NCBI GenBank assembly: GCA_029070965.1
Contig: JAIEBI010000020.1
Span: 45,498 to 109,497 of the forward strand
Length of the DNA stretch: 64,000 nt
Direction of reading: 5' to 3'
From: Clostridiales bacterium
Lineage (GTDB): Bacteria > Bacillota > Clostridia > Christensenellales > Pumilibacteraceae
Part shown: one piece after another, positions 1 to 64,000 of the stretch
Layout of the letters: the number at the start of each line of letters is the position of its first letter
Numbering within the stretch: position 1 is the stretch's first letter
The notes under the pieces: generated by a model
The model's input: the letters and a program-made list of their open reading frames with translations, nothing else
Told to the model about the DNA's origin: nothing
Database searches by the model: none
Program-made: the position numbers and the translations under genes

Positions 1-65
1 TCCGCCAAAAATACGCCGAAATCGACATACGTATGCCCGCTTTGTGGATTTTGTGGGTTATACGG

Positions 66-1664
66 TTACTGCTTTTTAATCACCTTGCCGCCGGTGAGAA
101 CTATCATCTTGACGGCTTGGAGCGAAAAGTTATCCGCTTCGACGGTGAGCGGCTTGTCCAGCGTGCCGCGGGCAAGAACCTTTAAGTACGTCGTCTTTTT
201 GTTAAAGCCCTTGATGCGCTTTTTTATTTCGGCAAGCGTTACAACCTCGCCGCCGTCAAAATGCTGAGAAAGCATGTCGATATTGATTATGCCCTGCTTG
301 GTCCTGTCGCTTGACCTTTCGGATTTTTCGATAAGGCTTACCGCGACCTCGTCAGACATGATCTTGTCCACCTCGGTTGCCGCAACCTCCGCGCGCACCT
401 CGCTCGGCTTGAACGTCGTGCCGCTTTGCGCGTCGTCGTCGGTAAGTATCTTTATCAGCTTGCGCTCGACAAGCGCGTCGGTGGTTTCGTACGGGTACTG
501 CATGGCGTAGTCCGTTTGTTCCGTCGCGCGTTCTATCAAGCCGTTTTGAGCCGCAATCTTTTCTATAAGCTGCTTTGCGTATAACAGTCGCCTATTCGAC
601 CTTATGCGGTACATGCACGGCGTGGCGGCGTACGACTTGACCTCCGCAAGGCTTTCCACGGCGTACTTTGTGCCCACATATTCGTCGGGATTGCCGACAA
701 AGCAAAGGGACAACGTTTTGCCACGTAGGCGGAGCTTTGCAATCGTTTTTCTGCCGATGCGGAAGCTTTCGCACTTCCACGAAATTCTGCTTTTTACTTT
801 GCGGTACGATAACAGCTTGTTTTTCAGCTCGGAATAATATTGCTTGACCGTCTCGTCGCTTTGTATGAGCTTGGCAAGGAAACTCCTGCTGTACTTGATA
901 ACTATGTACTCGGTCTTGCCGCCTTCGGTTACGGGCTTTAATACTACCGTTTCTTCTTCTTTTTCGTCCTCGGTATCGGCTGCTTCGTCGTCCGCGTCGG
1001 CCTCGCCGTCAACCGTAGCGGTAACCTCGTCGTCAACGTCGGCCTCGTCGTCCGCACTTATGTCATCATCGTCCACTTCATCGGCGTTGTCCGCTTCATC
1101 GGCGTTGTCCTCATTGTCAACGTCGTCCTCGTCGCCGTCGTCCGCTTCGTCCATATCGTCCGCCGCCGCGGTTTCGGTTACCGACTCATCTTGCGCGGGC
1201 TCCTCGTCCGCGTCATTCTCCAATTCGGGCTCTTTAACCTCTTCAACCTCTTCGGGCGCGGGCTCCTCGGTTACGTTTTGCGCTTGCTCGACAGGCGTAT
1301 CGAGCTCCTTTTCGGGCTCGGGCGCGGGCGCGGGATTGACAAGCGTTTCGGGCACGACGTCTGCGTGCGGTATCGTCACCTTTTCCTTCGCCTCTTCCTC
1401 CTGCGGTTGGGGCGGGGGCGCGACAGGCTTTTTAACCGCCTTTTCGGTTGCTTTCGCTTTGGGCGGTTGGGGCGCGGCGGCGGGCTCGGGCTCGGCCTTG
1501 ACTCTGTTCTTTTTTTCCTTTATCTTCGGTTTAAGCCAAGGCTTTACGAAAATAATCACAGGATCTTTGTAGGTCTTGCGCTCACGCTTGTTGGGGTTTT
1601 GGTCGTCCTCGATCGCGTTGGGATTTTCAACGCCTGTCTGTAAAGGTGTTTTTTCTTTTTTCAT
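66..1664 (-). CDS. Large acidic/Pro-rich protein with C-terminal ribosomal uL15-like domain
   Basis: 532-aa ORF; low-complexity acidic N-half; C-term INIDMLSQHFDGGEVVTLAEIKKR..LKVLARGTLDKPLTVEADNFSLQAVKMIVLTGGKV resembles the C-term of the uL15 encoded at 37780-38223. Confidence 0.7.
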   Translation of the reverse strand: MKKEKTPLQTGVENPNAIEDDQNPNKRERKTYKDPVIIFVKPWLKPKIKEKKNRVKAEPEPAAAPQPPKAKATEKAVKKPVAPPPQPQEEEAKEKVTIPHADVVPETLVNPAPAPEPEKELDTPVEQAQNVTEEPAPEEVEEVKEPELENDADEEPAQDESVTETAAADDMDEADDGDEDDVDNEDNADEADNADEVDDDDISADDEADVDDEVTATVDGEADADDEAADTEDEKEEETVVLKPVTEGGKTEYIVIKYSRSFLAKLIQSDETVKQYYSELKNKLLSYRKVKSRISWKCESFRIGRKTIAKLRLRGKTLSLCFVGNPDEYVGTKYAVESLAEVKSYAATPCMYRIRSNRRLLYAKQLIEKIAAQNGLIERATEQTDYAMQYPYETTDALVERKLIKILTDDDAQSGTTFKPSEVRAEVAATEVDKIMSDEVAVSLIEKSERSSDRTKQGIINIDMLSQHFDGGEVVTLAEIKKRIKGFNKKTTYLKVLARGTLDKPLTVEADNFSLQAVKMIVLTGGKVIKKQ

Positions 1665-1721
1665 CTTAATTCTCCGTTGTAAGTAATAAATAGTAAATTA
1701 AAGACTTACCCGAAAAAGCTA

Positions 1722-1750
1722 TTGACAAATCGGGCACTCTCCCTTATAAT
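1722..1750 (+). promoter_or_regulatory. Sigma70-type promoter for the MerR-like gene
   Basis: TTGACA-17 nt-TATAAT. Confidence 0.7.
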
Positions 1751-1789
1751 AACAGTATAACATATACACCTATGTACAGGTCAAGGGAT

Positions 1790-2626
1790 ATGAAGGAATT
1801 AAACGAACAAAAATTAAAAATTTCCAGCCCAAAGTTCCGCGTAAGCGAGGTTTGCGCGTTTTTGAGTATTACCCCGCGCATACTCAAACACTACGAGGAC
1901 ACGGGCGTGCTTGCTCCCGAGCATTCGGACAGCAACAATTACCGCGAGTATGCGGCGGAGGACGTCATCAAAGTGCAGCTTGCCGAGCGACTTAAAAGCA
2001 CACAGTTTTCGCAAAAAGAAATCGGTGAGTATTTTTCGGGCGAGCTCGATATAGAAAATAAGTACGCCGAGCTTATAAAACTGCGGGATACGATAGACAG
2101 CCTTATAGAGGTAATTGACGTGGATAGGCAAAACGGTGCGCCGCAGTATTCCATTGAGCCGGAGCAGTCGCTGTTGTGCTTTTGCAAAGTTTACCCTGTA
2201 AAGCCCATACAGTATTTCGAAGCGCGCGACGCATATACTTCGGCTATGATCGCAGGGTGTGTTTGCGACGTTGCGCACACATTTTTTTACATGTACGACG
2301 AGCTTTCGATGATTCCAAGCGGCGCCGACTTTGACGCGCAATACTTTAAAGACAAAACCTTCCGCGTTTGCGTACCGATCGTTTCCCCGCCCAAAACCAA
2401 TGACTTTGACGGAACGGTGGAAACGGTAACGCGCAAAAAATCGCTTACAAGAAAGTGTTCGCCATTAGGACTGCCGACGCATAGTAGCGGAGTTTATTTG
2501 CAGGAGGAAGCCGCCCGCCGCGGCTTGACTCTTACAGGCAAATCGTGGATGATATCGGAGACCGGTCCGCACAAAAAAACGGCAAAGCGCTCGTACACAA
2601 CAATCATCGGCGCGGAAATAGAATAA
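1790..2626 (+). CDS. MerR-family transcriptional regulator
   Basis: N-term HTH FRVSEVCAFLSITPRILKHYEDTGVLAPEHSDSNNYREY; ORF opens at 1772, ATG at 1790 also possible. Confidence 0.8.
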   Translation: MKELNEQKLKISSPKFRVSEVCAFLSITPRILKHYEDTGVLAPEHSDSNNYREYAAEDVIKVQLAERLKSTQFSQKEIGEYFSGELDIENKYAELIKLRDTIDSLIEVIDVDRQNGAPQYSIEPEQSLLCFCKVYPVKPIQYFEARDAYTSAMIAGCVCDVAHTFFYMYDELSMIPSGADFDAQYFKDKTFRVCVPIVSPPKTNDFDGTVETVTRKKSLTRKCSPLGLPTHSSGVYLQEEAARRGLTLTGKSWMISETGPHKKTAKRSYTTIIGAEIE

Positions 2627-2642
2627 GTTTTCTTTCAAAGCA

Positions 2643-2670
2643 AACACCCCGCAGCATACTGCGGGGTGTT
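2643..2670. terminator. Intrinsic terminator (convergent genes)
   Basis: AACACCCCGCAG-cata-CTGCGGGGTGTT followed by T-rich tract. Confidence 0.8.
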
Positions 2671-2694
2671 TTGTTTTTATTTTCGGCGTGGCGC

Positions 2695-3270
2695 TTATAG
2701 AGTTGCAAAAGTGATAAGGAACATAAGACCGAAGATTGCCGACAGCCCTGCCAATACGATGGCGGAAATGCTGAGAATAAGCGGAGCGATAGCCATGGGC
2801 GCGCCCTGCTTTTTGGCACGAACAACTGTCAAAAGCGAACGAATGCCAAACACAAGCCCCACAACAGTCAGCGGCAAAGCGAGCACAAAGAACACCCAAG
2901 CTACTGCTTTGATTGCTGTTAGGTCGGTTACCGTCGGGTATACGTACTCTCCCAGCTCGAAGTCAAAGCTCGGAGTCAAATGCCCGAGCCCGCCCCAGAC
3001 GTATTGGACGGCGAGAATAAACGCCACCAGCATAAACACGTACCCGATTGCGCCGGTTATCACCGCTGCGAGCGACGGCTTGAACGCGAGCATTCTCGGA
3101 TTGCCGCCCGACTTGGCGGCGGGTTGTTGCGGCTGCTGCTGAGCTGCGTTCGGCGGTTGAACGGCGTCCTGCTGCTTTTGCCCGTCGCCGAGCACCGACT
3201 CGTTGTGCGAGCACTCGTCGCATAACTGTTCCGGCCCGTCAATGAACTTGCCGCATTTTGTGCAATACAT
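2695..3270 (-). CDS. Zinc-ribbon membrane protein
   Basis: MYCTKCGKFIDGPEQLCDEC followed by Pro/Gln linker and hydrophobic segments. Confidence 0.7.
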   Translation of the reverse strand: MYCTKCGKFIDGPEQLCDECSHNESVLGDGQKQQDAVQPPNAAQQQPQQPAAKSGGNPRMLAFKPSLAAVITGAIGYVFMLVAFILAVQYVWGGLGHLTPSFDFELGEYVYPTVTDLTAIKAVAWVFFVLALPLTVVGLVFGIRSLLTVVRAKKQGAPMAIAPLILSISAIVLAGLSAIFGLMFLITFATL

Positions 3271-3304
3271 AATATTTACCTCCTATTTGCGTGCATAGCA
3301 CGAA

Positions 3305-4240
3305 TTATACAAAATCGCGGACGAACTGTTTGACCTGTTCGTCGTAACCGCACTCGTCGTTTATGCGAATGTGCGAGTGAATACCCTTGTCGAACCAACA
3401 AATGCGCTTTTTCGCCGCGCATTTATCGTAAAGCTTTTGGACGTTGGCGGGGTCGGAAAAAACGTCCTCCCTGCTGTAAATAAACATTATCGGGATTTCG
3501 AGCTTGTTCACCATATTATACGGACAGAATTTTTTTGCGCTCTTGCCCGCCGCATGGCGAATGTACGACATTATAAGCGGGATAAACGGAAACGTCGGCT
3601 TTTTGCGTTCCTTAAACCTATATTTGAGCATTATGCCGAAGTCGTTGTACATGCCCTCGGTGACAAGCCCGTCAAAAAGCTTTTTGCCCTCGGGGTCGGT
3701 CGCGGCGTACGTTGCCGTCGCGCCGCCTATGCATATCCCGTGAAGCAATACGCTTTCCACACCGAATTCGGTTTTTAACAGCTTTGCCCACTCGATAATG
3801 TCCTTGTATTCGCGTAGCCCAATCGTGTTGTACTTGCCCTCGGACAGCCCGTGCGAGCGGTTATCGATAGCGAGTATATTGTAGCCCAGTTCCTTATAAG
3901 GCTTGGCAAAGTAGTACGAATACGCGCATGTTTCCATTCGGCCTGGGATAATAATGACAGCCTTTTTGCCGCCGAAATCGTAATACTCGCCGACCAGCCG
4001 CAGTCCCTCGCTCTTTACCGAAACCTGCTTGTGGAACGCGGCGTTCTCCTCGCCCCATTCCAACCCGATGCGGAACATTTCGCGCTGCTCCTCGTTGTCC
4101 CAGCTGCAATCCCTGCCCCACTTGTCGGGCGTTTCCCTTACCAGCAAAATGGTGTAGATTTTGCGCGATATAAAAATTATAATGAACACGGCGGGCGCGA
4201 GCAACAAAACTACGCCGAGGCTTATATACAGCGCAAGCAT
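3305..4240 (-). CDS. Alpha/beta hydrolase, membrane-anchored
   Basis: ORF 3305..4297; GICIGG nucleophile-elbow-like motif, N-term TM; start at MLALYI overlaps the upstream stop. Confidence 0.75.
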   Translation of the reverse strand: MLALYISLGVVLLLAPAVFIIIFISRKIYTILLVRETPDKWGRDCSWDNEEQREMFRIGLEWGEENAAFHKQVSVKSEGLRLVGEYYDFGGKKAVIIIPGRMETCAYSYYFAKPYKELGYNILAIDNRSHGLSEGKYNTIGLREYKDIIEWAKLLKTEFGVESVLLHGICIGGATATYAATDPEGKKLFDGLVTEGMYNDFGIMLKYRFKERKKPTFPFIPLIMSYIRHAAGKSAKKFCPYNMVNKLEIPIMFIYSREDVFSDPANVQKLYDKCAAKKRICWFDKGIHSHIRINDECGYDEQVKQFVRDFV

Positions 4241-5862
4241 CACATCACCCCCGCAATCAGGTCGTACACCGTTTGTCCGCCGTACACAAATTCGCACGAC
4301 AGTCCAAACTCGTTATCTATCCGCTCGGCAAGCGCGTCCTCGTCGATATCGAGCGCACAGCCCTTTATAATAAACACGCCGCTTTTGTCCGAAATATCCT
4401 TTACGTTTTTGAGCGCAACGACAAACGCGTCTTCCACGCTTTGCGCGGCGCACACAGGCTTTTTGCCGATAAAGCCGAGCATGTCGCCCGCCTTGCACGA
4501 AACGGTGACCGAATTGTAATTTTTAAGACTGCGCGCCACCGACACGGTGACCGCCGCCTTTATTCCGTCTGACATAGCCGATATGCGGGTTTGGGCGTCC
4601 TCTATGTCGGACGTGCCGTTGGCAAGCGCGTAATATCCCTCGATTACCGTTTGCGTCGGCAAAACGGTTACGCCGCCCTCGCCGAAAAGCGTTATCGCCT
4701 GCTCCGCCGCCTTTACGTTGTTGCCATTGTTGGGCAAAACCACAATGCAGTCGGCATTTGCGTTTTTGTACGCCGTGCAAAACTCGCTAGCCGACACGCC
4801 CATTGCGTGCCCGCCCGAAATTACGATGTCCGCTCCGCAGTCCTTGTACATGCCGGTGATGCCGTCGCCCTCGGCAACTGCAACGATGGCAAAACGCTTG
4901 CGCGGCTTAGCCGCTTTGTTCTTGATAAACTCGCTGTGTTGGAGCTGCATGTTCTCGATTTTTACGGTGGTGAACTCGCCGTAACGCTGCGCTTCCTCAA
5001 GCGCCTTGGACGGAGTGAGGGTGTGAATATGCACCTTGACTACGCCGTCCTGCTCGATGACGATAAGCGAATCGCCCATGCTCTCTAACGCGCGCGTAAA
5101 CTCCTTTACATGGAATGGCATTTTGTAGTCGAGCAGCTGCAACAAAAATTCGGTGCAGTAGCCGAGCGTGAACCTGTCGGATTTGTCAAGCACGCCGGTC
5201 TCCGACGAAACTCCGTTGCCTACCGCCGCTACCTCGACGGACGCGTCGATTTCCACTTTTTCGCCGTTGAGCGCTTTTAGCATGCCGTCGACTATTACGA
5301 TATAACCGAGCGCGCCGCTGTCCATAACGCCAGCTTCTTTAAGCACAGGTAGCATGTCGGGCAAAGTCAAATAGCTCTTGCGCATTTCGCCGAGGTAATC
5401 GGTCATTACATCCTCGACGCACTCGTTTTTGCCGACGGCGCGTTCTATCCCCTCGCGCGCGACTGTGAGTATCGTGCCCTCGACGGGATGGACTATTGCG
5501 CTGTACGCCGACTTGTACGCCGACGTAAACGCGGCATGCATTTCGCCCGCGTCGGCTGTCGAGCAGCTTTGCAGCTCATCGTAAATTCCCTTGAAAAGCT
5601 GCGACAGTATTACGCCCGAATTGCCGCGCGCACCCCAAAGCATGCCCGACGTCAGCGATTTAAGATACTCGCCGAGATTATTGTCGGGCGCCGCGCACTT
5701 TATTCCGTTTTCCAAAGTGGTGCGCATGTTTATGCCCGTGTCGCCGTCCGAAACGGGAAACACGTTCATTGCGTTGATTTCCTTTTCACGGTTACAAAGA
5801 TTGTTGTAACCGTTGATTATCATTGCGCGGAAATCGTCACCGTTGATTTGTTTATGTTTCAT
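4240..5862 (-). CDS. DAK2 (DhaL) domain protein, FakA-like fatty acid kinase subunit
   Basis: MNVFPVSDGDTGINMRTTLENG DAK2 motif; full-length two-domain architecture. Confidence 0.85.
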   Translation of the reverse strand: MKHKQINGDDFRAMIINGYNNLCNREKEINAMNVFPVSDGDTGINMRTTLENGIKCAAPDNNLGEYLKSLTSGMLWGARGNSGVILSQLFKGIYDELQSCSTADAGEMHAAFTSAYKSAYSAIVHPVEGTILTVAREGIERAVGKNECVEDVMTDYLGEMRKSYLTLPDMLPVLKEAGVMDSGALGYIVIVDGMLKALNGEKVEIDASVEVAAVGNGVSSETGVLDKSDRFTLGYCTEFLLQLLDYKMPFHVKEFTRALESMGDSLIVIEQDGVVKVHIHTLTPSKALEEAQRYGEFTTVKIENMQLQHSEFIKNKAAKPRKRFAIVAVAEGDGITGMYKDCGADIVISGGHAMGVSASEFCTAYKNANADCIVVLPNNGNNVKAAEQAITLFGEGGVTVLPTQTVIEGYYALANGTSDIEDAQTRISAMSDGIKAAVTVSVARSLKNYNSVTVSCKAGDMLGFIGKKPVCAAQSVEDAFVVALKNVKDISDKSGVFIIKGCALDIDEDALAERIDNEFGLSCEFVYGGQTVYDLIAGVM

Positions 5863-5885
5863 CTTAAACCCTGAAAAGTTTAGTA

Positions 5886-7361
5886 TTAGTTTTCCGCCGC
5901 CGTATCGTCAGCAACGCTGTCGACGACAGGCTGTTCAGCCACCTCGACCGTTGCAGGCTCGTCCGCTGCCGACTGATTGTCCGCTCCTTGCGCGTTCCCC
6001 GTCGCCTCAGCCATGCTATCCGACGCCTCGGTAGGCAGCGGCGCCTCGCCGAGTTTGCCGAGTACGTTTATCGACTTGGGCAAAATGAAGGATAGCGCAA
6101 AAGCGACCAAACAGCCCACGCTGCACAAAACGGTCAGATAAGTCATTGCGCCGCCGTTTTGTTTGAGTGCGGTAAGCACCACGCCGGTAGCGAGTCCGGT
6201 AGCGACGCCGGCAAACAGTCCCTGCACGGCAAAGTACATTGCCGAGTGCTTAATGCCCGTACGCTTTTCGTCCTCGGCGGCGAGGTGTGACGGAATGGAG
6301 TACGCCACAGCAAAAAACGCGCCTATCGAGAACGAGCAAATTACGCCGCCCAGTATGCCGCACGCCAGCTTTACCGCTCCGCTCGGCGAGAACGACGCGC
6401 CGAACAATGCCAACATACTCACCGAATAAGCGATAAGCGTATATCGGAAAGCGAACCCAAAGCCCTTCTTTTTGATTATGTAGTTGTACAGCATCAGCGT
6501 AAACGGCACGGGCACGAACGCACCCAACATAACATATATCATGCTCATGCCTGTATACGAAAAGTATTCGTTAATGCCGCCGAGGAAAAGCTGCGACCCG
6601 AAGGTCATAAAGGCGTACACGACCATCCAAAGAATAAAATCCTTGTTCTTGAATGTGTATGCTATCGACTTGAATAGATTTACCGTTTCGGACTCGAGCT
6701 TTTTGCCCTTTGTGCTCTCCTCTTTGATCATAAACATGGGTATTATCATCGTCAGCGATATAGGCAGGACAATAAGCGCAACCCACTTAATGTTCATGCC
6801 GCTGAGCAACATACGCACAACCACGTATCCGACGATAAAGTAGATTATGTCGGCTACCGACTTGACGTTGGAAACAAAGTTGCGGTCGTCGATATTGTCC
6901 ACCACCTCGGTAAACGTCGCATAGTACGTGACCATGGTAAGAGTATACGCCGCATAGAACAAGCATAGCACCAGCCCGAAAAACACGGTGTTGCCTATCG
7001 TCGCGCCGTTGTTGGGTATTATAAGCACAAACAATAGGTACGACGCTATCAGCGCAACAAGACCGATAAGTATTGTCGGGCGGCGCCGTCCCCATCGGCT
7101 TTTCAGCCGATCGGTAAACGACGCCATCGGTATGTCTATTATGCCGTCTATTATTTTTGCGACAAGCACGAACGCCGCCCATGCCGCCGCTACCACGAGG
7201 TCCTTTTGCGCAAAGGTTTGAAAGGGCACGTCCGCGGGTTTAAATCCGCCTTTAAGCAACGCGCTGCACAAGTACGAGCCCATCATTAGATTGAGCAGGT
7301 TTACGCCAAAGCCCGAAAAGCCGTACAGCAAGAGCTTTGCTTTTCCCTTGATTGGTTTCAT
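5886..7361 (-). CDS. MFS transporter, GPH sugar:cation symporter-like
   Basis: 12-TM-like; YGFSGFGVNLLNLMMGSYL and DRLKSRWGRRRP motifs. Confidence 0.8.
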   Translation of the reverse strand: MKPIKGKAKLLLYGFSGFGVNLLNLMMGSYLCSALLKGGFKPADVPFQTFAQKDLVVAAAWAAFVLVAKIIDGIIDIPMASFTDRLKSRWGRRRPTILIGLVALIASYLLFVLIIPNNGATIGNTVFFGLVLCLFYAAYTLTMVTYYATFTEVVDNIDDRNFVSNVKSVADIIYFIVGYVVVRMLLSGMNIKWVALIVLPISLTMIIPMFMIKEESTKGKKLESETVNLFKSIAYTFKNKDFILWMVVYAFMTFGSQLFLGGINEYFSYTGMSMIYVMLGAFVPVPFTLMLYNYIIKKKGFGFAFRYTLIAYSVSMLALFGASFSPSGAVKLACGILGGVICSFSIGAFFAVAYSIPSHLAAEDEKRTGIKHSAMYFAVQGLFAGVATGLATGVVLTALKQNGGAMTYLTVLCSVGCLVAFALSFILPKSINVLGKLGEAPLPTEASDSMAEATGNAQGADNQSAADEPATVEVAEQPVVDSVADDTAAEN

Positions 7362-7413
7362 CTTGAGTTCCTTGTCAATAAGTATTTGTAGTGTTGTTAT
7401 TTATTGCGGTGTA

Positions 7414-8346
7414 TTACTTTTTGGCGAGCAACCGCGTTACAAGCTCGCGCTCCTCGGCGAGGTCCTCGGAAATGGGCTTGCCCATGTAGTATGCCGCCAT
7501 AAGCCCGGGGCCGACGTTTATTCCGCTCGACGGATATACGTAGTTGATGTACACCGCCTTGGGATGGAACTTGTCCTCGAGCATCTTTTTGTACGCTTCG
7601 GCTTGCTTGTATCTGTCCGCCGTTGCGACAAAAATAATTTGCTCCTCGGGATTTTCGATAGTCGCGGCTATGTATTCGAGCAGTACGGGGTACGCCTGCT
7701 TTTCGCCCTTAGCCTTGCCTATAACCGTCGTCATGCCGTTCTTGTCGAACTCGCCTATCGGCTTCAAGCCCATGAGCGTACCGAAAAACGCCTTGGCAGA
7801 CGTCAACCGACCCTTTTTGGCGACAAACGACAAATCGTCCAGCCAACCGGCTTGGTGGAAGCGATTAAGATTGTTCTCCACCCAATCGGCGGTTTCGTCG
7901 AGCGACTTGCCCTCTTTGCGCAACAACGACGCGTAAACGCAAAGCAAGCCGTGTCCGGACGAGAACCTGCGCGAGTCGATAGTGCGAATAGCGGCGTCCG
8001 GATATTTGCTTTTCACTTCCTCTACCGCCTTGGTCAAAAACGCATACGTTCCGCTGAGCGCCGAGCTAATGGTGAGCGCAAGCACGCCCACACCCTGTTT
8101 TGCATAATCTTCAAGCACGGTCGCCCATTCGTTTACGTTGGGCGGCGCCGTCGTATAGTCGTTGGGCTTTGCGCGCAACGCCTTGTAGAACTCGGACGGT
8201 GTGGTGTCGGTCCATTCGAGATAGGACTCATGCTCTTTGCCGTCGGGCGTGGTAAAGTGACCGTTGATATACTCGATGTCGTACTCCGCCCGAAGCTCTT
8301 TGCCGAGGTCGCAAGTGATGTCTGCCAAAATGACGAATTTTTCCAT
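7414..8346 (-). CDS. DegV family protein (FakB-like fatty-acid-binding)
   Basis: FVILADITCDL, TTAPPNVNEW, ALTISSALSGTY motifs typical of DegV. Confidence 0.85.
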   Translation of the reverse strand: MEKFVILADITCDLGKELRAEYDIEYINGHFTTPDGKEHESYLEWTDTTPSEFYKALRAKPNDYTTAPPNVNEWATVLEDYAKQGVGVLALTISSALSGTYAFLTKAVEEVKSKYPDAAIRTIDSRRFSSGHGLLCVYASLLRKEGKSLDETADWVENNLNRFHQAGWLDDLSFVAKKGRLTSAKAFFGTLMGLKPIGEFDKNGMTTVIGKAKGEKQAYPVLLEYIAATIENPEEQIIFVATADRYKQAEAYKKMLEDKFHPKAVYINYVYPSSGINVGPGLMAAYYMGKPISEDLAEERELVTRLLAKK

Positions 8347-8363
8347 AATTTTTTGTCTCCTCC

Positions 8364-9275
8364 TTAGAGATAATTATTGATAAAGTTGTGTATTTTTGCC
8401 GCCGAGTCGCCGTTTAGCGCGGCGGTCGTATGCCCGCAGCCCTCGACGAGCAAAAGCTGTTTGGGTGCCGAACACGCCTCGTAGTTTTGCCGCGAATGCT
8501 CGCATGGAACGGCGGCATCCTCCGTGCCGTGAATGAAAAACGACGGAACGGCGGTGTTTTTAATATGGTCGAGCGTGCTCGCATTGAAATCGATACCCAG
8601 CTCGCGCTTGCACCTTTTTGCCAGCATCGCAAACATCGGCTTGGGCGCATGGGTCTGTTTTGCTATCCGATTTATCATGTTGCCGACGGACGTAAACCCG
8701 CAGTCGTATACCGCGGCGCGCACATCGCTCGGCAGCCTGTCCGATGTCATTCCTATGATCGCCGCGCCCAACGATATGCCGTACAGCACGATTTTTGCGG
8801 GATGATTTTGGGTGATGAATTTTATCCATTCAAGCAGGTCGTCGCTTTCTCGCTTGCCATAGGTTACGTGCTCGCCGCCGCTTTTGCCGTGCGCGCGCAT
8901 GTCGGGAATGAGAACGTTGAACCCCCACTCGATAAACCGCTCGGCAGTCACCGAAAAATTGTTGAGCGGATGCGAGCTGGCGCCGTGCAAAAATATGACC
9001 GTCTTGTCCCGCCCATAGTCGTAGTACCGCCCGTACAGGTCTACGCCGTCGGCGGCAGTAATATGCTGTTCGGCAAACGGCAGCTTTTCCATTCGCTCGC
9101 GTGCGGCGCAAATGTCCTGCCTGAACTTATCGTAATGCGCGTCGGAAAGCTCCTTCCGCTCGATACCGCGAAAGAAAAACTTTTTGTAGCACATGTAGCT
9201 GCCTATCGGCATGGACGCGAGGAACCCGATAACCAAAAACGCGACTATTCCCAACCCGATATACAAATACATCAT
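8364..9275 (-). CDS. Alpha/beta hydrolase, membrane-anchored
   Basis: FLHGASSHPLNN, GISLGAAIIGM elbow; start MMYLYIG overlaps upstream stop by 4 nt. Confidence 0.8.
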   Translation of the reverse strand: MMYLYIGLGIVAFLVIGFLASMPIGSYMCYKKFFFRGIERKELSDAHYDKFRQDICAARERMEKLPFAEQHITAADGVDLYGRYYDYGRDKTVIFLHGASSHPLNNFSVTAERFIEWGFNVLIPDMRAHGKSGGEHVTYGKRESDDLLEWIKFITQNHPAKIVLYGISLGAAIIGMTSDRLPSDVRAAVYDCGFTSVGNMINRIAKQTHAPKPMFAMLAKRCKRELGIDFNASTLDHIKNTAVPSFFIHGTEDAAVPCEHSRQNYEACSAPKQLLLVEGCGHTTAALNGDSAAKIHNFINNYL

Positions 9276-10285
9276 ACCGTGCCCTCCGTCGCTATCGGCG
9301 TTGCGCCGCCGTCCTTCCACACAAAAAACCGTGCGTGGTCGGGGTTTTTCGCGCACACCGCTATCCTTGTGCCGTCGTAAACGCAAAGCTTGTACTTATA
9401 GTCGGCGGGATTTATCTTGTTCGGCTTGAACCCGCCCTTACCGAACGCCTTGAATGCGCTCTCCTTTTTTATCCATTGGCAAAGCAGCGTGTCATGCGAT
9501 ATATTTTCGCGCTTTGCGGATATTTTTACCCCAAGCGCGCTTACTGTATTGCTGTCATATCTATTCGCAAACGCCGCTATGTCCTCGGCGTCCACGCCGC
9601 ACGGCTCGTCGGAAACGGCTACGACGGCAAACGTATCGGTATGCGATATGGAAAACCACAGCTTGTCGCACACCCACTTGCCGTTTTTCAGTTTGTCGAA
9701 TTTCAGCTCGGGCAAAGCACAGCCGAAGCTGCGTTTTACCGCCGCCTCCAACAACAGCCACGCCGTCGTCTTTTGATTTTTTAACTTTTGCGAGGTAATG
9801 TTTTGCACCTCGTCCTGCCGCGCTTGCGGAACGAGCACGGCACTATTGTCGTCCGATACCTCCGCTATATACACGTCGAGTACCGAGCGCGACAGCCACT
9901 TGCCGCGCACCGCTTCCTCCTGCTCGCTGCGGTGAACTCCGAAATAACATTCGTTGGCAAAGTGCTCGCAGTTGTTGGTAATTACGTCGTAACCGCCCTC
10001 GCCTATACGGCTTTTTGCGGCGGCGACCGTTTGCTGCGGGGATAAACGCTTTTTGCGCTCGGCCTTGTCGGGAACACCCACCTCGACAAAGCTGCCGCAA
10101 CAAAACTTGTCGATGTCGGTCGCGCAAACTACCACGCCGACAGGATTTACATTCAGCCCGCCCACGGGCGGCAGTCCAAACTGCACGACCTCGTCGTCCG
10201 AAACGTAAATTCCGTAATGCAAAATCGCTCCGCACTTTACGCGGATCATGTCACCGAATTTGCAGTTGTCGACAATCCATTTCAA
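9272..10285 (-). CDS. LRAT-domain / 4'-phosphopantetheinyl transferase fusion
   Basis: N-term HYGIYVSDDEVVQFG..NCEHFANECYFG (LRAT-like); C-term FSISHTDTFAVVAVSDEPCGVDAED..WIKKESAFKAFGKG (PPTase motifs). Confidence 0.75.
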   Translation of the reverse strand: MKWIVDNCKFGDMIRVKCGAILHYGIYVSDDEVVQFGLPPVGGLNVNPVGVVVCATDIDKFCCGSFVEVGVPDKAERKKRLSPQQTVAAAKSRIGEGGYDVITNNCEHFANECYFGVHRSEQEEAVRGKWLSRSVLDVYIAEVSDDNSAVLVPQARQDEVQNITSQKLKNQKTTAWLLLEAAVKRSFGCALPELKFDKLKNGKWVCDKLWFSISHTDTFAVVAVSDEPCGVDAEDIAAFANRYDSNTVSALGVKISAKRENISHDTLLCQWIKKESAFKAFGKGGFKPNKINPADYKYKLCVYDGTRIAVCAKNPDHARFFVWKDGGATPIATEGTV

Positions 10286-10965
10286 TTTCGTTTACCGTAT
10301 TTCCTTTCGCAGAATTCTTGCAATTCTTTTTCCCTGTCGTACAAAAGCTGAGCCAGTGTCAGTCGGTAGGCAAGCGGCGATTTTTTGCGCTCCTCCTCGT
10401 CTACGTATATCGGCTCACCGAAAACGATTTTAATCCGTTCCCAACAGCTTTTGCGCGGACTGATATATACGGGAATTATGGGCTTGCCCGACATTATCGC
10501 CATAAGCACCGCGCCCGATTTGTACTCTCCGATCGTCTTGGTCGCGTCGTTCTCGTTGATATGCCCTTCGGGAAAAATGCCCACCACCTTTCCCGCATTG
10601 AGCAACGAAACTATTTCGCGCATGCTGCTCATGCTCGTGTTTTCGCGATCGATTGCCACAACGTTGGTGAAATGTTTAAACCACATGCGACTCCATTTAT
10701 TTTCGTATACTTCTTTTATCGTTACAAAATGCAACCGCCTGTACCAAACCGCCGTCATCAAATACGAAACGTCAAAAAAGCCGATATGATTGGACGCGAG
10801 TATCGCCCCGCCCTTAATCTTCTTTTTTGCGGCGGGGGTGACGTACAGCTTCTTCACGCGATAAGCAACCAGTGCAGGTATCGCACCGGTAACTCGCACA
10901 AAGTCGAACAGAAAGTATTTAAACGAGAAGATTTTACCCTTTTTGTTTTTCACCGAGCAGCTCAC
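10282..10965 (-). CDS. Lysophospholipid (1-acylglycerol-3-phosphate) acyltransferase, PlsC-like
   Basis: NHIGFFD (NHx4D) and FPEGH motifs. Confidence 0.85.
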   Translation of the reverse strand: MSCSVKNKKGKIFSFKYFLFDFVRVTGAIPALVAYRVKKLYVTPAAKKKIKGGAILASNHIGFFDVSYLMTAVWYRRLHFVTIKEVYENKWSRMWFKHFTNVVAIDRENTSMSSMREIVSLLNAGKVVGIFPEGHINENDATKTIGEYKSGAVLMAIMSGKPIIPVYISPRKSCWERIKIVFGEPIYVDEEERKKSPLAYRLTLAQLLYDREKELQEFCERKYGKRN

Positions 10966-11569
10966 CCAAGTCGATTATTTTTTGTCTAAGCGCGACGGTT
11001 ACGTCGTTTAAGTTTTGCCGATACGTTTTGTCGTCGTCGTACAGCTCGCGCGCGTCTATCGGCTTGCCTATTATTACGCGCGCCCGTTTTTTGCCGAAAT
11101 AATTGCCGTCCGTGTATGCGGGTATAAGCTTGACCCCCGTCATGAGCGCGAGTGCCGCCGCGCCCGTTTTGAACTCTATGGGCGGCGTTTCGCCCTCTTT
11201 GGCAAGTCGGCCCTCGGGGAAAATTCCCACCACGCCGCCTTTTTTGAGAATGCGCTCGGACTTGTCTATGCATGACGTTTCATGTGTGTCCCTGTTTACC
11301 TCAATGCCGCCGAGCGCCCGCAAAAATCCGCTTAGTCCCCTCTTTTTGAACAGCACCTCCGCCATTTGATAGCGCAGTGTGCGCGAAAAGAATACGAACA
11401 TCATAACCGCATAGTCGTAAACCGACGTATGGTTAGATATTATTATCGCCGGACCCTTTATCCGCCGAGACTGTGCTTTTTTGTCCTCGTAGTAGACTTT
11501 GGTTTTAAAGCACAGCTTTTGCGGTAGCCAGCCCGTGATTTTTACCAGCCAGTTAAACAGCGCTATCAT
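10934..11569 (-). CDS. Lysophospholipid acyltransferase, PlsC-like (second copy)
   Basis: NHTSVYD and FPEGRL motifs. Confidence 0.88.
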   Translation of the reverse strand: MIALFNWLVKITGWLPQKLCFKTKVYYEDKKAQSRRIKGPAIIISNHTSVYDYAVMMFVFFSRTLRYQMAEVLFKKRGLSGFLRALGGIEVNRDTHETSCIDKSERILKKGGVVGIFPEGRLAKEGETPPIEFKTGAAALALMTGVKLIPAYTDGNYFGKKRARVIIGKPIDARELYDDDKTYRQNLNDVTVALRQKIIDLGELLGEKQKG

Positions 11570-13479
11570 AGCTTGCCCTTGATGTACTCACTCATGCCTT
11601 TTACGGTGGTGAGCATTCCGTCGCCCTGCGGCAACGCCACGCCGAACTCGTTTTGCACCGCCGCGAGCAGCGCGTAGTAGTCGAGGCTCGACCCGCCCTC
11701 GTCGGCAAAAAAGTCGGCATTTACGGCAACAGCCTCCCCGTCCTTGCCGAGCGCGACCGCAAACAGTGCGCGCACCGACCGTTGAAGCTCGTCCAGCTGC
11801 TCGGCGTCCGACAGCTTGTCTATATCTACGACGGGAAGCGTCCCTGCAAGATATTCGGAGCGCAGCCTGCGACGGTTGAGCTTAAACTCCTCGCCGCGCA
11901 ACAGCGGCTCGCCGACAAACACTATATTGCCGATTTGCGCCGTCATGTTCAGCTCGGCAAGCCGAGCCTTTATCTCGTCCAGCAATGCCGACAGCTTTGC
12001 CTTGTCGGCAAACCGCGACACGCCTGCGAGCAGGACGGGCGCCGTTTTTCCCGCGACTATACACACTTCGCTCACCCCGTCAAAAGTCAGCTTGGGCTCG
12101 ACAAGATTGGGGTTTAGGTTTTCTCCCGACGCGCCGACGATAAGGTCATCCTTGCGCCCGAGTATGTAATACCTGCCGCCTTGCTTTTTGGCGAGGTCGT
12201 GGGTGTTGTAGTACCCGTCGCCTATGACGGTGGTGCCGTCGCTCTCTATTATTTCGTGACTGACCGATCTGCCCTTTACAAGCAGCTCGCCGTCGGCGCT
12301 TATCTTATACTCGACGGACGGCAGGGTTGTGCCCACCGAGCCGTTTGTAAGCAATTTGAATTTGGTCGACAGCTCGACAGAGGTTATGCCTATCTCGGTC
12401 ATGCCGTAGCCGTTTGCAAGCGGATAGCCTGCGGCGTTGAAAAAGCGCAAAACATCCGCCGAAACGGCGCTGCCGCCGGTAATGGTAAACTTTACGCTGT
12501 CGCCGAATAAATTGTCGCGCACTTCCTTAAACCCGAACTTCGTCACGAGCTTGCCCAATATCGGCACGCCGGCAAGCCGCAGTCCCTTGCGGAACTTTTT
12601 GTACGTCTTTTCGCCGCGCGCCTTTATTGTGGCGATTGCCTTTTTGTAGACGGTGTCCCAAAACAGCGGCACGGCAAATATATGCGTCACCTTGTGCCGA
12701 CGAATGGTGTTCAGTATGGTGTCGGGGCTGAGGTCGTTCAGCTTGACAAACGTGCGCGAGAAGAACCCGAACCAAATATACACCGCCACCAGTCCGAAAA
12801 TATGATAGAACGGCAAAAATGCGAGCAATTTAAGATTGCCCTCGCAATGCTTTTTTATGCGCGGGTTTTGCTTGATTATGTGCATGCTGTCGCGCACTTG
12901 TTCTATAAACTGCTTGGCGGTGTAGCCGCACACCTTGACCGAGGCCGACGTCCCCGACGACATGACAAATATCTCGGTGCCCAGCGCGTCGTAGTCGAGC
13001 TTAGTTTCCGCCCCGACTATATCTTTTTGGTTGACTGTTTTTACGCAATCGAAAACCTTGCCGTCAGAAATGACGAGCACCGCATTCATTTTTTTCAGCG
13101 CGTCCTCAAGCGCGAGCGTATCCAGCCGCAAATTGAGCAGTAACGGACGGCAGCCGCACAGCAGCACCGCCCAAAACATCTCTATCCAGTCCAACCCGTT
13201 GTCCATGTACAAGCCGACAACGCTGTCCGTCGGCGCGTCGCCTAGCATTGCTTTGAGCGTAGTCGCCCGCCGTTCTATATTGTCCTTGCACTCGCCATAC
13301 GTAGTTTTGTCTATCTTGTAGCCGCGCGACTGCTCGAATATCACGTTGTTCCGCTCGGAAAACATCAGCTCGTACAAAGACCGCATAGTAGGCGGCGCCG
13401 AATTGAGCCTGTCAATTTTGTACTGCGCAAACGAATTGAGCGTTTTGTAATTTTCTATGTGGTGATCAAACTTGGCCAT
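11566..13479 (-). CDS. AMP-dependent acyl ligase with C-terminal carrier-protein-like domain
   Basis: SSGTSASVKV, NGYGMTE, GRKDDLIV; C-term DEGGSSLDYYALLAAVQNEFGVALP resembles an ACP/PCP Ser motif. Confidence 0.82.
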   Translation of the reverse strand: MAKFDHHIENYKTLNSFAQYKIDRLNSAPPTMRSLYELMFSERNNVIFEQSRGYKIDKTTYGECKDNIERRATTLKAMLGDAPTDSVVGLYMDNGLDWIEMFWAVLLCGCRPLLLNLRLDTLALEDALKKMNAVLVISDGKVFDCVKTVNQKDIVGAETKLDYDALGTEIFVMSSGTSASVKVCGYTAKQFIEQVRDSMHIIKQNPRIKKHCEGNLKLLAFLPFYHIFGLVAVYIWFGFFSRTFVKLNDLSPDTILNTIRRHKVTHIFAVPLFWDTVYKKAIATIKARGEKTYKKFRKGLRLAGVPILGKLVTKFGFKEVRDNLFGDSVKFTITGGSAVSADVLRFFNAAGYPLANGYGMTEIGITSVELSTKFKLLTNGSVGTTLPSVEYKISADGELLVKGRSVSHEIIESDGTTVIGDGYYNTHDLAKKQGGRYYILGRKDDLIVGASGENLNPNLVEPKLTFDGVSEVCIVAGKTAPVLLAGVSRFADKAKLSALLDEIKARLAELNMTAQIGNIVFVGEPLLRGEEFKLNRRRLRSEYLAGTLPVVDIDKLSDAEQLDELQRSVRALFAVALGKDGEAVAVNADFFADEGGSSLDYYALLAAVQNEFGVALPQGDGMLTTVKGMSEYIKGKL

Positions 13480-14535
13480 TTAGATATATCTCTCGTAAAA
13501 GTCGGTAATTTGCTGAAACATTTGTATATTCAGCCGCGACGAGAATTTTTGTCTGTCTATCCCGTCGATAATCTTTTTTCGTTCGGCGGACGATGCCGCG
13601 CCGTCGATCGCGGCGCTCAACGTTTGTGTGTATTTCCAGCCTTCGGCGGAGTACAATATTGCGGTGTGTCCTGCGCCGCTCCAGTAAAACTCGACTCGCG
13701 GATTTTTTGAAAACGCCGAATAGTACGCGTCAATCCCGTACTTTGTAGGCACAACGTTGTCCGACGCGCCGTGCGCTATAAATACGCCTGCGGAACTCTT
13801 TTTCACCGCCTCTACCCCGTTTGCCGAAGCAAACTCGCCGAAGCGTATGCGTTCCACCGACTTGACGTACGGAAGAAGCGTCAGCGATATTTTGCCCGCA
13901 TACTCTACGCCTTTTGCCTCGATCATGTCGGTCGAGCGGGTAAATCCCGCCACGCTCGCAACGGCCTTTACGTCGCTGTCGTACGCCAAAGCGCACACCG
14001 CCGAGTATCCGCCCCAGCTGTGCCCAAACAGCACGATTGGCAGCTTAGACTGCTTTTTGACAAAAGCTATCGCGGCAAGCTCGTCCTTTATGCCCTGCGG
14101 CAGACCGCCCACCTCGCTCGGGCTTTCGTCGTTGCCCGTCGCGTCGTAGGCAAACACCTCATAACCGCATGCCGCAAAGTACGCCGACACGTCGAGATAG
14201 CCGTTTTGCCCGCCTCCGCCAAACCCGTGCGACAGTACTACCGTCGCCCGCGGCTGCGTATTTTTCGAGCAATACATGTACCCGACAAGCGTGTTCTCTC
14301 CCGACTTAAAGGTGTACCTTTGGCAGCTAAGGCCTTGGAAATCGCTTACCTCGAACCGAAGATGCTCGGCAGTCTCAAACCGTCGCCCGAACACTTTGTC
14401 GAGCACAACGGCGGATACGGTGTACGGCGCTACCACAAGCAAAATTAAAAGAACGGTAACGACCGAGACGCTCCAAACTATGAGCTTTTTTCTTTTACTC
14501 CACGCCATGACCCGCCTATACCTATCGTAGCCCAA
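13480..14535 (-). CDS. Alpha/beta hydrolase, membrane-anchored
   Basis: LSHGFGGGGQNGY, FGHSWGGYSAV elbow; N-term TM; start may be MAWSKR. Confidence 0.8.
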   Translation of the reverse strand: MGYDRYRRVMAWSKRKKLIVWSVSVVTVLLILLVVAPYTVSAVVLDKVFGRRFETAEHLRFEVSDFQGLSCQRYTFKSGENTLVGYMYCSKNTQPRATVVLSHGFGGGGQNGYLDVSAYFAACGYEVFAYDATGNDESPSEVGGLPQGIKDELAAIAFVKKQSKLPIVLFGHSWGGYSAVCALAYDSDVKAVASVAGFTRSTDMIEAKGVEYAGKISLTLLPYVKSVERIRFGEFASANGVEAVKKSSAGVFIAHGASDNVVPTKYGIDAYYSAFSKNPRVEFYWSGAGHTAILYSAEGWKYTQTLSAAIDGAASSAERKKIIDGIDRQKFSSRLNIQMFQQITDFYERYI

Positions 14536-14548
14536 ACACCGAAAAAGA

Positions 14549-14599
14549 CACGTGTAGGCTACATGTGCGATTGTATCACAATGCTAACATATTTGTCAA
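14549..14599 (-). promoter_or_regulatory. Candidate promoter and overlapping dyad operator of the ten-gene operon
   Basis: Minus strand TTGACA (14594-14599)-18 nt-TACAAT (14570-14575); imperfect palindrome CACGTGTAGGCTACATGTG at 14549-14567 at the +1 region. Confidence 0.5.
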
Positions 14600-14701
14600 T
14601 AAAATTAAGATAATCGCAGTCCGTTTTGTCACCCGCCCTCGTCAGGCTTTCCTAAAACAAAGACAACAATATTCGATATATTATCAACTTATTAAAACAC
14701 C

Positions 14702-14730
14702 TTGACACGCATTAATAAAAATAATATAAT
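14702..14730 (+). promoter_or_regulatory. Sigma70-type promoter
   Basis: TTGACA-17 nt-TATAAT upstream of the DUF1508 gene. Confidence 0.7.
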
Positions 14731-14773
14731 AATATCAACAATAAACATAATTCAACAAAGGAGAAAAAACAAA

Positions 14774-15148
14774 ATGGGAAAATTTGTCATTAAGCAAAAT
14801 GACCTCGGATATACTTTCAGCCTGAAAGCACCCAACGGCGAAATTATTGCAACCGGCGGAGAGGTTTTCAACAGCTTGCAGGCTTGCAAAAACAGCATAA
14901 ACAGCGTTATTACCAACGCTCCCGCCGCCGGCGTGGACGATACGACCGCTATACGCTATTACGAGGTAAAATGTCCCAAATTCGAGATATACCGCGATAA
15001 AAAGGGCGAATACCGTTTCCGCTTAAAGGCGAGTAACGGCGAACCCATTTTGGCAAGCGAAGGCTACACCGCAAAGAGCGGCTGTAAAGCCGGCATAGAC
15101 AGCGTTCGCAAAAACGTAGTGGACGCGGAAATAACCGACGCCGAATAG
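14774..15148 (+). CDS. DUF1508 (YegP-like) tandem-repeat protein
   Basis: Two repeats FSLKAPNGEIIATGGEVFNS and FRLKASNGEPILASEGYTAK; SD AAAGGAG before ATG at 14774. Confidence 0.85.
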   Translation: MGKFVIKQNDLGYTFSLKAPNGEIIATGGEVFNSLQACKNSINSVITNAPAAGVDDTTAIRYYEVKCPKFEIYRDKKGEYRFRLKASNGEPILASEGYTAKSGCKAGIDSVRKNVVDAEITDAE

Positions 15149-15175
15149 TATGATAATCGGCACATTATTTATATC

Positions 15176-15208
15176 AAAAGAGCAACGCACAAAAAACGTT
15201 GCTCTTTT
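15176..15208. terminator. Intrinsic terminator
   Basis: AAAAGAGCAACG..CGTTGCTCTTTT. Confidence 0.75.
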
Positions 15209-15237
15209 ATTATTCGCAAAACAAATTTAATTGTAAT

Positions 15238-15577
15238 TTATCGACGAATTAAAATGCCTTTCATGTATTGCGAATCGTTGTGGAAATTATAGATATAATC
15301 AATTTCTTTTTCATTACAGCCGATAAGGATTTTAATTTCGGAATCGCGCTTTAACAAATCAACCGTGCAAATTATACCGACAACCGTTTGCTCGCCCGAG
15401 CCGACCCAAACGTCAATGCCGCCGCCGTCCATCGCCTGAGTGTCTTTCAGATATCCGTAAGCAACCTCATAGATGATATGTGGATAGCGGCGGGTGCGCA
15501 CTGCCGATAGGTCGGTCGATCACTATTTCCGACTCGCTTACAAGCTTGTCAATCGCACTCCAAAATTCCTCGTTCAT
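15238..15577 (-). pseudogene. Frameshifted inorganic-pyrophosphatase-like gene
   Basis: MNEEFW..IVIDRPIGSAHP (frame from 15577) continues out of frame as RYPHIIYEVAYGYLKDTQAMDGGGIDVWVGS; one extra base near 15490-15497. Confidence 0.65.
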
Positions 15578-15637
15578 AATAGTTTTCCTTACGCAGTAGC
15601 GATATTATGTTTATGACAATCCAACATAGTCGCTATT

Positions 15638-17182
15638 TCACAATTTAGGAACACGACTTAGTTCTTTTATCACAGCATTCCCTTTCAGCCAAACATACTG
15701 CGGTAACATTTTTATTCCGTTGACGCTTTCGATTTTGTGTTTCGATGACGAATCGCTGCCCGCTCCTCTTATAAAGATATCGTTTTCTTGGCTCTTCATA
15801 AAATTAGGTGCGGAGCTGATTTCACCGCAAGCTAATAGTTTGTTCGAACCGTCTTTGTTTTTTTGAATAACATCAACAAGCGTATTATTAAATATTTTTT
15901 CTCGGATATCCAACCACACCGGCTTGACTGTTTCATCAATAAACTTATCACTAAAAACCAAACGCTTGAATCCGATGAATTTATTCATTAATAAAGATTT
16001 CCTCTCTTGATTATTAGTTATATCTTCTTTGCTCGGTTCCTCAAACAGAATGCAAATGAATTCATGATCAGCAAAATAAGAATAAAAATCGGAATCCTCA
16101 AACTGCATAGGGCGGACGATTCCGTCCTCGCCGACCATTTCTTTACGAGTCACCTCGTCAAAATCGATATGAAACAACTTCATATCTTCCGTCTTGGTGC
16201 CCTTTGGCGTAACAGTAATACTTTTGGCAATAACACCGAATTTCTGAAACAGTTCTATTTGATTGAGCTTTGAAGATGTGCCACCGAACATGGCAATAAT
16301 CAGCTGTTCTGCTATAGCCTTGTTGTCTTTTGTGAGGGTTATGCCAAGCGATTGCCCGATTTCGCTTATAGTCATGCCGGAATATTTTTCGGTCAATTCC
16401 TTGCACTTTAAATCTATATCTGTAACTACGGTGTATTTGCCGGGCAATTGCTCAAGCGTTTGACCGAAATGATTTGAGATAATCGTTGAAACGATAGGGC
16501 GTTTAAGCCGAAAGCGCGGTGGAAATTTAGGCGCCAAATCTATGTAACTCAACACTTGGCGTAGCTCGCCGTGAACATCGATGTATTCTTTACGAACTGC
16601 TTCCTTCCATTCTCTGGTTTTGTCGCCTGGATGATGAGAAACGACTTTTGAAACCAAAGCGTGAACATGTTCCCAATCTTGTTTTAGTGCCGTTTTTTCG
16701 TCGTCGGAAAATTCATGAAACTCATACCCCGTAATCGGAAACTCGCAATATTCGTAAGGAGAAACGGGATGATTTGCAGTATAGTGGTAATACACAAGTA
16801 AAAGATGCTCTAATTTGTTCCAAAAATGTGATGTTTCAAATACCTCATCGGCAATATCATATACGCCAACTGCCGTGATAGACATAGGCTCCTTGGCTTC
16901 AAAATGATTTTGAGGCGATGATTTTAAAACCATTCCCGTGCTTTTTAATTCGGTTTTAACACGTTTATTGTTTTCAACAACCAACAAATCCGCGTCTTGT
17001 TTAGTATCAGACTCATATCCAAGAACACAATTTTCGATGAATGTCCCCACAACACCTTTCTGTAATTCCATGAATCGCAGTTTTTCAAAAAAGCCAACCG
17101 TATCTATATCCTTAAGACATTTCCCAAGAATAGCATCGAATCTTTTTATTAACTCTGCTTTATCGTAAATGTGTTCTGCCAT
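15638..17182 (-). CDS. Sau3AI/MutH-family type II restriction endonuclease
   Basis: KGVVGTFIENCVLGYESDTKQDADLLVVENNKRVKTELKSTG nuclease motif; adjacent cytosine methylase. Confidence 0.8.
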   Translation of the reverse strand: MAEHIYDKAELIKRFDAILGKCLKDIDTVGFFEKLRFMELQKGVVGTFIENCVLGYESDTKQDADLLVVENNKRVKTELKSTGMVLKSSPQNHFEAKEPMSITAVGVYDIADEVFETSHFWNKLEHLLLVYYHYTANHPVSPYEYCEFPITGYEFHEFSDDEKTALKQDWEHVHALVSKVVSHHPGDKTREWKEAVRKEYIDVHGELRQVLSYIDLAPKFPPRFRLKRPIVSTIISNHFGQTLEQLPGKYTVVTDIDLKCKELTEKYSGMTISEIGQSLGITLTKDNKAIAEQLIIAMFGGTSSKLNQIELFQKFGVIAKSITVTPKGTKTEDMKLFHIDFDEVTRKEMVGEDGIVRPMQFEDSDFYSYFADHEFICILFEEPSKEDITNNQERKSLLMNKFIGFKRLVFSDKFIDETVKPVWLDIREKIFNNTLVDVIQKNKDGSNKLLACGEISSAPNFMKSQENDIFIRGAGSDSSSKHKIESVNGIKMLPQYVWLKGNAVIKELSRVPKL

Positions 17183-17206
17183 ATTTAACCTTCCGTATAC
17201 AAAAAA

Positions 17207-18436
17207 TTATGGTTCACTTGCTATAATAGTGTCTAAAATTTTGCCCATTCGAGTGATCATAGGAACAACCAGTGCGTTCCCCATACAGAAAAACCTCATC
17301 CTATCAGGCATACCGGTATTTGTCCAATCATCATCAAATCCTTGTAGCCGTTCAGCTTCAACCGGAGTTAACGTGCGAAGTCGCCCTGTACATGGGTCAG
17401 CCACAACGTGAGTCGAACGATTTAATGTAGATTCACTTGTAAGCATCGTGCGCCCGGGTCTATCCCACGGATCCGGGAAGGCTATTGCGCCTTCCGAAAA
17501 TGTGTATTCATGCCCTGTCGCTGCAATCCTCTGTTTTTTCTTTGCGCCTTTAAGATATGTCCAATCGGCCATCTTATCAGAAGTTATATAATATTTTTCA
17601 TCTACGTCTTTTTGTAAAACGTCTTTTAATAATATAGGGGCAATTTCATTTTCAATAGCTTTAGCTGTCCAAACCATACCTTTATGCATATAGCCCGCAT
17701 TTTCGAAATCAAATTTAAATGAATTGCTTATTTCTACTAAATCATACAACAACTTTGTCTGATTTATTTTTTCAAGTTCTTTAATAGGAAACGCTCGTGG
17801 CATTAAACCATCAGCCTGCATAATTTGTTCAGGTGTGATTTCGGAAAAAGCTTTGCCGTGCACAGTATCATTGCGATACGCAAAAATGAACGTCCTTCTC
17901 CGCCTTTGTGCCGCTCCGTATTGCGCCGCGTTGATAACACGCCATTCAGCACTATAACCAAGCTCTGCCAAGCAAGCCAAAATCATACCAAAATCCCTGC
18001 CGCGCTGATTAGCAGGAGATTTTAATAATCTATCAACGTTTTCCAAAAGACAAAACGGCGGATTTTTTGCAATTAACGTATCTCTTATTTGCCACCATAA
18101 AACACCCTTTTTGCCGGTAATTCCCTCCGCAGTAACAAGAGAATGTGCCACGCTATAATCTTGACAAGGAAATCCTCCGACAAGTAAGGTATGATTGGGT
18201 ATCGTATTTTTATCCACCACGCCTATGTCTGCGTCAGTATGGCATTCGCCATTTAATTCAAAGCAATCACCAAAATGACTCAGATAGCAGTCATGGGCCC
18301 ATTGAATATTTGCCCCGGGTTCCCATTGCGAAAACCATACCGTTTTCCAACCGGATTTCAATCGGTCGAACCCGAGTCGAAAACCGCCGACACCCGCAAA
18401 CAATTCACAAATAGTCTTTTCCATAAAGCCCTCCAT
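17207..18436 (-). CDS. DNA (cytosine-5) methyltransferase
   Basis: ELFAGVGGFRLGF, GGFPCQDYS, ENVDRLL, QRRRRTF; ORF extends to 18478. Confidence 0.92.
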   Translation of the reverse strand: MEGFMEKTICELFAGVGGFRLGFDRLKSGWKTVWFSQWEPGANIQWAHDCYLSHFGDCFELNGECHTDADIGVVDKNTIPNHTLLVGGFPCQDYSVAHSLVTAEGITGKKGVLWWQIRDTLIAKNPPFCLLENVDRLLKSPANQRGRDFGMILACLAELGYSAEWRVINAAQYGAAQRRRRTFIFAYRNDTVHGKAFSEITPEQIMQADGLMPRAFPIKELEKINQTKLLYDLVEISNSFKFDFENAGYMHKGMVWTAKAIENEIAPILLKDVLQKDVDEKYYITSDKMADWTYLKGAKKKQRIAATGHEYTFSEGAIAFPDPWDRPGRTMLTSESTLNRSTHVVADPCTGRLRTLTPVEAERLQGFDDDWTNTGMPDRMRFFCMGNALVVPMITRMGKILDTIIASEP

Positions 18437-18651
18437 TGACCGTTGGTCAATACCGCTTAAAAATTCATCAGCTACCATCGATAATCATCGAATCTTTTAG
18501 CTTAACTCAATTATAACATGTAAAAATTAATTTATCAAGGTAATTATATAATAAAATGGCTTTGCGCTACAACGGGAATATTATGCATATCAGTAAACAT
18601 AGCCCATCAACATTATAGCAATTATATATAAAAGTCATGCTAACACAAGAA

Positions 18652-18677
18652 TAAAAAACGCACCCGTTACGGGTGCG
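18652..18677 (-). terminator. Intrinsic terminator
   Basis: CGCACCCG-taa-CGGGTGCG followed by TTTTTT on the minus strand. Confidence 0.75.
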
Positions 18678-18747
18678 CCATACGCTGGCGTAGCAGTCGT
18701 AATCTAAAACGAATCTACGATTACAAGTTAATACTTATTAGTAGTTG

Positions 18748-19014
18748 CTATATGATTTCCCAAATGCCCCTTGAGCTTATATTTGCTCCGTGCGTATTCT
18801 CCTGTCTCGACGCCTCTTTCATGCGTCCTTCTTTTCTCAATTTGGTTGCTGCCCACCGAATATCATAATTCCAAGTATAGAAAAAGTCATCACCTTCTTG
18901 AATCTCATTCTTATGCTCTTTCCAAAATTTTCGAAATATTGTCATCATCGCGGCGCTTCCACCTAGTTCTTTAATTAGTTGATATAATATATCGGGCAAA
19001 TCTTTTCTAGTCAT
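18748..19014 (-). CDS. Small winged-helix-like protein (R-M associated)
   Basis: 88-aa ORF; DILYQLIKELGGSAAMMTIFRKFWKEHK..YDIRWAATKLRKEGRM resembles Mrr-N-like wHTH. Confidence 0.5.
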   Translation of the reverse strand: MTRKDLPDILYQLIKELGGSAAMMTIFRKFWKEHKNEIQEGDDFFYTWNYDIRWAATKLRKEGRMKEASRQENTHGANISSRGIWEII

Positions 19015-19119
19015 ATAAAACCTCCTTTTTTATTATAATATTACAGCGATATTAAAAAGTCAAATATATCATTTGCAAGTAACGAGCCTTTGTGAGCATG
19101 ATTTATACTAATATGCATT

Positions 19120-19194
19120 TCATATTCTTTCACCATCGTTATAGTTCTGCAGTAGTCTATCTACATATTCTTGAACCATTCTAATTCTTTCCAT
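19120..19194 (-). CDS. Candidate small ORF (24 aa)
   Basis: MERIRMVQEYVDRLLQNYNDGERI preceded by GGAGGTG SD. Confidence 0.3.
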   Translation of the reverse strand: MERIRMVQEYVDRLLQNYNDGERI

Positions 19195-19286
19195 TAGACC
19201 GACACCTCCACAACTGTCAATTTATGCAACGGTTAAAAACATAATATCAACATAGCGAACGTTAAAAAGAGAGGCACCAGATAATT

Positions 19287-20465
19287 TCAATTTTCATCTG
19301 TATCGCCATCTCCTATTGGCAATAACGGTACATTTGGTGTTGCTTGCGCGTCCGCTAACTGAATTCTTTGTTTCTTTTCGGAAAATAATTCATTAATTTG
19401 ACGATGTAAATTATTAATGAAATGCTCTGTTGTCTCCTTAGGCACTATACTCTCGTATTTTGATAAATTTTTCTTGATTTTCCTAAAAATACTTGTTGTC
19501 TGTTTTTTGACCATTTTTAGAAACTCTTCATCGTCAACGATTTCATCCAATAATTCTTTAGTATATTCGCAAAAATACTCAGCGTTGCTTAACTCTTCTA
19601 TATATTTATTTTGTCTCTTATTTAACGCATTCAAACATTCGTTCGATTTAATCTTGTCCAATACCGCCTTAACAGTAACCTCCATTCTGCTGTTGTTTGA
19701 ATAATCCGCCGGAACAAAATAATCGATACGTTCATTTTCTAATAATGAACGCACATGATCTATATTCCCGTTCGCTTTATCGTAAACTCCTATTGATGTT
19801 CCCCCTCCGTTTTTAATAATTTTCATCGCAGGGATATCTGTTTCACTATCTCCAATATATATAAAATTTCGAAATGGAATACGCCTGTCCTTTTCAGGGA
19901 TATAATTATTAATACTGTCTTCATCGCTGAGATCTAAACAGTCTTTACTAATACGAAAAAGATACTGCGTTTTAGTAGTATAATTGACAACTTGCCCCGG
20001 CCACTTAGGCTCACCATATGTTCCATATACAAACGAAGATGCATAAATATGCGTAAAGTAGTGCGCAATCGAAGTTCCTTCTATTATTTCCTTTAAACCC
20101 GCAGATATTATGTAATGTTCAATTTTTAAACCAAGAGTATCAGCATATTCATTGATTCTTTTAAACCATGTATCAACGCCGTCGAACAGCTCAATATCTT
20201 TTCCCATCGCTCTAAAATCGTCTTTTCTTAATGGAATTCCACTATACGATGATTTTTCCAAAATCAATTTCATATAGGAAAGTATCTTATCCGTAAAATT
20301 GTCCTTCGCAAATTTATTCGACTCCGCCCAAAAATCAGCGGCCTCGCAATTCAATTTTGGTAACAAAGAATAATTTTGCATATCTCTAGGCGATAAAGTT
20401 TTATCAAAATCATAACAAATAGCAACTATGGGGAAATTATTTACATTTTTTCCTTTATCTCTCAT
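19287..20465 (-). CDS. HAD-superfamily hydrolase
   Basis: AICYDFDKTLS, IISAGL, FIYIGDSETDIPAM motifs. Confidence 0.75.
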   Translation of the reverse strand: MRDKGKNVNNFPIVAICYDFDKTLSPRDMQNYSLLPKLNCEAADFWAESNKFAKDNFTDKILSYMKLILEKSSYSGIPLRKDDFRAMGKDIELFDGVDTWFKRINEYADTLGLKIEHYIISAGLKEIIEGTSIAHYFTHIYASSFVYGTYGEPKWPGQVVNYTTKTQYLFRISKDCLDLSDEDSINNYIPEKDRRIPFRNFIYIGDSETDIPAMKIIKNGGGTSIGVYDKANGNIDHVRSLLENERIDYFVPADYSNNSRMEVTVKAVLDKIKSNECLNALNKRQNKYIEELSNAEYFCEYTKELLDEIVDDEEFLKMVKKQTTSIFRKIKKNLSKYESIVPKETTEHFINNLHRQINELFSEKKQRIQLADAQATPNVPLLPIGDGDTDEN

Positions 20466-20653
20466 TTTACCCTCTTACAGTAAATAAAATTTGTAAAATT
20501 GTATCATAAAACAAACAATTACACTGAACATATTTGTAATAAAATCATCACGCATATAGTAATCGGATTTCTTTATTTCTTTTTCAATCTTATCATATAT
20601 TGCTGTTTCCATAATTTTCCTCTGTTTACTTTAAAATTAATTTTATGCTATTT

Positions 20654-20698
20654 AAAAAACCTAAAACAATCCTTTAGCTTGGTTCGTTTTAGGTTTTT
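20654..20698. terminator. Terminator-like hairpin
   Basis: AAAAAACCTAAAAC..GTTTTAGGTTTTT. Confidence 0.55.
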
Positions 20699-20850
20699 GC
20701 TGGCGGAGAGCTTTCTTGTTTATACGAACCTAAATAGAAAAAACGCTACTTCTAATTTGTATCTGTTTCGTTTTCGTTTAATGTACATATAAGACAAATT
20801 CTTGATTTTATTGGAACCATATGGTATATTTGATTTGATGAGGTAAAAAT

Positions 20851-23800
20851 ATGTACGAGGAATATAATATAAAAAATGCAACTACTTTTGAAGAAGTGGT
20901 AAAAAGCCGACAGTTCACCTATGCGGGGATTGACATGGGTAATTTCGGTGTTTCTATCTTTTCTTCCATGTATGCCAATCCTGCACATTTTATTTATGAA
21001 TTGCTACAAAATGCCGAGGATGCTGGCGCCCATAATGTTAGATTTGATTTGCAAGAAAATGCATTGTTATTCTTTCACGACGGAGAGAAACTTTTTGACC
21101 TTAACGATCTAAAAGGAATAACAGGTTATGCGCAATCTGCTAAACAAGATAAATTCGGCAAATTTGGTTTAGGATTTAAAGCAGTATATACAATCTGTAA
21201 AACTCCCCTAATATATTCGGGAGATATGTGTTTCCAAATAAACAATTTTATTATCCCAAGCGAAATTGAGCCCAAAAAAGAGTATTCTCGCGGAACTTAT
21301 TTTATTCTTCCGTTCGAAAGCGATAAGATGGATACTGCCGCAATTTATAAAATGATTTATGAGGAATTAAGCAACTTGCCATCTGACTCAATATTATTTA
21401 CAAAAAACATCAAAAAGATTGATTGGAACACCTGCACGATAAATGGTTCAATTAAAAAAGAGTATGACCTTTTAGATGGAGCTACATCTCGTAAATGTAC
21501 GCTACGATTTGTAATCGACAATGAAAAACGCAGAAAAACTTATTTAATATTTTCAAAGCCTTGGACGGGAAACGAAAAGAAAGATATATCTATTGCCTTT
21601 AGATATAGCGAAGATCAAAAATCCTTAAGGGCAGAAAAGGCATCTAATATAAGTGTTTTATTCCCGACACGAGTAAATTCAAATTTGAAATTTAAGATTG
21701 ATGGACCTTTTGAAACCACACAAACGCGAGAAAGTCTAAATGAGGATAATACAAAGCATAATATCAACAAACAGATCCTTTCTGAATTGCTGGAACTATA
21801 TAATATTGCTATAAACAAAATTCAAGAGTATAATCTTTATTTGATAGATACTATAAAGATTTTGCCGTATCAAGACATATACCAAACAAATTTCGTTTAC
21901 GATGCATTTAAAGAAAGTACTCGCAACTATTTCTTAAACTGTGCAGCCATTCCCACAAGCAATGGATTGCAAAAGAAAGAATATTGTGTGATTGCCGGCG
22001 CAGCAAATCTCAAAGCTGTTTTTAGCCCAGATGATTTTTATAAATTATTTTCTAAGCATTTAGTTTTAGATATTACTGACACGGACGAATTTCACGATAT
22101 ATATAATTTTTTTACTAAATCATTAAAAATTCGGTCCGTAGAAATAGAAGCAATATTTACGGCAATTAAAGAAGATACGTTTGAGGGGAAGTCTGTAGAG
22201 TGGTTCGAAAAATTTTATGCTCTCTGTAATCAACGCAGTTCACAATGGCTCAAAAAGCAAAGGAATAAAGCAATTATTCTTACGGATAGCGGCGATGTAA
22301 AACCTGTTGTCAATGATTCCGACGTACCTATCGTGTTCCTACCCGGTGAATCATCTCTTAATCGAGACAAAACGAGAATTGTAAATTGTATTCTTCTTAA
22401 TACAGATGCAGGGAAAGCTTTTTTTGACACAATGGAAATAGGCATACAGGATGTTGCCGACTATATATTGGAAGATTGGTTGCCTGCCCTTATTGGTGAA
22501 AGCGATCCCGCACAATATTGTGAGGACTTAGCTGTTATTGCGGACGAATATAAAAAGATGCCGCTTATACAACAAGAAAAAATAATCGACGCTTTTAAAA
22601 AAGAGAAATGTATAGCCGTATCTTACAACGACAGATATGCTCTCGTGCAAGCCGAATATGCATACTTCAATACTGACATTAATAGAACGATGTATGCAGA
22701 CGCTTTTAATGCTTTTATTCTTTGCGAGGATCTTCAAGAGCTAACCGATAAAAATATTGATGTTAAACAATTATTATTGAAATTAGGAGTATGCAACTTT
22801 ATCCGATTTAATAAAAATTACTGTTGTTTGGCTTCTAAATACAAAGAAAAAATGCGTGCTGATAGTAGATATACTTATGAATATGATTCAGCATACTGCA
22901 TTGTTCATATTGATAATATCATACAGCATATTACACCAGAAATATCAAGAAGACTATGGAATACCCTAAAAGATTTACCGAATGAGTATCACACAGGAAC
23001 ATACTTTTGGGATTACTCTCATTCAAGAACATCTCGCACAATAAAGGCATATTTTTACTTTACCCTTGATACAGCACAATGGCTTTATAACACGGACGGC
23101 GAACTCATTACGCCGGCAGATATTACATATAGAGAAATAGCTGAATTATATGGCGAAAATAAGAACTTGGAGGAACATATCAATTTTAAAGAAGATGCCG
23201 TTTCGCAATTGCCGCAAGATTTCCAAAGGGTATATTCGCTTATGCGAAAGGGAGTGCCGGCGGAAGTGTTAGAACAGTTCGCTGCACAATATCTCGAGCA
23301 ACAGACAGAAAGCAAAGTCGTTTTATCCGATCCCACGGTTGGCGAATCGGTTGTATATACGAATTCATTTAATGATAAGGGTACCGATGAAATCGCATGT
23401 AGCGACGTGCTTCCAAATATTAACAGCGTTGCAAGCGACACATTTACCTCTTCCATTGAAGATAGTTCTACAAAACAATCTGATCGTGAAGTCAGGCACA
23501 CAGCTGCCGTCACCACTCACTCTAATATAAAAGTGAAGTTGGGCGTTTGGGGTGAGAAGAAAGTTATATCCGTTTTAGCAAAAGAATATGAAACGAATGG
23601 TTACGATGTTTTTAATGTTACTGAAAATGAGTTCTCAGCTGAAAAAGATAATAAATTAATTTGTGTAAGAAGAATGAATAATGATCAAAAAAATCAATGT
23701 GGATATGATATACTCATTTCTGAAAATGGAGAAGTGGCTAAGTATATTGAAGTAAAATGTAAGAGTAACAAACAAAAAGAGTCATTTCCTGTGCATGGAG

Positions 23801-23979
23801 CACAATGGGAATTTGCCAAATCGTTGAGCCTTAAAGGCGAAGGAAACAAATACTGTCTTTATGTTGTTGTATATAATGATGGGTCCCAAACAAAAACAGA
23901 GATAAGTAGAATAGAAGATCCTTACAAAGCATGGGCTGATGGAAAATTGTTTGCTGATCCAATTAATATTATCGTCTAG
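20851..23979 (+). CDS. Sacsin/NOV-like GHKL-ATPase with C-terminal DUF3883-like PD-(D/E)xK nuclease domain
   Basis: ELLQNAEDAGAHNVRF, KFGKFGLGFKAVY (GHKL); C-term CGYDILISENGEVAKYIEVKCKS (PD-(D/E)xK-like). Confidence 0.75.
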   Translation: MYEEYNIKNATTFEEVVKSRQFTYAGIDMGNFGVSIFSSMYANPAHFIYELLQNAEDAGAHNVRFDLQENALLFFHDGEKLFDLNDLKGITGYAQSAKQDKFGKFGLGFKAVYTICKTPLIYSGDMCFQINNFIIPSEIEPKKEYSRGTYFILPFESDKMDTAAIYKMIYEELSNLPSDSILFTKNIKKIDWNTCTINGSIKKEYDLLDGATSRKCTLRFVIDNEKRRKTYLIFSKPWTGNEKKDISIAFRYSEDQKSLRAEKASNISVLFPTRVNSNLKFKIDGPFETTQTRESLNEDNTKHNINKQILSELLELYNIAINKIQEYNLYLIDTIKILPYQDIYQTNFVYDAFKESTRNYFLNCAAIPTSNGLQKKEYCVIAGAANLKAVFSPDDFYKLFSKHLVLDITDTDEFHDIYNFFTKSLKIRSVEIEAIFTAIKEDTFEGKSVEWFEKFYALCNQRSSQWLKKQRNKAIILTDSGDVKPVVNDSDVPIVFLPGESSLNRDKTRIVNCILLNTDAGKAFFDTMEIGIQDVADYILEDWLPALIGESDPAQYCEDLAVIADEYKKMPLIQQEKIIDAFKKEKCIAVSYNDRYALVQAEYAYFNTDINRTMYADAFNAFILCEDLQELTDKNIDVKQLLLKLGVCNFIRFNKNYCCLASKYKEKMRADSRYTYEYDSAYCIVHIDNIIQHITPEISRRLWNTLKDLPNEYHTGTYFWDYSHSRTSRTIKAYFYFTLDTAQWLYNTDGELITPADITYREIAELYGENKNLEEHINFKEDAVSQLPQDFQRVYSLMRKGVPAEVLEQFAAQYLEQQTESKVVLSDPTVGESVVYTNSFNDKGTDEIACSDVLPNINSVASDTFTSSIEDSSTKQSDREVRHTAAVTTHSNIKVKLGVWGEKKVISVLAKEYETNGYDVFNVTENEFSAEKDNKLICVRRMNNDQKNQCGYDILISENGEVAKYIEVKCKSNKQKESFPVHGAQWEFAKSLSLKGEGNKYCLYVVVYNDGSQTKTEISRIEDPYKAWADGKLFADPINIIV

Positions 23980-24125
23980 GGCTTGATTCTAATCTTTCTT
24001 GCTATTGCAATTTAATAAAGAACCCATCCTCATTACGCTTTTACGTTTGCCAGCCTATGGGAATATGCGTCTAGGGTGAAGCAATCTTTCTATTTCCAAC
24101 TATTCCGAAATAATCTCTTACAAAG

Positions 24126-24163
24126 AAAAATACGAACTCACTAATCCGTGAGTTCGTATTTTT
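24126..24163. terminator. Intrinsic terminator, bidirectional
   Basis: AAAAATACGAACTCA..TGAGTTCGTATTTTT. Confidence 0.8.
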
Positions 24164-24169
24164 CACTAA

Positions 24170-24260
24170 TGGCGGAGAAGGCGGGATTTGAACCCGCGCT
24201 CCGTGTTACCGAACTACTCCCTTAGCAGGGGAGCCCCTTGAGCCACTTGGGTACTTCTCC
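24170..24260 (-). tRNA. tRNA-Ser(GCU), CCA encoded
   Basis: GGAGAAGTACCCAAGTGGCT..CTCCCCTGCTAAGGGAG..GCGGGTTCAAATCCCGCCTTCTCCGCCA; long variable arm; minus-strand promoter TTGACA-17-TATACT upstream. Confidence 0.96.
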
Positions 24261-24402
24261 ATTCGCTGTACAGTATACTGTATTATAGCTTTTTTGTCAA
24301 GCGTTTTGTTATAACTGCCTATATTTGCCGCGCGGTCGATTTTCATTCCGCGCGAGTTTTAATTTTTTGTCACTCTCCGCCCCCGCCCTGCATAAAACGA
24401 TA

Positions 24403-24448
24403 ATGTAAACACCTCCACCCCATTCATTTACATAAGACTAAGGAGGTG
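24403..24448 (+). promoter_or_regulatory. Candidate SD-sequestering leader of the Cys-rich peptide gene
   Basis: ATGTAAA (24403-24409), CACCTCC (24410-24416), TTTACAT (24427-24433), GGAGGTG (24442-24448): two overlapping 7-bp complementarities, one covering the SD. Confidence 0.4.
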
Positions 24449-24456
24449 AAAGTCAT

Positions 24457-24657
24457 ATGTTCTTTTTTAACAACCAGTGCTGCTGCAACCGCCAAGTAAA
24501 ATGCGTGCGGTGCAACTGCCAAGACAACCACGACCACGAGCAGCATAACAACTGCTGCAACTGCTGCTGCCACAAGCAAGAGCAGCGTCCCATTCGTCCC
24601 CAATGCTGCTGCCGTTGCTGCAACAGAATGACCGGCTACGGCAACGACATGGATTAA
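24457..24657 (+). CDS. Cys/His-rich 66-aa small protein
   Basis: 16 Cys of 66 residues in CCC/CC/CxC clusters; strong AAGGAGGTG SD. Confidence 0.75.
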   Translation: MFFFNNQCCCNRQVKCVRCNCQDNHDHEQHNNCCNCCCHKQEQRPIRPQCCCRCCNRMTGYGNDMD

Positions 24658-24692
24658 CCCCTTTTCGTCATGCGCAACCGTCGCTTATGACG

Positions 24693-24731
24693 AAACCAAG
24701 CCGCTCGAAGCTATCGGGCGGCTTGGTTTTT
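24693..24731 (+). terminator. Intrinsic terminator
   Basis: AAACCAAGCCGC..GCGGCTTGGTTTTT. Confidence 0.75.
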
Positions 24732-24740
24732 GTTGTTTTA

Positions 24741-26558
24741 CTATTGCTGTTCTTCGGTCGGCGCTTGTTCTTGCATAAACCCCGTCACAAGCGTTTCCAG
24801 CTGTTCGTAATTACTGAACGACTTTGTATCGTTGTAAAGAATTTTGCCCTCGGCGTCCACAATTACCGTCATAGGCCACATACCTTTGCCGCCCATAGCT
24901 AAAAACGTTTGACACTTGGTGCCGTTTAAAACGTCTTGCGCGAATATCAGCGACGTGTCCGTCCAACCCTTGTTGGTTATAAATTCCTGCACGGGTTGGT
25001 CGCCTTTGCCCTGTATGGCAATAACGGTTATTTCGGGGTGATTGTCGGCAAGCTCGATAAAGTGCGGGATTTCCGCCACGCAAGGCGTACACCACGTCGC
25101 CCAAAAATTGACAACCGTTATGCTTCCGCGAGTTTCATACAAATTGATTGTTCCCTCTGTATTGTACAACTCGAGCGTAAAATCGGGCGCGATATCACCT
25201 ACTTTGTTGCCCGTTTGAACTTGATTGCCCCCGGGGTCCACAGTAGTCGGCGGAACGTATTCCTCGTCCCTATCCACAAAGTTATAGCATATAAGCGCGG
25301 TTATAAGCACGGCAATCGCGGCAACCCATGCCGCAAGCTCCAACCAAAACGTGACCGGTTTTTTTCGCTTTGTCTTAGCGGCTTCGGCAGGAATTTCTAT
25401 CGGCTGTTCTACCGCAACCGCCGCCCCGTCGGGTACCGCTTCCGTCGTCGCCACCGTTTCGTTTGCCGCAATAGCTTGAACGTTTTCCGCCACGGCAACG
25501 GACGGGATTTTCATTTCGCCCTCTACAAGCGCAAGCGGTTTTTCCTGCGGAATGGAGTCGCCTATCGAGTTGAGGCGGAGGAAAATTTTCGAGCCCTTCC
25601 AGCTAATCGCCTTTGTGGGGCAAACCGCCATACACTCGCCGCAATTTATGCATTCGTGGTCGCCGACATGTTTTACGTCCATTTTGCAATGCGCGACGCA
25701 CAGTCCGCAGTCGGTGCAGTTTTCCTTATCCACCGTCACGCCGATAAGCGCGAACCTATTGAAGAATCCGTATATCGCGCCGAGTGGGCAAAAGAACCGA
25801 CAGAAAAAGCGGAAAATAAATACAGAACCTACGATAAACGCGATTGCAAGAGAGAACTTCCATGTAAACTGCCAACCGAGCATTCCGAACATATTGGAAT
25901 TGCTCGGATTGATAAGCAGCATTACCGCGCCGCCCATTGTCCCCGCGGGACAAATGTACTTGCAAAACGCGGGCAGCGGAATTGCGCTTATCGCATAAAT
26001 GAGCGGTATCGCAATAGCAAGCACGAGTATGACGTACTTAAAGTAAGACAGCGCGCGGGTGACGCGGCTCTTTTTCAGCTTGGGCGTGCGTATCTTGTAC
26101 AACAGCTCTTGGCACAATCCGATAGGGCACAAAAATCCGCATATCGTGCGGGCAAGCATAAGCCCGAACAGCGCGAGTATGCCGAGCACGTAGTACGGCG
26201 CGCGCGTGCCACTCGCCGCAAGCGAGTTTTGGAAGGCCCCCATGGGACATGCTCCCACCGCCCCGGGGCATGAGTAACAGTTAAGCCCGGGCACGCACAT
26301 GTACTTGGTGGTTTCGCTTTGGTAAATGTCGCCCGAAACAAAACCTTTTATATTTGCGTTGTACAGCAAAGCGGCGTAAACCTGAATGAGCCTGCGCTTG
26401 GTCGGTACGTGATTTTTAATCCACGCCCAAACGCCTTTGCCCTTGTTGGGATTTGCGGGCTTTTGCGGCAAATTGGCCTTGCGCACCGCTCTGCCGACGT
26501 AGAAGGTTATAAGTCCCACGGCGAGGACGATTGATATAACGATTATAGCAACAATCAT
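24741..26558 (-). CDS. NapH/CcoG-like 4Fe-4S membrane ferredoxin fused to TlpA/ResA-type thioredoxin
   Basis: CGFLCPIGLCQELLYK; CTDCGLCVAHCKMD, CINCGECMAVCPTKAI; C-term NFWATWCTPCVAEIPHF. Confidence 0.85.
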   Translation of the reverse strand: MIVAIIVISIVLAVGLITFYVGRAVRKANLPQKPANPNKGKGVWAWIKNHVPTKRRLIQVYAALLYNANIKGFVSGDIYQSETTKYMCVPGLNCYSCPGAVGACPMGAFQNSLAASGTRAPYYVLGILALFGLMLARTICGFLCPIGLCQELLYKIRTPKLKKSRVTRALSYFKYVILVLAIAIPLIYAISAIPLPAFCKYICPAGTMGGAVMLLINPSNSNMFGMLGWQFTWKFSLAIAFIVGSVFIFRFFCRFFCPLGAIYGFFNRFALIGVTVDKENCTDCGLCVAHCKMDVKHVGDHECINCGECMAVCPTKAISWKGSKIFLRLNSIGDSIPQEKPLALVEGEMKIPSVAVAENVQAIAANETVATTEAVPDGAAVAVEQPIEIPAEAAKTKRKKPVTFWLELAAWVAAIAVLITALICYNFVDRDEEYVPPTTVDPGGNQVQTGNKVGDIAPDFTLELYNTEGTINLYETRGSITVVNFWATWCTPCVAEIPHFIELADNHPEITVIAIQGKGDQPVQEFITNKGWTDTSLIFAQDVLNGTKCQTFLAMGGKGMWPMTVIVDAEGKILYNDTKSFSNYEQLETLVTGFMQEQAPTEEQQ

Positions 26559-26571
26559 ATCTCGCGCCCCC

Positions 26572-27387
26572 TTAACCCAAACCTATACATTCGGTACAAA
26601 TATTAATCGCTTTAACAAGCACGTCGTTTGCGCCGCCGTTGATAATTCCAAGTATAATAAACACCACGGCAAGCGTAAATACGCAGCCGCGCACTGACCA
26701 AATAAATGCGGGGTGAGAGATAACCTTTGCGATAACCGACTTGATTATCCATATAACCTTGAATACGGATTTTTGCGCGACCGTCGATTTATCGCCGTTT
26801 TTGATCATAGTCTTGGCGGCGGCAATCTGCTTGTTGGCGAATATGCCGCTCGTCACCGTCGCTCCGATAGTGGCGGCAAACGCCACGCACAGCCACGGCA
26901 AAATGTTCTTTACCAGTTTAAATATTTCACTCGTTATATCCTTGCCCGAAAACTGCGCGGTATTCACAAGATAACACAACGTAGCTATTGCACCCGCAAG
27001 CGCGACGGAAAGCGCAACGAGCCATGCGACAAGCCGAATGATCGCCGCTTTTTTGAACGCGTTTTTCGCCGCCGTAAATTCCATACCCTCGCCCGATTGC
27101 GGGATACGCATTTGAAGCTTACTAAGCGTGCTTTCGGGCGTGCGCGCCGTCTTAACTTTATACAGCGGGAATACCGCGCCCAATATGATAGCGGCGATAA
27201 GGAAAATAAGCGGAATGGCAAGCGCGGTAAGCTTTTCGCCGACAATCGCGCGGCTGTAAATAACCCCCGTATCCTTGCCCGAATAATAGATATCGGCGGC
27301 AACGCAAATTATGGCAAGCCCTACCGCGACGGTAAAGACGCCGAGGAAAATCGAATATATCAATCTTATTTTCGCCGATTTTTCCAC
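26572..27387 (-). CDS. Multi-TM protein ending in a CD1871A-like CXXC motif
   Basis: Hydrophobic 271-aa ORF with C-terminal NICTECIGLG; 13 nt upstream of the ferredoxin-thioredoxin gene. Confidence 0.65.
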   Translation of the reverse strand: MEKSAKIRLIYSIFLGVFTVAVGLAIICVAADIYYSGKDTGVIYSRAIVGEKLTALAIPLIFLIAAIILGAVFPLYKVKTARTPESTLSKLQMRIPQSGEGMEFTAAKNAFKKAAIIRLVAWLVALSVALAGAIATLCYLVNTAQFSGKDITSEIFKLVKNILPWLCVAFAATIGATVTSGIFANKQIAAAKTMIKNGDKSTVAQKSVFKVIWIIKSVIAKVISHPAFIWSVRGCVFTLAVVFIILGIINGGANDVLVKAINICTECIGLG

Positions 27388-27463
27388 TATTGCCTCCGAA
27401 AAGTTAGTAATAGTTTAACATATATATACATTCAAGTCAAGTAGTAAAAAGAACGGGCTACTC

Positions 27464-27492
27464 TTGACAAGACTAAATAATTACGATAAAAT
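27464..27492 (+). promoter_or_regulatory. Sigma70-type promoter
   Basis: TTGACA-17 nt-TAAAAT upstream of repeat copy A and the TfoX-like gene. Confidence 0.55.
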
Positions 27493-27494
27493 AT

Positions 27495-27632
27495 AAATTA
27501 GGTATTGTACACCAGAGCAAGCTCTGGACTCGCGTGCTTCGCACGCAGTTCCGCAGCAAGCTGCGGAGTACTACACCAAATTTGTCGTCGTCGCATTTTT
27601 GCCATTGCAAGCAAGCAAAAATGCTCCTCGAA
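27495..27632 (-). repeat. Structured dispersed repeat family 1, copy A
   Basis: Reverse complement CGAGGAGCATTTTTGC..GCAAAAATGCGACGACGACAAATTTGGTGT then three short hairpins; shares core with copies B and C. Confidence 0.8.
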
Positions 27633-27659
27633 TACTAAATACCTTTGCGAGGGAATTTT

Positions 27660-27980
27660 ATGGCAACGCCCGTGGACTACGTGGAATTCGTGTGTGAACA
27701 AATACGCGGCTTTGAAAACGTCCGATACAAAAAAATGTTCGGCGATTACATGGTGTACGTAAACGACAAACCCATACTGCTCGTTTGCGACAGCACGGTG
27801 TACGTAAAAAAGCTTCCGCAGCTTGACGAGGTTATGCATGGCGCGGAGTGCGGCATCCCCTACGACGGAGCGAAGGAGCATTATATCCTCGATATAGAAA
27901 ACGGCGAGCTTGTATCCCGAGTATGCGAAATTTTGGAGGCGGTTACGCCCCTGCCTAAAAAGCGAACAAAAAAGCAATAA
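27660..27980 (+). CDS. TfoX N-terminal-domain-like protein
   Basis: YKKMFGDYMVYVNDKPILLVCDSTVYVK. Confidence 0.65.
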   Translation: MATPVDYVEFVCEQIRGFENVRYKKMFGDYMVYVNDKPILLVCDSTVYVKKLPQLDEVMHGAECGIPYDGAKEHYILDIENGELVSRVCEILEAVTPLPKKRTKKQ

Positions 27981-28009
27981 GAAAAACTTATTATTGATTG
28001 AGGTGAAAT

Positions 28010-28624
28010 ATGAAATTAACTAAATTTTTCAAAACGATATTAATATCTATTTGTTTTACCGTAAGCTTTGCAATCGCGGGACTATCCTTGACAGGTTGCG
28101 GCGACGGAAACGAGCCCGATAAGTATGCAGAGATAGATAAAGCAATAAACGCTGCCGTCGAATTTTTAACAAACGCGAGAGACTGCGGAAATTACTCTTC
28201 CATTTCGGAATATTACGACGGGCGCGTATACGAGTATTACGCAGACGACGGCAAAATAAAGTGCGTATACAACGGAACCTTTTATGCCGTAAAAGAAGGA
28301 GGCTTTGACCTCTATAAGATAAGTCAAGACGATGACGGAACTTGGCACAAAAATAATGATGATACCGATTTAAGCGATCCGGAAGATCGTATAACCAAGC
28401 TTATTATCAACGTCAATAGAACGTTCATATGGAACGATTACGACAGCAAAACCAAGACGCTTAAATGTGTAGCGTCCGACGGGACTATCACCTTATCTCT
28501 CGATGATGGCGTATTTACCCTCGCTTTCAATTATACTTCGGGTACGACCAAACACATTATAAATGACGTCGGCACCACAACCGTCACTCTGCCCGAAGAT
28601 ATAATTGACGACACCCAAGATTAA
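28010..28624 (+). CDS. Putative lipoprotein
   Basis: Signal peptide with LTGC lipobox. Confidence 0.65.
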   Translation: MKLTKFFKTILISICFTVSFAIAGLSLTGCGDGNEPDKYAEIDKAINAAVEFLTNARDCGNYSSISEYYDGRVYEYYADDGKIKCVYNGTFYAVKEGGFDLYKISQDDDGTWHKNNDDTDLSDPEDRITKLIINVNRTFIWNDYDSKTKTLKCVASDGTITLSLDDGVFTLAFNYTSGTTKHIINDVGTTTVTLPEDIIDDTQD

Positions 28625-28644
28625 CATTATCAACACAAAATATT

Positions 28645-28676
28645 AAAGGACTTGTCGAAATCGGCAAGTCCTTTTT
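28645..28676. terminator. Intrinsic terminator (convergent genes)
   Basis: AAAGGACTTG..CAAGTCCTTTTT. Confidence 0.75.
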
Positions 28677-28720
28677 ATCTTTGGTAATTATGTGTAGTAA
28701 TCGCAAAGTCGAATTTAGTG

Positions 28721-30025
28721 TTACGGCTTTAATCTGCTCGGTCCGCGGAACAAGAAGGTTACGTCCTTTACGCTGGGAAGATCGAACAGCTTGACGAGCG
28801 TGCGGGTTATGCCCAATCCGAAGCCGCCGTGTGTGGGCGCGCCGTAGCGGAAGAAATCGAGGTATTCGGTCATCGTTTCGGGATTGATGCCGTTTTCCTC
28901 TATGTTTTGTTTAAGGTTGTCGTAGCGATGTTCGCGCTGTGCGCCGCTGGTGATTTCTATGCCCTTGAACAACAGGTCGTAGGTCTTGGTGAGTTCGGGG
29001 TCGTCGTCCTTTTTCATTGAATAGAAGGCACGCGCCTTGGCGGGGAAGTCTATGATGAACACAAAGTCGCTGCCGTACTTTTCCTTGGCGTACTTGCAAA
29101 TAAGCTTTTCGCCGTCGGGGTCGAGGTCGCCCTTGAGCGCGCGCGGCACCTCGTAGTTCATTTCGTCTTTAAGGATTTTGTACGCCTCGTTCAGCGTTAT
29201 GCGCGGAATTTTATAGTCGAGCGTAATAATGTCCGTGCCAAAGTACTTTTTATACTCGTCGTTGAACTCCGCTTTTACGCCGTTGATGACGTGCGCAAGC
29301 AACGCTTCCTCGATGTCCATTACGTCGTGGTGCGATTCGATAAACGACACCTCTACGTCTATGCCGGTGAACTCGGTATCGTGGCGGGAGGTGAAGCTCG
29401 GGTTGGCGCGGAAATACTCGCCTATCTCGAACGTTCTGTCAAAGCCCGCCATCATGCTCATCTGCTTATACAGCTGCGGGCTTTGCGTAAGGTACGCTTT
29501 TTGTCCGAAGTAATTTTTCAGCTCGAACACCTCGCTGCCGCCCTCGCTGGACAACGCCGTGATTTTGGGCGTGTGGATTTCTATAAATCCGTTCTTGTTA
29601 AAGTATTCGATAGCAAGCCGCTCGAACGCAGTCATAATACGGAACATGAACACCTTTTTCTCGTCGCGCAGGTCTATCCAGCGATAGTCCATACGCAAAT
29701 CCTGACCGCTTTCCGCATTGAGCGGGATAAGGTCGGCAATGCTCATTATTTGCAGTTCGGTCGGGTAAATCTCTTTGCCGCCGTTGCGCACGTATTCCGA
29801 ATAAACGCATTTGCCCTTGATAGCGACAAAGCTGTGCGGGGTGAGCTTTTTGGCTTCGTCGTAAGTGGGGTTATCCTTTTCGATAGTTACTTGAACAAAA
29901 CCCGTCACGTCGCGTATGACCAAAAACATTATCTTTTTGTCGCGAATAGTTTCGACGTAGCCTTTGATTAGGCATTCACCTTCGGTAAGGTCTTTTATAT
30001 AAGTTCTTTGCATGGTATTCTCCAT
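28721..30025 (-). CDS. aspS: Aspartyl-tRNA synthetase, archaeal-type / probably non-discriminating
   Basis: Class II aaRS motifs; SPQLYKQMSMMAGFDRTFEIGEYFRAN, HGGFGLGITRTL; lacks the bacterial insertion domain by length (434 aa). Confidence 0.88.
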   Translation of the reverse strand: MENTMQRTYIKDLTEGECLIKGYVETIRDKKIMFLVIRDVTGFVQVTIEKDNPTYDEAKKLTPHSFVAIKGKCVYSEYVRNGGKEIYPTELQIMSIADLIPLNAESGQDLRMDYRWIDLRDEKKVFMFRIMTAFERLAIEYFNKNGFIEIHTPKITALSSEGGSEVFELKNYFGQKAYLTQSPQLYKQMSMMAGFDRTFEIGEYFRANPSFTSRHDTEFTGIDVEVSFIESHHDVMDIEEALLAHVINGVKAEFNDEYKKYFGTDIITLDYKIPRITLNEAYKILKDEMNYEVPRALKGDLDPDGEKLICKYAKEKYGSDFVFIIDFPAKARAFYSMKKDDDPELTKTYDLLFKGIEITSGAQREHRYDNLKQNIEENGINPETMTEYLDFFRYGAPTHGGFGLGITRTLVKLFDLPSVKDVTFLFRGPSRLKP

Positions 30026-30108
30026 CGTTATAGTAAATACATTCTATCACTGTGTAAAAAAAATGTCAATTTTTTTAGAGTGGTTTTCACACCGATATGA
30101 AACGGAAC

Positions 30109-30139
30109 AAAAAAGTCCCGAGCGTTTTGCACGGGACTT
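30109..30139 (-). terminator. Intrinsic terminator (probably the ancestral rplQ operon terminator)
   Basis: Minus strand AAGTCCCG-tgcaaaacgct-CGGGACTTTTTTG. Confidence 0.8.
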
Positions 30140-30163
30140 GATTTGTTTTTGGATATTAAGTTA

Positions 30164-30208
30164 ATTACACCAACTCGATAAGCGCTTCTTCGGCGCCGTC
30201 GCCACGGC
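30164..30208 (-). repeat. Duplicated rplQ 3' end (distal copy)
   Basis: 44/45 identical to 31139-31183, encodes GDGAEEALIELV*. Confidence 0.9.
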
Positions 30209-30279
30209 AGTCGCAAACCTATATCCAATGCTCCAACAGCAAACTTTTTACAATTTTTTACATTAATAATGTTGTCTAT

Positions 30280-30819
30280 TTATATACCGCGAATCATTCT
30301 TATAAGTTGGTGTTCGTCTAATCTATCATAATATGAAAATCCCAATTTTGTTGCATAATAAGATTGAAGTTCCGGTACACAGTCTATGTACATTAAATTC
30401 CCACCCACATAGCGTTGCGAAGTACGAATATATTGCAAAACATCTGTTTTAAAAATATCTGCCATTTTTACACATTCTGAAAAGTCATCATTTTTTCCTA
30501 TCATAAACAATTTATATATTGGTCTATACCCTTTCTCGTACAAATTTATGCCTTCATAGGCATCAGCTACCTTTAATGTTTTTTTAAAGTGCATAACATT
30601 AAGACCGATAGCGAAATACCCCAATATTTTTTGTCGATAATTTGTATCCATTACTAAAAATGTACGACAAACGCCTTTTCTTTCATACTCTATAGCATAA
30701 ACAGATAGGAATCTTTCTATATCATCATCTTTTGCGCATTTAAATTCTTTAAGAATATCTTGAAGCTTTTCTTGATTAAAATGTTTAAGAGCGTCTCCGA
30801 GCGATTGTATTCTAAGCAT
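30280..30819 (-). CDS. GNAT-like acetyltransferase (toxin-like)
   Basis: FKCAKDDDIERFLSVYAIEYERKGVCRTFLVMD..ILGYFAIGL; overlaps the upstream 60-aa ORF. Confidence 0.55.
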   Translation of the reverse strand: MLRIQSLGDALKHFNQEKLQDILKEFKCAKDDDIERFLSVYAIEYERKGVCRTFLVMDTNYRQKILGYFAIGLNVMHFKKTLKVADAYEGINLYEKGYRPIYKLFMIGKNDDFSECVKMADIFKTDVLQYIRTSQRYVGGNLMYIDCVPELQSYYATKLGFSYYDRLDEHQLIRMIRGI

Positions 30820-30994
30820 CTTTATCTTCGTCTGACCAAAGAGCAACATCAAAATCGAACTGCTGCGGTTCGGCTTTTTCCTCCTGTGTTTGACGAGATA
30901 AAATATCTGTGATTATTTGCAGTTGCGTTTTCGTCATTACCTCAACAACGTCAACTTTCGCGTATTTGCACATTTTCTTTTTTCTCCTTGTCAT
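30812..30994 (-). CDS. Small upstream partner protein (antitoxin-like, 60 aa)
   Basis: SD GGTGGTG; stop overlaps the start of the GNAT-like ORF. Confidence 0.5.
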   Translation of the reverse strand: MTRRKKKMCKYAKVDVVEVMTKTQLQIITDILSRQTQEEKAEPQQFDFDVALWSDEDKDA

Positions 30995-31087
30995 TTTTCA
31001 CCACCTACAATTTATTTTTTATGTATGTCTTGTATGGTGATTCTATGCTTATCTGCAGTAAGTCTATCTTGACGAATTATATAAACC

Positions 31088-31118
31088 AAAGGCTGTCGCA
31101 TTTAGGGCGACAGCCCTA
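31088..31118 (-). terminator. Terminator-like hairpin after rplQ
   Basis: GGCTGTCGC..GCGACAGCC. Confidence 0.55.
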
Positions 31119-31139
31119 GCGGTAGTTTTTATAGAAGTA

Positions 31140-31649
31140 TTACACCAACTCGATAAGCGCTTCTTCGGCGCCGTCGCCGCGGCGTGCGCCCAGTTTAAGG
31201 ACGCGGGTGTAACCGCCCGACGAGTTGTTGTCGTGATTGCGCTGAGAATAGCGGATAGCATACACGTTAAAGATTTTCTCGATAAGCGGGTGCTGGATAT
31301 CCTCGGTGCGCGCGCGGAATGCGGGTCCGGTTTCGCCCGGCTTTTTGGTTTCGGGCGGATCGTATACCATTGCCATGATCTTGCGGCGCGCAGCAAGGCG
31401 TTTTTCGCCGTCAAGGATTACCTCGACGTTGACGGGCTTGCCCTTTTTGTCAACGGTCTGCTTGACTTCCTTTTTGACGTCAAGAACGGTGTCGACTGCA
31501 AGCTGGATAACCTTGTCGGCAAGGCGCGAAACCTCTTTGGCACGCGCATAAGTGGTGGTTATTTTTTCGTTCCACAACAGCGCGGTAACTTGGTTGCGCA
31601 GAAGCGCGGCGCGCTGGTCGGTAGGACGGGAAAGTTTTCTCTGTTCCAT
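31140..31649 (-). CDS. rplQ: Ribosomal protein bL17
   Basis: RKLSRPTDQRAALLRNQVTALLWNEKITTTYARAKEVSRLADK. Confidence 0.97.
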   Translation of the reverse strand: MEQRKLSRPTDQRAALLRNQVTALLWNEKITTTYARAKEVSRLADKVIQLAVDTVLDVKKEVKQTVDKKGKPVNVEVILDGEKRLAARRKIMAMVYDPPETKKPGETGPAFRARTEDIQHPLIEKIFNVYAIRYSQRNHDNNSSGGYTRVLKLGARRGDGAEEALIELV

Positions 31650-31667
31650 AGTGCGATAATCTCCTTA

Positions 31668-32621
31668 TTAGTCTTCCGAAGCCTTCAAGTCAAGCCCCAA
31701 GCCGCGAAGTTTGGCGATAACCTCGTCCAAAGACTTTCTTCCAAGGTTGCGGACTTTGAGCATGTCCTCCTCGGTCTTGCGCGTGAGGTCGGCAACGGTG
31801 TGGATTCCGGCGCGCTTTAAGCAGTTGTAGCTGCGCACCGACAAGTCCATTTCCTCGATGTTCATTTCCAGTACTTTTGCCTGACGGTCTTCCGAGCGCG
31901 ACACAAGAATGTCCATGCCGGAAATAGTGTCGGACAGCGCGACAAACAGCTTTACGTGATCTTCGAGCGCTTTTGCGGCAAGGCTGAGTACGTCCTTGGC
32001 GGAAAGCGAGCCGTCGGTCTTGACGTTGAGCGTGAGCTTGTCGTAGTCCATAGACTGCCCTACGCGCGTCGGCTCTACCGAGTACGAAGCGAACTTGACG
32101 GGCGTGAATATGGCGTCAATCGGGATATAGCCGATTGGACGTGACGGATCTTTGAGCTCGTCCGCAACAACGTAGCCCCTGCCTTTGCCGACGTACAACG
32201 TCATGTCGAGCTTGGCGCCCTCGTCGAGCGTGCAAAGGTATAAGTCGGGGTTGAGGACCTCGATTTCGGGATCGACGTCTATATCTGCGGCGGTTACTGC
32301 GCCGGGCGTCGTCTTTTGGATATGCAATTCCTTGACGAGCGATTTATCGGTATAGTTAGCCTTTAAATTGAGCGATTTAAGGTTGAGAATGATTTCGGTC
32401 ACGTCTTCCTTAACGCCCTTGACGGTCGAGAACTCGTGGTCGACGCCTTCGATCATTATGCCAATGACGGCGGCGCCGGGGAGGTTGGACATCAACACCC
32501 TACGGAGCGCATTGCCCAGCGTGTGTCCGTAGCCGCGGTCGAGCGGTTCTACGACGAACTTGCCGGTGCGGTAGCTGTCGGTCTCCTCCATCGAGATTCT
32601 CGGCATTTCAATTTCCATCAT
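31668..32621 (-). CDS. rpoA: RNA polymerase alpha subunit
   Basis: FVVEPLDRGYGHTLGNALRRVLMSNLPGAA; alpha-CTD at C-term. Confidence 0.98.
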   Translation of the reverse strand: MMEIEMPRISMEETDSYRTGKFVVEPLDRGYGHTLGNALRRVLMSNLPGAAVIGIMIEGVDHEFSTVKGVKEDVTEIILNLKSLNLKANYTDKSLVKELHIQKTTPGAVTAADIDVDPEIEVLNPDLYLCTLDEGAKLDMTLYVGKGRGYVVADELKDPSRPIGYIPIDAIFTPVKFASYSVEPTRVGQSMDYDKLTLNVKTDGSLSAKDVLSLAAKALEDHVKLFVALSDTISGMDILVSRSEDRQAKVLEMNIEEMDLSVRSYNCLKRAGIHTVADLTRKTEEDMLKVRNLGRKSLDEVIAKLRGLGLDLKASED

Positions 32622-32637
32622 GTCCTGATACTCCTTA

Positions 32638-33258
32638 TTACTTGGAATACAACTCGACGATGAGCTGCTCGTTGATATTGTAATCTACGTCTTCGCGCTT
32701 GGGGTTGTCCACGATTTTGCCGACAAAGTTTTCGGTGTCGAACGTGACCCACTTGGGCATTACGATCTTGGCGCCGCGAAGCTCTTTGAACAAATCGTTG
32801 TCGCGGCTGGTTTCCTTAATGGTAATCTCGTCGCCCAGCTTGATTTGGTAGGACGGAATGTCCACGCGCTTGCCGTTGACAAGGATGTGACCATGGTTGA
32901 CTATCTGGCGGCACATTTTGCGCGACGCGCCGATACCCATGCGGTACACAACGTTGTCCAAACGCTTTTCGAGCATAGCCAACATGTTCTCGCCGGTAAC
33001 GCCCTTTTGCGCGGTTGCCTTTTCGTAGTATTCTCTGAACTGCTTTTCAAGCACGCCGTAAATACGTTTTACCTTTTGCTTTTCGCGGAGCTGCATGTTG
33101 TACTCGCTGTTTTTACGACGAGCCAACGCATGCGCGCCCGGGGGAACGGGACGGCGCTCCATAGCGCACTTTTTGGACTGGCAACGGTCGCCTTTGAGGA
33201 AAAGCTTCATGCCCTCGCGGCGGCACTGTCTGCAATCTGCACAAATATTTCTTGCCAT
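32638..33258 (-). CDS. rpsD: Ribosomal protein uS4
   Basis: S4 domain; RRLDNVVYRMG-like motif; operon context. Confidence 0.97.
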   Translation of the reverse strand: MARNICADCRQCRREGMKLFLKGDRCQSKKCAMERRPVPPGAHALARRKNSEYNMQLREKQKVKRIYGVLEKQFREYYEKATAQKGVTGENMLAMLEKRLDNVVYRMGIGASRKMCRQIVNHGHILVNGKRVDIPSYQIKLGDEITIKETSRDNDLFKELRGAKIVMPKWVTFDTENFVGKIVDNPKREDVDYNINEQLIVELYSK

Positions 33259-33270
33259 AATTTACTCTCC

Positions 33271-33660
33271 TTACACTCTGCGACGTTTGGGCGGTCTGCA
33301 ACCGTTGTGCGGAATAGGCGACACGTCGTTGATTTCCGTGACCTGCAAGCCTACTACTTCCATAGCGCGGATAGCCGATTCCCTGCCGGAGCCGGGGCCC
33401 TTTACGAACACCTTGACCGAACGCAAGCCGTGTTCCATAGCGCGACGAGCGGCTTCCTCCGCCGCCATTTGCGCCGCGTACGGCGTGGACTTACGCGAGC
33501 CGCGGAATTTGAGCGCGCCAGCCGAGCAAGCGGCGATGGCGTTGCCCTGCTCGTCCGTAACAGTCACTATCGTGTTGTTGAACGAAGCGTGAATATGCAC
33601 GCAACCTTTGTCGATATTTTTCGTTACCCTCTTTTTGGTAGCGGTTTTCTTGACTGCCAT
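33271..33660 (-). CDS. rpsK: Ribosomal protein uS11
   Basis: [28 protein letters not shown]. Confidence 0.98.
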
Positions 33661-33663
33661 GCG

Positions 33664-34041
33664 TTATCTCTCCTTCTTCTTGCTGCGAGAAACAGTGCGC
33701 TTGGGACCCTTGCGAGTACGCGCGTTCTGCTTGGTGTTTTGACCGCGAACGGGCAAATTTTTGCGATGCCGCACGCCGCGGTAGCAACCTATATCTTTAA
33801 GGCGCTTTATGTTAAGTTCGACCTCGCGGTGAAGATCGCCTTCCGTCTTGATATTTTTGTCGATATAAGTACGGAGCGCGTTTTCCTGATCGCCGGTCAA
33901 GTCTTTTACACGAACGTCGGGGCTGATGCCCGTCGCTTGAAGAATTTTGTTTGCCGTGGGACGACCGATACCGTAAATATAGGTAAGTCCTATCTCGATA
34001 CGTTTTTCCTTGGGCAAATCAATACCTGCTATTCTTGCCAC
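33664..34041 (-). CDS. rpsM: Ribosomal protein uS13
   Basis: [26 protein letters not shown]. Confidence 0.98.
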
Positions 34042-34073
34042 TTTTGAAACTCCTTAATGGTTTTTTAATTGTT

Positions 34074-34200
34074 TCGAGGAGCAAATTTGCCCGCTTGCGG
34101 GAGCAAATTTGCGACGTCGACAAATTTGGTGTGTTCCGCTGCTTGCAGCGGAACAGCGCGCATTGCGCGCTTTTCGGGGTTTGCCCCGAAACATGCCTAA
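34074..34200 (+). repeat. Structured dispersed repeat family 1, copy B
   Basis: CGAGGAGCAAATTTGCCCGCTTGCGGGAGCAAATTTGCGACGTCGACAAATTTGGTGT plus three hairpins. Confidence 0.8.
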
Positions 34201-34289
34201 TTTCTAGATATAAATAGCGCTCTTTCGGCTTGCGTGTGGAATGTCGCGCTCACCGTAGATACGGTTATTTTTGTGGTTGCCGCACAAAC

Positions 34290-34395
34290 TTCACATAGAA
34301 CGTATATGAGAGTGCGGAGATGCGAGTAAGACAAGGCAACCGAGCGCCGACGAGCGGGAGTGTAGAACCACCTACATGACCCGAGGCGGCGCGAT
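34290..34395 (+). repeat. Structured repeat family 2, copy 1
   Basis: TGCGGAGATGC..AAGGCAACCGAGCGCCGACGAGCGGGAGTGTAGAACCACCTACATGACC. Confidence 0.65.
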
Positions 34396-34432
34396 GGTTA
34401 ACGCCGTATTACGACGCATATACGCGCTCGAA

Positions 34433-34549
34433 TTAGCCCTGACGCTGTTTGTGGCTCGGGTTCTTGCTGCAAATTACCATAACCTTGCCGTGACGGCGAA
34501 TGACTTTGCACTTGTCGCACATGGGTTTTACGGACGATCTTACTTTCAT
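34433..34549 (-). CDS. rpmJ: Ribosomal protein bL36 (not in supplied ORF list)
   Basis: [38 protein letters not shown] read on the minus strand. Confidence 0.97.
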
Positions 34550-34603
34550 GATGTACTCCTTTTAATTCGGATTGGTTGTTAGTGATTAGTTGTCGGTTGT
34601 TGC

Positions 34604-34825
34604 CTATGATTTGCTTCTGAACGTAATGATACCTTTTGTTATATCATACGGGGAAATAGCAACCTTGACTCTGTCGCCCAGCAGTACCTTGATGTAGTTT
34701 ACTCGCATCTTGCCCGCAATCGTACACATTACCATTGCGCCGTTGTCGAGCTTGACCTTGAACTTGGTACCGGGCAGACATTCCTCTACGGTGCCTTCCG
34801 TTTCGATATTATCACTCCTCGGCAT
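34604..34825 (-). CDS. infA: Translation initiation factor IF-1
   Basis: [35 protein letters not shown]. Confidence 0.97.
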
Positions 34826-35066
34826 ACAACCTCCTATCCTTAATAAATTGTTTTATGCGCTTTTTAAGCGCCGCGTTTGTCGGGTTTTCTATGCCGCTTT
34901 GATCGGCTACCCGTAAATGCCTTTTTCTTTTTAGCTTGGGGTTTTCCATTCCCCGCGAAATGCCGTCGGCTATCAGCACGAAGTTTTCGCCTGCCTGCGC
35001 GACTACTACGAACGGCTTGCCCGTATCATGCCCCGCAAGGCTTATTACAATATCGCCGATTTCCAT
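34812..35066 (-). CDS. KOW-domain RNA-binding protein (L14e-like)
   Basis: [23 protein letters not shown] between map and infA. Confidence 0.8.
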
Positions 35067-35092
35067 TAGTAACGCTCCTTACGATTGTGCCG

Positions 35093-35833
35093 TCACAGCG
35101 TTAAAATCTCAGGCTCGCCGTCGGTGATGATAAGCGTGTTTTCGTAGTGCGCCGCGCGGCTTCCGTCAAACGTTTTGACCGTCCAGCCGTCGCGCTCTAT
35201 CCGTACCCGCCAGCCGCCTGCCGTGATCATCGGCTCTACGCAAATACATAGCCCTGCTTTGAGCGGCGCGCCCGTGCCGTGCTTGCCGAAATTGGGGACC
35301 TCGGGCGGCTCGTGCATTTTGTGCCCGATGCCGTGACCGGTCAGGTCGCGCACAACGCCGCAGCCGTGCAGCTCGGTGTAAAGCTGAACCGCGGAGGAAA
35401 TGTCGCCCACTCTGTTGCCCGCTTTGGCATACTCGATGCCGGCAAAGAATGCGTCTTTGGCAACTTGGATAAGCCTACGGTCGGCTTCCGAAACGTTGCC
35501 TACGGCAAACGTCCTTGCCGCGTCGCCTTGATATCCGTTTAAAAGTGCGGTAATGTCCACAGACACTATGTCGCCGTCCTTTACCGTCAGTAGCGACGGT
35601 ATTCCGTGGACGACCACGTCGTTGACCGATATACACGAGGCGTTGGGGTAGCCGTGAAAGCCCTTGCTGGACGGCGTTGCGCCGTAGCTCCTTATGACCT
35701 CCTCGACGACCGCGTCGATTTCCAACGTTGTAACGCCGACTTTGATAAACTTTTCCGCCGCGTCGAGCGCCGCTTTTACTACGCGGCTTGCCGCGCGCAT
35801 GCCCTCTCGCTCTTTATCGGACTTGACTATCAT
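35093..35833 (-). CDS. map: Methionine aminopeptidase type I
   Basis: ISVNDVVVHGIPS, LTGHGIGHKMHEPP. Confidence 0.96.
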   Translation of the reverse strand: MIVKSDKEREGMRAASRVVKAALDAAEKFIKVGVTTLEIDAVVEEVIRSYGATPSSKGFHGYPNASCISVNDVVVHGIPSLLTVKDGDIVSVDITALLNGYQGDAARTFAVGNVSEADRRLIQVAKDAFFAGIEYAKAGNRVGDISSAVQLYTELHGCGVVRDLTGHGIGHKMHEPPEVPNFGKHGTGAPLKAGLCICVEPMITAGGWRVRIERDGWTVKTFDGSRAAHYENTLIITDGEPEILTL

Positions 35834-36447
35834 TTAAGCGCTGCCTCGATAGCTTGGTTGACCTGCTCTATCGACTGCATACCGTCGATATTTTTGAGCA
35901 GCCCTTTGTTGTTGTAGTAATCTACGAGCGGCGCGGTGTTTTGTTCGTAAACCTTTAAGCGGTTTTCCACAACCTCGCGCTTGTCGTCGTCGCGGATAAC
36001 AAGCTTGTCGCCGCACGCCTTGCAAATTCCGTCCGGCGCGTCCTGTGCGCTGGTGGTGTATCCGCATTTAAGGCATACCCTGCGGCTTGCCATGCGGTCG
36101 GCCAACTTGTTAAGATCTGTAACTAAGTTAAGTGCTACGTCGATATTGACAATCGCACCGAGCGCGTCCGCTTGCGCCTTTGTGCGCGGGAAGCCGTCCA
36201 AAAGGAAGCCATTAGCGCAATCCGCTTGCTCTATCCTGTTCTTTAACAGCGCGATAACCAGCTCGTCGGGAACAAGCTTGCCGGCGTCCATATACGCCTT
36301 GGCTTGCTTGCCCAAGTCGGTGCCGTCCGCTATGTTCTTGCGGAGCAGGTCGCCCGTCGAGATGTGCGGTATGTCGTGCGTCTTGCAAATGAGCGCCGCT
36401 TGCGTGCCTTTGCCGCTGCCCGGCGCACCCATTATTATCAGGTTCAT
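35830..36447 (-). CDS. adk: Adenylate kinase
   Basis: MGAPGSGKGTQA; zinc lid CLKCG..CKACG. Confidence 0.97.
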   Translation of the reverse strand: MNLIIMGAPGSGKGTQAALICKTHDIPHISTGDLLRKNIADGTDLGKQAKAYMDAGKLVPDELVIALLKNRIEQADCANGFLLDGFPRTKAQADALGAIVNIDVALNLVTDLNKLADRMASRRVCLKCGYTTSAQDAPDGICKACGDKLVIRDDDKREVVENRLKVYEQNTAPLVDYYNNKGLLKNIDGMQSIEQVNQAIEAALK

Positions 36448-36469
36448 ATGCTACTCCGTAAAAGTTGAT

Positions 36470-37780
36470 TTATTTCAAGAAGCCTTTGTACTGTTTCATC
36501 ATCAACTGGCTTTGCAGCTGCTTTTCGAATTCCAGTGCTACCGAAACTACGATTAGCATACCTGTTGCCGAAAACGCGTTGACGAGCGATGTGGTTTGAC
36601 CGAGCACCGCAGCGAATATGACCGACGGCACAAGCGCGATAAACGCGAGGAATATTGCGCCGAACAGCGTGAGCCGCTTGGAAATGCGGCTGAGGTATTC
36701 GGTTGTCGGTTTGCCGGGGCGAATACCGTTGATAAAGCCGCCGTACTGCTGTATGTTGCGCGACACGTCCTCGGGGTTGAACTCGATACCCGCATAGAAA
36801 TACGAGAAGCCGAGAATGAGCAACGCGACAAGCACCGCGTAGATAGGCGTGCCCGCGCCCAACCAAGTCATCCACCAAACATAGAAGCTACTACCGGGTG
36901 CTACAAGCTGAGCTATCATTTGCGGGAAGGAAATGAGCGCCGTCGCAAAGATTATAGGCATAACGCCGCTGGCGTTGACCTTGATGGGAATAAAGGTGCT
37001 TTGCCCACCGTACTGCTTTCTACCCTTGATTTGCTTGGCGTACTGCACGGGAACGCGGCGTTCGGCATTGTCGATAAATACAATGAGCATGAATATGGCA
37101 ACAACCATGATGATGAAGCCGATAAGCTGCCAAATAGCCTTTTCGTCACCGCCGACCGATCTTTGAATGGTCTCAACAATGCTGTGACCTGCGGTCGCTA
37201 TAATACCGACAAAAATCAAAAGGCTTATGCCGTTGCCGATGCCGTAATCGGTTATACGCTCGCCCAGCCACATTGTGAACATAGAGCCCATAACCATGAT
37301 AATAGCTACGAACATACCGATAACCCAGTCCTGAGTCATAGGTCCGAACACGGTGTTATGCAATGCATCTGCTTTCGCATACGACACGGTGACAGCCGCC
37401 GCTTGCGCTACGGCAAGTAACAACGTGATATAACGCGTGATTTGCGTAATCTTCTTTTTGCCCTCGTCACCCTGCTTTTGGTATTCCTGCAAGCGCGGAA
37501 TGGCTACGGTCAGTAACTGTAATATAATGGAAGCGTTGATGTACGGCGTAATACCTATTGCAAACAACGCACCGTTGCTTAATGCGCTACCCGTAATACC
37601 GTTTAGCAAGCCCAGCAAGCCGTCGCCATTGCCTTGGGTTACGTTGCCGTACGTAATCGCGTCGATACCGGGGATAGGGACCCAGCACCCCAGCCTATAT
37701 ATAAAGAGCAGTGCGAGCGTGATTAAAATCTTACGCCGCACGTCCTTATTTTTGAAAGCGTTTTTTAGCGTTTCAAACAT
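36470..37780 (-). CDS. secY: Protein translocase SecY
   Basis: 10-TM; MWLGERITDYGIGNGISLLIF. Confidence 0.97.
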   Translation of the reverse strand: MFETLKNAFKNKDVRRKILITLALLFIYRLGCWVPIPGIDAITYGNVTQGNGDGLLGLLNGITGSALSNGALFAIGITPYINASIILQLLTVAIPRLQEYQKQGDEGKKKITQITRYITLLLAVAQAAAVTVSYAKADALHNTVFGPMTQDWVIGMFVAIIMVMGSMFTMWLGERITDYGIGNGISLLIFVGIIATAGHSIVETIQRSVGGDEKAIWQLIGFIIMVVAIFMLIVFIDNAERRVPVQYAKQIKGRKQYGGQSTFIPIKVNASGVMPIIFATALISFPQMIAQLVAPGSSFYVWWMTWLGAGTPIYAVLVALLILGFSYFYAGIEFNPEDVSRNIQQYGGFINGIRPGKPTTEYLSRISKRLTLFGAIFLAFIALVPSVIFAAVLGQTTSLVNAFSATGMLIVVSVALEFEKQLQSQLMMKQYKGFLK

Positions 37781-38223
37781 TAGATGACCTCTACAGTGCC
37801 GCCCGCTTTTTCGATCTTTTCTTTTGCGGAAGCCGTAAACTTAGCCGCTTTGACGGTAAGCTTTTTGGTGAGTTCGCCGTCGCCCAATACTTTGAGTCCG
37901 TAGGCTTCGACCTTTTTGACGACGCCCGCTTCGACCAAAAGCATGAGATCGACAACAGTGCCGTCGTCAAACATGTTCAGTTTGTCGATGTTGATAACAC
38001 TGAATTCCTTTTGGAACTTGTTGTTAAATCCGCGCTTGGGAAGACGACGCATAAGCGTGATTTGTCCGCCCTCAAATCCGGGACGAACGCCGCCGCCGCT
38101 ACGCGCCCACTGTCCTTTATGACCCTTGCCCGACGTCTTGCCTAAGCCCGAGCCTATTCCGCGACCCAAACGCTTGGCTTTGGTGCGCGAGCCGTCTGCC
38201 GGCATAAGTGCGTGCATTTTCAT
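37780..38223 (-). CDS. rplO: Ribosomal protein uL15
   Basis: [21 protein letters not shown]. Confidence 0.97.
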
Positions 38224-38294
38224 GATTTAAGTCTCCTTTTCTAATGGTACCCGACCGAATGCTTCGCCTAAATGTGCGAAATAACAGTCAAGCC

Positions 38295-38501
38295 TTATGC
38301 CTCGGTAACCGTCACGAGGTGACATACCGTGCGAATCATTCCGCGCATTGCGGGAGTGTCCTCCACAACAACGGACTGATGAAGTTTTTTAAGTCCGAGC
38401 GCCTCAACCGTGCGCTGTTGCTTAACCAAACGACCCGCCGTGCTCTTTACAAGCGTGACCGTCAGTTTCTTGTTTTCGGTTTTTTCAGCTTTCTTTGCCA
38501 T
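38295..38501 (-). CDS. rpmD: Ribosomal protein uL30
   Basis: [33 protein letters not shown]. Confidence 0.95.
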
Positions 38502-38544
38502 TTTGTTCTCCTATTTAGGCGTGTGCCCATTTTAGGTTAGTGAA

Positions 38545-38685
38545 TATAAATGAGTTGCTTGCCGCGAATGCGGAGATGCCTGTCCTACTAAATTGCGAAG
38601 GCGCGCGTCAGGCGTGCAACAGGCAATGAGCCGCGACGGGAGTTTAGACCCACCTAAATGACCGAGCGGCGAATTGCACGTAGCG
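38545..38685 (+). repeat. Structured repeat family 2, copy 2
   Basis: ATGCGGAGATGC..CAGGCAATGAGCCGCGACGGGAGTTTAGACCCACCTAAATGACC in the rpmD-rpsE spacer. Confidence 0.6.
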
Positions 38686-38714
38686 CGCATCACGCGATGC
38701 ATGCGCAATTTGCT

Positions 38715-39236
38715 TTACAGAATCTCGTCGACAGTCTTGCCGCGCATAGCGGCGACTTGGTCCAACGTCCTCAAACTCTCCAACGCCTTCATCGTCGCTT
38801 TTACGACGTTGATGGGGTTGCGCGAGCCGTAGCACTTGGTGGTGATGTTGTTTATGCCGCAAAGCTCCAACACCGCACGTACGCTGCCGCCGGCGATAAC
38901 GCCTTTACCTTCGGGAGCGGGACGGAGAAGCACCTTGCTGCAAGAAAACTCGCCGATCGTTTCATGCGGGATAGCCGTGCCGTTGAGCGCGATCTTTTTC
39001 ATATCGCGGCGAGCGGCCTGCTCCGCCTTTTTGATAGCTTCGGGAACCTCGGTGGCTTTGCCCATGCCGATGCCCACTCTGCCTTTGCCGTCGCCCGCAA
39101 CCACGAGCGCCGCAAAGCTGCTGTTACGACCGCCCTTAACAACCTTGCTGACCCTACGCGTAGTGACAAGCTTGGTTTTGATGCCGTCGTCGACAACTTC
39201 TTTTTCTCTTTTCTTTCTGAATTCTTCGCGTGCCAT
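38715..39236 (-). CDS. rpsE: Ribosomal protein uS5
   Basis: GGRNSSFAALVVAGDGKGRVGIGMGKA. Confidence 0.98.
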   Translation of the reverse strand: MAREEFRKKREKEVVDDGIKTKLVTTRRVSKVVKGGRNSSFAALVVAGDGKGRVGIGMGKATEVPEAIKKAEQAARRDMKKIALNGTAIPHETIGEFSCSKVLLRPAPEGKGVIAGGSVRAVLELCGINNITTKCYGSRNPINVVKATMKALESLRTLDQVAAMRGKTVDEIL

Positions 39237-39245
39237 GATTCGCTC

Positions 39246-39608
39246 CTAAAATTTGAGTCCCGCAGCACGTGCTGCGTCGGCGAGCGCTTTTACTCTGCCG
39301 GTGTAAAGGTAGCCGCCGCGGTCAAAAACCACTTCGGTAATGCCCTTGCTTTGCGCCTTTTTGGCGACGTCGTTACCAACAAACTCGGCCTGCTGGGTTT
39401 TGGTTTTGCCCGCAATGTCGGCGCCCTTGATGAGCGTGCTGCTGCTGCAAAGCGTAATTCCCTTTACGTCGTCTATGACCTGAGCGTAAATGTGGCTGGT
39501 CGAACGGTAAACCGCAAGGCGGGGTCTCGCCGCTGTACCTTTGAGGTCATGGCGCAACCGCACGTGACGCTTCATACGAATTTTGTTTTTATCAATCTTC
39601 TTAATCAT
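39246..39608 (-). CDS. rplR: Ribosomal protein uL18
   Basis: [39 protein letters not shown]. Confidence 0.97.
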
Positions 39609-39619
39609 TTGCCACTCTC

Positions 39620-40165
39620 CTATTTCTTGCCTGCGGTCTTAGCCTCTTTGCGGAGGACCTTTTCCGTGTTGTAATGCAGGCCGTAGCCATGATACGGTTC
39701 TACCGGACGCTTGGACTTGATTTGCGCGGCGACCTCGCCGACAAACTCCTTGTCGATACCGCTTACAACGATGGTGAGCGGATCGGGGCAGGCGATGGTA
39801 ACGCCTTGCGGAATTACGTACTCAACTGGCTTGCTGTAACCGATGTTCATAACAAGCTTGTTGCCCGTAACCGCGCACTTATAACCTACGCCCGCTACGA
39901 TAAGCGTTTTGGTAAACGCGTTTTGAACGCCCGCAACCATGTTGGCAATGAGCTGACGATACAAGCCGTGGTAAGCTCTGGTTTGCTTGTCGTCGTTTGC
40001 GCGCTCAACATTGACCACGCCGCCGTTTATAACCACGTTTATATCTTTGCACTTGATTTCCTGTTTAAGCTCGCCGAGCTTGCCCTTAACCGTAACAACG
40101 CCGTTTTCAAACGCAACGGTTACGCCGGCGGGCACGTCGATATGCTTTCTGCCTATACGCGACAT
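39620..40165 (-). CDS. rplF: Ribosomal protein uL6
   Basis: [25 protein letters not shown]. Confidence 0.97.
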
Positions 40166-40174
40166 ACTGCCCTC

Positions 40175-40570
40175 CTACCATACGTAGGCAAGCACTTCGC
40201 CGCCTACTTTGAGTTCGCGCGCCTTTTTGTCGGTCATAACGCCGCGCGAAGTGGAAATGATCGCAATGCCGTAGCCGCCGAGTACCTTGGGCAAATCTTC
40301 ACAGCCGCAGTAAACGCGCAAGCCGGGCTTGGATATGCGTTTCAAATTGGTAATGGCGTTGCGGTTGTCTTTGTATTTGAGCACAACCTTAATGTTGTTG
40401 TGGCCCTTTTCCTCGACTACCTCGCCAGCCGTAACAAAGCCTTCGTTCACAAGAATATCGACGATAGCCTTTTTCATCTTGGACGCGGGTATAGATACGG
40501 TATCGTGTCTTGCCGTTATTGCATTACGGATTCTCGTGAGCAAATCCGCGATAGGATCTGTTGTAACCAT
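40175..40570 (-). CDS. rpsH: Ribosomal protein uS8
   Basis: [17 protein letters not shown] start inside the longer ORF. Confidence 0.96.
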
Positions 40571-40583
40571 AGTTATACCCTCC

Positions 40584-40769
40584 TTACCAGCTCGATTTCT
40601 TAACGCCGGGGATTTCTCCCTTGTACGCAAGTTCGCGGAAGCAAATTCTGCAAATTCCGTACTTTTTAAGCACGGCGTGCGGACGGCCGCAAATATTGCA
40701 ACGCGTGTAAGCGCGAGTGCTGTATTTGGGCGTTCTTTGCTGTTTATTTATCATCGCTTTTTTAGCCAT
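40584..40769 (-). CDS. rpsZ: Ribosomal protein uS14, zinc type
   Basis: [46 protein letters not shown]. Confidence 0.97.
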
Positions 40770-40781
40770 GTTTTTATCTCC

Positions 40782-41405
40782 TTAATTCTTAAACGGCATG
40801 CCGAGCTTGGTAAGCAAAACCTTTGCTTCCTCGTCGGTCGCGGCAGTGGTGACGATATCTACGTCGAAACCTCTGATTTTTTCGATAAGCTCGTACGAGA
40901 TTTCGGGGAATATCGTTTGGTCCTTAATGCCGAGCGCGTAGTTGCCTCTGCCGTCGAACGACTTGCCCGATATACCGCGGAAGTCGCGGACGCGCGGGAG
41001 CGCGATAGATACAAGCCTGTCGAAGAACTCGTATGCCATTTCGCCGCGCAGCGTAACCTTGATAGCTATGGACTGACCTTCGCGCAGTTTAAAGTTACTT
41101 ACTGACTTTTTGGCTTTTACCAAAACACTGCGTTGTCCCGCTATAGCGTCAAGCTCGGCTTGCGCAAGCTGAATGCTTTTGGAATTGTCCTTAATATCGC
41201 CCAAGCGCATATTAAGCACTATCTTTTCGATTTTGGGGACCTGATTGATATTCTTGTAGCCGCGCTCTTTCATGAGCTGGGGAACAATTTCCGTTTTGTA
41301 ACGCTTTTTAAGGCGATATCTATCCGGATTGTTCGACTTAACCGGCTTGCCGGCCTTTGCCGCCGCTATGGGCGCCTTGTCCTTGGCTTTGGATTTTTCT
41401 GCCAT
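40782..41405 (-). CDS. rplE: Ribosomal protein uL5 with about 27-aa Lys/Ala N-terminal extension
   Basis: [32 protein letters not shown]. Confidence 0.96.
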
Positions 41406-41418
41406 TACCGTTTACTCC

Positions 41419-41889
41419 TTACTCTGTTTTACCGTCTGTACCGTTGTCGACGGGAACTTCCGTTGTTTTGGCCTTTTTAGCCGTGGTCTTTTTAGGCTTG
41501 TCCTCGGCTACTTTGTCTTCGGACTTTTTAGCCTTTTTGGCTTTTTTGTCAGCCTTGTCCGCCTTTAACGCCGCGTCGAGACTGGCGCCGCACTTGGCGC
41601 AAACGCGCGCGTTTTTGCCATCGATCTCTTGATGACGGGCGCGAACGCTCTTGCCGCACGACGGGCAAATAATCTGAACGTTGCTGGCGGCGATGGGCGC
41701 TTCCACCTTTTTCCGACCGCCCTGCTCGGTAGCCGAACGCGGTTTGATGTGGTGGGTAGCAATGTTAACGCCCTCTACAAGTACCATTTGCGTCTTGGGA
41801 TCGGTCGCCAGTATTTTGCCGGTTTTGCCCTTGTCCTTGCCGGTCAAAACCTTTACGTTATCGCCTTTTCTTACATGAAGATTGTTCAT
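41419..41889 (-). CDS. rplX: Ribosomal protein uL24 with zinc ribbon and Lys-rich C-terminal tail
   Basis: VRKGDNVKVLTGKDKGKTGKIL; CPSCGK..CAKCG; low-complexity tail. Confidence 0.96.
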   Translation of the reverse strand: MNNLHVRKGDNVKVLTGKDKGKTGKILATDPKTQMVLVEGVNIATHHIKPRSATEQGGRKKVEAPIAASNVQIICPSCGKSVRARHQEIDGKNARVCAKCGASLDAALKADKADKKAKKAKKSEDKVAEDKPKKTTAKKAKTTEVPVDNGTDGKTE

Positions 41890-41901
41890 GGTGATCCTCC
41901 G

Positions 41902-42270
41902 TTAAAGTACTTCGGGCGCCAAAGATATTATCTTTGTAAAGTCGCGGTCGCGCAGCTCACGTGCAATGGGTCCGAATATACGGGTGCCGCGCGGCTGCTT
42001 TTGGTTATCTATAATTACGGCGGCGTTGTCGTCGAAACGGATATGCGATCCGTCCGGACGATTTACGCCTTGGTGCGTGCGCACGATAACAGCCTTGACG
42101 ACGTCACCCTTTTTAACGGTGCCGCCCGGCTGAGCCGACTTAACCGACGCAGTAATGATGTCGCCGATATTGCCGCTTTTGCGTAAAGATCCGCCCATAA
42201 CCTGTATACACATTATTTCTTTCGCGCCGGTGTTGTCGGCGACTTTAAGATACGATTGGGGTTGTATCAT
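41902..42270 (-). CDS. rplN: Ribosomal protein uL14
   Basis: [22 protein letters not shown]. Confidence 0.98.
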
Positions 42271-42321
42271 GATTCACTCCTTAAAATGCGGGTGGACAAC
42301 TTTGGGGTTGCCGTTTCTGCA

Positions 42322-42576
42322 TTATTTAGCCTTTTCTACAATTCGATTTACGCGCCAGCACTTGTCCTTGGAAATGGGTCTTGTTTCGACAATCTCCACT
42401 CTATCGCCTATGCCGCACTCGTTGTTCTCGTCGTGCGCCTTGAACTTTTTGGTGCGCGTAACCGTCTTTTTGTAAAGCGGATGCTTGTACTTTTCGACGA
42501 CGGAAACAACTACCGTCTTGTCCATTTTGTCGGATACGACCACGCCTTCACGCGTCTTTCTGTCGTTGCGTTCCAT
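42322..42576 (-). CDS. rpsQ: Ribosomal protein uS17
   Basis: [21 protein letters not shown]. Confidence 0.97.
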
Positions 42577-42782
42577 TACTTGGCCTCCTTTTTGGCGCGA
42601 AGCTCACGCTCTCTTATGACCGTCTTTACGCGCGCAATGTCGCGTCTTACGGTTTGTATTTGCTTGGGGTTGGCAAGCTGACCGGTCGCGTTGGAAAACC
42701 GAAGGTTGAACAGCTCGGTTTTAAGCGACGCCAGCTTTTGCTGCAACTCGTCATCTCTTAACTCATGAACTTTCTCTTTCAT
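42576..42782 (-). CDS. rpmC: Ribosomal protein uL29
   Basis: [30 protein letters not shown]. Confidence 0.97.
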
Positions 42783-43249
42783 TATTCAGCCTCCTCAGTT
42801 TGTGCCGCCTTGGCTTGAGCAAGGGCTTCCGCCTCTTCAAGCTCGCGCTTAACGACTATTTTGCAACGAACGGGCAGCTTGTACGACGCAAGCCTTAACG
42901 CTTCTCTTGCAATCGGCTCGGCAACGCCCGCCATTTCGAACATGACCGTGCCCGGCTTGACAACCGCCGCCCAGTATTCCGGTGCGCCTTTACCGCTACC
43001 CATACGGGTGTCGGCGGGCTTTTTGGAATACGGCTTGTGCGGGAATATGTCTATCCAGACTTTGCCGCCACGCTTGGTGTAACGCGTCATTGCAACACGG
43101 GCCGCCTCTATTTGGTTGGAGGTGATCCTGCCCGGATCCTCGCTGACCAATGCGTATTCGCCGTAAGAAATCTTATTGCCACGAGTCGCTTTGCCTTTCA
43201 TTCTGCCGCGCTGAACTCTGCGGTGTTTAACCTTGTTGGGACTTAACAT
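42782..43249 (-). CDS. rplP: Ribosomal protein uL16
   Basis: [25 protein letters not shown]. Confidence 0.98.
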
Positions 43250-43926
43250 TATTCGCCCTCCTTATTATCGGCAGCAGCCGCGGGTGCGGGGGTCGCGCCT
43301 AAAACGTCGCCCTTGTAAATCCACACCTTAACGCCCAAAACGCCGAACGTGGTACGCGCAATGCAGTAACCGTAATCGATGTCCGCACGCAACGTTTGCA
43401 GAGGTATGGAGCCTTCTTGGTAATGCTCGGCACGCGCGATTTCCGCGCCGTCAAGACGACCGCCGACCATAACCTTAACGCCCTTGGCGCCCGCATGCAT
43501 TGCTTTGCTCATAGCCTGCTTCATAGTGCGACGGAAGAACGCGCGCTTTTCAAGCTGAGCGGCGATGTTTTCCGCAAGAAGCTTGGCGTTGAGGTCGGGA
43601 TGCTTAACCTCTATGATATTGACGTAAATCTTTTTGTCGCCGACAAGCTTTTCGAGGTTCTTTTTGAGCTCGTCGATGCCGACGTGCTTTTGACCGATGA
43701 TCTTGCCGGGGAACTGCGTATGAATAGATACCTGTACCTTGCCTTGCGGACGCTCGATAATTACCTTGCTGATGCCGCAGGTTTTGTACTTATTCTCGAT
43801 ATACTGACGAACCTTGTAATCCTCGATAAGATAGGCGGAGAAATCCTTTTTGCCCGCATACCACTGGGAATTCCACTTTTCGATGATGCCGACGCGCAAA
43901 CCGTGGGGATTAACTTTTTGACCCAT
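43249..43926 (-). CDS. rpsC: Ribosomal protein uS3
   Basis: [24 protein letters not shown]. Confidence 0.98.
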
Positions 43927-43928
43927 GA

Positions 43929-44321
43929 TTATTTGTCCTCCTTGGTGTCGAGAATAACGGTGATGTGGCTGGTGCGCTTCAAGATGTGATGCGCTCTGCC
44001 CTTGCTGACAGGCTGGTAGCGTTTGAGCGTGGGACCTACGTCCGCGTACGCTTCGGCTACGTACAAGTCGTCAACCGACAGCCCGTTGTTGTGTTCGGCG
44101 TTTGCCGCGGCGGAGTTCAATACCTTGAACACCTGCTCGCTTGCCGCCTTGGGCGTGGCTTGGAGTATAGCCATGGCTTCCGATACCGACCTGCCGCGAA
44201 TGAGCGCGAGTACAATGCGTACCTTATCGGGTGCAATGCGCACGTGCTTGGCAGTGGCGTGCGGCCGCTTTTCGCGCAACTCTTCTACGCGCTGCGCCTT
44301 TTCTTTCATTCTTGTTGCCAT
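43929..44321 (-). CDS. rplV: Ribosomal protein uL22
   Basis: [25 protein letters not shown]. Confidence 0.97.
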
Positions 44322-44332
44322 AAGTTATCTCC

Positions 44333-44611
44333 TTATCTACCCTTGGTCGTCTTTTCGCCGCCGTGACCGGTGAAGGTGCGCGTGGGAGCGAACTCGCCGA
44401 GCTTGTGTCCGACCATGTCCGTGGTAACGTATACCGGCACAAACTTTTTGCCGTTGTGTACGGCAAAGGTAAGACCTATAAATTGCGGGAATATAGTGGA
44501 AGCGCGCGACCACGTTTTGATGGGACGCTTATCCGCTACCGCCGCCATCGCCTCTGCCTTTTTCATAAGGCCGGCGTCAACATAATAACCTTTTTTAGTC
44601 GATCTTGACAT
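44333..44611 (-). CDS. rpsS: Ribosomal protein uS19
   Basis: [26 protein letters not shown]. Confidence 0.98.
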
Positions 44612-44624
44612 TTCTTAACGCTCC

Positions 44625-45452
44625 TTAATTCACGCGTTTGACAATAAACTTGTCGGAAGCCTTGTGCTTGGATCTTGTCTTCTTACCCAAAGTCGGTTTA
44701 CCCCAAGGGGATACGGGACTGGGTCTGCCTATCGGGCTCTTGCCTTCGCCGCCGCCGTGAGGGTGGTCGCAAGGGTTCATAACGACACCGCGGACGGTGG
44801 GTTTGACGCCCATGTGGCGTTTGCGGCCCGCTTTGCCCAAGGAAACAAGCTCGTGGTCGAGGTTGCCGACCTGTCCGATTGTCGCCTTGCAGCGTTGAAG
44901 CACCATGCGCATTTCGCCGGACGGAAGACGGAGTGTTGCGTACTTGCCTTCCTTAGCCATAAGCTGTGCCGCCGCGCCCGCCGAGCGAACCATTTGGCCG
45001 CCGCGCCCGGGGAGCATCTCGATGTTATGCACAAGCGTACCTACGGGAATGTTGGCAAGCGGCAAGCAGTTGCCCGCTTTGATATCCGCTTGTTCGCCCG
45101 AAACCACTTTGTCGCCCTTTTGCAAGCCCGCCGGCGCAAGAATGTAACGCTTTTCGCCGTCGGCGTAGTTCAAGAGTGCAATGAACGCGGTGCGGTTGGG
45201 ATCGTATTCCACGGTAGCGACGCGCGCTTCTATTCCGTCCTTGTCGCGTTTAAAGTCTATAACGCGATACTTTTGACGGTTGCCGCCGCCGATATGACGA
45301 ACGGTGATTTTGCCGGTAAAGTTGCGGCCGCCGTGACGGCTTTGCTCTTTGAGGAGCGGCTTGTACGGCTTGTCGCCCGTAAGCTCGGGCGCCGCTATAA
45401 CGGTTTTGAACCGCGTGCCCGGCGTAATCGGTTTATATCTCTTAATAGCCAT
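44625..45452 (-). CDS. rplB: Ribosomal protein uL2
   Basis: [46 protein letters not shown]. Confidence 0.98.
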
Positions 45453-45534
45453 TTATGTTATTAACCTCCGTGATTGTTGTGTTTGAGCGCTTTTTCGCCT
45501 TTTCATTATATATAGGCGTGTGCGCGGCTCAAAC

Positions 45535-45825
45535 TTAGGACAAAGTCTCAAAGAACGGTATCGCCTTCGACTCGGGCGTAAGCGTAACGTACGCTTTTTT
45601 GCCCTTGGACGTGTAGCCCTGCGTTCTGCCCTGTCTTTTGAGTTTGCCGCGGACGTTGGTCACGTTGACCGACTCGACCTTTACGTCGAATATTTGCTCG
45701 ACCGCCGCTTTAACTTGCACCTTGTCCGCGCGGGGGTCTACCATAAACACGTAACGTTTGGCAGCCACGCCGTCGTTTGACTTTTCGGTCAGTACCGGAC
45801 GAATGATAATGTCTTGTGCCGTCAT
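45535..45825 (-). CDS. rplW: Ribosomal protein uL23
   Basis: DIIIRPVLTEKSNDGVAAKRYVFMVD. Confidence 0.97.
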   Translation of the reverse strand: MTAQDIIIRPVLTEKSNDGVAAKRYVFMVDPRADKVQVKAAVEQIFDVKVESVNVTNVRGKLKRQGRTQGYTSKGKKAYVTLTPESKAIPFFETLS

Positions 45826-46466
45826 TATTGCGCCGCGACCTCCTTGGATGTGTATTTTTGTTCAATCGCCTTGATGGCTTCGACGGTCGTAAGCATGACC
45901 GTGTTTGCAACTACGTCGTATACGCTGAGCTGATCGCTGTTAGCCAAACGGACATTGGGAATGTTGCCCGCAGCCCTGACCGCGTTGGTGCTGCCGTTGG
46001 GCAGGACCAAAAGCACGCGGCTTTCTATTTTGAGCGCTTTAAGCACAGCCGCCATCTGCTTGGTCTTGGGTTCGATTTCCAGCTTGTCCAACACTACGAG
46101 GTTGCCGTCCGAACGTTTTGCGGAAAGCGCGCTCGTGATAGCCGTTATGCGCATGACTTTGGTAATCTTTTTGCGGAAAGAACGCGGCTTCGGCGCGAAA
46201 ACAACGCCGCCGCCCTTCCACTGCGGTGCGCGGATAGAGCCTTGGCGGGCATTACCCGTGCCCTTTTGACGCCACGGCTTTTTGCCGCCGCCCGTCACCT
46301 CGGTGCGGGTAAGCGTGCTTTTGGTGCCTTGGCGGGCGTTGGCCATTTGCGCAACGACTACCTGATGAATTATCGACTCCTTATACTCGGCGCCGAATAC
46401 GCTCTCGTCAAGCTCCATCGTGCCGGCGGAGCTGCCGTCTTGTTTAAATATCTCGATTGTAGGCAT
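45825..46466 (-). CDS. rplD: Ribosomal protein uL4
   Basis: [49 protein letters not shown]. Confidence 0.98.
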
Positions 46467-46486
46467 TATACTCTCTCTCCTCGACC

Positions 46487-47116
46487 TTATTTAACGGTTT
46501 CCTTAACCGTAACAAGTCCGCCCTTCGGTCCGGGGACGGCGCCGCGTATCAAAAGTACGCCGCGAGCCTTGTCCACCTTAACGACCTTAAGGTTTTGTAT
46601 CGTCACGTTCTCGTGTCCGTACTGACCGGCCATTTTAAGGTTTTTAATGCGCCGCGACGGATTGGAGTTAGCGCCGGTAGAACCGACCTCGCGGTGAACG
46701 GGGCCCGTACCGTGCGTCATTTTAAGGCGGTGGTGGTTCCAACGCTTGATAACGCCGGTAAAGCCGCGGCCCTTGGTCACGCCGCTGACGTCGACCATGT
46801 CGCCTTCGCCGAACATGGTGCAGTCGATAACCGACCCGACGGAATACGTGTCCGCGTTGTCGTAACGGAACTCGCGCAAATACCGCGCGGGCTTTGCCTT
46901 GGCTTTCTTGAACAATCCGGCTTCCGGCTTGTTAAGCTTGCCTTCCTTTATTTCCTCAAACGCGCAAACAACCGCGCTGTAACCGTTGCGGTCGACGGTG
47001 CGAAGATCGACAACCGTCATAGGTCCGCACTGAACAACGGTGACAGGTATAGCCACGTCGTTCTCGCCGAATATTTGCGTCATGCCGAGTTTCTTTCCCA
47101 AAATCGCTTTTGTCAT
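46487..47116 (-). CDS. rplC: Ribosomal protein uL3
   Basis: MTKAILGKKLGMTQIF..GKGRGFTGVIKRWNHHRLKMTHGTGPVHREVGSTGANSNP. Confidence 0.98.
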   Translation of the reverse strand: MTKAILGKKLGMTQIFGENDVAIPVTVVQCGPMTVVDLRTVDRNGYSAVVCAFEEIKEGKLNKPEAGLFKKAKAKPARYLREFRYDNADTYSVGSVIDCTMFGEGDMVDVSGVTKGRGFTGVIKRWNHHRLKMTHGTGPVHREVGSTGANSNPSRRIKNLKMAGQYGHENVTIQNLKVVKVDKARGVLLIRGAVPGPKGGLVTVKETVK

Positions 47117-47134
47117 GATAATTTCGGCTCCTTA

Positions 47135-47443
47135 TTACAGCTTTATCTTGATGTCTACGCCCGCGGGGAGGTCGAGTCTCATAAGGGAATCGACGGTTTT
47201 GCCCGAAGGACTATAGATATCTATAAGTCGTGAGTACGTGCGAAGCTCAAATTGCTCGCGCGAGTCCTTGTGCTTATGCACCGAACGCAAAATCGTGACC
47301 ACTTCCTTCTGCGTGGGCAGAGGAATAGGCCCGCAAACCTTGGAACCGGTCTGCTTGGCTGCGTCGACTATCCGCTGCGCGGAACTGTCGACCAGCTCGT
47401 GATCGTACGCTCTTAGCTTGATTCTGATTTTTTGGCTAGACAT
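47135..47443 (-). CDS. rpsJ: Ribosomal protein uS10
   Basis: [40 protein letters not shown]. Confidence 0.98.
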
Positions 47444-47855
47444 ATGTTTCTCCTTGTGTCCACCCGACGTGCCGTACCCAACATATTGTGGCGTTTCACG
47501 TGTTCGGGCGTGCCGTTTTGTGCGAATTTTTTTCGGGGCTTCTCGGCCCCGTTTTCTGTCACAAATAACCTACCACGCATACTGCGCAGCTTATCCATTG
47601 TACCACCCTTGTCCACCTTTGTCAACTGTTTTGACCCACCTTTCAAAAATTTTTTCAAGACGGATTTTCCCCGCCAAAACAGCTCCCTATATATAATATA
47701 TAATGAAAGGGAACTCGCCTGACTGTGCCTATATATAATGAAAAGAGCGGCTTATCTACCGCTTGCATAATTTGCAAGAATATTGCAACAATTACACGGT
47801 TTTTGCATTGCCGCTGCACAATGAGTTTGATATAGTAAAAGCAAGAGGTATTATT

Positions 47856-48263
47856 ATGGTTGACACTATTTTCGGCTATATTTGCATACTGTTCTTGGTT
47901 GGCATGCTTGACGTCGGGACGGTTCAATGCCTATATAAAACGTTTTTAAAAAGCGAAAGCTTACTAGCCGTTTTTCCTACTTGGAAAGACACTAAAAAGC
48001 CGTTTTATTGGTTTTTATTTTGGAGTATAATATTCTGCACCAACGTGGCGGCATACACCGCGGTGTGGTTTATATTCGCCCATGAATTGGCGGTCGCAAT
48101 TATAATTATTTCATTGGCTCTTTCGTTTCTTGTTTTTATGATTATTTATTTTATATTCGAATCTATTATTTCACTAATTTACAGAATAATTAATAAAATA
48201 CGTAAAATTGATATTTATGCTAAATTCCACAACGAAGAAAACACAGTTATCGATACAGAATAA
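47856..48263 (+). CDS. Hypothetical membrane protein
   Basis: Hydrophobic ORF starting MVDTIFGYICILFLVGMLDVG with upstream AGAGG. Confidence 0.55.
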   Translation: MVDTIFGYICILFLVGMLDVGTVQCLYKTFLKSESLLAVFPTWKDTKKPFYWFLFWSIIFCTNVAAYTAVWFIFAHELAVAIIIISLALSFLVFMIIYFIFESIISLIYRIINKIRKIDIYAKFHNEENTVIDTE

Positions 48264-48301
48264 AATTTTAAAAAATAGCTATTTTTTTAATTTCACACCG
48301 C

Positions 48302-48336
48302 AAAAATGCACAAAAACGCCCGTTTTTGTGCATTTT
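48302..48336. terminator. Bidirectional intrinsic terminator
   Basis: AAAAATGCACAAAAACG-cc-CGTTTTTGTGCATTTT. Confidence 0.75.
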
Positions 48337-48340
48337 CTGT

Positions 48341-49384
48341 TTAGAACATTAGCGTGTCGCGCAGCTCGCCGAGGTACCAACTCGGACCATCGGTCGTAAT
48401 TGCGTCGAATTTTGATTTTAATTTTTTTGTAATTTTTAATATATAGCAATACGGTAAAATATCGAAATAATAATTTGGATTTTCTTCTATTAATGTTTCT
48501 AATTGGTCTTTTTCGGCGTCCAGCAAAAATTGTTTGAAAGCGCTTATTCTGCCGTAAATTGCTATATCCCTGTCCGAGCGGATATCGATAAACTGAGATA
48601 ATACAACGGTTACGACCGACGCCGCCATTCCTATACTTAATGTTACTGCGCTGTCGAACGGCGCAAAGGACAAAAATGCGCCAAACGGTACGCCGCCCCA
48701 AACGCAGATAAACGGGTATTTTATCATTGTCGTAATCGGTTCGTCGTTGGGTATAGCCTTAATTAATATTACTGCGATAATCGGGAAAAGCATCATTGCA
48801 TACATTCCGCCCCCGCCGAATACTACCGCATTTATTATAGTTATCAATATAATCGAGACTTCCGCCCAGACCAAACCGAGTGCGGAAAGCTTTTTTGTCC
48901 TCGCATTTCGTCTTTTATTTGCCTTTTCCTTACAGCTGTCCATCAGCTTTTTGTTGACGTCTTTTACGGACGAAGGCGCGGCAAGCGTGTAAAATTCTAT
49001 GCTCGCCTCGAACAGACCGTCGAAAAATTCCTTTTCTATCTTGAAATTATTCTTCATTTGGTTGGTCATTTGGTCTTCGTCAGCGTTTGGTTCGAGATTT
49101 TTCAGCTTTGTTATTTTAAGTCCGCGCTTGCAGTCCTCTTCGATTTTTACAAATCCGCGCGACGCCCAATGCAGCATGAGCGGATTTATTATTTCGTGCG
49201 CTCTCAGTCGGTGCGAATAATACTTACCCATTACGTCTATGGGCGAATAGCCGCGCGACGGGTAGAATTCTATCGGTTTTAACGCACGTTTCAGTCTGAC
49301 CTTGCCGATTATTAACGGCACCGCCGCCGACAATACCGCTGCCGCAGAAATAATTATGCAAATTATAAATACCCAAAATTTCAT
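48341..49384 (-). CDS. DUF2207-like membrane protein (paralogue 1)
   Basis: YSPIDVMGKYYSHRLRAHEIINPLMLHWASRGFVKIEE; TM segments. Confidence 0.6.
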   Translation of the reverse strand: MKFWVFIICIIISAAAVLSAAVPLIIGKVRLKRALKPIEFYPSRGYSPIDVMGKYYSHRLRAHEIINPLMLHWASRGFVKIEEDCKRGLKITKLKNLEPNADEDQMTNQMKNNFKIEKEFFDGLFEASIEFYTLAAPSSVKDVNKKLMDSCKEKANKRRNARTKKLSALGLVWAEVSIILITIINAVVFGGGGMYAMMLFPIIAVILIKAIPNDEPITTMIKYPFICVWGGVPFGAFLSFAPFDSAVTLSIGMAASVVTVVLSQFIDIRSDRDIAIYGRISAFKQFLLDAEKDQLETLIEENPNYYFDILPYCYILKITKKLKSKFDAITTDGPSWYLGELRDTLMF

Positions 49385-50430
49385 AGCAGCCACCCCTCTC
49401 GATCGGGATCGTCGCTGTACCACTTGGGCGGCGGCAGTCCTTTAAACTTGCGCCCTACTATCCATTTAATATTAAAGGTGTGCAAAAACGGCAGAGCTTC
49501 GTAGTAATCGTCGCCGACCTCGTCGGCAGATGCCTTTAACAAAAACTTTTTGTAATTGGTTAAATCGGAATAATCGGACAGATTTATCTTTTCGCGGTAG
49601 TCGACAAAGCGTATAAGCACGATCGGACCTACAAACAATATTGCCGCCGCTACGTAGATGACGCCCAAAAAGTCGTTCACGCCCGATCCTATCCATATGC
49701 CGAGCGACCCGCCGACCGAAGCGCCCAACCACATTCCGCACCATATTGCTTTGAAAATAATAGGCATGCCTCTTACAAATATCAAAACTATTAGTCCGAT
49801 CAACGCCATAAAGAACATCATAATCAGCATATAGTTTCCGGTGAGCGCGCCAAACAGTATTGCGGAAAGCAACAGCGGCAGTATGGAAAGCGCAAAAGTC
49901 AATACTTTTAAGGTATAGTGCGTTGATGAATACACGCCCTCGTCTTCCCTTGCGGCAAACATTTGCGATATATTTTTAGCCGTTTCTTTTGTTACAAGCG
50001 GCAAGTGTATGTTTATAGGTTTACCGCCGGCGGCTTTTTTCATTGCCGCTTTAAACAGCTCGCGCTCGCGCACGTACGTGCCGCGGTCGAAAAATACGGC
50101 GTCCTTTTCGAAGTGCATTGGCATATCCTTTATTTTGGTCAGCCGTACTGTATGCTTGGATAAATACTTAACCTTTATATATCCCATTTGCGCCCAGTGC
50201 GTAATTAACGCGGAGGTCAGCCTGCGCGGATAAGTCTTTCCGATAAATATGCGCTGAACGTCGAGCGGCGAAAATCCTTTGGGCATTTTTGTAATCGTTT
50301 CTTTTTTTACGTTACGCTTTGCCCGCAGTCCGAAAATGAGCGCAAGCAAAAGTATAACCCCGACGCAGCCGTATATGCCTGCGGCAAAACCTTGGTATAT
50401 TATTGAATTGTTGCTCGACAAAAATGCCAT
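49381..50430 (-). CDS. DUF2207-like membrane protein (paralogue 2)
   Basis: FSPLDVQRIFIGKTYPRRLTSALITHWAQMGYIKVKYL; 4-nt overlap with the downstream paralogue. Confidence 0.6.
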   Translation of the reverse strand: MAFLSSNNSIIYQGFAAGIYGCVGVILLLALIFGLRAKRNVKKETITKMPKGFSPLDVQRIFIGKTYPRRLTSALITHWAQMGYIKVKYLSKHTVRLTKIKDMPMHFEKDAVFFDRGTYVRERELFKAAMKKAAGGKPINIHLPLVTKETAKNISQMFAAREDEGVYSSTHYTLKVLTFALSILPLLLSAILFGALTGNYMLIMMFFMALIGLIVLIFVRGMPIIFKAIWCGMWLGASVGGSLGIWIGSGVNDFLGVIYVAAAILFVGPIVLIRFVDYREKINLSDYSDLTNYKKFLLKASADEVGDDYYEALPFLHTFNIKWIVGRKFKGLPPPKWYSDDPDREGWLL

Positions 50431-50506
50431 AACAGATTTTGCGTTTCCTTTTTTGTCTTTTTTTGCGTGCGCACCTTACCGCACCGTCCAAAATGATATA
50501 ATCATC

Positions 50507-50643
50507 CGAGGAGTAAATTTGCCCGCTTGCGGGAGCAAATTTGCGACGACAACAAATTTGGTGTAATACCACGCAGCTTGCTGCGAAAAGTGTGCGAAGC
50601 ACGCGAATCCGGAGCTTGCTCCTGAGTATTATACCAAATTTAT
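50507..50643 (+). repeat. Structured dispersed repeat family 1, copy C
   Basis: CGAGGAGTAAATTTGCCCGCTTGCGGGAGCAAATTTGCGACGACAACAAATTTGGTGTAATAC..GTATTATACCAAATTT. Confidence 0.85.
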
Positions 50644-50755
50644 TATACAACATTGTTCTTTTCCAGTCAAATCGTAATTTTATTCAAAATTGCCGTTCAT
50701 GGCTTGTCCACAAAATGATTTTAACGTCGCGTGGAACATATAAAAATCTTGATTT

Positions 50756-50774
50756 ACTAAACCGACGGTTTAGT
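50756..50774. repeat. Palindrome ACTAAACCGACGGTTTAGT, copy 1
   Basis: Same palindrome recurs at 61641, 61997 and 62262. Confidence 0.7.
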
Positions 50775-50933
50775 CAAGCGCGAGAGTATCGGAAAACATG
50801 CGTTCGCCGACTACCGCGCCGAATAGAAACGCCATGATTTTTTGCTCTGCAACATTTTTGTCCATCAGGATTTTTGCCGCAAATTTTACGCAACAAAAAA
50901 TCGCCGCTGCAAACGGCGATTTCGTTTATAATA

Positions 50934-51188
50934 TTATTTGTCGCTCGGCTCTTGCGGGTCGCTTACGGTATCGGTTCCTTCCAATTCGCCAGATTGCTCG
51001 GCGTTCGGTTGGACGGTGTCGGTATTTTCAGATTGCTCGTCCTTTTTTTGTTCATCAGGTTTCTTTTTTCCGCTGAAAATAACGTATACGGCAAGCGCGC
51101 CGAATATGGCAAGTAAAAACAACAAACCTATCACGTAATACCATGGATTGGACGGATCGTTAAAAGCATTGGATAAATATTGAAGCAT
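50934..51188 (-). CDS. Small single-TM acidic protein
   Basis: WYYVIGLLFLLAIFGALAVYVIF then Glu/Asp/Gln-rich tail. Confidence 0.55.
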   Translation of the reverse strand: MLQYLSNAFNDPSNPWYYVIGLLFLLAIFGALAVYVIFSGKKKPDEQKKDEQSENTDTVQPNAEQSGELEGTDTVSDPQEPSDK

Positions 51189-51405
51189 GGTTAATAACCC
51201 TCTCTTTTGTTAGATTATACTAAATTTCGCCGATTGTGTCAAGTTTCATACGTTATTTGGCGCTCTTATTCGGAAAAATTGCGACTTTCGATTTGATTTT
51301 TCCGCGATTTTTCGAAAATTATTTGTTAAAATTCTGAATAAAACCGCCAAATGATGTTTATTTTATAACAATGTTGTAGCGCCTGAGTTATAGGTCAATT
51401 CCGAA

Positions 51406-51900
51406 TTAACTAAACATTTCCCTTTGTGCCGTTCTATTAATATCGCGCTCTTTAATTACGTTTTTCTTTTCGTAGTTCTTTTTACCCTTGGCAAGAGCTA
51501 TCTCTACCTTGACGAATCGACCTTTCATATACATTTTAACGGGGACTATTGTAAAGCCTTTTTCCGCCGCCTTGGACGCCAGTCGTTGTATTTGGGTCTT
51601 ATGCAGCAGCAGTCTGCGCGTTCTTGTGGGGTCGGGAGCAAATGCGCCCACGTTCTTATACGGCGTTATTCGGCAGTTTTTGAGCTCGAGATTGCCATTT
51701 TCCATAAAGCAAAAGCTGTCGCGCAGCGATACGTCGCCCGCCTTTACCGACTTTACCTCCGAACCCTCCAACGCTATACCCGCCTCGAAGGTTTCCACAA
51801 AAAAGTAATCAAACGCCGCTTTCTTATTTATCGCCACCGTTTTTATCGCGGTTTTAGGCTCGGTTTTTTTAGTATTCTTTCTTTCTACCTTGCTTTTCAT
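51406..51900 (-). CDS. smpB: SsrA-binding protein SmpB
   Basis: NKKAAFDYFFVETFEAGIALEGSEVKSVKAG..KKNYEKK. Confidence 0.97.
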   Translation of the reverse strand: MKSKVERKNTKKTEPKTAIKTVAINKKAAFDYFFVETFEAGIALEGSEVKSVKAGDVSLRDSFCFMENGNLELKNCRITPYKNVGAFAPDPTRTRRLLLHKTQIQRLASKAAEKGFTIVPVKMYMKGRFVKVEIALAKGKKNYEKKNVIKERDINRTAQREMFS

Positions 51901-51901
51901 A

Positions 51902-53236
51902 CTATTTCCCCACGCAAAAACGTTCGAAAACGGTTGATATTATGCTTTCGTCGGCCTGCTCGCCGTACAGCTCGGCTATTGCCGAATACGCTTCGTACAA
52001 CAACGCCGCCACAATTTCCAGTCCCTCCGCCTTTTTGGCCTCGTTTTTGACCGCTTTAAGGCTATCCAAACACCGCGCCACGCAATCGTACTGGCGGTGG
52101 TTGCAAACCGACCCGAAATCCTTGGGGCAAAGGTCATACAGCTTTTGTTTGAGCGCCGTAATGTTTATATTCTTTTGCGCGCTGATACGGATTGATTGCC
52201 CTTCTAATGCCGAATTATAGTCTTTTCCGACTTCTTTTTGGTCGTCGCACTTGTTTTTTACCGTTACAAACCGCGAAAACGCGCTTTTGTCTACATCTAC
52301 TTGCCTGTCGTCGGTCACCAAAACCACCGCGTCTGCGTCTTTTGCCGCGGCAAGTGCGCGCTCTATGCCTATCTTTTCCACCTGATCGTCGGTGTCGGTG
52401 TTGAGTCCCGCCGTGTCCGTTACGGTAAATTTGCGGCCGTTATACACGTAATCGCCGTCTATGGTGTCGCGCGTCGTGCCGGCAATGGGGGTAACAATGG
52501 CGCGGTCGCTGCCCACAAGCGCGTTTAGAAGGGTCGATTTACCGGCGTTGGGCGCACCTATAAGCGCTACCTTAAAGCCGTCGTTTATTATTTTTCCACC
52601 TGCAAAGCCTGCGATTTCCTTTTCCAGCATAGCCGCCGCGCTATCCGCCGCCGCCAAAACGGAGCTTACGGCCGCGCCGTCCACCTCGTTTTGCTCCATT
52701 TCGTCGCTGTAATGCAGCACCGCCTCTATCGAGCTCAGCGCAGTTTTAAGTAATTGTTGAACTTGTTCGAGCGATTTGAACCCGCCGAAGTACCGCTTGT
52801 TGCCGTAATCGAGCTGTTCGGGCGTTTGCGCGTCTATAATGTCCGCCAAAGCCTCGCACTGCATCAAATCGAGCTTGCCGTTTAAAAATGCGCGCTTGGT
52901 AAATTCGCCGCGTTCGGCAAGCCTCGCACCGTTATTTAATAACGTTTTTATAATAATATCGCAAATCACGGGGTTGCCGTGCGGAAAAAGCTCCACAATA
53001 TCCTCGCCGGTATACGACTTAGGCGCTTTGTACGCCACCGCCATAAGGCTTTCGGTAAAATCCCCGCTTTTAAACTTATTAACGCACAACCTTCCCACTT
53101 TGAGCGGCTTTTCCAAAAACGCGCTCAAAAGCTCGGTACAGCCTTTGCCGCTCACCCGTATTATCGCCACCGCCGACTTGCCGTTAGGCGTCGCAAGCGC
53201 GGTTATAATGTCGTTGTTATTGTTTAAAGCGTTCAT
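51902..53236 (-). CDS. mnmE: tRNA modification GTPase MnmE
   Basis: GAPNAGKSTLLNALVGSDRAIVTPIAGTTRDTIDG; C-term FCVGK. Confidence 0.97.
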   Translation of the reverse strand: MNALNNNNDIITALATPNGKSAVAIIRVSGKGCTELLSAFLEKPLKVGRLCVNKFKSGDFTESLMAVAYKAPKSYTGEDIVELFPHGNPVICDIIIKTLLNNGARLAERGEFTKRAFLNGKLDLMQCEALADIIDAQTPEQLDYGNKRYFGGFKSLEQVQQLLKTALSSIEAVLHYSDEMEQNEVDGAAVSSVLAAADSAAAMLEKEIAGFAGGKIINDGFKVALIGAPNAGKSTLLNALVGSDRAIVTPIAGTTRDTIDGDYVYNGRKFTVTDTAGLNTDTDDQVEKIGIERALAAAKDADAVVLVTDDRQVDVDKSAFSRFVTVKNKCDDQKEVGKDYNSALEGQSIRISAQKNINITALKQKLYDLCPKDFGSVCNHRQYDCVARCLDSLKAVKNEAKKAEGLEIVAALLYEAYSAIAELYGEQADESIISTVFERFCVGK

Positions 53237-53523
53237 AATTTATAATAACTTTGTGGAAAAGTGTGGTTTTTGTTATGATTTTAATCTATTTTTTGTCGTT
53301 AATTTTTCCTATTTGGAGTTTTGCACGTTGTTTTACACACAGATATGTTCACAGCTATGCACGGTTATGAGCATTTTTGTGCACATATTTAATGATAAAC
53401 TTCTCTACCTTTTGTCCGTCTTTTTTCTATCTTCTACCATATCTTGTATGAAGGACGAGTTATGCACATTTATTGCTCACCTACTATATATAACTACTAA
53501 TAAATAATATATAAACTCAACAA

Positions 53524-54165
53524 CTACAACTTGTCGTAGACGAATACTCGTCTTTTTATATCAGTGTTCAAAAGTGTATAATCTTTTGTTTCGGAAAGCC
53601 GTATTTTCAGCTTCGATTCGGTAGAACTTAATGCCGGATTGTCATTTTGAGTTTTGTACAAAACTATCTTTCCGCCTTTTTTAGCGAGCGGCGCGCAGTA
53701 CGACAGGGTTTTATCAACGTCGGACACCGCTCTCGCGCTTACCGTATCGAATAATTCGCCCTGTTTTGCCAAGTCTTCCGCCCGCGAATGGACGGCTGAT
53801 ATATTGTTAAGCCGCAATTCTTTGACGCAGCGGTTGATTAAAGTCAGCTTTTTACCCACACTGTCCAGCCCGACAAAGTCCAAGCCTGTGGCAATGGCGA
53901 GCGGAAGGCAGGGAAACCCGCCGCCGCAGCCGACGTCGCAACACCGCCCGACAAAGTATTTGTACGGATAAATACTGTCCAAATAGTGTTTTATATATAC
54001 GTCGCTTTCGGTGCGGATTGCCGAAATGTTTATTACCGAATTGACCTCGAAATACAGCTTTGTCAGCGCTTCAAACTTATTTATAAGCCCGCCGTCATCA
54101 AAGTTTTGGAGCAAAAAGTCGGTAAACAGTTGTTTTCCGTCCGTTTTAACGATGTCATTCATCAT
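53524..54165 (-). CDS. rsmG: 16S rRNA (guanine-N7) methyltransferase RsmG
   Basis: HYLDSIYPYKYF..DVGCGGGFPCLPLAI. Confidence 0.95.
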   Translation of the reverse strand: MMNDIVKTDGKQLFTDFLLQNFDDGGLINKFEALTKLYFEVNSVINISAIRTESDVYIKHYLDSIYPYKYFVGRCCDVGCGGGFPCLPLAIATGLDFVGLDSVGKKLTLINRCVKELRLNNISAVHSRAEDLAKQGELFDTVSARAVSDVDKTLSYCAPLAKKGGKIVLYKTQNDNPALSSTESKLKIRLSETKDYTLLNTDIKRRVFVYDKL

Positions 54166-55019
54166 TTGTTACCGTCGTTTATATAAAGAATGCCGAGCGT
54201 GCTCTTTCCGCAATGGCTGGTGATAGTGGAGCCGGCAATCGTTTCGATGACGTTTTCGGGCTTAAAGCCGTAGTCGATAAGCCTTTTGCGCACAATGTCC
54301 ACGGCCTCGCGGTCGGCGTGCGTGTGCGTAATAAATACGCGCGTCATGTCCGGAGTGTCGTATTTGCTAAGCGTGCAGTCCACGTATTTGAGCAGGTTTT
54401 TGTTAAAACTTCCCAAAAATTTGCGCGCTACCGTGATTTTTCCGTTGATTAGCTGGAGCGAAGGCTTGATTGAGAATGCCTTTCCGAAAAACGCCGACAG
54501 TCCGCTGCAACGCCCGCCCTTATACAAAAATTCGAGCGTATTTATAATAAACGACGCTTGAACGCTCGATTTTCGCTTTTCTATCGTTTCCGCAATCGTT
54601 TGGGCGTCTTGTCCGCTGTCTCTGAGGTCGGCAGCCGCGAGCGCTAAAAGGCCGGTGCCAGACGACAGCGATTTGCCGTCTATTACGTAAACGTCGGATA
54701 GCCGCGCCGCCGCCTCGTTAGCATAGTTGTACGTCGAAGATATCTCCGACGAAATAGCTATATGCACCACTGCCATGCCCTGATCGGTAAAAGACTTAAA
54801 ATATTCGTAAAAGTCCTCTATGGAACGTGCCGCGGTTGTGGGGAGCTTGCCGGTCTTTTCGTAATAATCGAATATCATCGGCGTTTTAATGTCAACATCG
54901 TCCAAATACTGGTCGTCGCCGAGCATTACGTACAGCGAAAATTCGCCTATATCGCGCATTTTAAACAGATCGTTAAGGTCTGATGCGCTGTCCGTCGTTA
55001 TTTTTACGGGCTTGTTCAA
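54162..55019 (-). CDS. DegV family protein
   Basis: KITTDSASDLN, PTTAARSIEDF, HIAISSEISSTYNYA. Confidence 0.88.
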   Translation of the reverse strand: MNKPVKITTDSASDLNDLFKMRDIGEFSLYVMLGDDQYLDDVDIKTPMIFDYYEKTGKLPTTAARSIEDFYEYFKSFTDQGMAVVHIAISSEISSTYNYANEAAARLSDVYVIDGKSLSSGTGLLALAAADLRDSGQDAQTIAETIEKRKSSVQASFIINTLEFLYKGGRCSGLSAFFGKAFSIKPSLQLINGKITVARKFLGSFNKNLLKYVDCTLSKYDTPDMTRVFITHTHADREAVDIVRKRLIDYGFKPENVIETIAGSTITSHCGKSTLGILYINDGNK

Positions 55020-55043
55020 GATATCACCACCGTTAGTTATATA

Positions 55044-55709
55044 TTAATATACAACTGATAACACTTTGTATTTGATTTTAGAGAGCGGTTGGGTGCCGTA
55101 GTGTCTGGAATCGCGGGAAACGTTGCGGTTGTCGCCCAAAAAGAAAACGTTTCCGTCGGGTATCATAATCGTAGATTTGATGACTCTATCGTAAGTATCC
55201 GAATCGAGCGTATTATCAATAATGTAGTTTGTAAGGTCGGGGTCGTACCGCATAATTATGTTATTATAATAATATTTGTCGTTAAAGTTCATATAAGCAA
55301 ACTTCATCGGCTCTTTAATATACGGTTCGTTTACCTTTTTAAATTGGTTTTCGCCCTTTTTGCAAATATATAAGTCCACGTAACGACTGTCGGCGTTGTG
55401 CATAAAAATCAGTTTATCGCCGGACAAGCCGATTACGCGTTTTACAATGTCATGGCTTTCTTTGGCTTTGTCGTCGGAAACGTCTATTATTACGATATCG
55501 CCGCGGTTAATTGTGTTACATTTGCGTTGCGCAAGGCAATACTGCTTGTCGAAAATTGTATTTTCCATGCTATCGCCTTCTATGGGAACAAACGAAAAGA
55601 AATAGAAAAATATCAAAACCGCAAGCAGGATAAAAATAACAATCAATGTCAAAACGTATGACTGTTTCTTTTTGGTAAACAGCAGTTCGCCGGTGCCGAT
55701 AAAGTTCAT
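55044..55709 (-). CDS. lepB: Signal peptidase I
   Basis: PIEGDSMENTI, RGDIVIIDV, KRVIGLSGD, FFLGDNRNVSRDSRHYG. Confidence 0.92.
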   Translation of the reverse strand: MNFIGTGELLFTKKKQSYVLTLIVIFILLAVLIFFYFFSFVPIEGDSMENTIFDKQYCLAQRKCNTINRGDIVIIDVSDDKAKESHDIVKRVIGLSGDKLIFMHNADSRYVDLYICKKGENQFKKVNEPYIKEPMKFAYMNFNDKYYYNNIIMRYDPDLTNYIIDNTLDSDTYDRVIKSTIMIPDGNVFFLGDNRNVSRDSRHYGTQPLSKIKYKVLSVVY

Positions 55710-55713
55710 AATT

Positions 55714-57291
55714 TTATACCCAAATCACCGAGCCCAATACAAATTGTTTATCCGAAGTAAATTCCAATACCAATATTTGCGACCAGTCCGAAAGCATACC
55801 CGCCGCGCCCTTAAAGTTCATATGCGAAAGCGAGAATTTGTGCCAATCGCTATCGTTCTTTATATCGACTGTACATTCGTACTTGTTTGTATCGTTGCTG
55901 ACCGAAACCGTTACCGTTTGCGGTTCGCCGCACAGCATCAGCTGCAAGAGTGTGTCCGGTCCGACGCTGAACAACGGATCGCCCAGCTTGAACGTCAACA
56001 GCGACCCGCTCTTGCTGGTTACGCCGTCTATATCGTACAATCCTTTTATTGTCATAACCGCACTGCCGTCGCGCGTTGTCCAGCAGTCCTCGCCCATACT
56101 GCCATCGTAAATCTTTCTATGGCTTACTCCCGGTCTTGCCTGCACCCCGATTGATTTGGGAATTATGCCGAGCAAGTTTGACGAACGGATTGTTTTATTG
56201 TCGTAAATTACGTTAGCAAAGGCGTAAATGGGCTTATTATCTTGGCAAACGTTGATTTTTGCCATGTAATTATCCTTGCCTAAGCTTATAATCGGTATGC
56301 TCATCCAGTTGCGGTACGGCGCGTCTTCTATGCAAAACGATACAAACAGTTTTACTTGTACGTTGCGCTCGTCCACAGGATTGTCTATCGCTATGTTGAT
56401 ATATAAGTTTTTATCGGAGTTGGACGGCGAAATTTGCGGTATAGGCTCGCACGCAACGTTGTTCGCACGGTCGTCGAAAAACTCCAAAAGATTGTCGTAT
56501 GCCGCTTTAATTCCGCCGGTTAAGGCACGTTCCACAATGCGGAAATGCTTTAACGAAGCAGTGTTTTTGGCAAGCTCCGCCATATCGTCAAGCGAGCCGT
56601 CATAGTCGTTGGACGATATAGCCATAAACATAGGAATTTCGCAAATAGGCGCGTATGCGCTGTTATCCAGCGACGCGCGGTAGTTTATCAGCGAATTGCC
56701 CTCGCCCACAACGTTGGGGATAATATTAAGCAGCGTTGCGCACGCCGTAAGCCCGTCGTGAAACGCCGCCAGCTTGTATACAGTGCAGCCTCCTAATCCT
56801 TCGCCGAGCGCAAAAATATGTGTTTCGCCGTAAATCTCCTGCAACAGCTTGATTGCCCGACGCGAAATGCACGTCCAAATATACCAGTTACTGGTCGAAT
56901 CCTCGGGAATGGAAAATTCCTCCACGCCGTCAAGGTTGCAAGCGGCAAGCGATTTAGGGTAAAGCGTATACCTTTCGCGGTCGGATTTGCCCAAATAATC
57001 CAAAACAGCCACCGAATATCCGTATTCGTGCAGCTTTGCAAGCAATTCCTCGTTCGGCTTTGCGGTTTTATCCGCAAGGTACAGCACCACGCCCTTAGCA
57101 TCCTCGCGCTCGTAAATCTTAATGTATGCGCGCGTCCGTCCGTCCACGGTAGTATAACCGTCAAAATAATACGCTTTGACGGTATAGCCGTTTTCGACTT
57201 TCTGGGAAAGTGCCGACTTATTGAGCGGAAGCGCCAAAACGTCGTAGTTTTTCCATAGATTGATAGGGCTTGTAATATCCACGGGACACAC
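55714..57291 (-). CDS. Alpha/beta-hydrolase-like protein with C-terminal beta-rich region
   Basis: GVVLYLADKTAKPNEELLAKLHEYGYSVAVLDYLG..ALGEGLGGCTVYKLA. Confidence 0.55.
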   Translation of the reverse strand: MCPVDITSPINLWKNYDVLALPLNKSALSQKVENGYTVKAYYFDGYTTVDGRTRAYIKIYEREDAKGVVLYLADKTAKPNEELLAKLHEYGYSVAVLDYLGKSDRERYTLYPKSLAACNLDGVEEFSIPEDSTSNWYIWTCISRRAIKLLQEIYGETHIFALGEGLGGCTVYKLAAFHDGLTACATLLNIIPNVVGEGNSLINYRASLDNSAYAPICEIPMFMAISSNDYDGSLDDMAELAKNTASLKHFRIVERALTGGIKAAYDNLLEFFDDRANNVACEPIPQISPSNSDKNLYINIAIDNPVDERNVQVKLFVSFCIEDAPYRNWMSIPIISLGKDNYMAKINVCQDNKPIYAFANVIYDNKTIRSSNLLGIIPKSIGVQARPGVSHRKIYDGSMGEDCWTTRDGSAVMTIKGLYDIDGVTSKSGSLLTFKLGDPLFSVGPDTLLQLMLCGEPQTVTVSVSNDTNKYECTVDIKNDSDWHKFSLSHMNFKGAAGMLSDWSQILVLEFTSDKQFVLGSVIWV

Positions 57292-57417
57292 TCCAAGATA
57301 ATACTGTCCTCTATTATATACCTTACGGTCCGATTTGTCAAGTATAGACGTGTATTACCGCGACATATATATTTTGTTGAATTTTTTGCATAGCGCTAAT
57401 GTAATTTTTCTATTTGC

Positions 57418-57446
57418 TTGACAATATTTCGCGATACGTATATAAT
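57418..57446 (+). promoter_or_regulatory. Sigma70-type promoter of parB
   Basis: TTGACA-17 nt-TATAAT. Confidence 0.75.
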
Positions 57447-57481
57447 ATTGCTAATACAAAACATACACGGAGGTCATAACT

Positions 57482-58363
57482 ATGGCACCAATCAGAAAAG
57501 GCGGACTTGGCCGCGGCTTGGGAGCACTGCTCAGCGATATAGAAGAAGAATCGGTTATCAACTCGACCGAAACGTCGGAAATGTTGCTGTCCAATATCGA
57601 GCCGAACGTCGATCAGCCCCGCAAACAGTTTAACGACGACGCGCTTGCCGCGCTGGTGGAAAGCATTAAAACTCACGGCGTAATTACGCCGCTTATCGTC
57701 ACACCTAAGCCGGACGGCAAATATATGATTATTGCCGGCGAACGCCGCTACCGTGCCGCTACAGCCGCAGGACTCGTGTCCGTGCCGGTATGCGTACGCG
57801 AATGCACGCAAGTCCAAATAGACGAGCTGTCCTTGATAGAAAACATTCAGCGCGAGGACTTAAACCCTATGGAAGTAGCCCGCGCTATCAAAAAATTGAT
57901 GGACGACTATGGCTATACGCAGGAAGAAGCTGCGGAGCGCATTGGCAAAGCCCGCCCGACGGTAGCCAACCTGCTTCGCCTTATGGACTTGACGGAAGCC
58001 GTACAAAAAATGGTAGAAAGCGGCCAGCTTTCGGCAGGACATGCCCGCTGCCTTGTCACCGTTGCGGATAGCGATTTGCAGTGGGAGCTTGCGCAAAAGG
58101 CTCGCGGCGACAGAATGAGCGTGCGCGACTTTGAAAAACTGGTTAAAAACACCTTAAATCCCAAAAAGAAGCCCGACGCAAGCAAACAAAGCCTTGAATT
58201 GCGCGATATGGTAGTGCGCATGCAACGCACCTTCGGCACAAAGGTATCACTTTTGGGCAATGATAATAAGGGACGCATATTCATCGACTACTACACCCCC
58301 GACGATTTAAGCCGAATTGAGAGCATGCTCAGCTATTTGGAAAGCAATTACAATAAGGATTAA
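57482..58363 (+). CDS. parB: Chromosome partitioning protein ParB/Spo0J
   Basis: LGRGLGALLSD..QPRKQF..YMIIAGERRYRAA..LSLIENIQREDLNPMEVA. Confidence 0.96.
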   Translation: MAPIRKGGLGRGLGALLSDIEEESVINSTETSEMLLSNIEPNVDQPRKQFNDDALAALVESIKTHGVITPLIVTPKPDGKYMIIAGERRYRAATAAGLVSVPVCVRECTQVQIDELSLIENIQREDLNPMEVARAIKKLMDDYGYTQEEAAERIGKARPTVANLLRLMDLTEAVQKMVESGQLSAGHARCLVTVADSDLQWELAQKARGDRMSVRDFEKLVKNTLNPKKKPDASKQSLELRDMVVRMQRTFGTKVSLLGNDNKGRIFIDYYTPDDLSRIESMLSYLESNYNKD

Positions 58364-58379
58364 TGTTCCACGTGAAACA
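58364..58379. promoter_or_regulatory. parS site 1 (TGTTCCACGTGAAACA)
   Basis: Matches parS consensus TGTTNCACGTGAAACA. Confidence 0.93.
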
Positions 58380-58403
58380 ATTTTAAATCACAGGAAAGGT
58401 AAT

Positions 58404-58419
58404 TGTTTCACGTGAAACA
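58404..58419. promoter_or_regulatory. parS site 2 (TGTTTCACGTGAAACA)
   Basis: Perfect parS palindrome. Confidence 0.95.
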
Positions 58420-58440
58420 ATCAAAATAGCAATAAAATAA

Positions 58441-58456
58441 TGTTCCATGTGAAACA
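58441..58456. promoter_or_regulatory. parS-like site 3 (TGTTCCATGTGAAACA)
   Basis: One mismatch from consensus. Confidence 0.8.
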
Positions 58457-58489
58457 AATTCGTAATATGAAATAACCTATTATTTATGC

Positions 58490-58518
58490 AAATACGCCGC
58501 TATATTAGCGGCGTATTT
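58490..58518. terminator. Bidirectional terminator after parB
   Basis: AAATACGCCGC-tatatta-GCGGCGTATTTT. Confidence 0.75.
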
Positions 58519-58551
58519 TAATTTAGTGGTTATTTCATATTATTATAATCG

Positions 58552-59811
58552 TTACGGCTGTTTTTTGCGACCTAAGTCTACGTTGTCCTCTTTTCGGTTG
58601 CGCAAGGCTTTTACGGGGTGCTCGGCGACGGTAAAGCGGTAGTCTTGTCCGAATTCGGTAATATAATTGTCTATAACCTTGTGGCTTGCCACCGAGGACG
58701 GCGCTTTGTTTACTGCGGCGTTATAGCGGAAATACTCGTAATCGTCCGGAATATTGGCTATGTCGGTGTATTCCTCCAATACTGCTGTGTTGTTTACTGT
58801 GTTTTTAAGCACGTTGCGCACGTAGTGCTTATTCTTTTCGCAGTTGTCGTTAAACGTGAGCAGTGTGGGAAATTCGGCGTTGGGTATTACCTGCGCCCAT
58901 TCCTTGCCCTCGTACTTTTTCAGGAGATTGGCAGCGTAGTGCAAATGCGCCAGCTCTTGCTCAAAGTGGGTTGTCCAAATCTTTTTGGCGACGTCGTTGG
59001 TTTCCTCGCTCATGGCGGAATAATACAAATAGCACTCGCAGTACTCGTGCATCAGCAAGCATTCCAGCCATGTGCAAGTGGGATCCATAAGCGACTCGTA
59101 TTGAGTGACGTGCTGCTCCTCGACCATAGCGATTTCCATATACAGCCTGCGACCTACATCGGAAGCTGAATAGAATGCACCGAGGTTCATATAGAAGTTC
59201 ATTGTTTGTTGCTCGGCGGCTGTTATTATCATTGTGTGCAGCTTGGTGGCAAGCGACGCGTCCGCCGATATGGGACGGCGTACGTCGTCAAACGGGTGGC
59301 GGTGTTCGGATATTGTGGGGCGCCCCGGCATAATTTCCGTATAGCTGCCTACAAGCTTTTCCCCCTTTATCCCCTGCTCCATTTCCAAAAGGTCGCTAAA
59401 CCTATATAGGTGATCGAAGTCCTCCAAAAGCGCAAAGTCAAGCGCGGCCTTTACGTACTTGTTCTTTTCGGTTTGAGCGAGTACGGCGGTCAGGTCTACG
59501 GCAAGTTGCTCGTAGGATATTGTTGTTTCCAGCATAGTTTCGTCCTTGGGCTTAAAGAAGGATATACGCTTTTGCTGTTGCTGCTCGAGCCGACGAAGGA
59601 AAGCGACGTCGCGGCGAAGGTTGTTGTCCGCAGTGTGGCGCGCAAGCTGGTGCATAAACCAGTTTTCCTCGAATTCCGCGCCGTTAAGCAGGATTGTTCG
59701 CACTTTGGTGTAGGCGTCGGTCTCGTTTTTGTCGTAAGCGGTAGGGTATAGCTTTCTCCAATCGCTTACGCACTTGTCTATTTTGTAAGATTTTTCGTTA
59801 AATGGATTCAT
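58552..59811 (-). CDS. Ferritin-like-fold protein (hypothetical)
   Basis: Repeated E/H helical motifs: ALLEDFDHLYRFSDLLE, MVEEQHVTQYESLM, HFEQELAHLHYAANLL; start MNPFNEKSYKI with AGGTC SD. Confidence 0.55.
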   Translation of the reverse strand: MNPFNEKSYKIDKCVSDWRKLYPTAYDKNETDAYTKVRTILLNGAEFEENWFMHQLARHTADNNLRRDVAFLRRLEQQQQKRISFFKPKDETMLETTISYEQLAVDLTAVLAQTEKNKYVKAALDFALLEDFDHLYRFSDLLEMEQGIKGEKLVGSYTEIMPGRPTISEHRHPFDDVRRPISADASLATKLHTMIITAAEQQTMNFYMNLGAFYSASDVGRRLYMEIAMVEEQHVTQYESLMDPTCTWLECLLMHEYCECYLYYSAMSEETNDVAKKIWTTHFEQELAHLHYAANLLKKYEGKEWAQVIPNAEFPTLLTFNDNCEKNKHYVRNVLKNTVNNTAVLEEYTDIANIPDDYEYFRYNAAVNKAPSSVASHKVIDNYITEFGQDYRFTVAEHPVKALRNRKEDNVDLGRKKQP

Positions 59812-59941
59812 AATGACCTCCGATTGTTTGTTGGATAATTTAATTGTTGGCAAGCAGTAAAGTATTTAAACAATTAAATTTTGAGTTATTTCGCGATAAA
59901 AGTAGATTTTTATTGTTGCGCATGGTATAATGTAAATAATA

Positions 59942-61393
59942 ATGAAAACACTGTATCGGAAAAAGGCAATCGCTTTATACGAAACGCATATGCGCGTCGG
60001 GTTTGTGATAAAAACCGTCGTGTTCTACTTGATTGCCGCAGTGCTTTGGTACATAATAGCCGTTATCGCGCCGTACATGGCGACGATTGAAATAAGTCCG
60101 TCGCAAAATATCGTGCTGACAAGAGAGGCGTTTTCCGCGACCGAGCAAAGCAAGAACTCCCCTATCGAAAATAAAGAACGGGCACTGCTGCTGCCGACAA
60201 GCGAAAGCTCGTTTTGTCGCAGGCTCAGACTTATAGAGGACGCGCAAAGCACAATAGACTTTATGGTATATTTTGCTTCGGAAAGCGCTTTTTCCGACTA
60301 TTTTTATACAGCGCTTGTCCGTGCCGCCGAGCGTGGAGTTAAAGTCCGTATTATTCAGGACGGCAAAATGGGCAAGCTCGACGGTTACGTTTCGGACGGA
60401 ATTGCAAACATAATATATAATCATAACAATATAGAATTATATTATTTTAACAAAATAAATATTTTCGATCCGGCAGGCCTTGCTACCATTATGCATGACA
60501 AGGTTCTTATTGTAGACGGCGATAAAATGATAGTTGGCGGCGCCAATATGGGTACTTCGGCGTATTTGCATAATTACGATATGGAGGTGTTTGTAACCAA
60601 CAGCGGCGAGGACGGAAGCGTCGGGCAGGCTCAAAGATATTTCCGAAAAATGCTTAATAACAACTTGACAAAGCGTGAAAAACGCAAAAAACGCGATTTT
60701 TCGGCAAAAAGCAAGTACGAAAACAAATATATGGAATATTACAAAAAAAGCGAATTTGCGCAAAAAGAAATCGATTACAGCGCTTTGGGCGTGCCGGTTG
60801 ACAAAATTACGTATCTTAGCAACCCCATAAGCTCGACCAAAAAGGCGCCGATAATTATGCAGGCGTTATATAATTTGATGGAAAGCTCCCAAAAATCGGT
60901 GTTGATAACGCCGTATACCCTGCTGGAAAACGACAAAATAAAACGTTTGCGCAAAGCAGCTGCGAAAAATGACGAATTTATCCTGATAACCAATTCGCTG
61001 TATAATACCAGAAATGCGGGCTATGCCGATTATTATTATAATAGGGATAAATATTTAAATTGTAATATTACCCTGCTTGAATTTCAGCAAAAATACCAGC
61101 TGCACGCCAAAGTAGCGTCGTTTGACGATAGATACAGCGTTATAGGCTCGTTCAACTTTGACGAACGCAGCGCTCATATAGACACCGAAAGCGTGCTTAT
61201 AATCGATTCTAAGGACTTTAACGGAGTTTTGCAGGAATATATCGACCAAACATTTATTGCCAACAGCCTGCAAGTAGGCAATAACAACGAGTATTTGCCG
61301 AGCGATACAGTTAAGGCTCACGACGTTCCAGCTAAAAAGAAATTCACATATTGGCTTTACAGCGCGTTAGGCGTGGTGCGATGCCTTATATAA
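59942..61393 (+). CDS. Phospholipase D / cardiolipin synthase-like protein
   Basis: Two HKD motifs: MHDKVLIVDGDKMIVGGAN and LHAKVASFDDRYSVIGSFN; N-term TM. Confidence 0.88.
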   Translation: MKTLYRKKAIALYETHMRVGFVIKTVVFYLIAAVLWYIIAVIAPYMATIEISPSQNIVLTREAFSATEQSKNSPIENKERALLLPTSESSFCRRLRLIEDAQSTIDFMVYFASESAFSDYFYTALVRAAERGVKVRIIQDGKMGKLDGYVSDGIANIIYNHNNIELYYFNKINIFDPAGLATIMHDKVLIVDGDKMIVGGANMGTSAYLHNYDMEVFVTNSGEDGSVGQAQRYFRKMLNNNLTKREKRKKRDFSAKSKYENKYMEYYKKSEFAQKEIDYSALGVPVDKITYLSNPISSTKKAPIIMQALYNLMESSQKSVLITPYTLLENDKIKRLRKAAAKNDEFILITNSLYNTRNAGYADYYYNRDKYLNCNITLLEFQQKYQLHAKVASFDDRYSVIGSFNFDERSAHIDTESVLIIDSKDFNGVLQEYIDQTFIANSLQVGNNNEYLPSDTVKAHDVPAKKKFTYWLYSALGVVRCLI

Positions 61394-61537
61394 TTAAGAA
61401 TTAAGAATGCAGAATTAAGAATTAGTGGCTTCGCCACATTAAGGTTGAGACTCCTCACTGCGTTCGGAGTGACAAAAATATTTTATGCGTAAATATTACT
61501 TTTGTCACCCTGAGCATCGCGAAGAATCACAACCTTT
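61394..61537. repeat. Intergenic repeat/imperfect inverted repeat (MITE-like)
   Basis: TTAAGAATTAAGAATGCAGAATTAAGAATTAGTGGCTTCGCCAC then AAGGTTGAGACTCCTCACTG..GTGACAAAAATATT / AATATTACTTTTGTCACCCTGAGCATCGCGAAGAATCACAACCTT. Confidence 0.6.
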
Positions 61538-61640
61538 TATATTGCGAGTTATACGATAATATTATTTAACTATAATTAATCGACGGTTTTATTTGCAATT
61601 TTGCAAAAAATTGAAAGGTTTTGTATACCTTACTATACAG

Positions 61641-61656
61641 CTAAACCGACGGTTTA
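61641..61656. repeat. Palindrome CTAAACCGACGGTTTA, copy 2
   Basis: Preceded by GTATACC..ACTATACAG as in copies 3 and 4. Confidence 0.65.
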
Positions 61657-61726
61657 CAGTGGTTGCACGGGTTGTTGGAGTGGTTAGATGTTTATTATTG
61701 ACTTTTAACAGTTAAACCGAATATGC

Positions 61727-61755
61727 TTGACTATTGTTGCTAAAATGATTATAAT
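61727..61755 (+). promoter_or_regulatory. Sigma70-type promoter of candidate ncRNA
   Basis: TTGACT-17 nt-TATAAT. Confidence 0.75.
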
Positions 61756-61761
61756 AATAAA

Positions 61762-61856
61762 TAGAAAGTGTTTGGCTCGGTGTGAGCGGTTATCCGCAAT
61801 CGTCCGACCCCCCGCGGAAATAGGCTGAAATATAGCTCGTGGCACTTTCTTTTTTT
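61762..61856 (+). ncRNA. Candidate structured small RNA of about 95 nt with intrinsic terminator
   Basis: Promoter at expected distance; 8-bp closing stem AGAAAGTG/CACTTTCT; inner hairpin GCGGttatCCGC; terminal T-run; no ORF. Confidence 0.6.
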
Positions 61857-61996
61857 GTGCAATTTTTTTATTGTTATCGATTTGGCATAATGCTCTGCTC
61901 GCGGTAAGGTAGCGGTTATATTGTTATATCAAAACAACGGTTTTATTTAAAATTTTGCAAAAAACGAAAATAATTTGTTATACCCCTACCGTATAG

Positions 61997-62013
61997 CTAA
62001 ACCGTTGGTTTAG
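61997..62013. repeat. Palindrome CTAAACCGTTGGTTTAG, copy 3
   Basis: Flank TTATACCCCTACCGTATAG and GTAAATAAGGATTTTTA. Confidence 0.65.
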
Positions 62014-62261
62014 TAAATAAGGATTTTTAAAAATTTACTCGAACACGATATTTTTTTGCCGAACATGAAAATGTCGTTGGCTGAGTTAAAATTCAGTCGC
62101 CAAAAAAGTGAAGTGTATTCATGTCACCGGCTATACTACTAAACGACAGTCGCACAAAAAGGCTAATTCATATATTCACCGCAAAATTTGCATTGATTGT
62201 CGGCGTACTCATTCGGAAAAATTTTTGAAGGAAGGAAATTTTCGTATACCCCACCGCATCA

Positions 62262-62278
62262 CTAAACCGACGGTTTAG
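62262..62278. repeat. Palindrome CTAAACCGACGGTTTAG, copy 4
   Basis: Flank GTATACCCCACCGCATCA and TAAATCAAGA. Confidence 0.7.
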
Positions 62279-62448
62279 TAAATCAAGAAAAATGTAGAAA
62301 TATGTCGACGTGAATTTTAAACGCATGTCCCCGTGTGCGGACAAATTTTAACAATTTTATCTCAACCGAAAATGCCGAGCGTAAATGCTCGGCAATTCGG
62401 TTGCGTAAAATGTAATTTTGTTTGAGTGCGGGTTAGTCACCCGTCGAA

Positions 62449-62598
62449 TTACTTTACGTTGTTAGACTTTTTGCTTTGAGTGCTGCGTGCTTTAGTTCCA
62501 CAGCTCTTTGTTACCGAGCTTGATTGAACATTGCTGTCAGACTTTTTGGAATTGCAGCAGGTGCTCTTTTTCGTAGCAGTCTTTTTGGTGTTAGCCAT
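62449..62598 (-). CDS. Small basic Lys/Ser/Thr-rich protein (49 aa, not in ORF list)
   Basis: MANTKKTATKKSTCCNSKKSDSNVQSSSVTKSCGTKARSTQSKKSNNVK with AAAGGAGGAGAAGG SD. Confidence 0.6.
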   Translation of the reverse strand: MANTKKTATKKSTCCNSKKSDSNVQSSSVTKSCGTKARSTQSKKSNNVK

Positions 62599-62867
62599 TG
62601 TAATCCTTCTCCTCCTTTAAGTATTACATGCATATGCGCTTGTCCGTGTAGGCAATCGCTTATGCGGTTACGCAATTATAGTTTGTGCCGATATGACGGT
62701 TTTATACGGAATATAAAATTTTTTTGCCCGAAAAATCGACAAAAATTTTGTAAAATTCCAAATGCAACCGTAAGTTGCGCAAAATATGTGTATAGCAATT
62801 CAAAATTGGTTGAAGTTTTACCCGTGCTACTTTACAATATTATTATAGATTGCATGTGGAGGGCAAT

Positions 62868-63884
62868 ATGTATATATCAAAAAATTTGCAATTCTTGCGA
62901 AAGCGCGAAAAAATTACGCAGGAGGATTTGGCGGAAAAGCTGAACGTGTCTCGCCAGTCGGTGTCGAAATGGGAAACGGGCGAGGCGTATCCGGAAACCG
63001 ACAAGCTGCTTGCGTTGTGCGATTTGTTTGATGTGTCGTTGGACGGACTGATGCGCACCGACTTGACAGACGGCGCGGCAGTCGACAACAATACAAATGA
63101 TAACAATATTATTAATAATGATACAGACAGTAATTCGCAAAATACCTCCGCAGCCGAAGGCGGTGTAAAGGCGACCGACTATGCCGTTTACGAAAAACAC
63201 ATAAACAAATTTTCGCGCGGGATAGCGATAGGGGCATTACTTATAATTTTTGGCGTTGCCGTATGCGTAGCGCTCAGCGGATATTCGTTTATATTGAACG
63301 GCACGGCCGGAGAGATTACAAGCATAATGGGCGGTGTGTCGGTAATATCGTTCACGGCGGTATCGGTATTTCTGTTTGTGCTTTTCGGCCAGCGCAACGA
63401 AAGCTTTAAAAAAGCGCACCCAATCGTAGCCGAGCCTATTAAGTCTACGGAAATAAAAGGCTTTGCCGTAAAGATGGCGGCGCTTGCTTCGGGAATACTG
63501 GTGGACGTTGTATATTTGATAGTAATGACTTCGCTTATAGGTACGAATATTATAAAAACGGTAAATGAGGATATGGCTACTTGCTACGTGACCGCATCGT
63601 TTTTGGCAGTGTTGGCGTTTATAATCGGCGGGCTTGTGTACTTGGGTATACAGCACAACAAGATTGCGGTAGGCGAGTACAACAAGCAGACGGAAAGGCA
63701 ACGACACCCCACACAGCGTGATAAAGTTGTAGGCGCCGTATGCGGAGCGGTTATGCTTACGGCAACGGCGATATTTATGCTGTTGGGATTTATAGGTAAT
63801 TATTGGCATCCGGCATGGGTGGCATTTCCCGTAGGCGGAATTATTTGCGGAATAATTAATTTAATTTTAAATGCAAAAAAATAA
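62868..63884 (+). CDS. XRE-family HTH regulator with C-terminal membrane domain
   Basis: NLQFLRKREKITQEDLAEKLNVSRQSVSKWETGEAYPETDKLLALCDLFDVSLDGLM; SD GGAGGG. Confidence 0.85.
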   Translation: MYISKNLQFLRKREKITQEDLAEKLNVSRQSVSKWETGEAYPETDKLLALCDLFDVSLDGLMRTDLTDGAAVDNNTNDNNIINNDTDSNSQNTSAAEGGVKATDYAVYEKHINKFSRGIAIGALLIIFGVAVCVALSGYSFILNGTAGEITSIMGGVSVISFTAVSVFLFVLFGQRNESFKKAHPIVAEPIKSTEIKGFAVKMAALASGILVDVVYLIVMTSLIGTNIIKTVNEDMATCYVTASFLAVLAFIIGGLVYLGIQHNKIAVGEYNKQTERQRHPTQRDKVVGAVCGAVMLTATAIFMLLGFIGNYWHPAWVAFPVGGIICGIINLILNAKK

Positions 63885-64000
63885 ATTAATTAAAATAAAT
63901 TAAAATTATTTAAATAATTAATTACTGTAAATTCGTCAAAAACAATAAGGTCTATTATTAACTAAAATTAGTTGTTTTATAGCTTATAATATCAAAAAAT

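What the first reader, a model, noticed from the sequence alone, without database searches (positions are those of the whole stretch)
3305..14535. Ten-gene translationally coupled operon that looks like a self-contained acyl-lipid capture/assembly system
Seen: ten minus-strand genes, most with 1-32 nt overlaps. In transcription order they are alpha/beta hydrolase, AMP-ligase with carrier-like C-term, PlsC, PlsC, LRAT-PPTase fusion, hydrolase, DegV, GPH MFS, DAK2/FakA, hydrolase. Established: FakA plus DegV-type FakB phosphorylates exogenous fatty acids, PlsC acylates lysophospholipids, AMP-ligases load acyl groups on carriers, and PPTases activate carriers. Inference: a dedicated pathway that takes fatty acids released by the hydrolases, activates them through FakAB and/or the ligase-carrier, and builds an acylated membrane or secreted lipid. 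I do not recognise this gene set as a described system.
Basis: partly seen in the sequence, partly recalled or inferred. Interest (0 to 1): 0.78.

Follow-up and report, generated by a model that had tools for sequence, protein, structure and literature searches.

The report
Lipid-salvage operon of gut Clostridia
This is a conserved, mobile set of about eleven genes that probably lets gut bacteria, most of which appear unable to make their own fatty acids, capture fatty acids and perhaps partly digested lipids from their surroundings and build them into membrane lipid; its parts are individually familiar but no description of the combination was found.

Summary
In detail: ten minus-strand genes lie in the stated order, and five of nine junctions overlap by 1-32 nt. 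A strong promoter-like site lies just upstream. An eleventh gene, a zinc-ribbon membrane protein at 2695-3270, probably belongs to the unit and was missed. Order and content recur in dozens of uncultured gut/rumen Clostridia and some Acholeplasmatales/Bacilli MAGs at about 35-60% protein identity, so this is a real functional unit. Most relatives add a second AMP-ligase and a free acyl carrier protein, which the window lacks. FabF and FabD were found in neither the host genome nor 36 of 43 island-bearing genomes. However, FabF is missing from about 80% of the order, so this is background rather than specific to the island. The island is patchy (8 of 297 genomes) and its ligase tree does not follow taxonomy. 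The transporter model matches the lysophosphatidylcholine symporter MFSD2A slightly better than MelB, and the LRAT domain matches human PLAAT phospholipase A/acyltransferases. Best reading: an accessory exogenous-acyl-lipid salvage system working like E. coli LplT-Aas plus FakAB. Lysolipid import is inferred, and nothing is shown biochemically. New variant of a known kind.

The parts
14570..14599 (-). promoter-like site TTGACA-18-TACAAT, 11 of 12
   Evidence: consensus match only
13480..14535 (-). HydA: membrane-anchored Ser alpha/beta hydrolase (GHSWGG; S173, D259, H290). True start may be the ATG at 14508
   Evidence: homologue directly upstream of the ligase in several loci (L021, L023, L042, L044, L046, L051); a homologue is fused to a PPTase in L107
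11566..13479 (-). Lig: AMP-forming acyl ligase with C-terminal carrier domain (carrier Ser598; E362, D428, R442, K533 conserved)
   Evidence: 93 homologues aligned
10934..11569 (-). PlsC1: acyltransferase, NHTSVYD (HX4D) and FPEGR
10282..10965 (-). PlsC2: acyltransferase, NHIGFFD and FPEGH
   Evidence: fused to PlsC1 in several relatives
9272..10285 (-). LRAT-PPTase fusion: PLAAT-like thiol lipase/acyltransferase (H23, NCEHF Cys106) plus Sfp-type phosphopantetheinyl transferase (G230-D232, W271-K274-E275)
8364..9275 (-). HydB: membrane-anchored Ser alpha/beta hydrolase (GISLG; S205, D290, H319 in the numbering of the TTG-start ORF 8364-9386)
7414..8346 (-). DegV / FakB-type fatty-acid-binding protein
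5886..7361 (-). GPH-family MFS transporter (PF13347); model closest to MFSD2A, then MelB
4240..5862 (-). FakA (DAK2/YloV family) fatty-acid kinase, D39/D41 motif intact
3305..4240 (-). HydC: membrane-anchored alpha/beta hydrolase with invariant Cys nucleophile (GxC189xG, D278, H307 in the numbering of the GTG-start ORF 3305-4297)
2695..3270 (-). eleventh gene: zinc-ribbon + transmembrane (DUF4190-like) protein, function unknown
   Evidence: same-strand counterpart after the island in many loci
2642..2671 (.). 13-bp inverted repeat, terminator-like, likely end of the unit
   Evidence: T tail called on the + strand only

Best explanation
An accessory operon for capturing exogenous acyl lipids and building them into membrane phospholipid, working like E. 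coli LplT-Aas combined with FakAB. Proposed order of events. (1) The GPH/MFSD2A-fold transporter brings in a monoacyl lipid such as a lysophospholipid (inferred). (2) The membrane-anchored hydrolases and the LRAT thiol enzyme release or exchange acyl chains (inferred). (3) Free fatty acids are bound by the DegV/FakB protein and phosphorylated by FakA, giving acyl-phosphate for PlsY and PlsX encoded elsewhere (family function established, not assayed here). (4) In parallel Lig adenylates fatty acids and loads them on its own carrier domain, primed by the PPTase domain (active sites shown intact, reaction inferred). (5) PlsC1 and PlsC2 acylate lysophospholipid and/or lysophosphatidic acid (inferred). 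Most hosts examined appear to lack fatty-acid synthesis, so all their acyl chains would come from outside; the island would broaden which acyl lipids they can use.
For: Conserved unit in 54 loci. Catalytic residues conserved in all enzymes. FabF and FabD not found in the host genome nor in 36 of 43 island-bearing genomes; FabF-positive relatives do ring for FabD. plsX is followed directly by rnc and smc in the host, without fabD, fabG or acpP between (locus L115). PlsC domains match the Aas fusion family PRK08633 (E 3e-21 and 3.5e-16), as well as the general PlsC family TIGR00530. Transporter model: best solved matches 8d2t, 8d2s, 7mjs = MFSD2A, MelB third. LRAT domain matches PLAAT2/3/4. PlsC~LRAT fusion beside DegV, FakA, Lig and HydC in L108/L109, and a PPTase~HydA fusion in L107. 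Two homologous GPH transporters replace each other: MFS in 25 loci, MFSL in 18, never both. DegV matches solved FakB1 proteins.
Against: No biochemical or expression data. MFSD2A and MelB scores are close (8.7e-11 and 9.7e-10), so the substrate is not settled by fold. The FakAB block is separable: MFSL-type islands lack it. Some hosts (Lachnospiraceae and Acholeplasmatales MAGs) keep FabF/FabD, and most FabF-less relatives do without the island, so it is neither sufficient nor necessary for fatty-acid auxotrophy. PlsX, PlsC and FakA copies elsewhere could already make phospholipid from fatty acids.
Confidence: 0.55

Rival explanations
1. A dedicated phosphatidic-acid pathway from free fatty acids only: two acyl-ACP synthetase/carrier pairs (Lig-carrier, Lig2+ACP) feed two PlsC enzymes of different position or chain preference; the transporter and hydrolases only supply fatty acids; no lysolipid is imported.
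For: Pairing of two ligases, two carriers and two PlsC genes in most relatives (36 of 54 loci have Lig2); fatty-acid kinase present; FASII apparently absent.
Against: The window lacks Lig2 and free ACP within the unit yet keeps two PlsC; the transporter model resembles a lysolipid symporter; FakAB with PlsX already gives acyl-ACP (PMC12594616), so the ligases would be redundant.
Confidence: 0.25
2. A special-lipid pathway: the LRAT enzyme and PlsC pair make an unusual acylated lipid (for example a headgroup-acylated or N-acylated phospholipid) from exogenous chains.
For: PLAAT enzymes are known to N-acylate phosphatidylethanolamine (own knowledge); LRAT is in 43 of 54 loci and fused to PlsC in L108/L109; HydC has a Cys nucleophile, seen in acyl-transferring hydrolase-fold enzymes (own knowledge); patchy distribution fits an accessory product.
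Against: No headgroup, glycosyl- or aminoacyl-transferase in the unit; an LRAT acting simply as phospholipase A explains it equally.
Confidence: 0.15
3. Two independent modules that happen to sit together: HydA-Lig-PlsC1-PlsC2-LRAT-PPT-HydB and DegV-MFS-FakA-HydC, with the transporter carrying a sugar.
For: MFSL-type islands lack FakA (0 of 18); L018 and L067 carry the blocks in another order; PF13347 members are mostly sugar symporters (own knowledge).
Against: The blocks recur together in over 25 loci; distant minimal islands L108/L109 again join DegV, FakA, Lig, PlsC~LRAT and HydC; GPH transporters of two kinds are exchanged in the same unit.
Confidence: 0.05

Closest known systems
LplT-Aas lysophospholipid remodelling system (E. 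coli; PRK08633/PRK08043 fusions)
   Same: PlsC-type acyltransferase + acyl-ACP-synthetase-like ligase + MFS transporter in one unit; PlsC domains match the Aas fusion families among others.
   Different: Parts are separate genes; transporter is of the GPH/MFS_2 family, not LplT; the ligase carries its own carrier domain and is closest to MenE/FadD-type ligases; extra FakAB, LRAT, PPTase and hydrolases. LplT-Aas has been identified only in Gram-negative bacteria (PMC11416262).
FakAB-PlsX-PlsY-PlsC exogenous fatty acid pathway of Firmicutes
   Same: FakA and DegV-type FakB homologues; host genomes keep PlsX and nearly all keep PlsY.
   Different: Island FakA is the most divergent of three copies in the host (464 against 615 and 527 bits) and sits with ligase, LRAT and hydrolases rather than with plsX, plsY or only a FakB.
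MFSD2A lysophosphatidylcholine symporter (and MelB)
   Same: Fold: first, second and fourth best solved matches of the transporter model; window protein is PF13347 by sequence.
   Different: About 15% identity; no sequence-level match to either in the PDB set; substrate unknown.
PLAAT (HRASLS) phospholipase A/acyltransferases
   Same: LRAT domain with His and NCEHF Cys; TM-score 0.7-0.8 normalised to PLAAT targets.
   Different: Fused to an Sfp-type PPTase (or, in distant relatives, to PlsC); activity untested.

Membership tests
LplT-Aas | PlsC acyltransferase and acyl-ACP synthetase-type ligase encoded together | tested here: met
   adjacent overlapping genes, intact motifs; not fused to each other
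LplT-Aas | LplT-type transporter | tested here: not met
   PF13347 MFS_2 (GPH); NCBIfam hits are GPH symporters
LplT-Aas | lysophospholipid uptake and reacylation | not testable with these tools
   needs transport and acylation assays
FakAB fatty acid kinase | DAK2-FakA domains and a DegV FakB | tested here: met
   PF02734+PF21645+PF13684, YloV over its curated cut-off; DegV over cut-off; the FakB1 and FakA/VfrB equivalog cut-offs are not reached
FakAB fatty acid kinase | fatty acid phosphorylation | not testable with these tools
   needs assay
MFSD2A / lysolipid symporter | closest structural neighbour among solved structures | tested here: inconclusive
   MFSD2A E 8.7e-11, MelB E 9.7e-10
GPH sugar symporter (MelB) | sugar-binding carboxylates of helices I and IV | tested here: inconclusive
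   in the alignment the equivalent positions appear to be N21 and M143, not Asp, but the register was set against MelB from memory
PLAAT/LRAT thiol acyltransferase | catalytic His and NCEHF-type Cys | tested here: met
   H23, C106, E107, H108, F109 invariant in 32 LRAT-PPTase proteins
Sfp-type PPTase | GxDxE and WxxKE motifs | tested here: met
   G230, D232, W271, K274, E275 invariant; Sfp 1qr0 E 4.7e-14 with the family profile; the window sequence alone does not reach the Pfam cut-off
FASII-less fatty acid auxotroph (host) | no FabF and no FabD | tested here: met
   none in a 94.5% complete genome; controls ring. Other FASII genes were not searched

The most novel reading that the evidence does not exclude
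A Gram-positive lysolipid import and re-acylation system: a prokaryotic MFSD2A-like flippase, a PLAAT-like acyl-exchange enzyme and carrier-fused ligases let gut bacteria without fatty-acid synthesis assemble membranes from host- or diet-derived lysolipids, and the system spreads between lineages as an exchangeable island.
Probability: 0.33. Interest if true: 0.82.

Novelty: new variant of a known kind. Interest (0 to 1): 0.62.

Why it matters
Many uncultured gut bacteria have lost fatty-acid synthesis (reported for RF39 in PMC6784871; here FabF was not found in about 239 of 297 genomes of the window's order), and how they obtain acyl chains bears directly on why they resist culture. LplT-Aas is known only from Gram-negative bacteria, while lysolipid uptake and acylation have been seen in streptococci, and MFSD2A-like transporters have been raised as a possibility elsewhere (PMC11416262). 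This island names a concrete transporter, ligase and acyltransferase set that can be tested, and suggests which lipids to add to media.

Tried and rejected
Island as a compensation specific to FASII loss: rejected; FabF is missing from about 80% of the order with or without the island (7 of 8 island genomes against 232 of 289 others). Missing PlsY in the host genome as a sign that PlsC1/PlsC2 start glycerolipid synthesis: rejected as a probable assembly gap, since 58 of 59 family genomes, including all 15 same-genus relatives searched, have PlsY. An apparent PlsC~Lig2 fusion in L105: rejected, its N-terminus is an out-of-frame extension. Lig carrier as the only carrier in the genome: rejected, a free ACP exists at G000:C46. 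Sequence-only PDB search for the transporter gave nothing useful. Literature: no paper found describing this gene set or an LRAT-PPTase protein; most subscription papers and preprints are not in the library.
Full report
OBSERVATION. The ten ORFs are present on the minus strand in the stated order, and Pfam/NCBIfam support every domain call. Reading the junctions, five of nine overlap by 1-32 nt, one is flush, and three have gaps of 17, 52 and 23 nt. Two ORF starts should be moved: HydB to ATG 9275 and HydC to ATG 4240. A promoter-like site (11 of 12) sits at 14599-14570, just upstream of the first gene.

THE UNIT IS REAL. One scan with the ligase gave 80 loci from uncultured gut and rumen Clostridia, with a few MAGs named Acholeplasmatales, Bacilli or Erysipelotrichaceae. 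The neighbourhood is conserved at roughly 35-60% protein identity. In the 54 loci with at least 9.5 kb downstream of the ligase, the contiguous run contains PlsC1 in 51, PlsC2 in 49, a free ACP in 44, LRAT in 43, a second ligase in 36, FakA in 33, DegV in 31, HydC in 31, the PPTase part in 29, HydB in 27, the window-type GPH transporter (MFS) in 25, and a longer GPH transporter (MFSL) in 18. MFS and MFSL never occur together, and 469 of 496 gaps are 60 nt or less. The typical order is [HydA]-Lig-PlsC1-PlsC2-Lig2-ACP-LRAT(PPTase)-HydB-DegV-MFS-FakA-HydC. The window lacks Lig2 and the free ACP inside the unit.

VARIANTS. MFSL-type islands put the transporter after Lig and lack FakAB. Lachnospiraceae-type islands have PlsC1~PlsC2 fused and LRAT without PPTase. 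Distant minimal islands (L108, L109) carry FakA-Lig-PlsC~LRAT-DegV-HydC, with PlsC and LRAT in one protein, though the LRAT Cys appears lost in the L108 copy. In L107 a PPTase is fused to a HydA-like hydrolase. These fusions tie LRAT, PlsC, PPTase and hydrolase together functionally.

ELEVENTH GENE. A zinc-ribbon membrane protein (window 2695-3270, 34 nt after HydC, with AGGAGG) has same-strand counterparts directly after or near the island in many loci of both transporter types, sometimes in tandem. It was not seen in about half of the islands extended further downstream. Its role is unknown.

ACTIVE SITES. Across family alignments these are conserved: Lig E362, D428, R442, K533 and carrier Ser598; HX4D and PEG/PER motifs of both PlsC proteins; LRAT His23 and NCEHF Cys106; PPTase G230-D232 and W271-K274-E275; GxSxG triads of HydA and HydB. 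HydC instead has an invariant GxCxG with Asp278 and His307, i.e. a cysteine nucleophile. Residue numbers for HydB and HydC follow the long ORFs.

STRUCTURE. The transporter model (pLDDT 82) matches MFSD2A first (8d2t, E 8.7e-11), second and fourth, and MelB third (9.7e-10). The LRAT-PPTase model (pLDDT 90) matches Sfp/AASDHPPT-type PPTases and human PLAAT3/HRASLS2, in agreement with profile searches. HydC's closest solved relative by profile is an esterase (5g59, E 3.8e-19).

HOST CONTEXT. FabF was not found in the host genome (94.5% complete) and only 6 of 43 island-bearing genomes have a real ketoacyl synthase; FabD agrees (one more genome, G028, has a FabD-like match with a stop). In the host plsX is followed directly by rnc and smc (L115; gene identities by sequence recognition). 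PlsX is in 40 of 43 and PlsY in 41 of 43. But FabF is missing from about 239 of 297 genomes of the order, while the close ligase orthologue is in only 8, of which one (G333) has a ketoacyl synthase. The island is therefore an accessory trait on a background of lost fatty-acid synthesis, not a specific replacement for it. The host also has two other FakA genes (one beside its own DegV), two other PlsC genes, an AcpS-like PPTase and one free ACP. Genomes of one family (window, G333, G208, G324) fall in separate parts of the ligase tree, and island types cluster on the tree more than shuffled labels: patchy, probably partly horizontal inheritance. Support values there are SH-aLRT only.

MECHANISM. 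Shown: composition, conservation, intact active sites, predicted folds, absence of FabF/FabD. Established for the families: FakAB makes acyl-phosphate for PlsY, and PlsX converts it to acyl-ACP (PMC12594616); Aas makes acyl-ACP and acylates lysophospholipid brought in by LplT (PMC11416262); MFSD2A carries Na+-coupled lysophosphatidylcholine (PMC10083588). Inferred: that this island does the same with different parts, and that its transporter carries a lysolipid.

COMPARISON AND NOVELTY. It works like LplT-Aas plus FakAB but fails one defining feature of LplT-Aas (the LplT transporter), so it is not filed as a member. The literature searched gave no description of the set. Fatty-acid-synthesis loss in RF39 was reported before and uptake by the Firmicutes kinase pathway suggested (PMC6784871).

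VERDICT. New variant of a known kind, interest 0.62.

Noticed in passing
window order, 297 genomes: FabF was not found in about 239 of 297 genomes of the order: apparent order-wide loss of fatty-acid synthesis, with a minority keeping it.
   Followed up: partly
G018, G020, G022, G036, G039, G040, G333, G151, G163, G262, G306, G160: Tandem ketoacyl-synthase ORFs of about 770-890 aa (two KS stretches in one frame), unlike canonical single-domain FabF.
   Followed up: no
L115 (G000:C16:1-6770): plsX directly followed by rnc and smc; fabD, fabG and acpP, usual in this cluster in Firmicutes (own knowledge), are missing.
   Followed up: partly
L114, L116, L117, L118, L119: A second FakA copy beside DegV, PlsX or PlsY in FabF-less genomes: several parallel fatty-acid kinases per genome.
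   Followed up: partly
window 2695-3270; L106, L107, L029, L032: Zinc-ribbon membrane proteins, in tandem copies beside MFSL-type islands; role unknown.
   Followed up: partly
window 14702-14730 (+): Perfect sigma-70 consensus (TTGACA-17-TATAAT) on the plus strand, back to back with the operon promoter, ahead of a DUF1508 gene.
   Followed up: no
L107:10543-11292: Prolipoprotein diacylglyceryl transferase (LGT) gene close to an island.
   Followed up: no
MFSL proteins, C-terminal to the MFS domain (alignment A4): Extra conserved C-terminal, probably membrane, region of about 150 residues with no Pfam match, absent from the window transporter.
   Followed up: no

Follow-up and report, generated by a model that had tools for sequence, protein, structure and literature searches.

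An LRAT-phosphopantetheinyl transferase fusion within a candidate fatty acid-handling operon of gut and rumen Clostridia

The LRAT-family enzymes characterised so far take their acyl groups from phospholipids, not from carrier proteins (PMC4624172; PMC12994826). Tox-Act1 is a permuted NlpC/P60 effector that cleaves PG and PE (PMC12994826). In PLAATs the catalytic triad is completed by a histidine or an asparagine. For LRAT itself, mutagenesis has been cited as suggesting that this third triad position is possibly dispensable, and a second cysteine has been reported seven positions beyond the nucleophile (PMC3142127). In staphylococci, a role in acyl transfer is attributed to the permuted NlpC/P60 enzyme LnsA of the LnsAB lipoprotein N-acylation system, which bears a predicted signal peptide and depends on LnsB (PMC7387801). 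Acyl-ACP ligase activity, a PlsC-type acyltransferase and an MFS transporter are combined in the Aas/LplT system for the re-acylation of lysophospholipids, in which PlsC and the acyl-ACP synthetase form one protein and LplT is the transporter (PMC11416262). Finally, the fatty acid amide clusters of gut Clostridia (OaaA/OaaACP/OaaC) use a stand-alone adenylation enzyme to load a fatty acid on a carrier, and the acyl group is then transferred by an NRPS condensation domain, not by an LRAT-type enzyme (PMC13142362).

We analysed a 64,000-nucleotide stretch of a Clostridiales genome (contig JAIEBI010000020.1, positions 45,498 to 109,497; hereafter the window), which contains an operon with elements of several of these systems. 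The operon runs from position 14535 down to about 3305 and comprises the following features, given in the order of transcription:

13480..14535, minus strand: alpha/beta hydrolase (S33 type) that opens the run and has a hydrophobic helix at its N-terminus (PF12146, E-value = 1.5e-16)
11566..13479, minus strand: AMP-forming acyl ligase with a C-terminal carrier domain, 637 aa (PF00501, E-value = 3.1e-36)
11581..11778, minus strand: carrier (PP-binding) domain of this ligase, residues 568-633, with a GGSSLD motif (PF00550, E-value = 4.8e-9)
10934..11569, minus strand: PlsC-type acyltransferase A, 211 aa (PF01553, E-value = 3.3e-22)
10282..10965, minus strand: PlsC-type acyltransferase B, 227 aa, overlapping the start codon of the fusion gene (PF01553, E-value = 4.5e-20)
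9272..10285, minus strand: LRAT-PPTase fusion protein, 337 aa, with a TTG start at 10285
9932..10267, minus strand: LRAT/PLAAT-type permuted NlpC/P60 domain of the fusion, residues 7-118 (Pfam PF04970, E-value = 2.1e-18)
10217-10219 and 9968-9970, minus strand: codons of His23 and Cys106, the catalytic dyad positions of the LRAT domain
9275..9868, minus strand: Sfp/AASDHPPT-type 4'-phosphopantetheinyl transferase (PPTase) domain of the fusion, about residues 140-337 (profile, Foldseek and residue evidence)
8364..9386, minus strand: alpha/beta hydrolase (S33/Hydrolase_4 type) with an N-terminal hydrophobic helix (PF12146, E-value = 3.1e-18)
7414..8346, minus strand: DegV/FakB-like fatty-acid-binding protein (PF02645, E-value = 6.7e-53; FakB1 6mh9, E-value = 8e-23)
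5886..7361, minus strand: MFS_2-type transporter (PF13347, E-value = 2.7e-28)
4240..5862, minus strand: FakA-like fatty acid kinase subunit (PF13684/PF02734/PF21645)
3305..4297, minus strand: alpha/beta hydrolase (S33 type; PF12146, E-value = 9.3e-14)

The stop of the PlsC gene lying upstream overlaps the first codon of the fusion gene. The hydrolase following the fusion probably starts at an ATG near 9275 rather than at the listed TTG that overlaps the fusion, and the last hydrolase probably starts internal to the listed GTG. The MFS_2-type transporter found no match in the PDB sequence search. Directly after the last hydrolase lies a gene (2695-3270, minus strand) for a 191-aa zinc-ribbon-like plus membrane protein; similar proteins recur beside the operon in three other loci (L105, L107, L108), often in tandem. 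On the other side of the operon we observed a Type II restriction-modification pair (15638-18478, minus strand), composed of a MutH/Sau3AI-like endonuclease (REase_II, E-value = 9e-98) and a C5-cytosine methyltransferase (MTase_II, E-value = 6e-157). This pair is adjoined by a HAD-family protein (19287-20465, minus strand) matching the PADLOC candidate defence family PDC-S34 (E-value = 3.5e-116). Also encoded there is a protein of 1042 aa that combines sacsin-like ATPase and NOV_C domains (20851-23979, plus strand; PADLOC TmtA, E-value = 1.5e-64); with the restriction-modification genes it has the appearance of a defence island.

The operon resembles Aas/LplT in parts. It differs in having separate PlsC proteins and an MFS_2 transporter, and it adds a carrier domain borne by the ligase, a second PlsC protein, the LRAT and PPTase domains, FakA/FakB and the hydrolases. 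The stand-alone adenylation enzyme is shared with the Oaa clusters. A Pfam scan of the ten operon proteins returned no match to a condensation domain, the place of which would be held here by the LRAT domain.

An earlier reading of the sequence alone had proposed an LRAT domain joined to a PPTase at 9272-10285; its coordinates were right, the gene being on the minus strand, and all of the motifs on which it relied are located in the translated protein. They are HYGIYV (residues 23-28) and NNCEHFAN (104-111) in the LRAT half, and SISHT (212-216), GVDAED (230-235) and WIKKESAFK (271-279) in the PPTase half. Both domain identities are supported by profile searches and by fold comparison. In the single-sequence search the LRAT half matches its Pfam family with the score given above. 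The PPTase half scores weakly (PF01648, E-value = 0.06; PF22624, E-value = 0.03; both under the Pfam cut-off), and the NCBIfam AcpT model matches it with an E-value of 5.5e-5. A profile built from 31 homologues of the fusion and compared with PDB sequences matched Sfp (1qr0/4mrt, E-value = 2.1e-13) over residues 154-288 and human PLAAT3 (4dot, E-value = 1.5e-9) over residues 5-127. The same alignment served to build an AlphaFold2 model (mean pLDDT 93, pTM 0.74). Foldseek searches of this model against the PDB retrieved AASDHPPT (2cg5, E-value = 2.4e-9), Sfp (4mrt, E-value = 1.3e-8) and PLAAT3 (4fa0, E-value = 7e-6, TM-score 0.80 on the target), with mycobacterial PPTases and PLAAT4 also among the matches. 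The protein has no apparent signal peptide, and we regard it as probably a bifunctional cytoplasmic enzyme.

The LRAT half is like the PLAAT/LRAT family (PF04970; 4dot/4fa0) in fold, in its permuted order with the histidine ahead of the cysteine, in the presence of these two residues and the NCEHF motif, and in the spacing of the second cysteine. Residues His23, Tyr99, Asn104, Cys106, Glu107 and His108 are invariant in all 33 fusions aligned, the N-C106-E-H-F motif is constant across them, and Cys113, seven residues past the nucleophile Cys106, is kept in 32 of the 33. The fusion differs from that family by its fused PPTase, by its linkage to carrier genes and by the third triad position (His35 in PLAAT3), which is glutamine in the window protein and varies among glutamine, alanine and glutamate across the fusions. 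The PPTase half is similar to Sfp/AASDHPPT enzymes (1qr0, 4mrt, 2cg5) in fold and in His215, the GVDxE metal-binding motif and the W..KE...K motif; it differs from them in being joined to an LRAT domain, as the C-terminal half of one protein, where they stand alone, and in its single-sequence score under the curated cut-offs. The window protein carries His215, Asp232, Glu234, Trp271, Lys274, Glu275 and Lys279. Over the family, the set His215/Gly230/Asp232/Glu234/Glu260/Trp271/Lys274/Glu275/Lys279 is complete in 28 of the 33 fusions, one position off in two (E234Q in L027, W271F in L039) and lost in three with a decayed PPTase half (L024, L029, L037). The earlier impression that both halves are catalytically intact holds for the PPTase residues and for the Cys/His dyad, with a qualification at the third PLAAT triad position.

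About 35 homologous LRAT-PPTase fusions were found on independent contigs of gut and rumen Clostridia, the records being mainly MAGs, so that the architecture is conserved in relatives and a gene-prediction error or artefact as its origin is ruled out. A family-level search returned full-length fusions in four genomes besides that of the window (G006, G008, G045, G058). The fusion loci are L002-L005, L013-L041 and L046, plus further genomes of the order; a scan of genome contigs contributed L013-L041 and L046, a few of which end at contig edges. A 396-genome sample of the order yielded about seven complete fusions, along with many homologues of the PPTase or of the LRAT domain that stand alone. 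The usual gene order in relatives is the ligase-carrier fusion, (an MFS protein of ~640 aa), PlsC-A, PlsC-B, a second AMP ligase of ~503 aa, an ACP of ~83 aa and the LRAT-PPTase fusion. In nearly all intact relatives, the end of the discrete ACP gene and the start of the LRAT gene lie only a few bases apart. One group of relatives continues as the window does, with an alpha/beta hydrolase, DegV/FakB, the MFS_2 transporter, FakA and a hydrolase. The second ligase and the discrete ACP were searched for in the window genome and are absent from its operon, and likewise from the same-genus loci L002 and L003. The only other AMP-binding protein of the genome, 530 aa long and encoded on contig C38, was considered as the counterpart of the second ligase and rejected, with at most 31% identity and no ACP beside it.

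Several operons possess the LRAT domain without the PPTase. In the LRAT-domain tree, the backbone of which is weakly supported, the LRAT-only proteins L042-L045 and L006 branch among the fusions, an apparent sign of repeated loss of the PPTase. Other joinings of operon parts also exist: a PPTase is fused to an alpha/beta hydrolase in L007 (1483-3192), this partner being a relative of the first hydrolase of the window operon (13480..14535), and a PlsC is fused to an LRAT domain in L009 (1498-2508). These rearranged fusions support a functional linkage of the operon parts.

A PPTase function of the fusion is supported by its exchange with separate Sfp-type PPTases. All three genomes with a decayed fused PPTase (L024, L029, L037) hold a separate Sfp-type PPTase elsewhere. 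Among the operon genomes tested, a separate enzyme of this type is present in 9 of the 12 with a decayed or absent fused PPTase versus 4 of the 14 with an intact fusion (Fisher one-sided p = 0.024, a test that ignores shared ancestry and MAG incompleteness). In the window genome (94.5% complete), family hits reveal only two PPTases, an AcpS-like protein on contig C25 and the fusion, and only two PP-binding carriers, a 72-aa AcpP on contig C46 and the operon ligase. AMP-binding ligases are two in number. The ligase carrier, the one carrier besides AcpP that the genome was found to encode, is the most likely target of the fused PPTase; the same target had been suggested by the sequence-only reading, and its candidacy is strengthened by the PF00550 match and by this count of two PPTases and two carriers.

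A search for beta-ketoacyl synthases gave no match in the window genome and a positive result in all 14 control genomes. The bacterium appears to lack type II fatty acid synthesis and to be a fatty acid auxotroph, yet AcpP, AcpS and PlsX are kept. Many genomes of the same genus also lack the enzyme. In G004, G006-G008, G011 and G034-G047 we observed proteins of ~770-820 aa with two ketoacyl-synthase domains and a weaker score, these genomes being otherwise without FabF-type synthases. Given the same-genus absences and the fact that the matches in others are such long double-domain proteins, a gap in the assembly is an improbable cause of the absence in the window genome. The simplest reading is that the window lineage depends on outside fatty acids, for which FakA/FakB and the ligase-carrier protein would be the entry points. 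Across the 37 genomes that have the operon, for which completeness is not given, 28 exhibit no ketoacyl-synthase hit. A FabF-type synthase is found in some fusion carriers (L029, L034, L035), indicating that the fusion system is not confined to fatty acid auxotrophs. A strict link between the fusion and the loss of FAS II is unsupported in the family, many genomes without FabF being also without the fusion. FabF is present in 4 of 10 genomes with a decayed or absent fused PPTase versus 2 of 27 with an intact one (two-sided p = 0.035, exploratory, one of two tests), a contrast that we take only as a lead.

On balance we favour, from domain content and gene order, a scheme in which the PPTase of the fusion primes the carrier of the operon ligase and the LRAT half acylates a lipid or amine acceptor during the assembly of scavenged fatty acids into lipids. 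The PPTase half would move phosphopantetheine from CoA to the ligase's carrier domain, a step with good support; in relatives the discrete ACP encoded just upstream would be a further target. Once primed, the ligase would attach scavenged fatty acids to the carrier, so that acyl-carrier thioesters become available to the PlsC-type acyltransferases. In a further step, which is moderately supported, Cys106 in the LRAT half would form a thioester with an acyl chain coming from acyl-carrier or from phospholipid, and the chain would then pass to an acceptor, either a lipid or an amine. The fusion would tie the production of holo-carrier to an enzyme that consumes or remodels the carrier's acyl group. 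Gene order favours acyl-carrier as the donor, which is a guess; the LRAT half could equally draw on phospholipids, as its characterised relatives do. Against the scheme as a whole stand the lack, in the window operon, of the second ligase and discrete ACP found with the fusion in most relatives, the presence of a FabF-type synthase in some fusion carriers, and the many relatives that have neither FabF nor the fusion. In the most specific form of the scheme, the protein would be a self-priming LRAT-family acyltransferase: it would arm the carrier that is its partner, accept that carrier's acyl chain on its own Cys residue and pass it on to a lipid or an amine; we propose this form tentatively, our own estimate leaning somewhat against it.

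The LRAT half may instead be a PLAAT-like phospholipase A/transacylase acting on membrane or imported lipids, with the PPTase as a passenger that primes the operon carrier and no chemical coupling between the two. Characterised family members do act in this way, as seen in PLAATs (PMC4624172) and Tox-Act1 (PMC12994826), PlsC and hydrolase genes suited to remodelling adjoin the fusion, and both the PlsC-LRAT protein of L009 and the operons that keep the LRAT domain without the PPTase fit such an activity. Nevertheless, in six of the loci where the PPTase is missing (L042-L045, L048, L050) the LRAT gene still stands directly after the discrete ACP gene, suggesting a link to the carrier, and the window protein has no evident membrane-anchoring segment, unlike most PLAATs. 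We regard this explanation as rather unlikely. Quite unlikely in our estimate is that the operon makes a specialised N-acyl product (a fatty acid amide, an N-acyl-lipid or an N-acylated protein), the LRAT domain forming the amide in the place of a condensation domain. Its logic is that of the gut fatty acid amide clusters, with a stand-alone adenylation enzyme, a carrier and an acyl-transferring enzyme (PMC13142362); moreover, PLAATs are able to N-acylate PE (PMC4624172), and S. aureus requires its LRAT-like LnsA to N-acylate lipoproteins (PMC7387801). Glycerolipid assembly is instead what the PlsC, FakA/FakB and hydrolase partners suggest, and in the window operon we noticed neither an obvious amine-supplying gene (e.g. 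a decarboxylase) nor a membrane partner resembling LnsB. In contrast to LnsA, the fusion belongs to a carrier-protein operon and brings its own PPTase. As for a chance or assembly artefact, or a PPTase half that is a pseudo-domain, the sub-threshold single-sequence scores and the decayed halves of L024, L029 and L037 could be read in this direction; with the same architecture on independent contigs from about 35 genomes, and with complete PPTase residues and a confidently predicted fold in the window protein, we consider it highly improbable.

No paper bringing together "LRAT" and "phosphopantetheinyl transferase" was found among open-licence PMC texts. The fusion and its operon appear undescribed, though their parts belong to known families. 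If the proposed coupling is true, LRAT-type enzymes, studied mainly as phospholipid users in vertebrates, would gain bacterial members that draw on acyl carrier proteins, and the acyltransferase would have a priming enzyme of its own travelling with it. The operon occurs across gut and rumen Clostridia, many of them without detectable enzymes of fatty acid elongation, and it may serve these uncultured bacteria to build membrane or signalling lipids from the fatty acids of the host or its diet.
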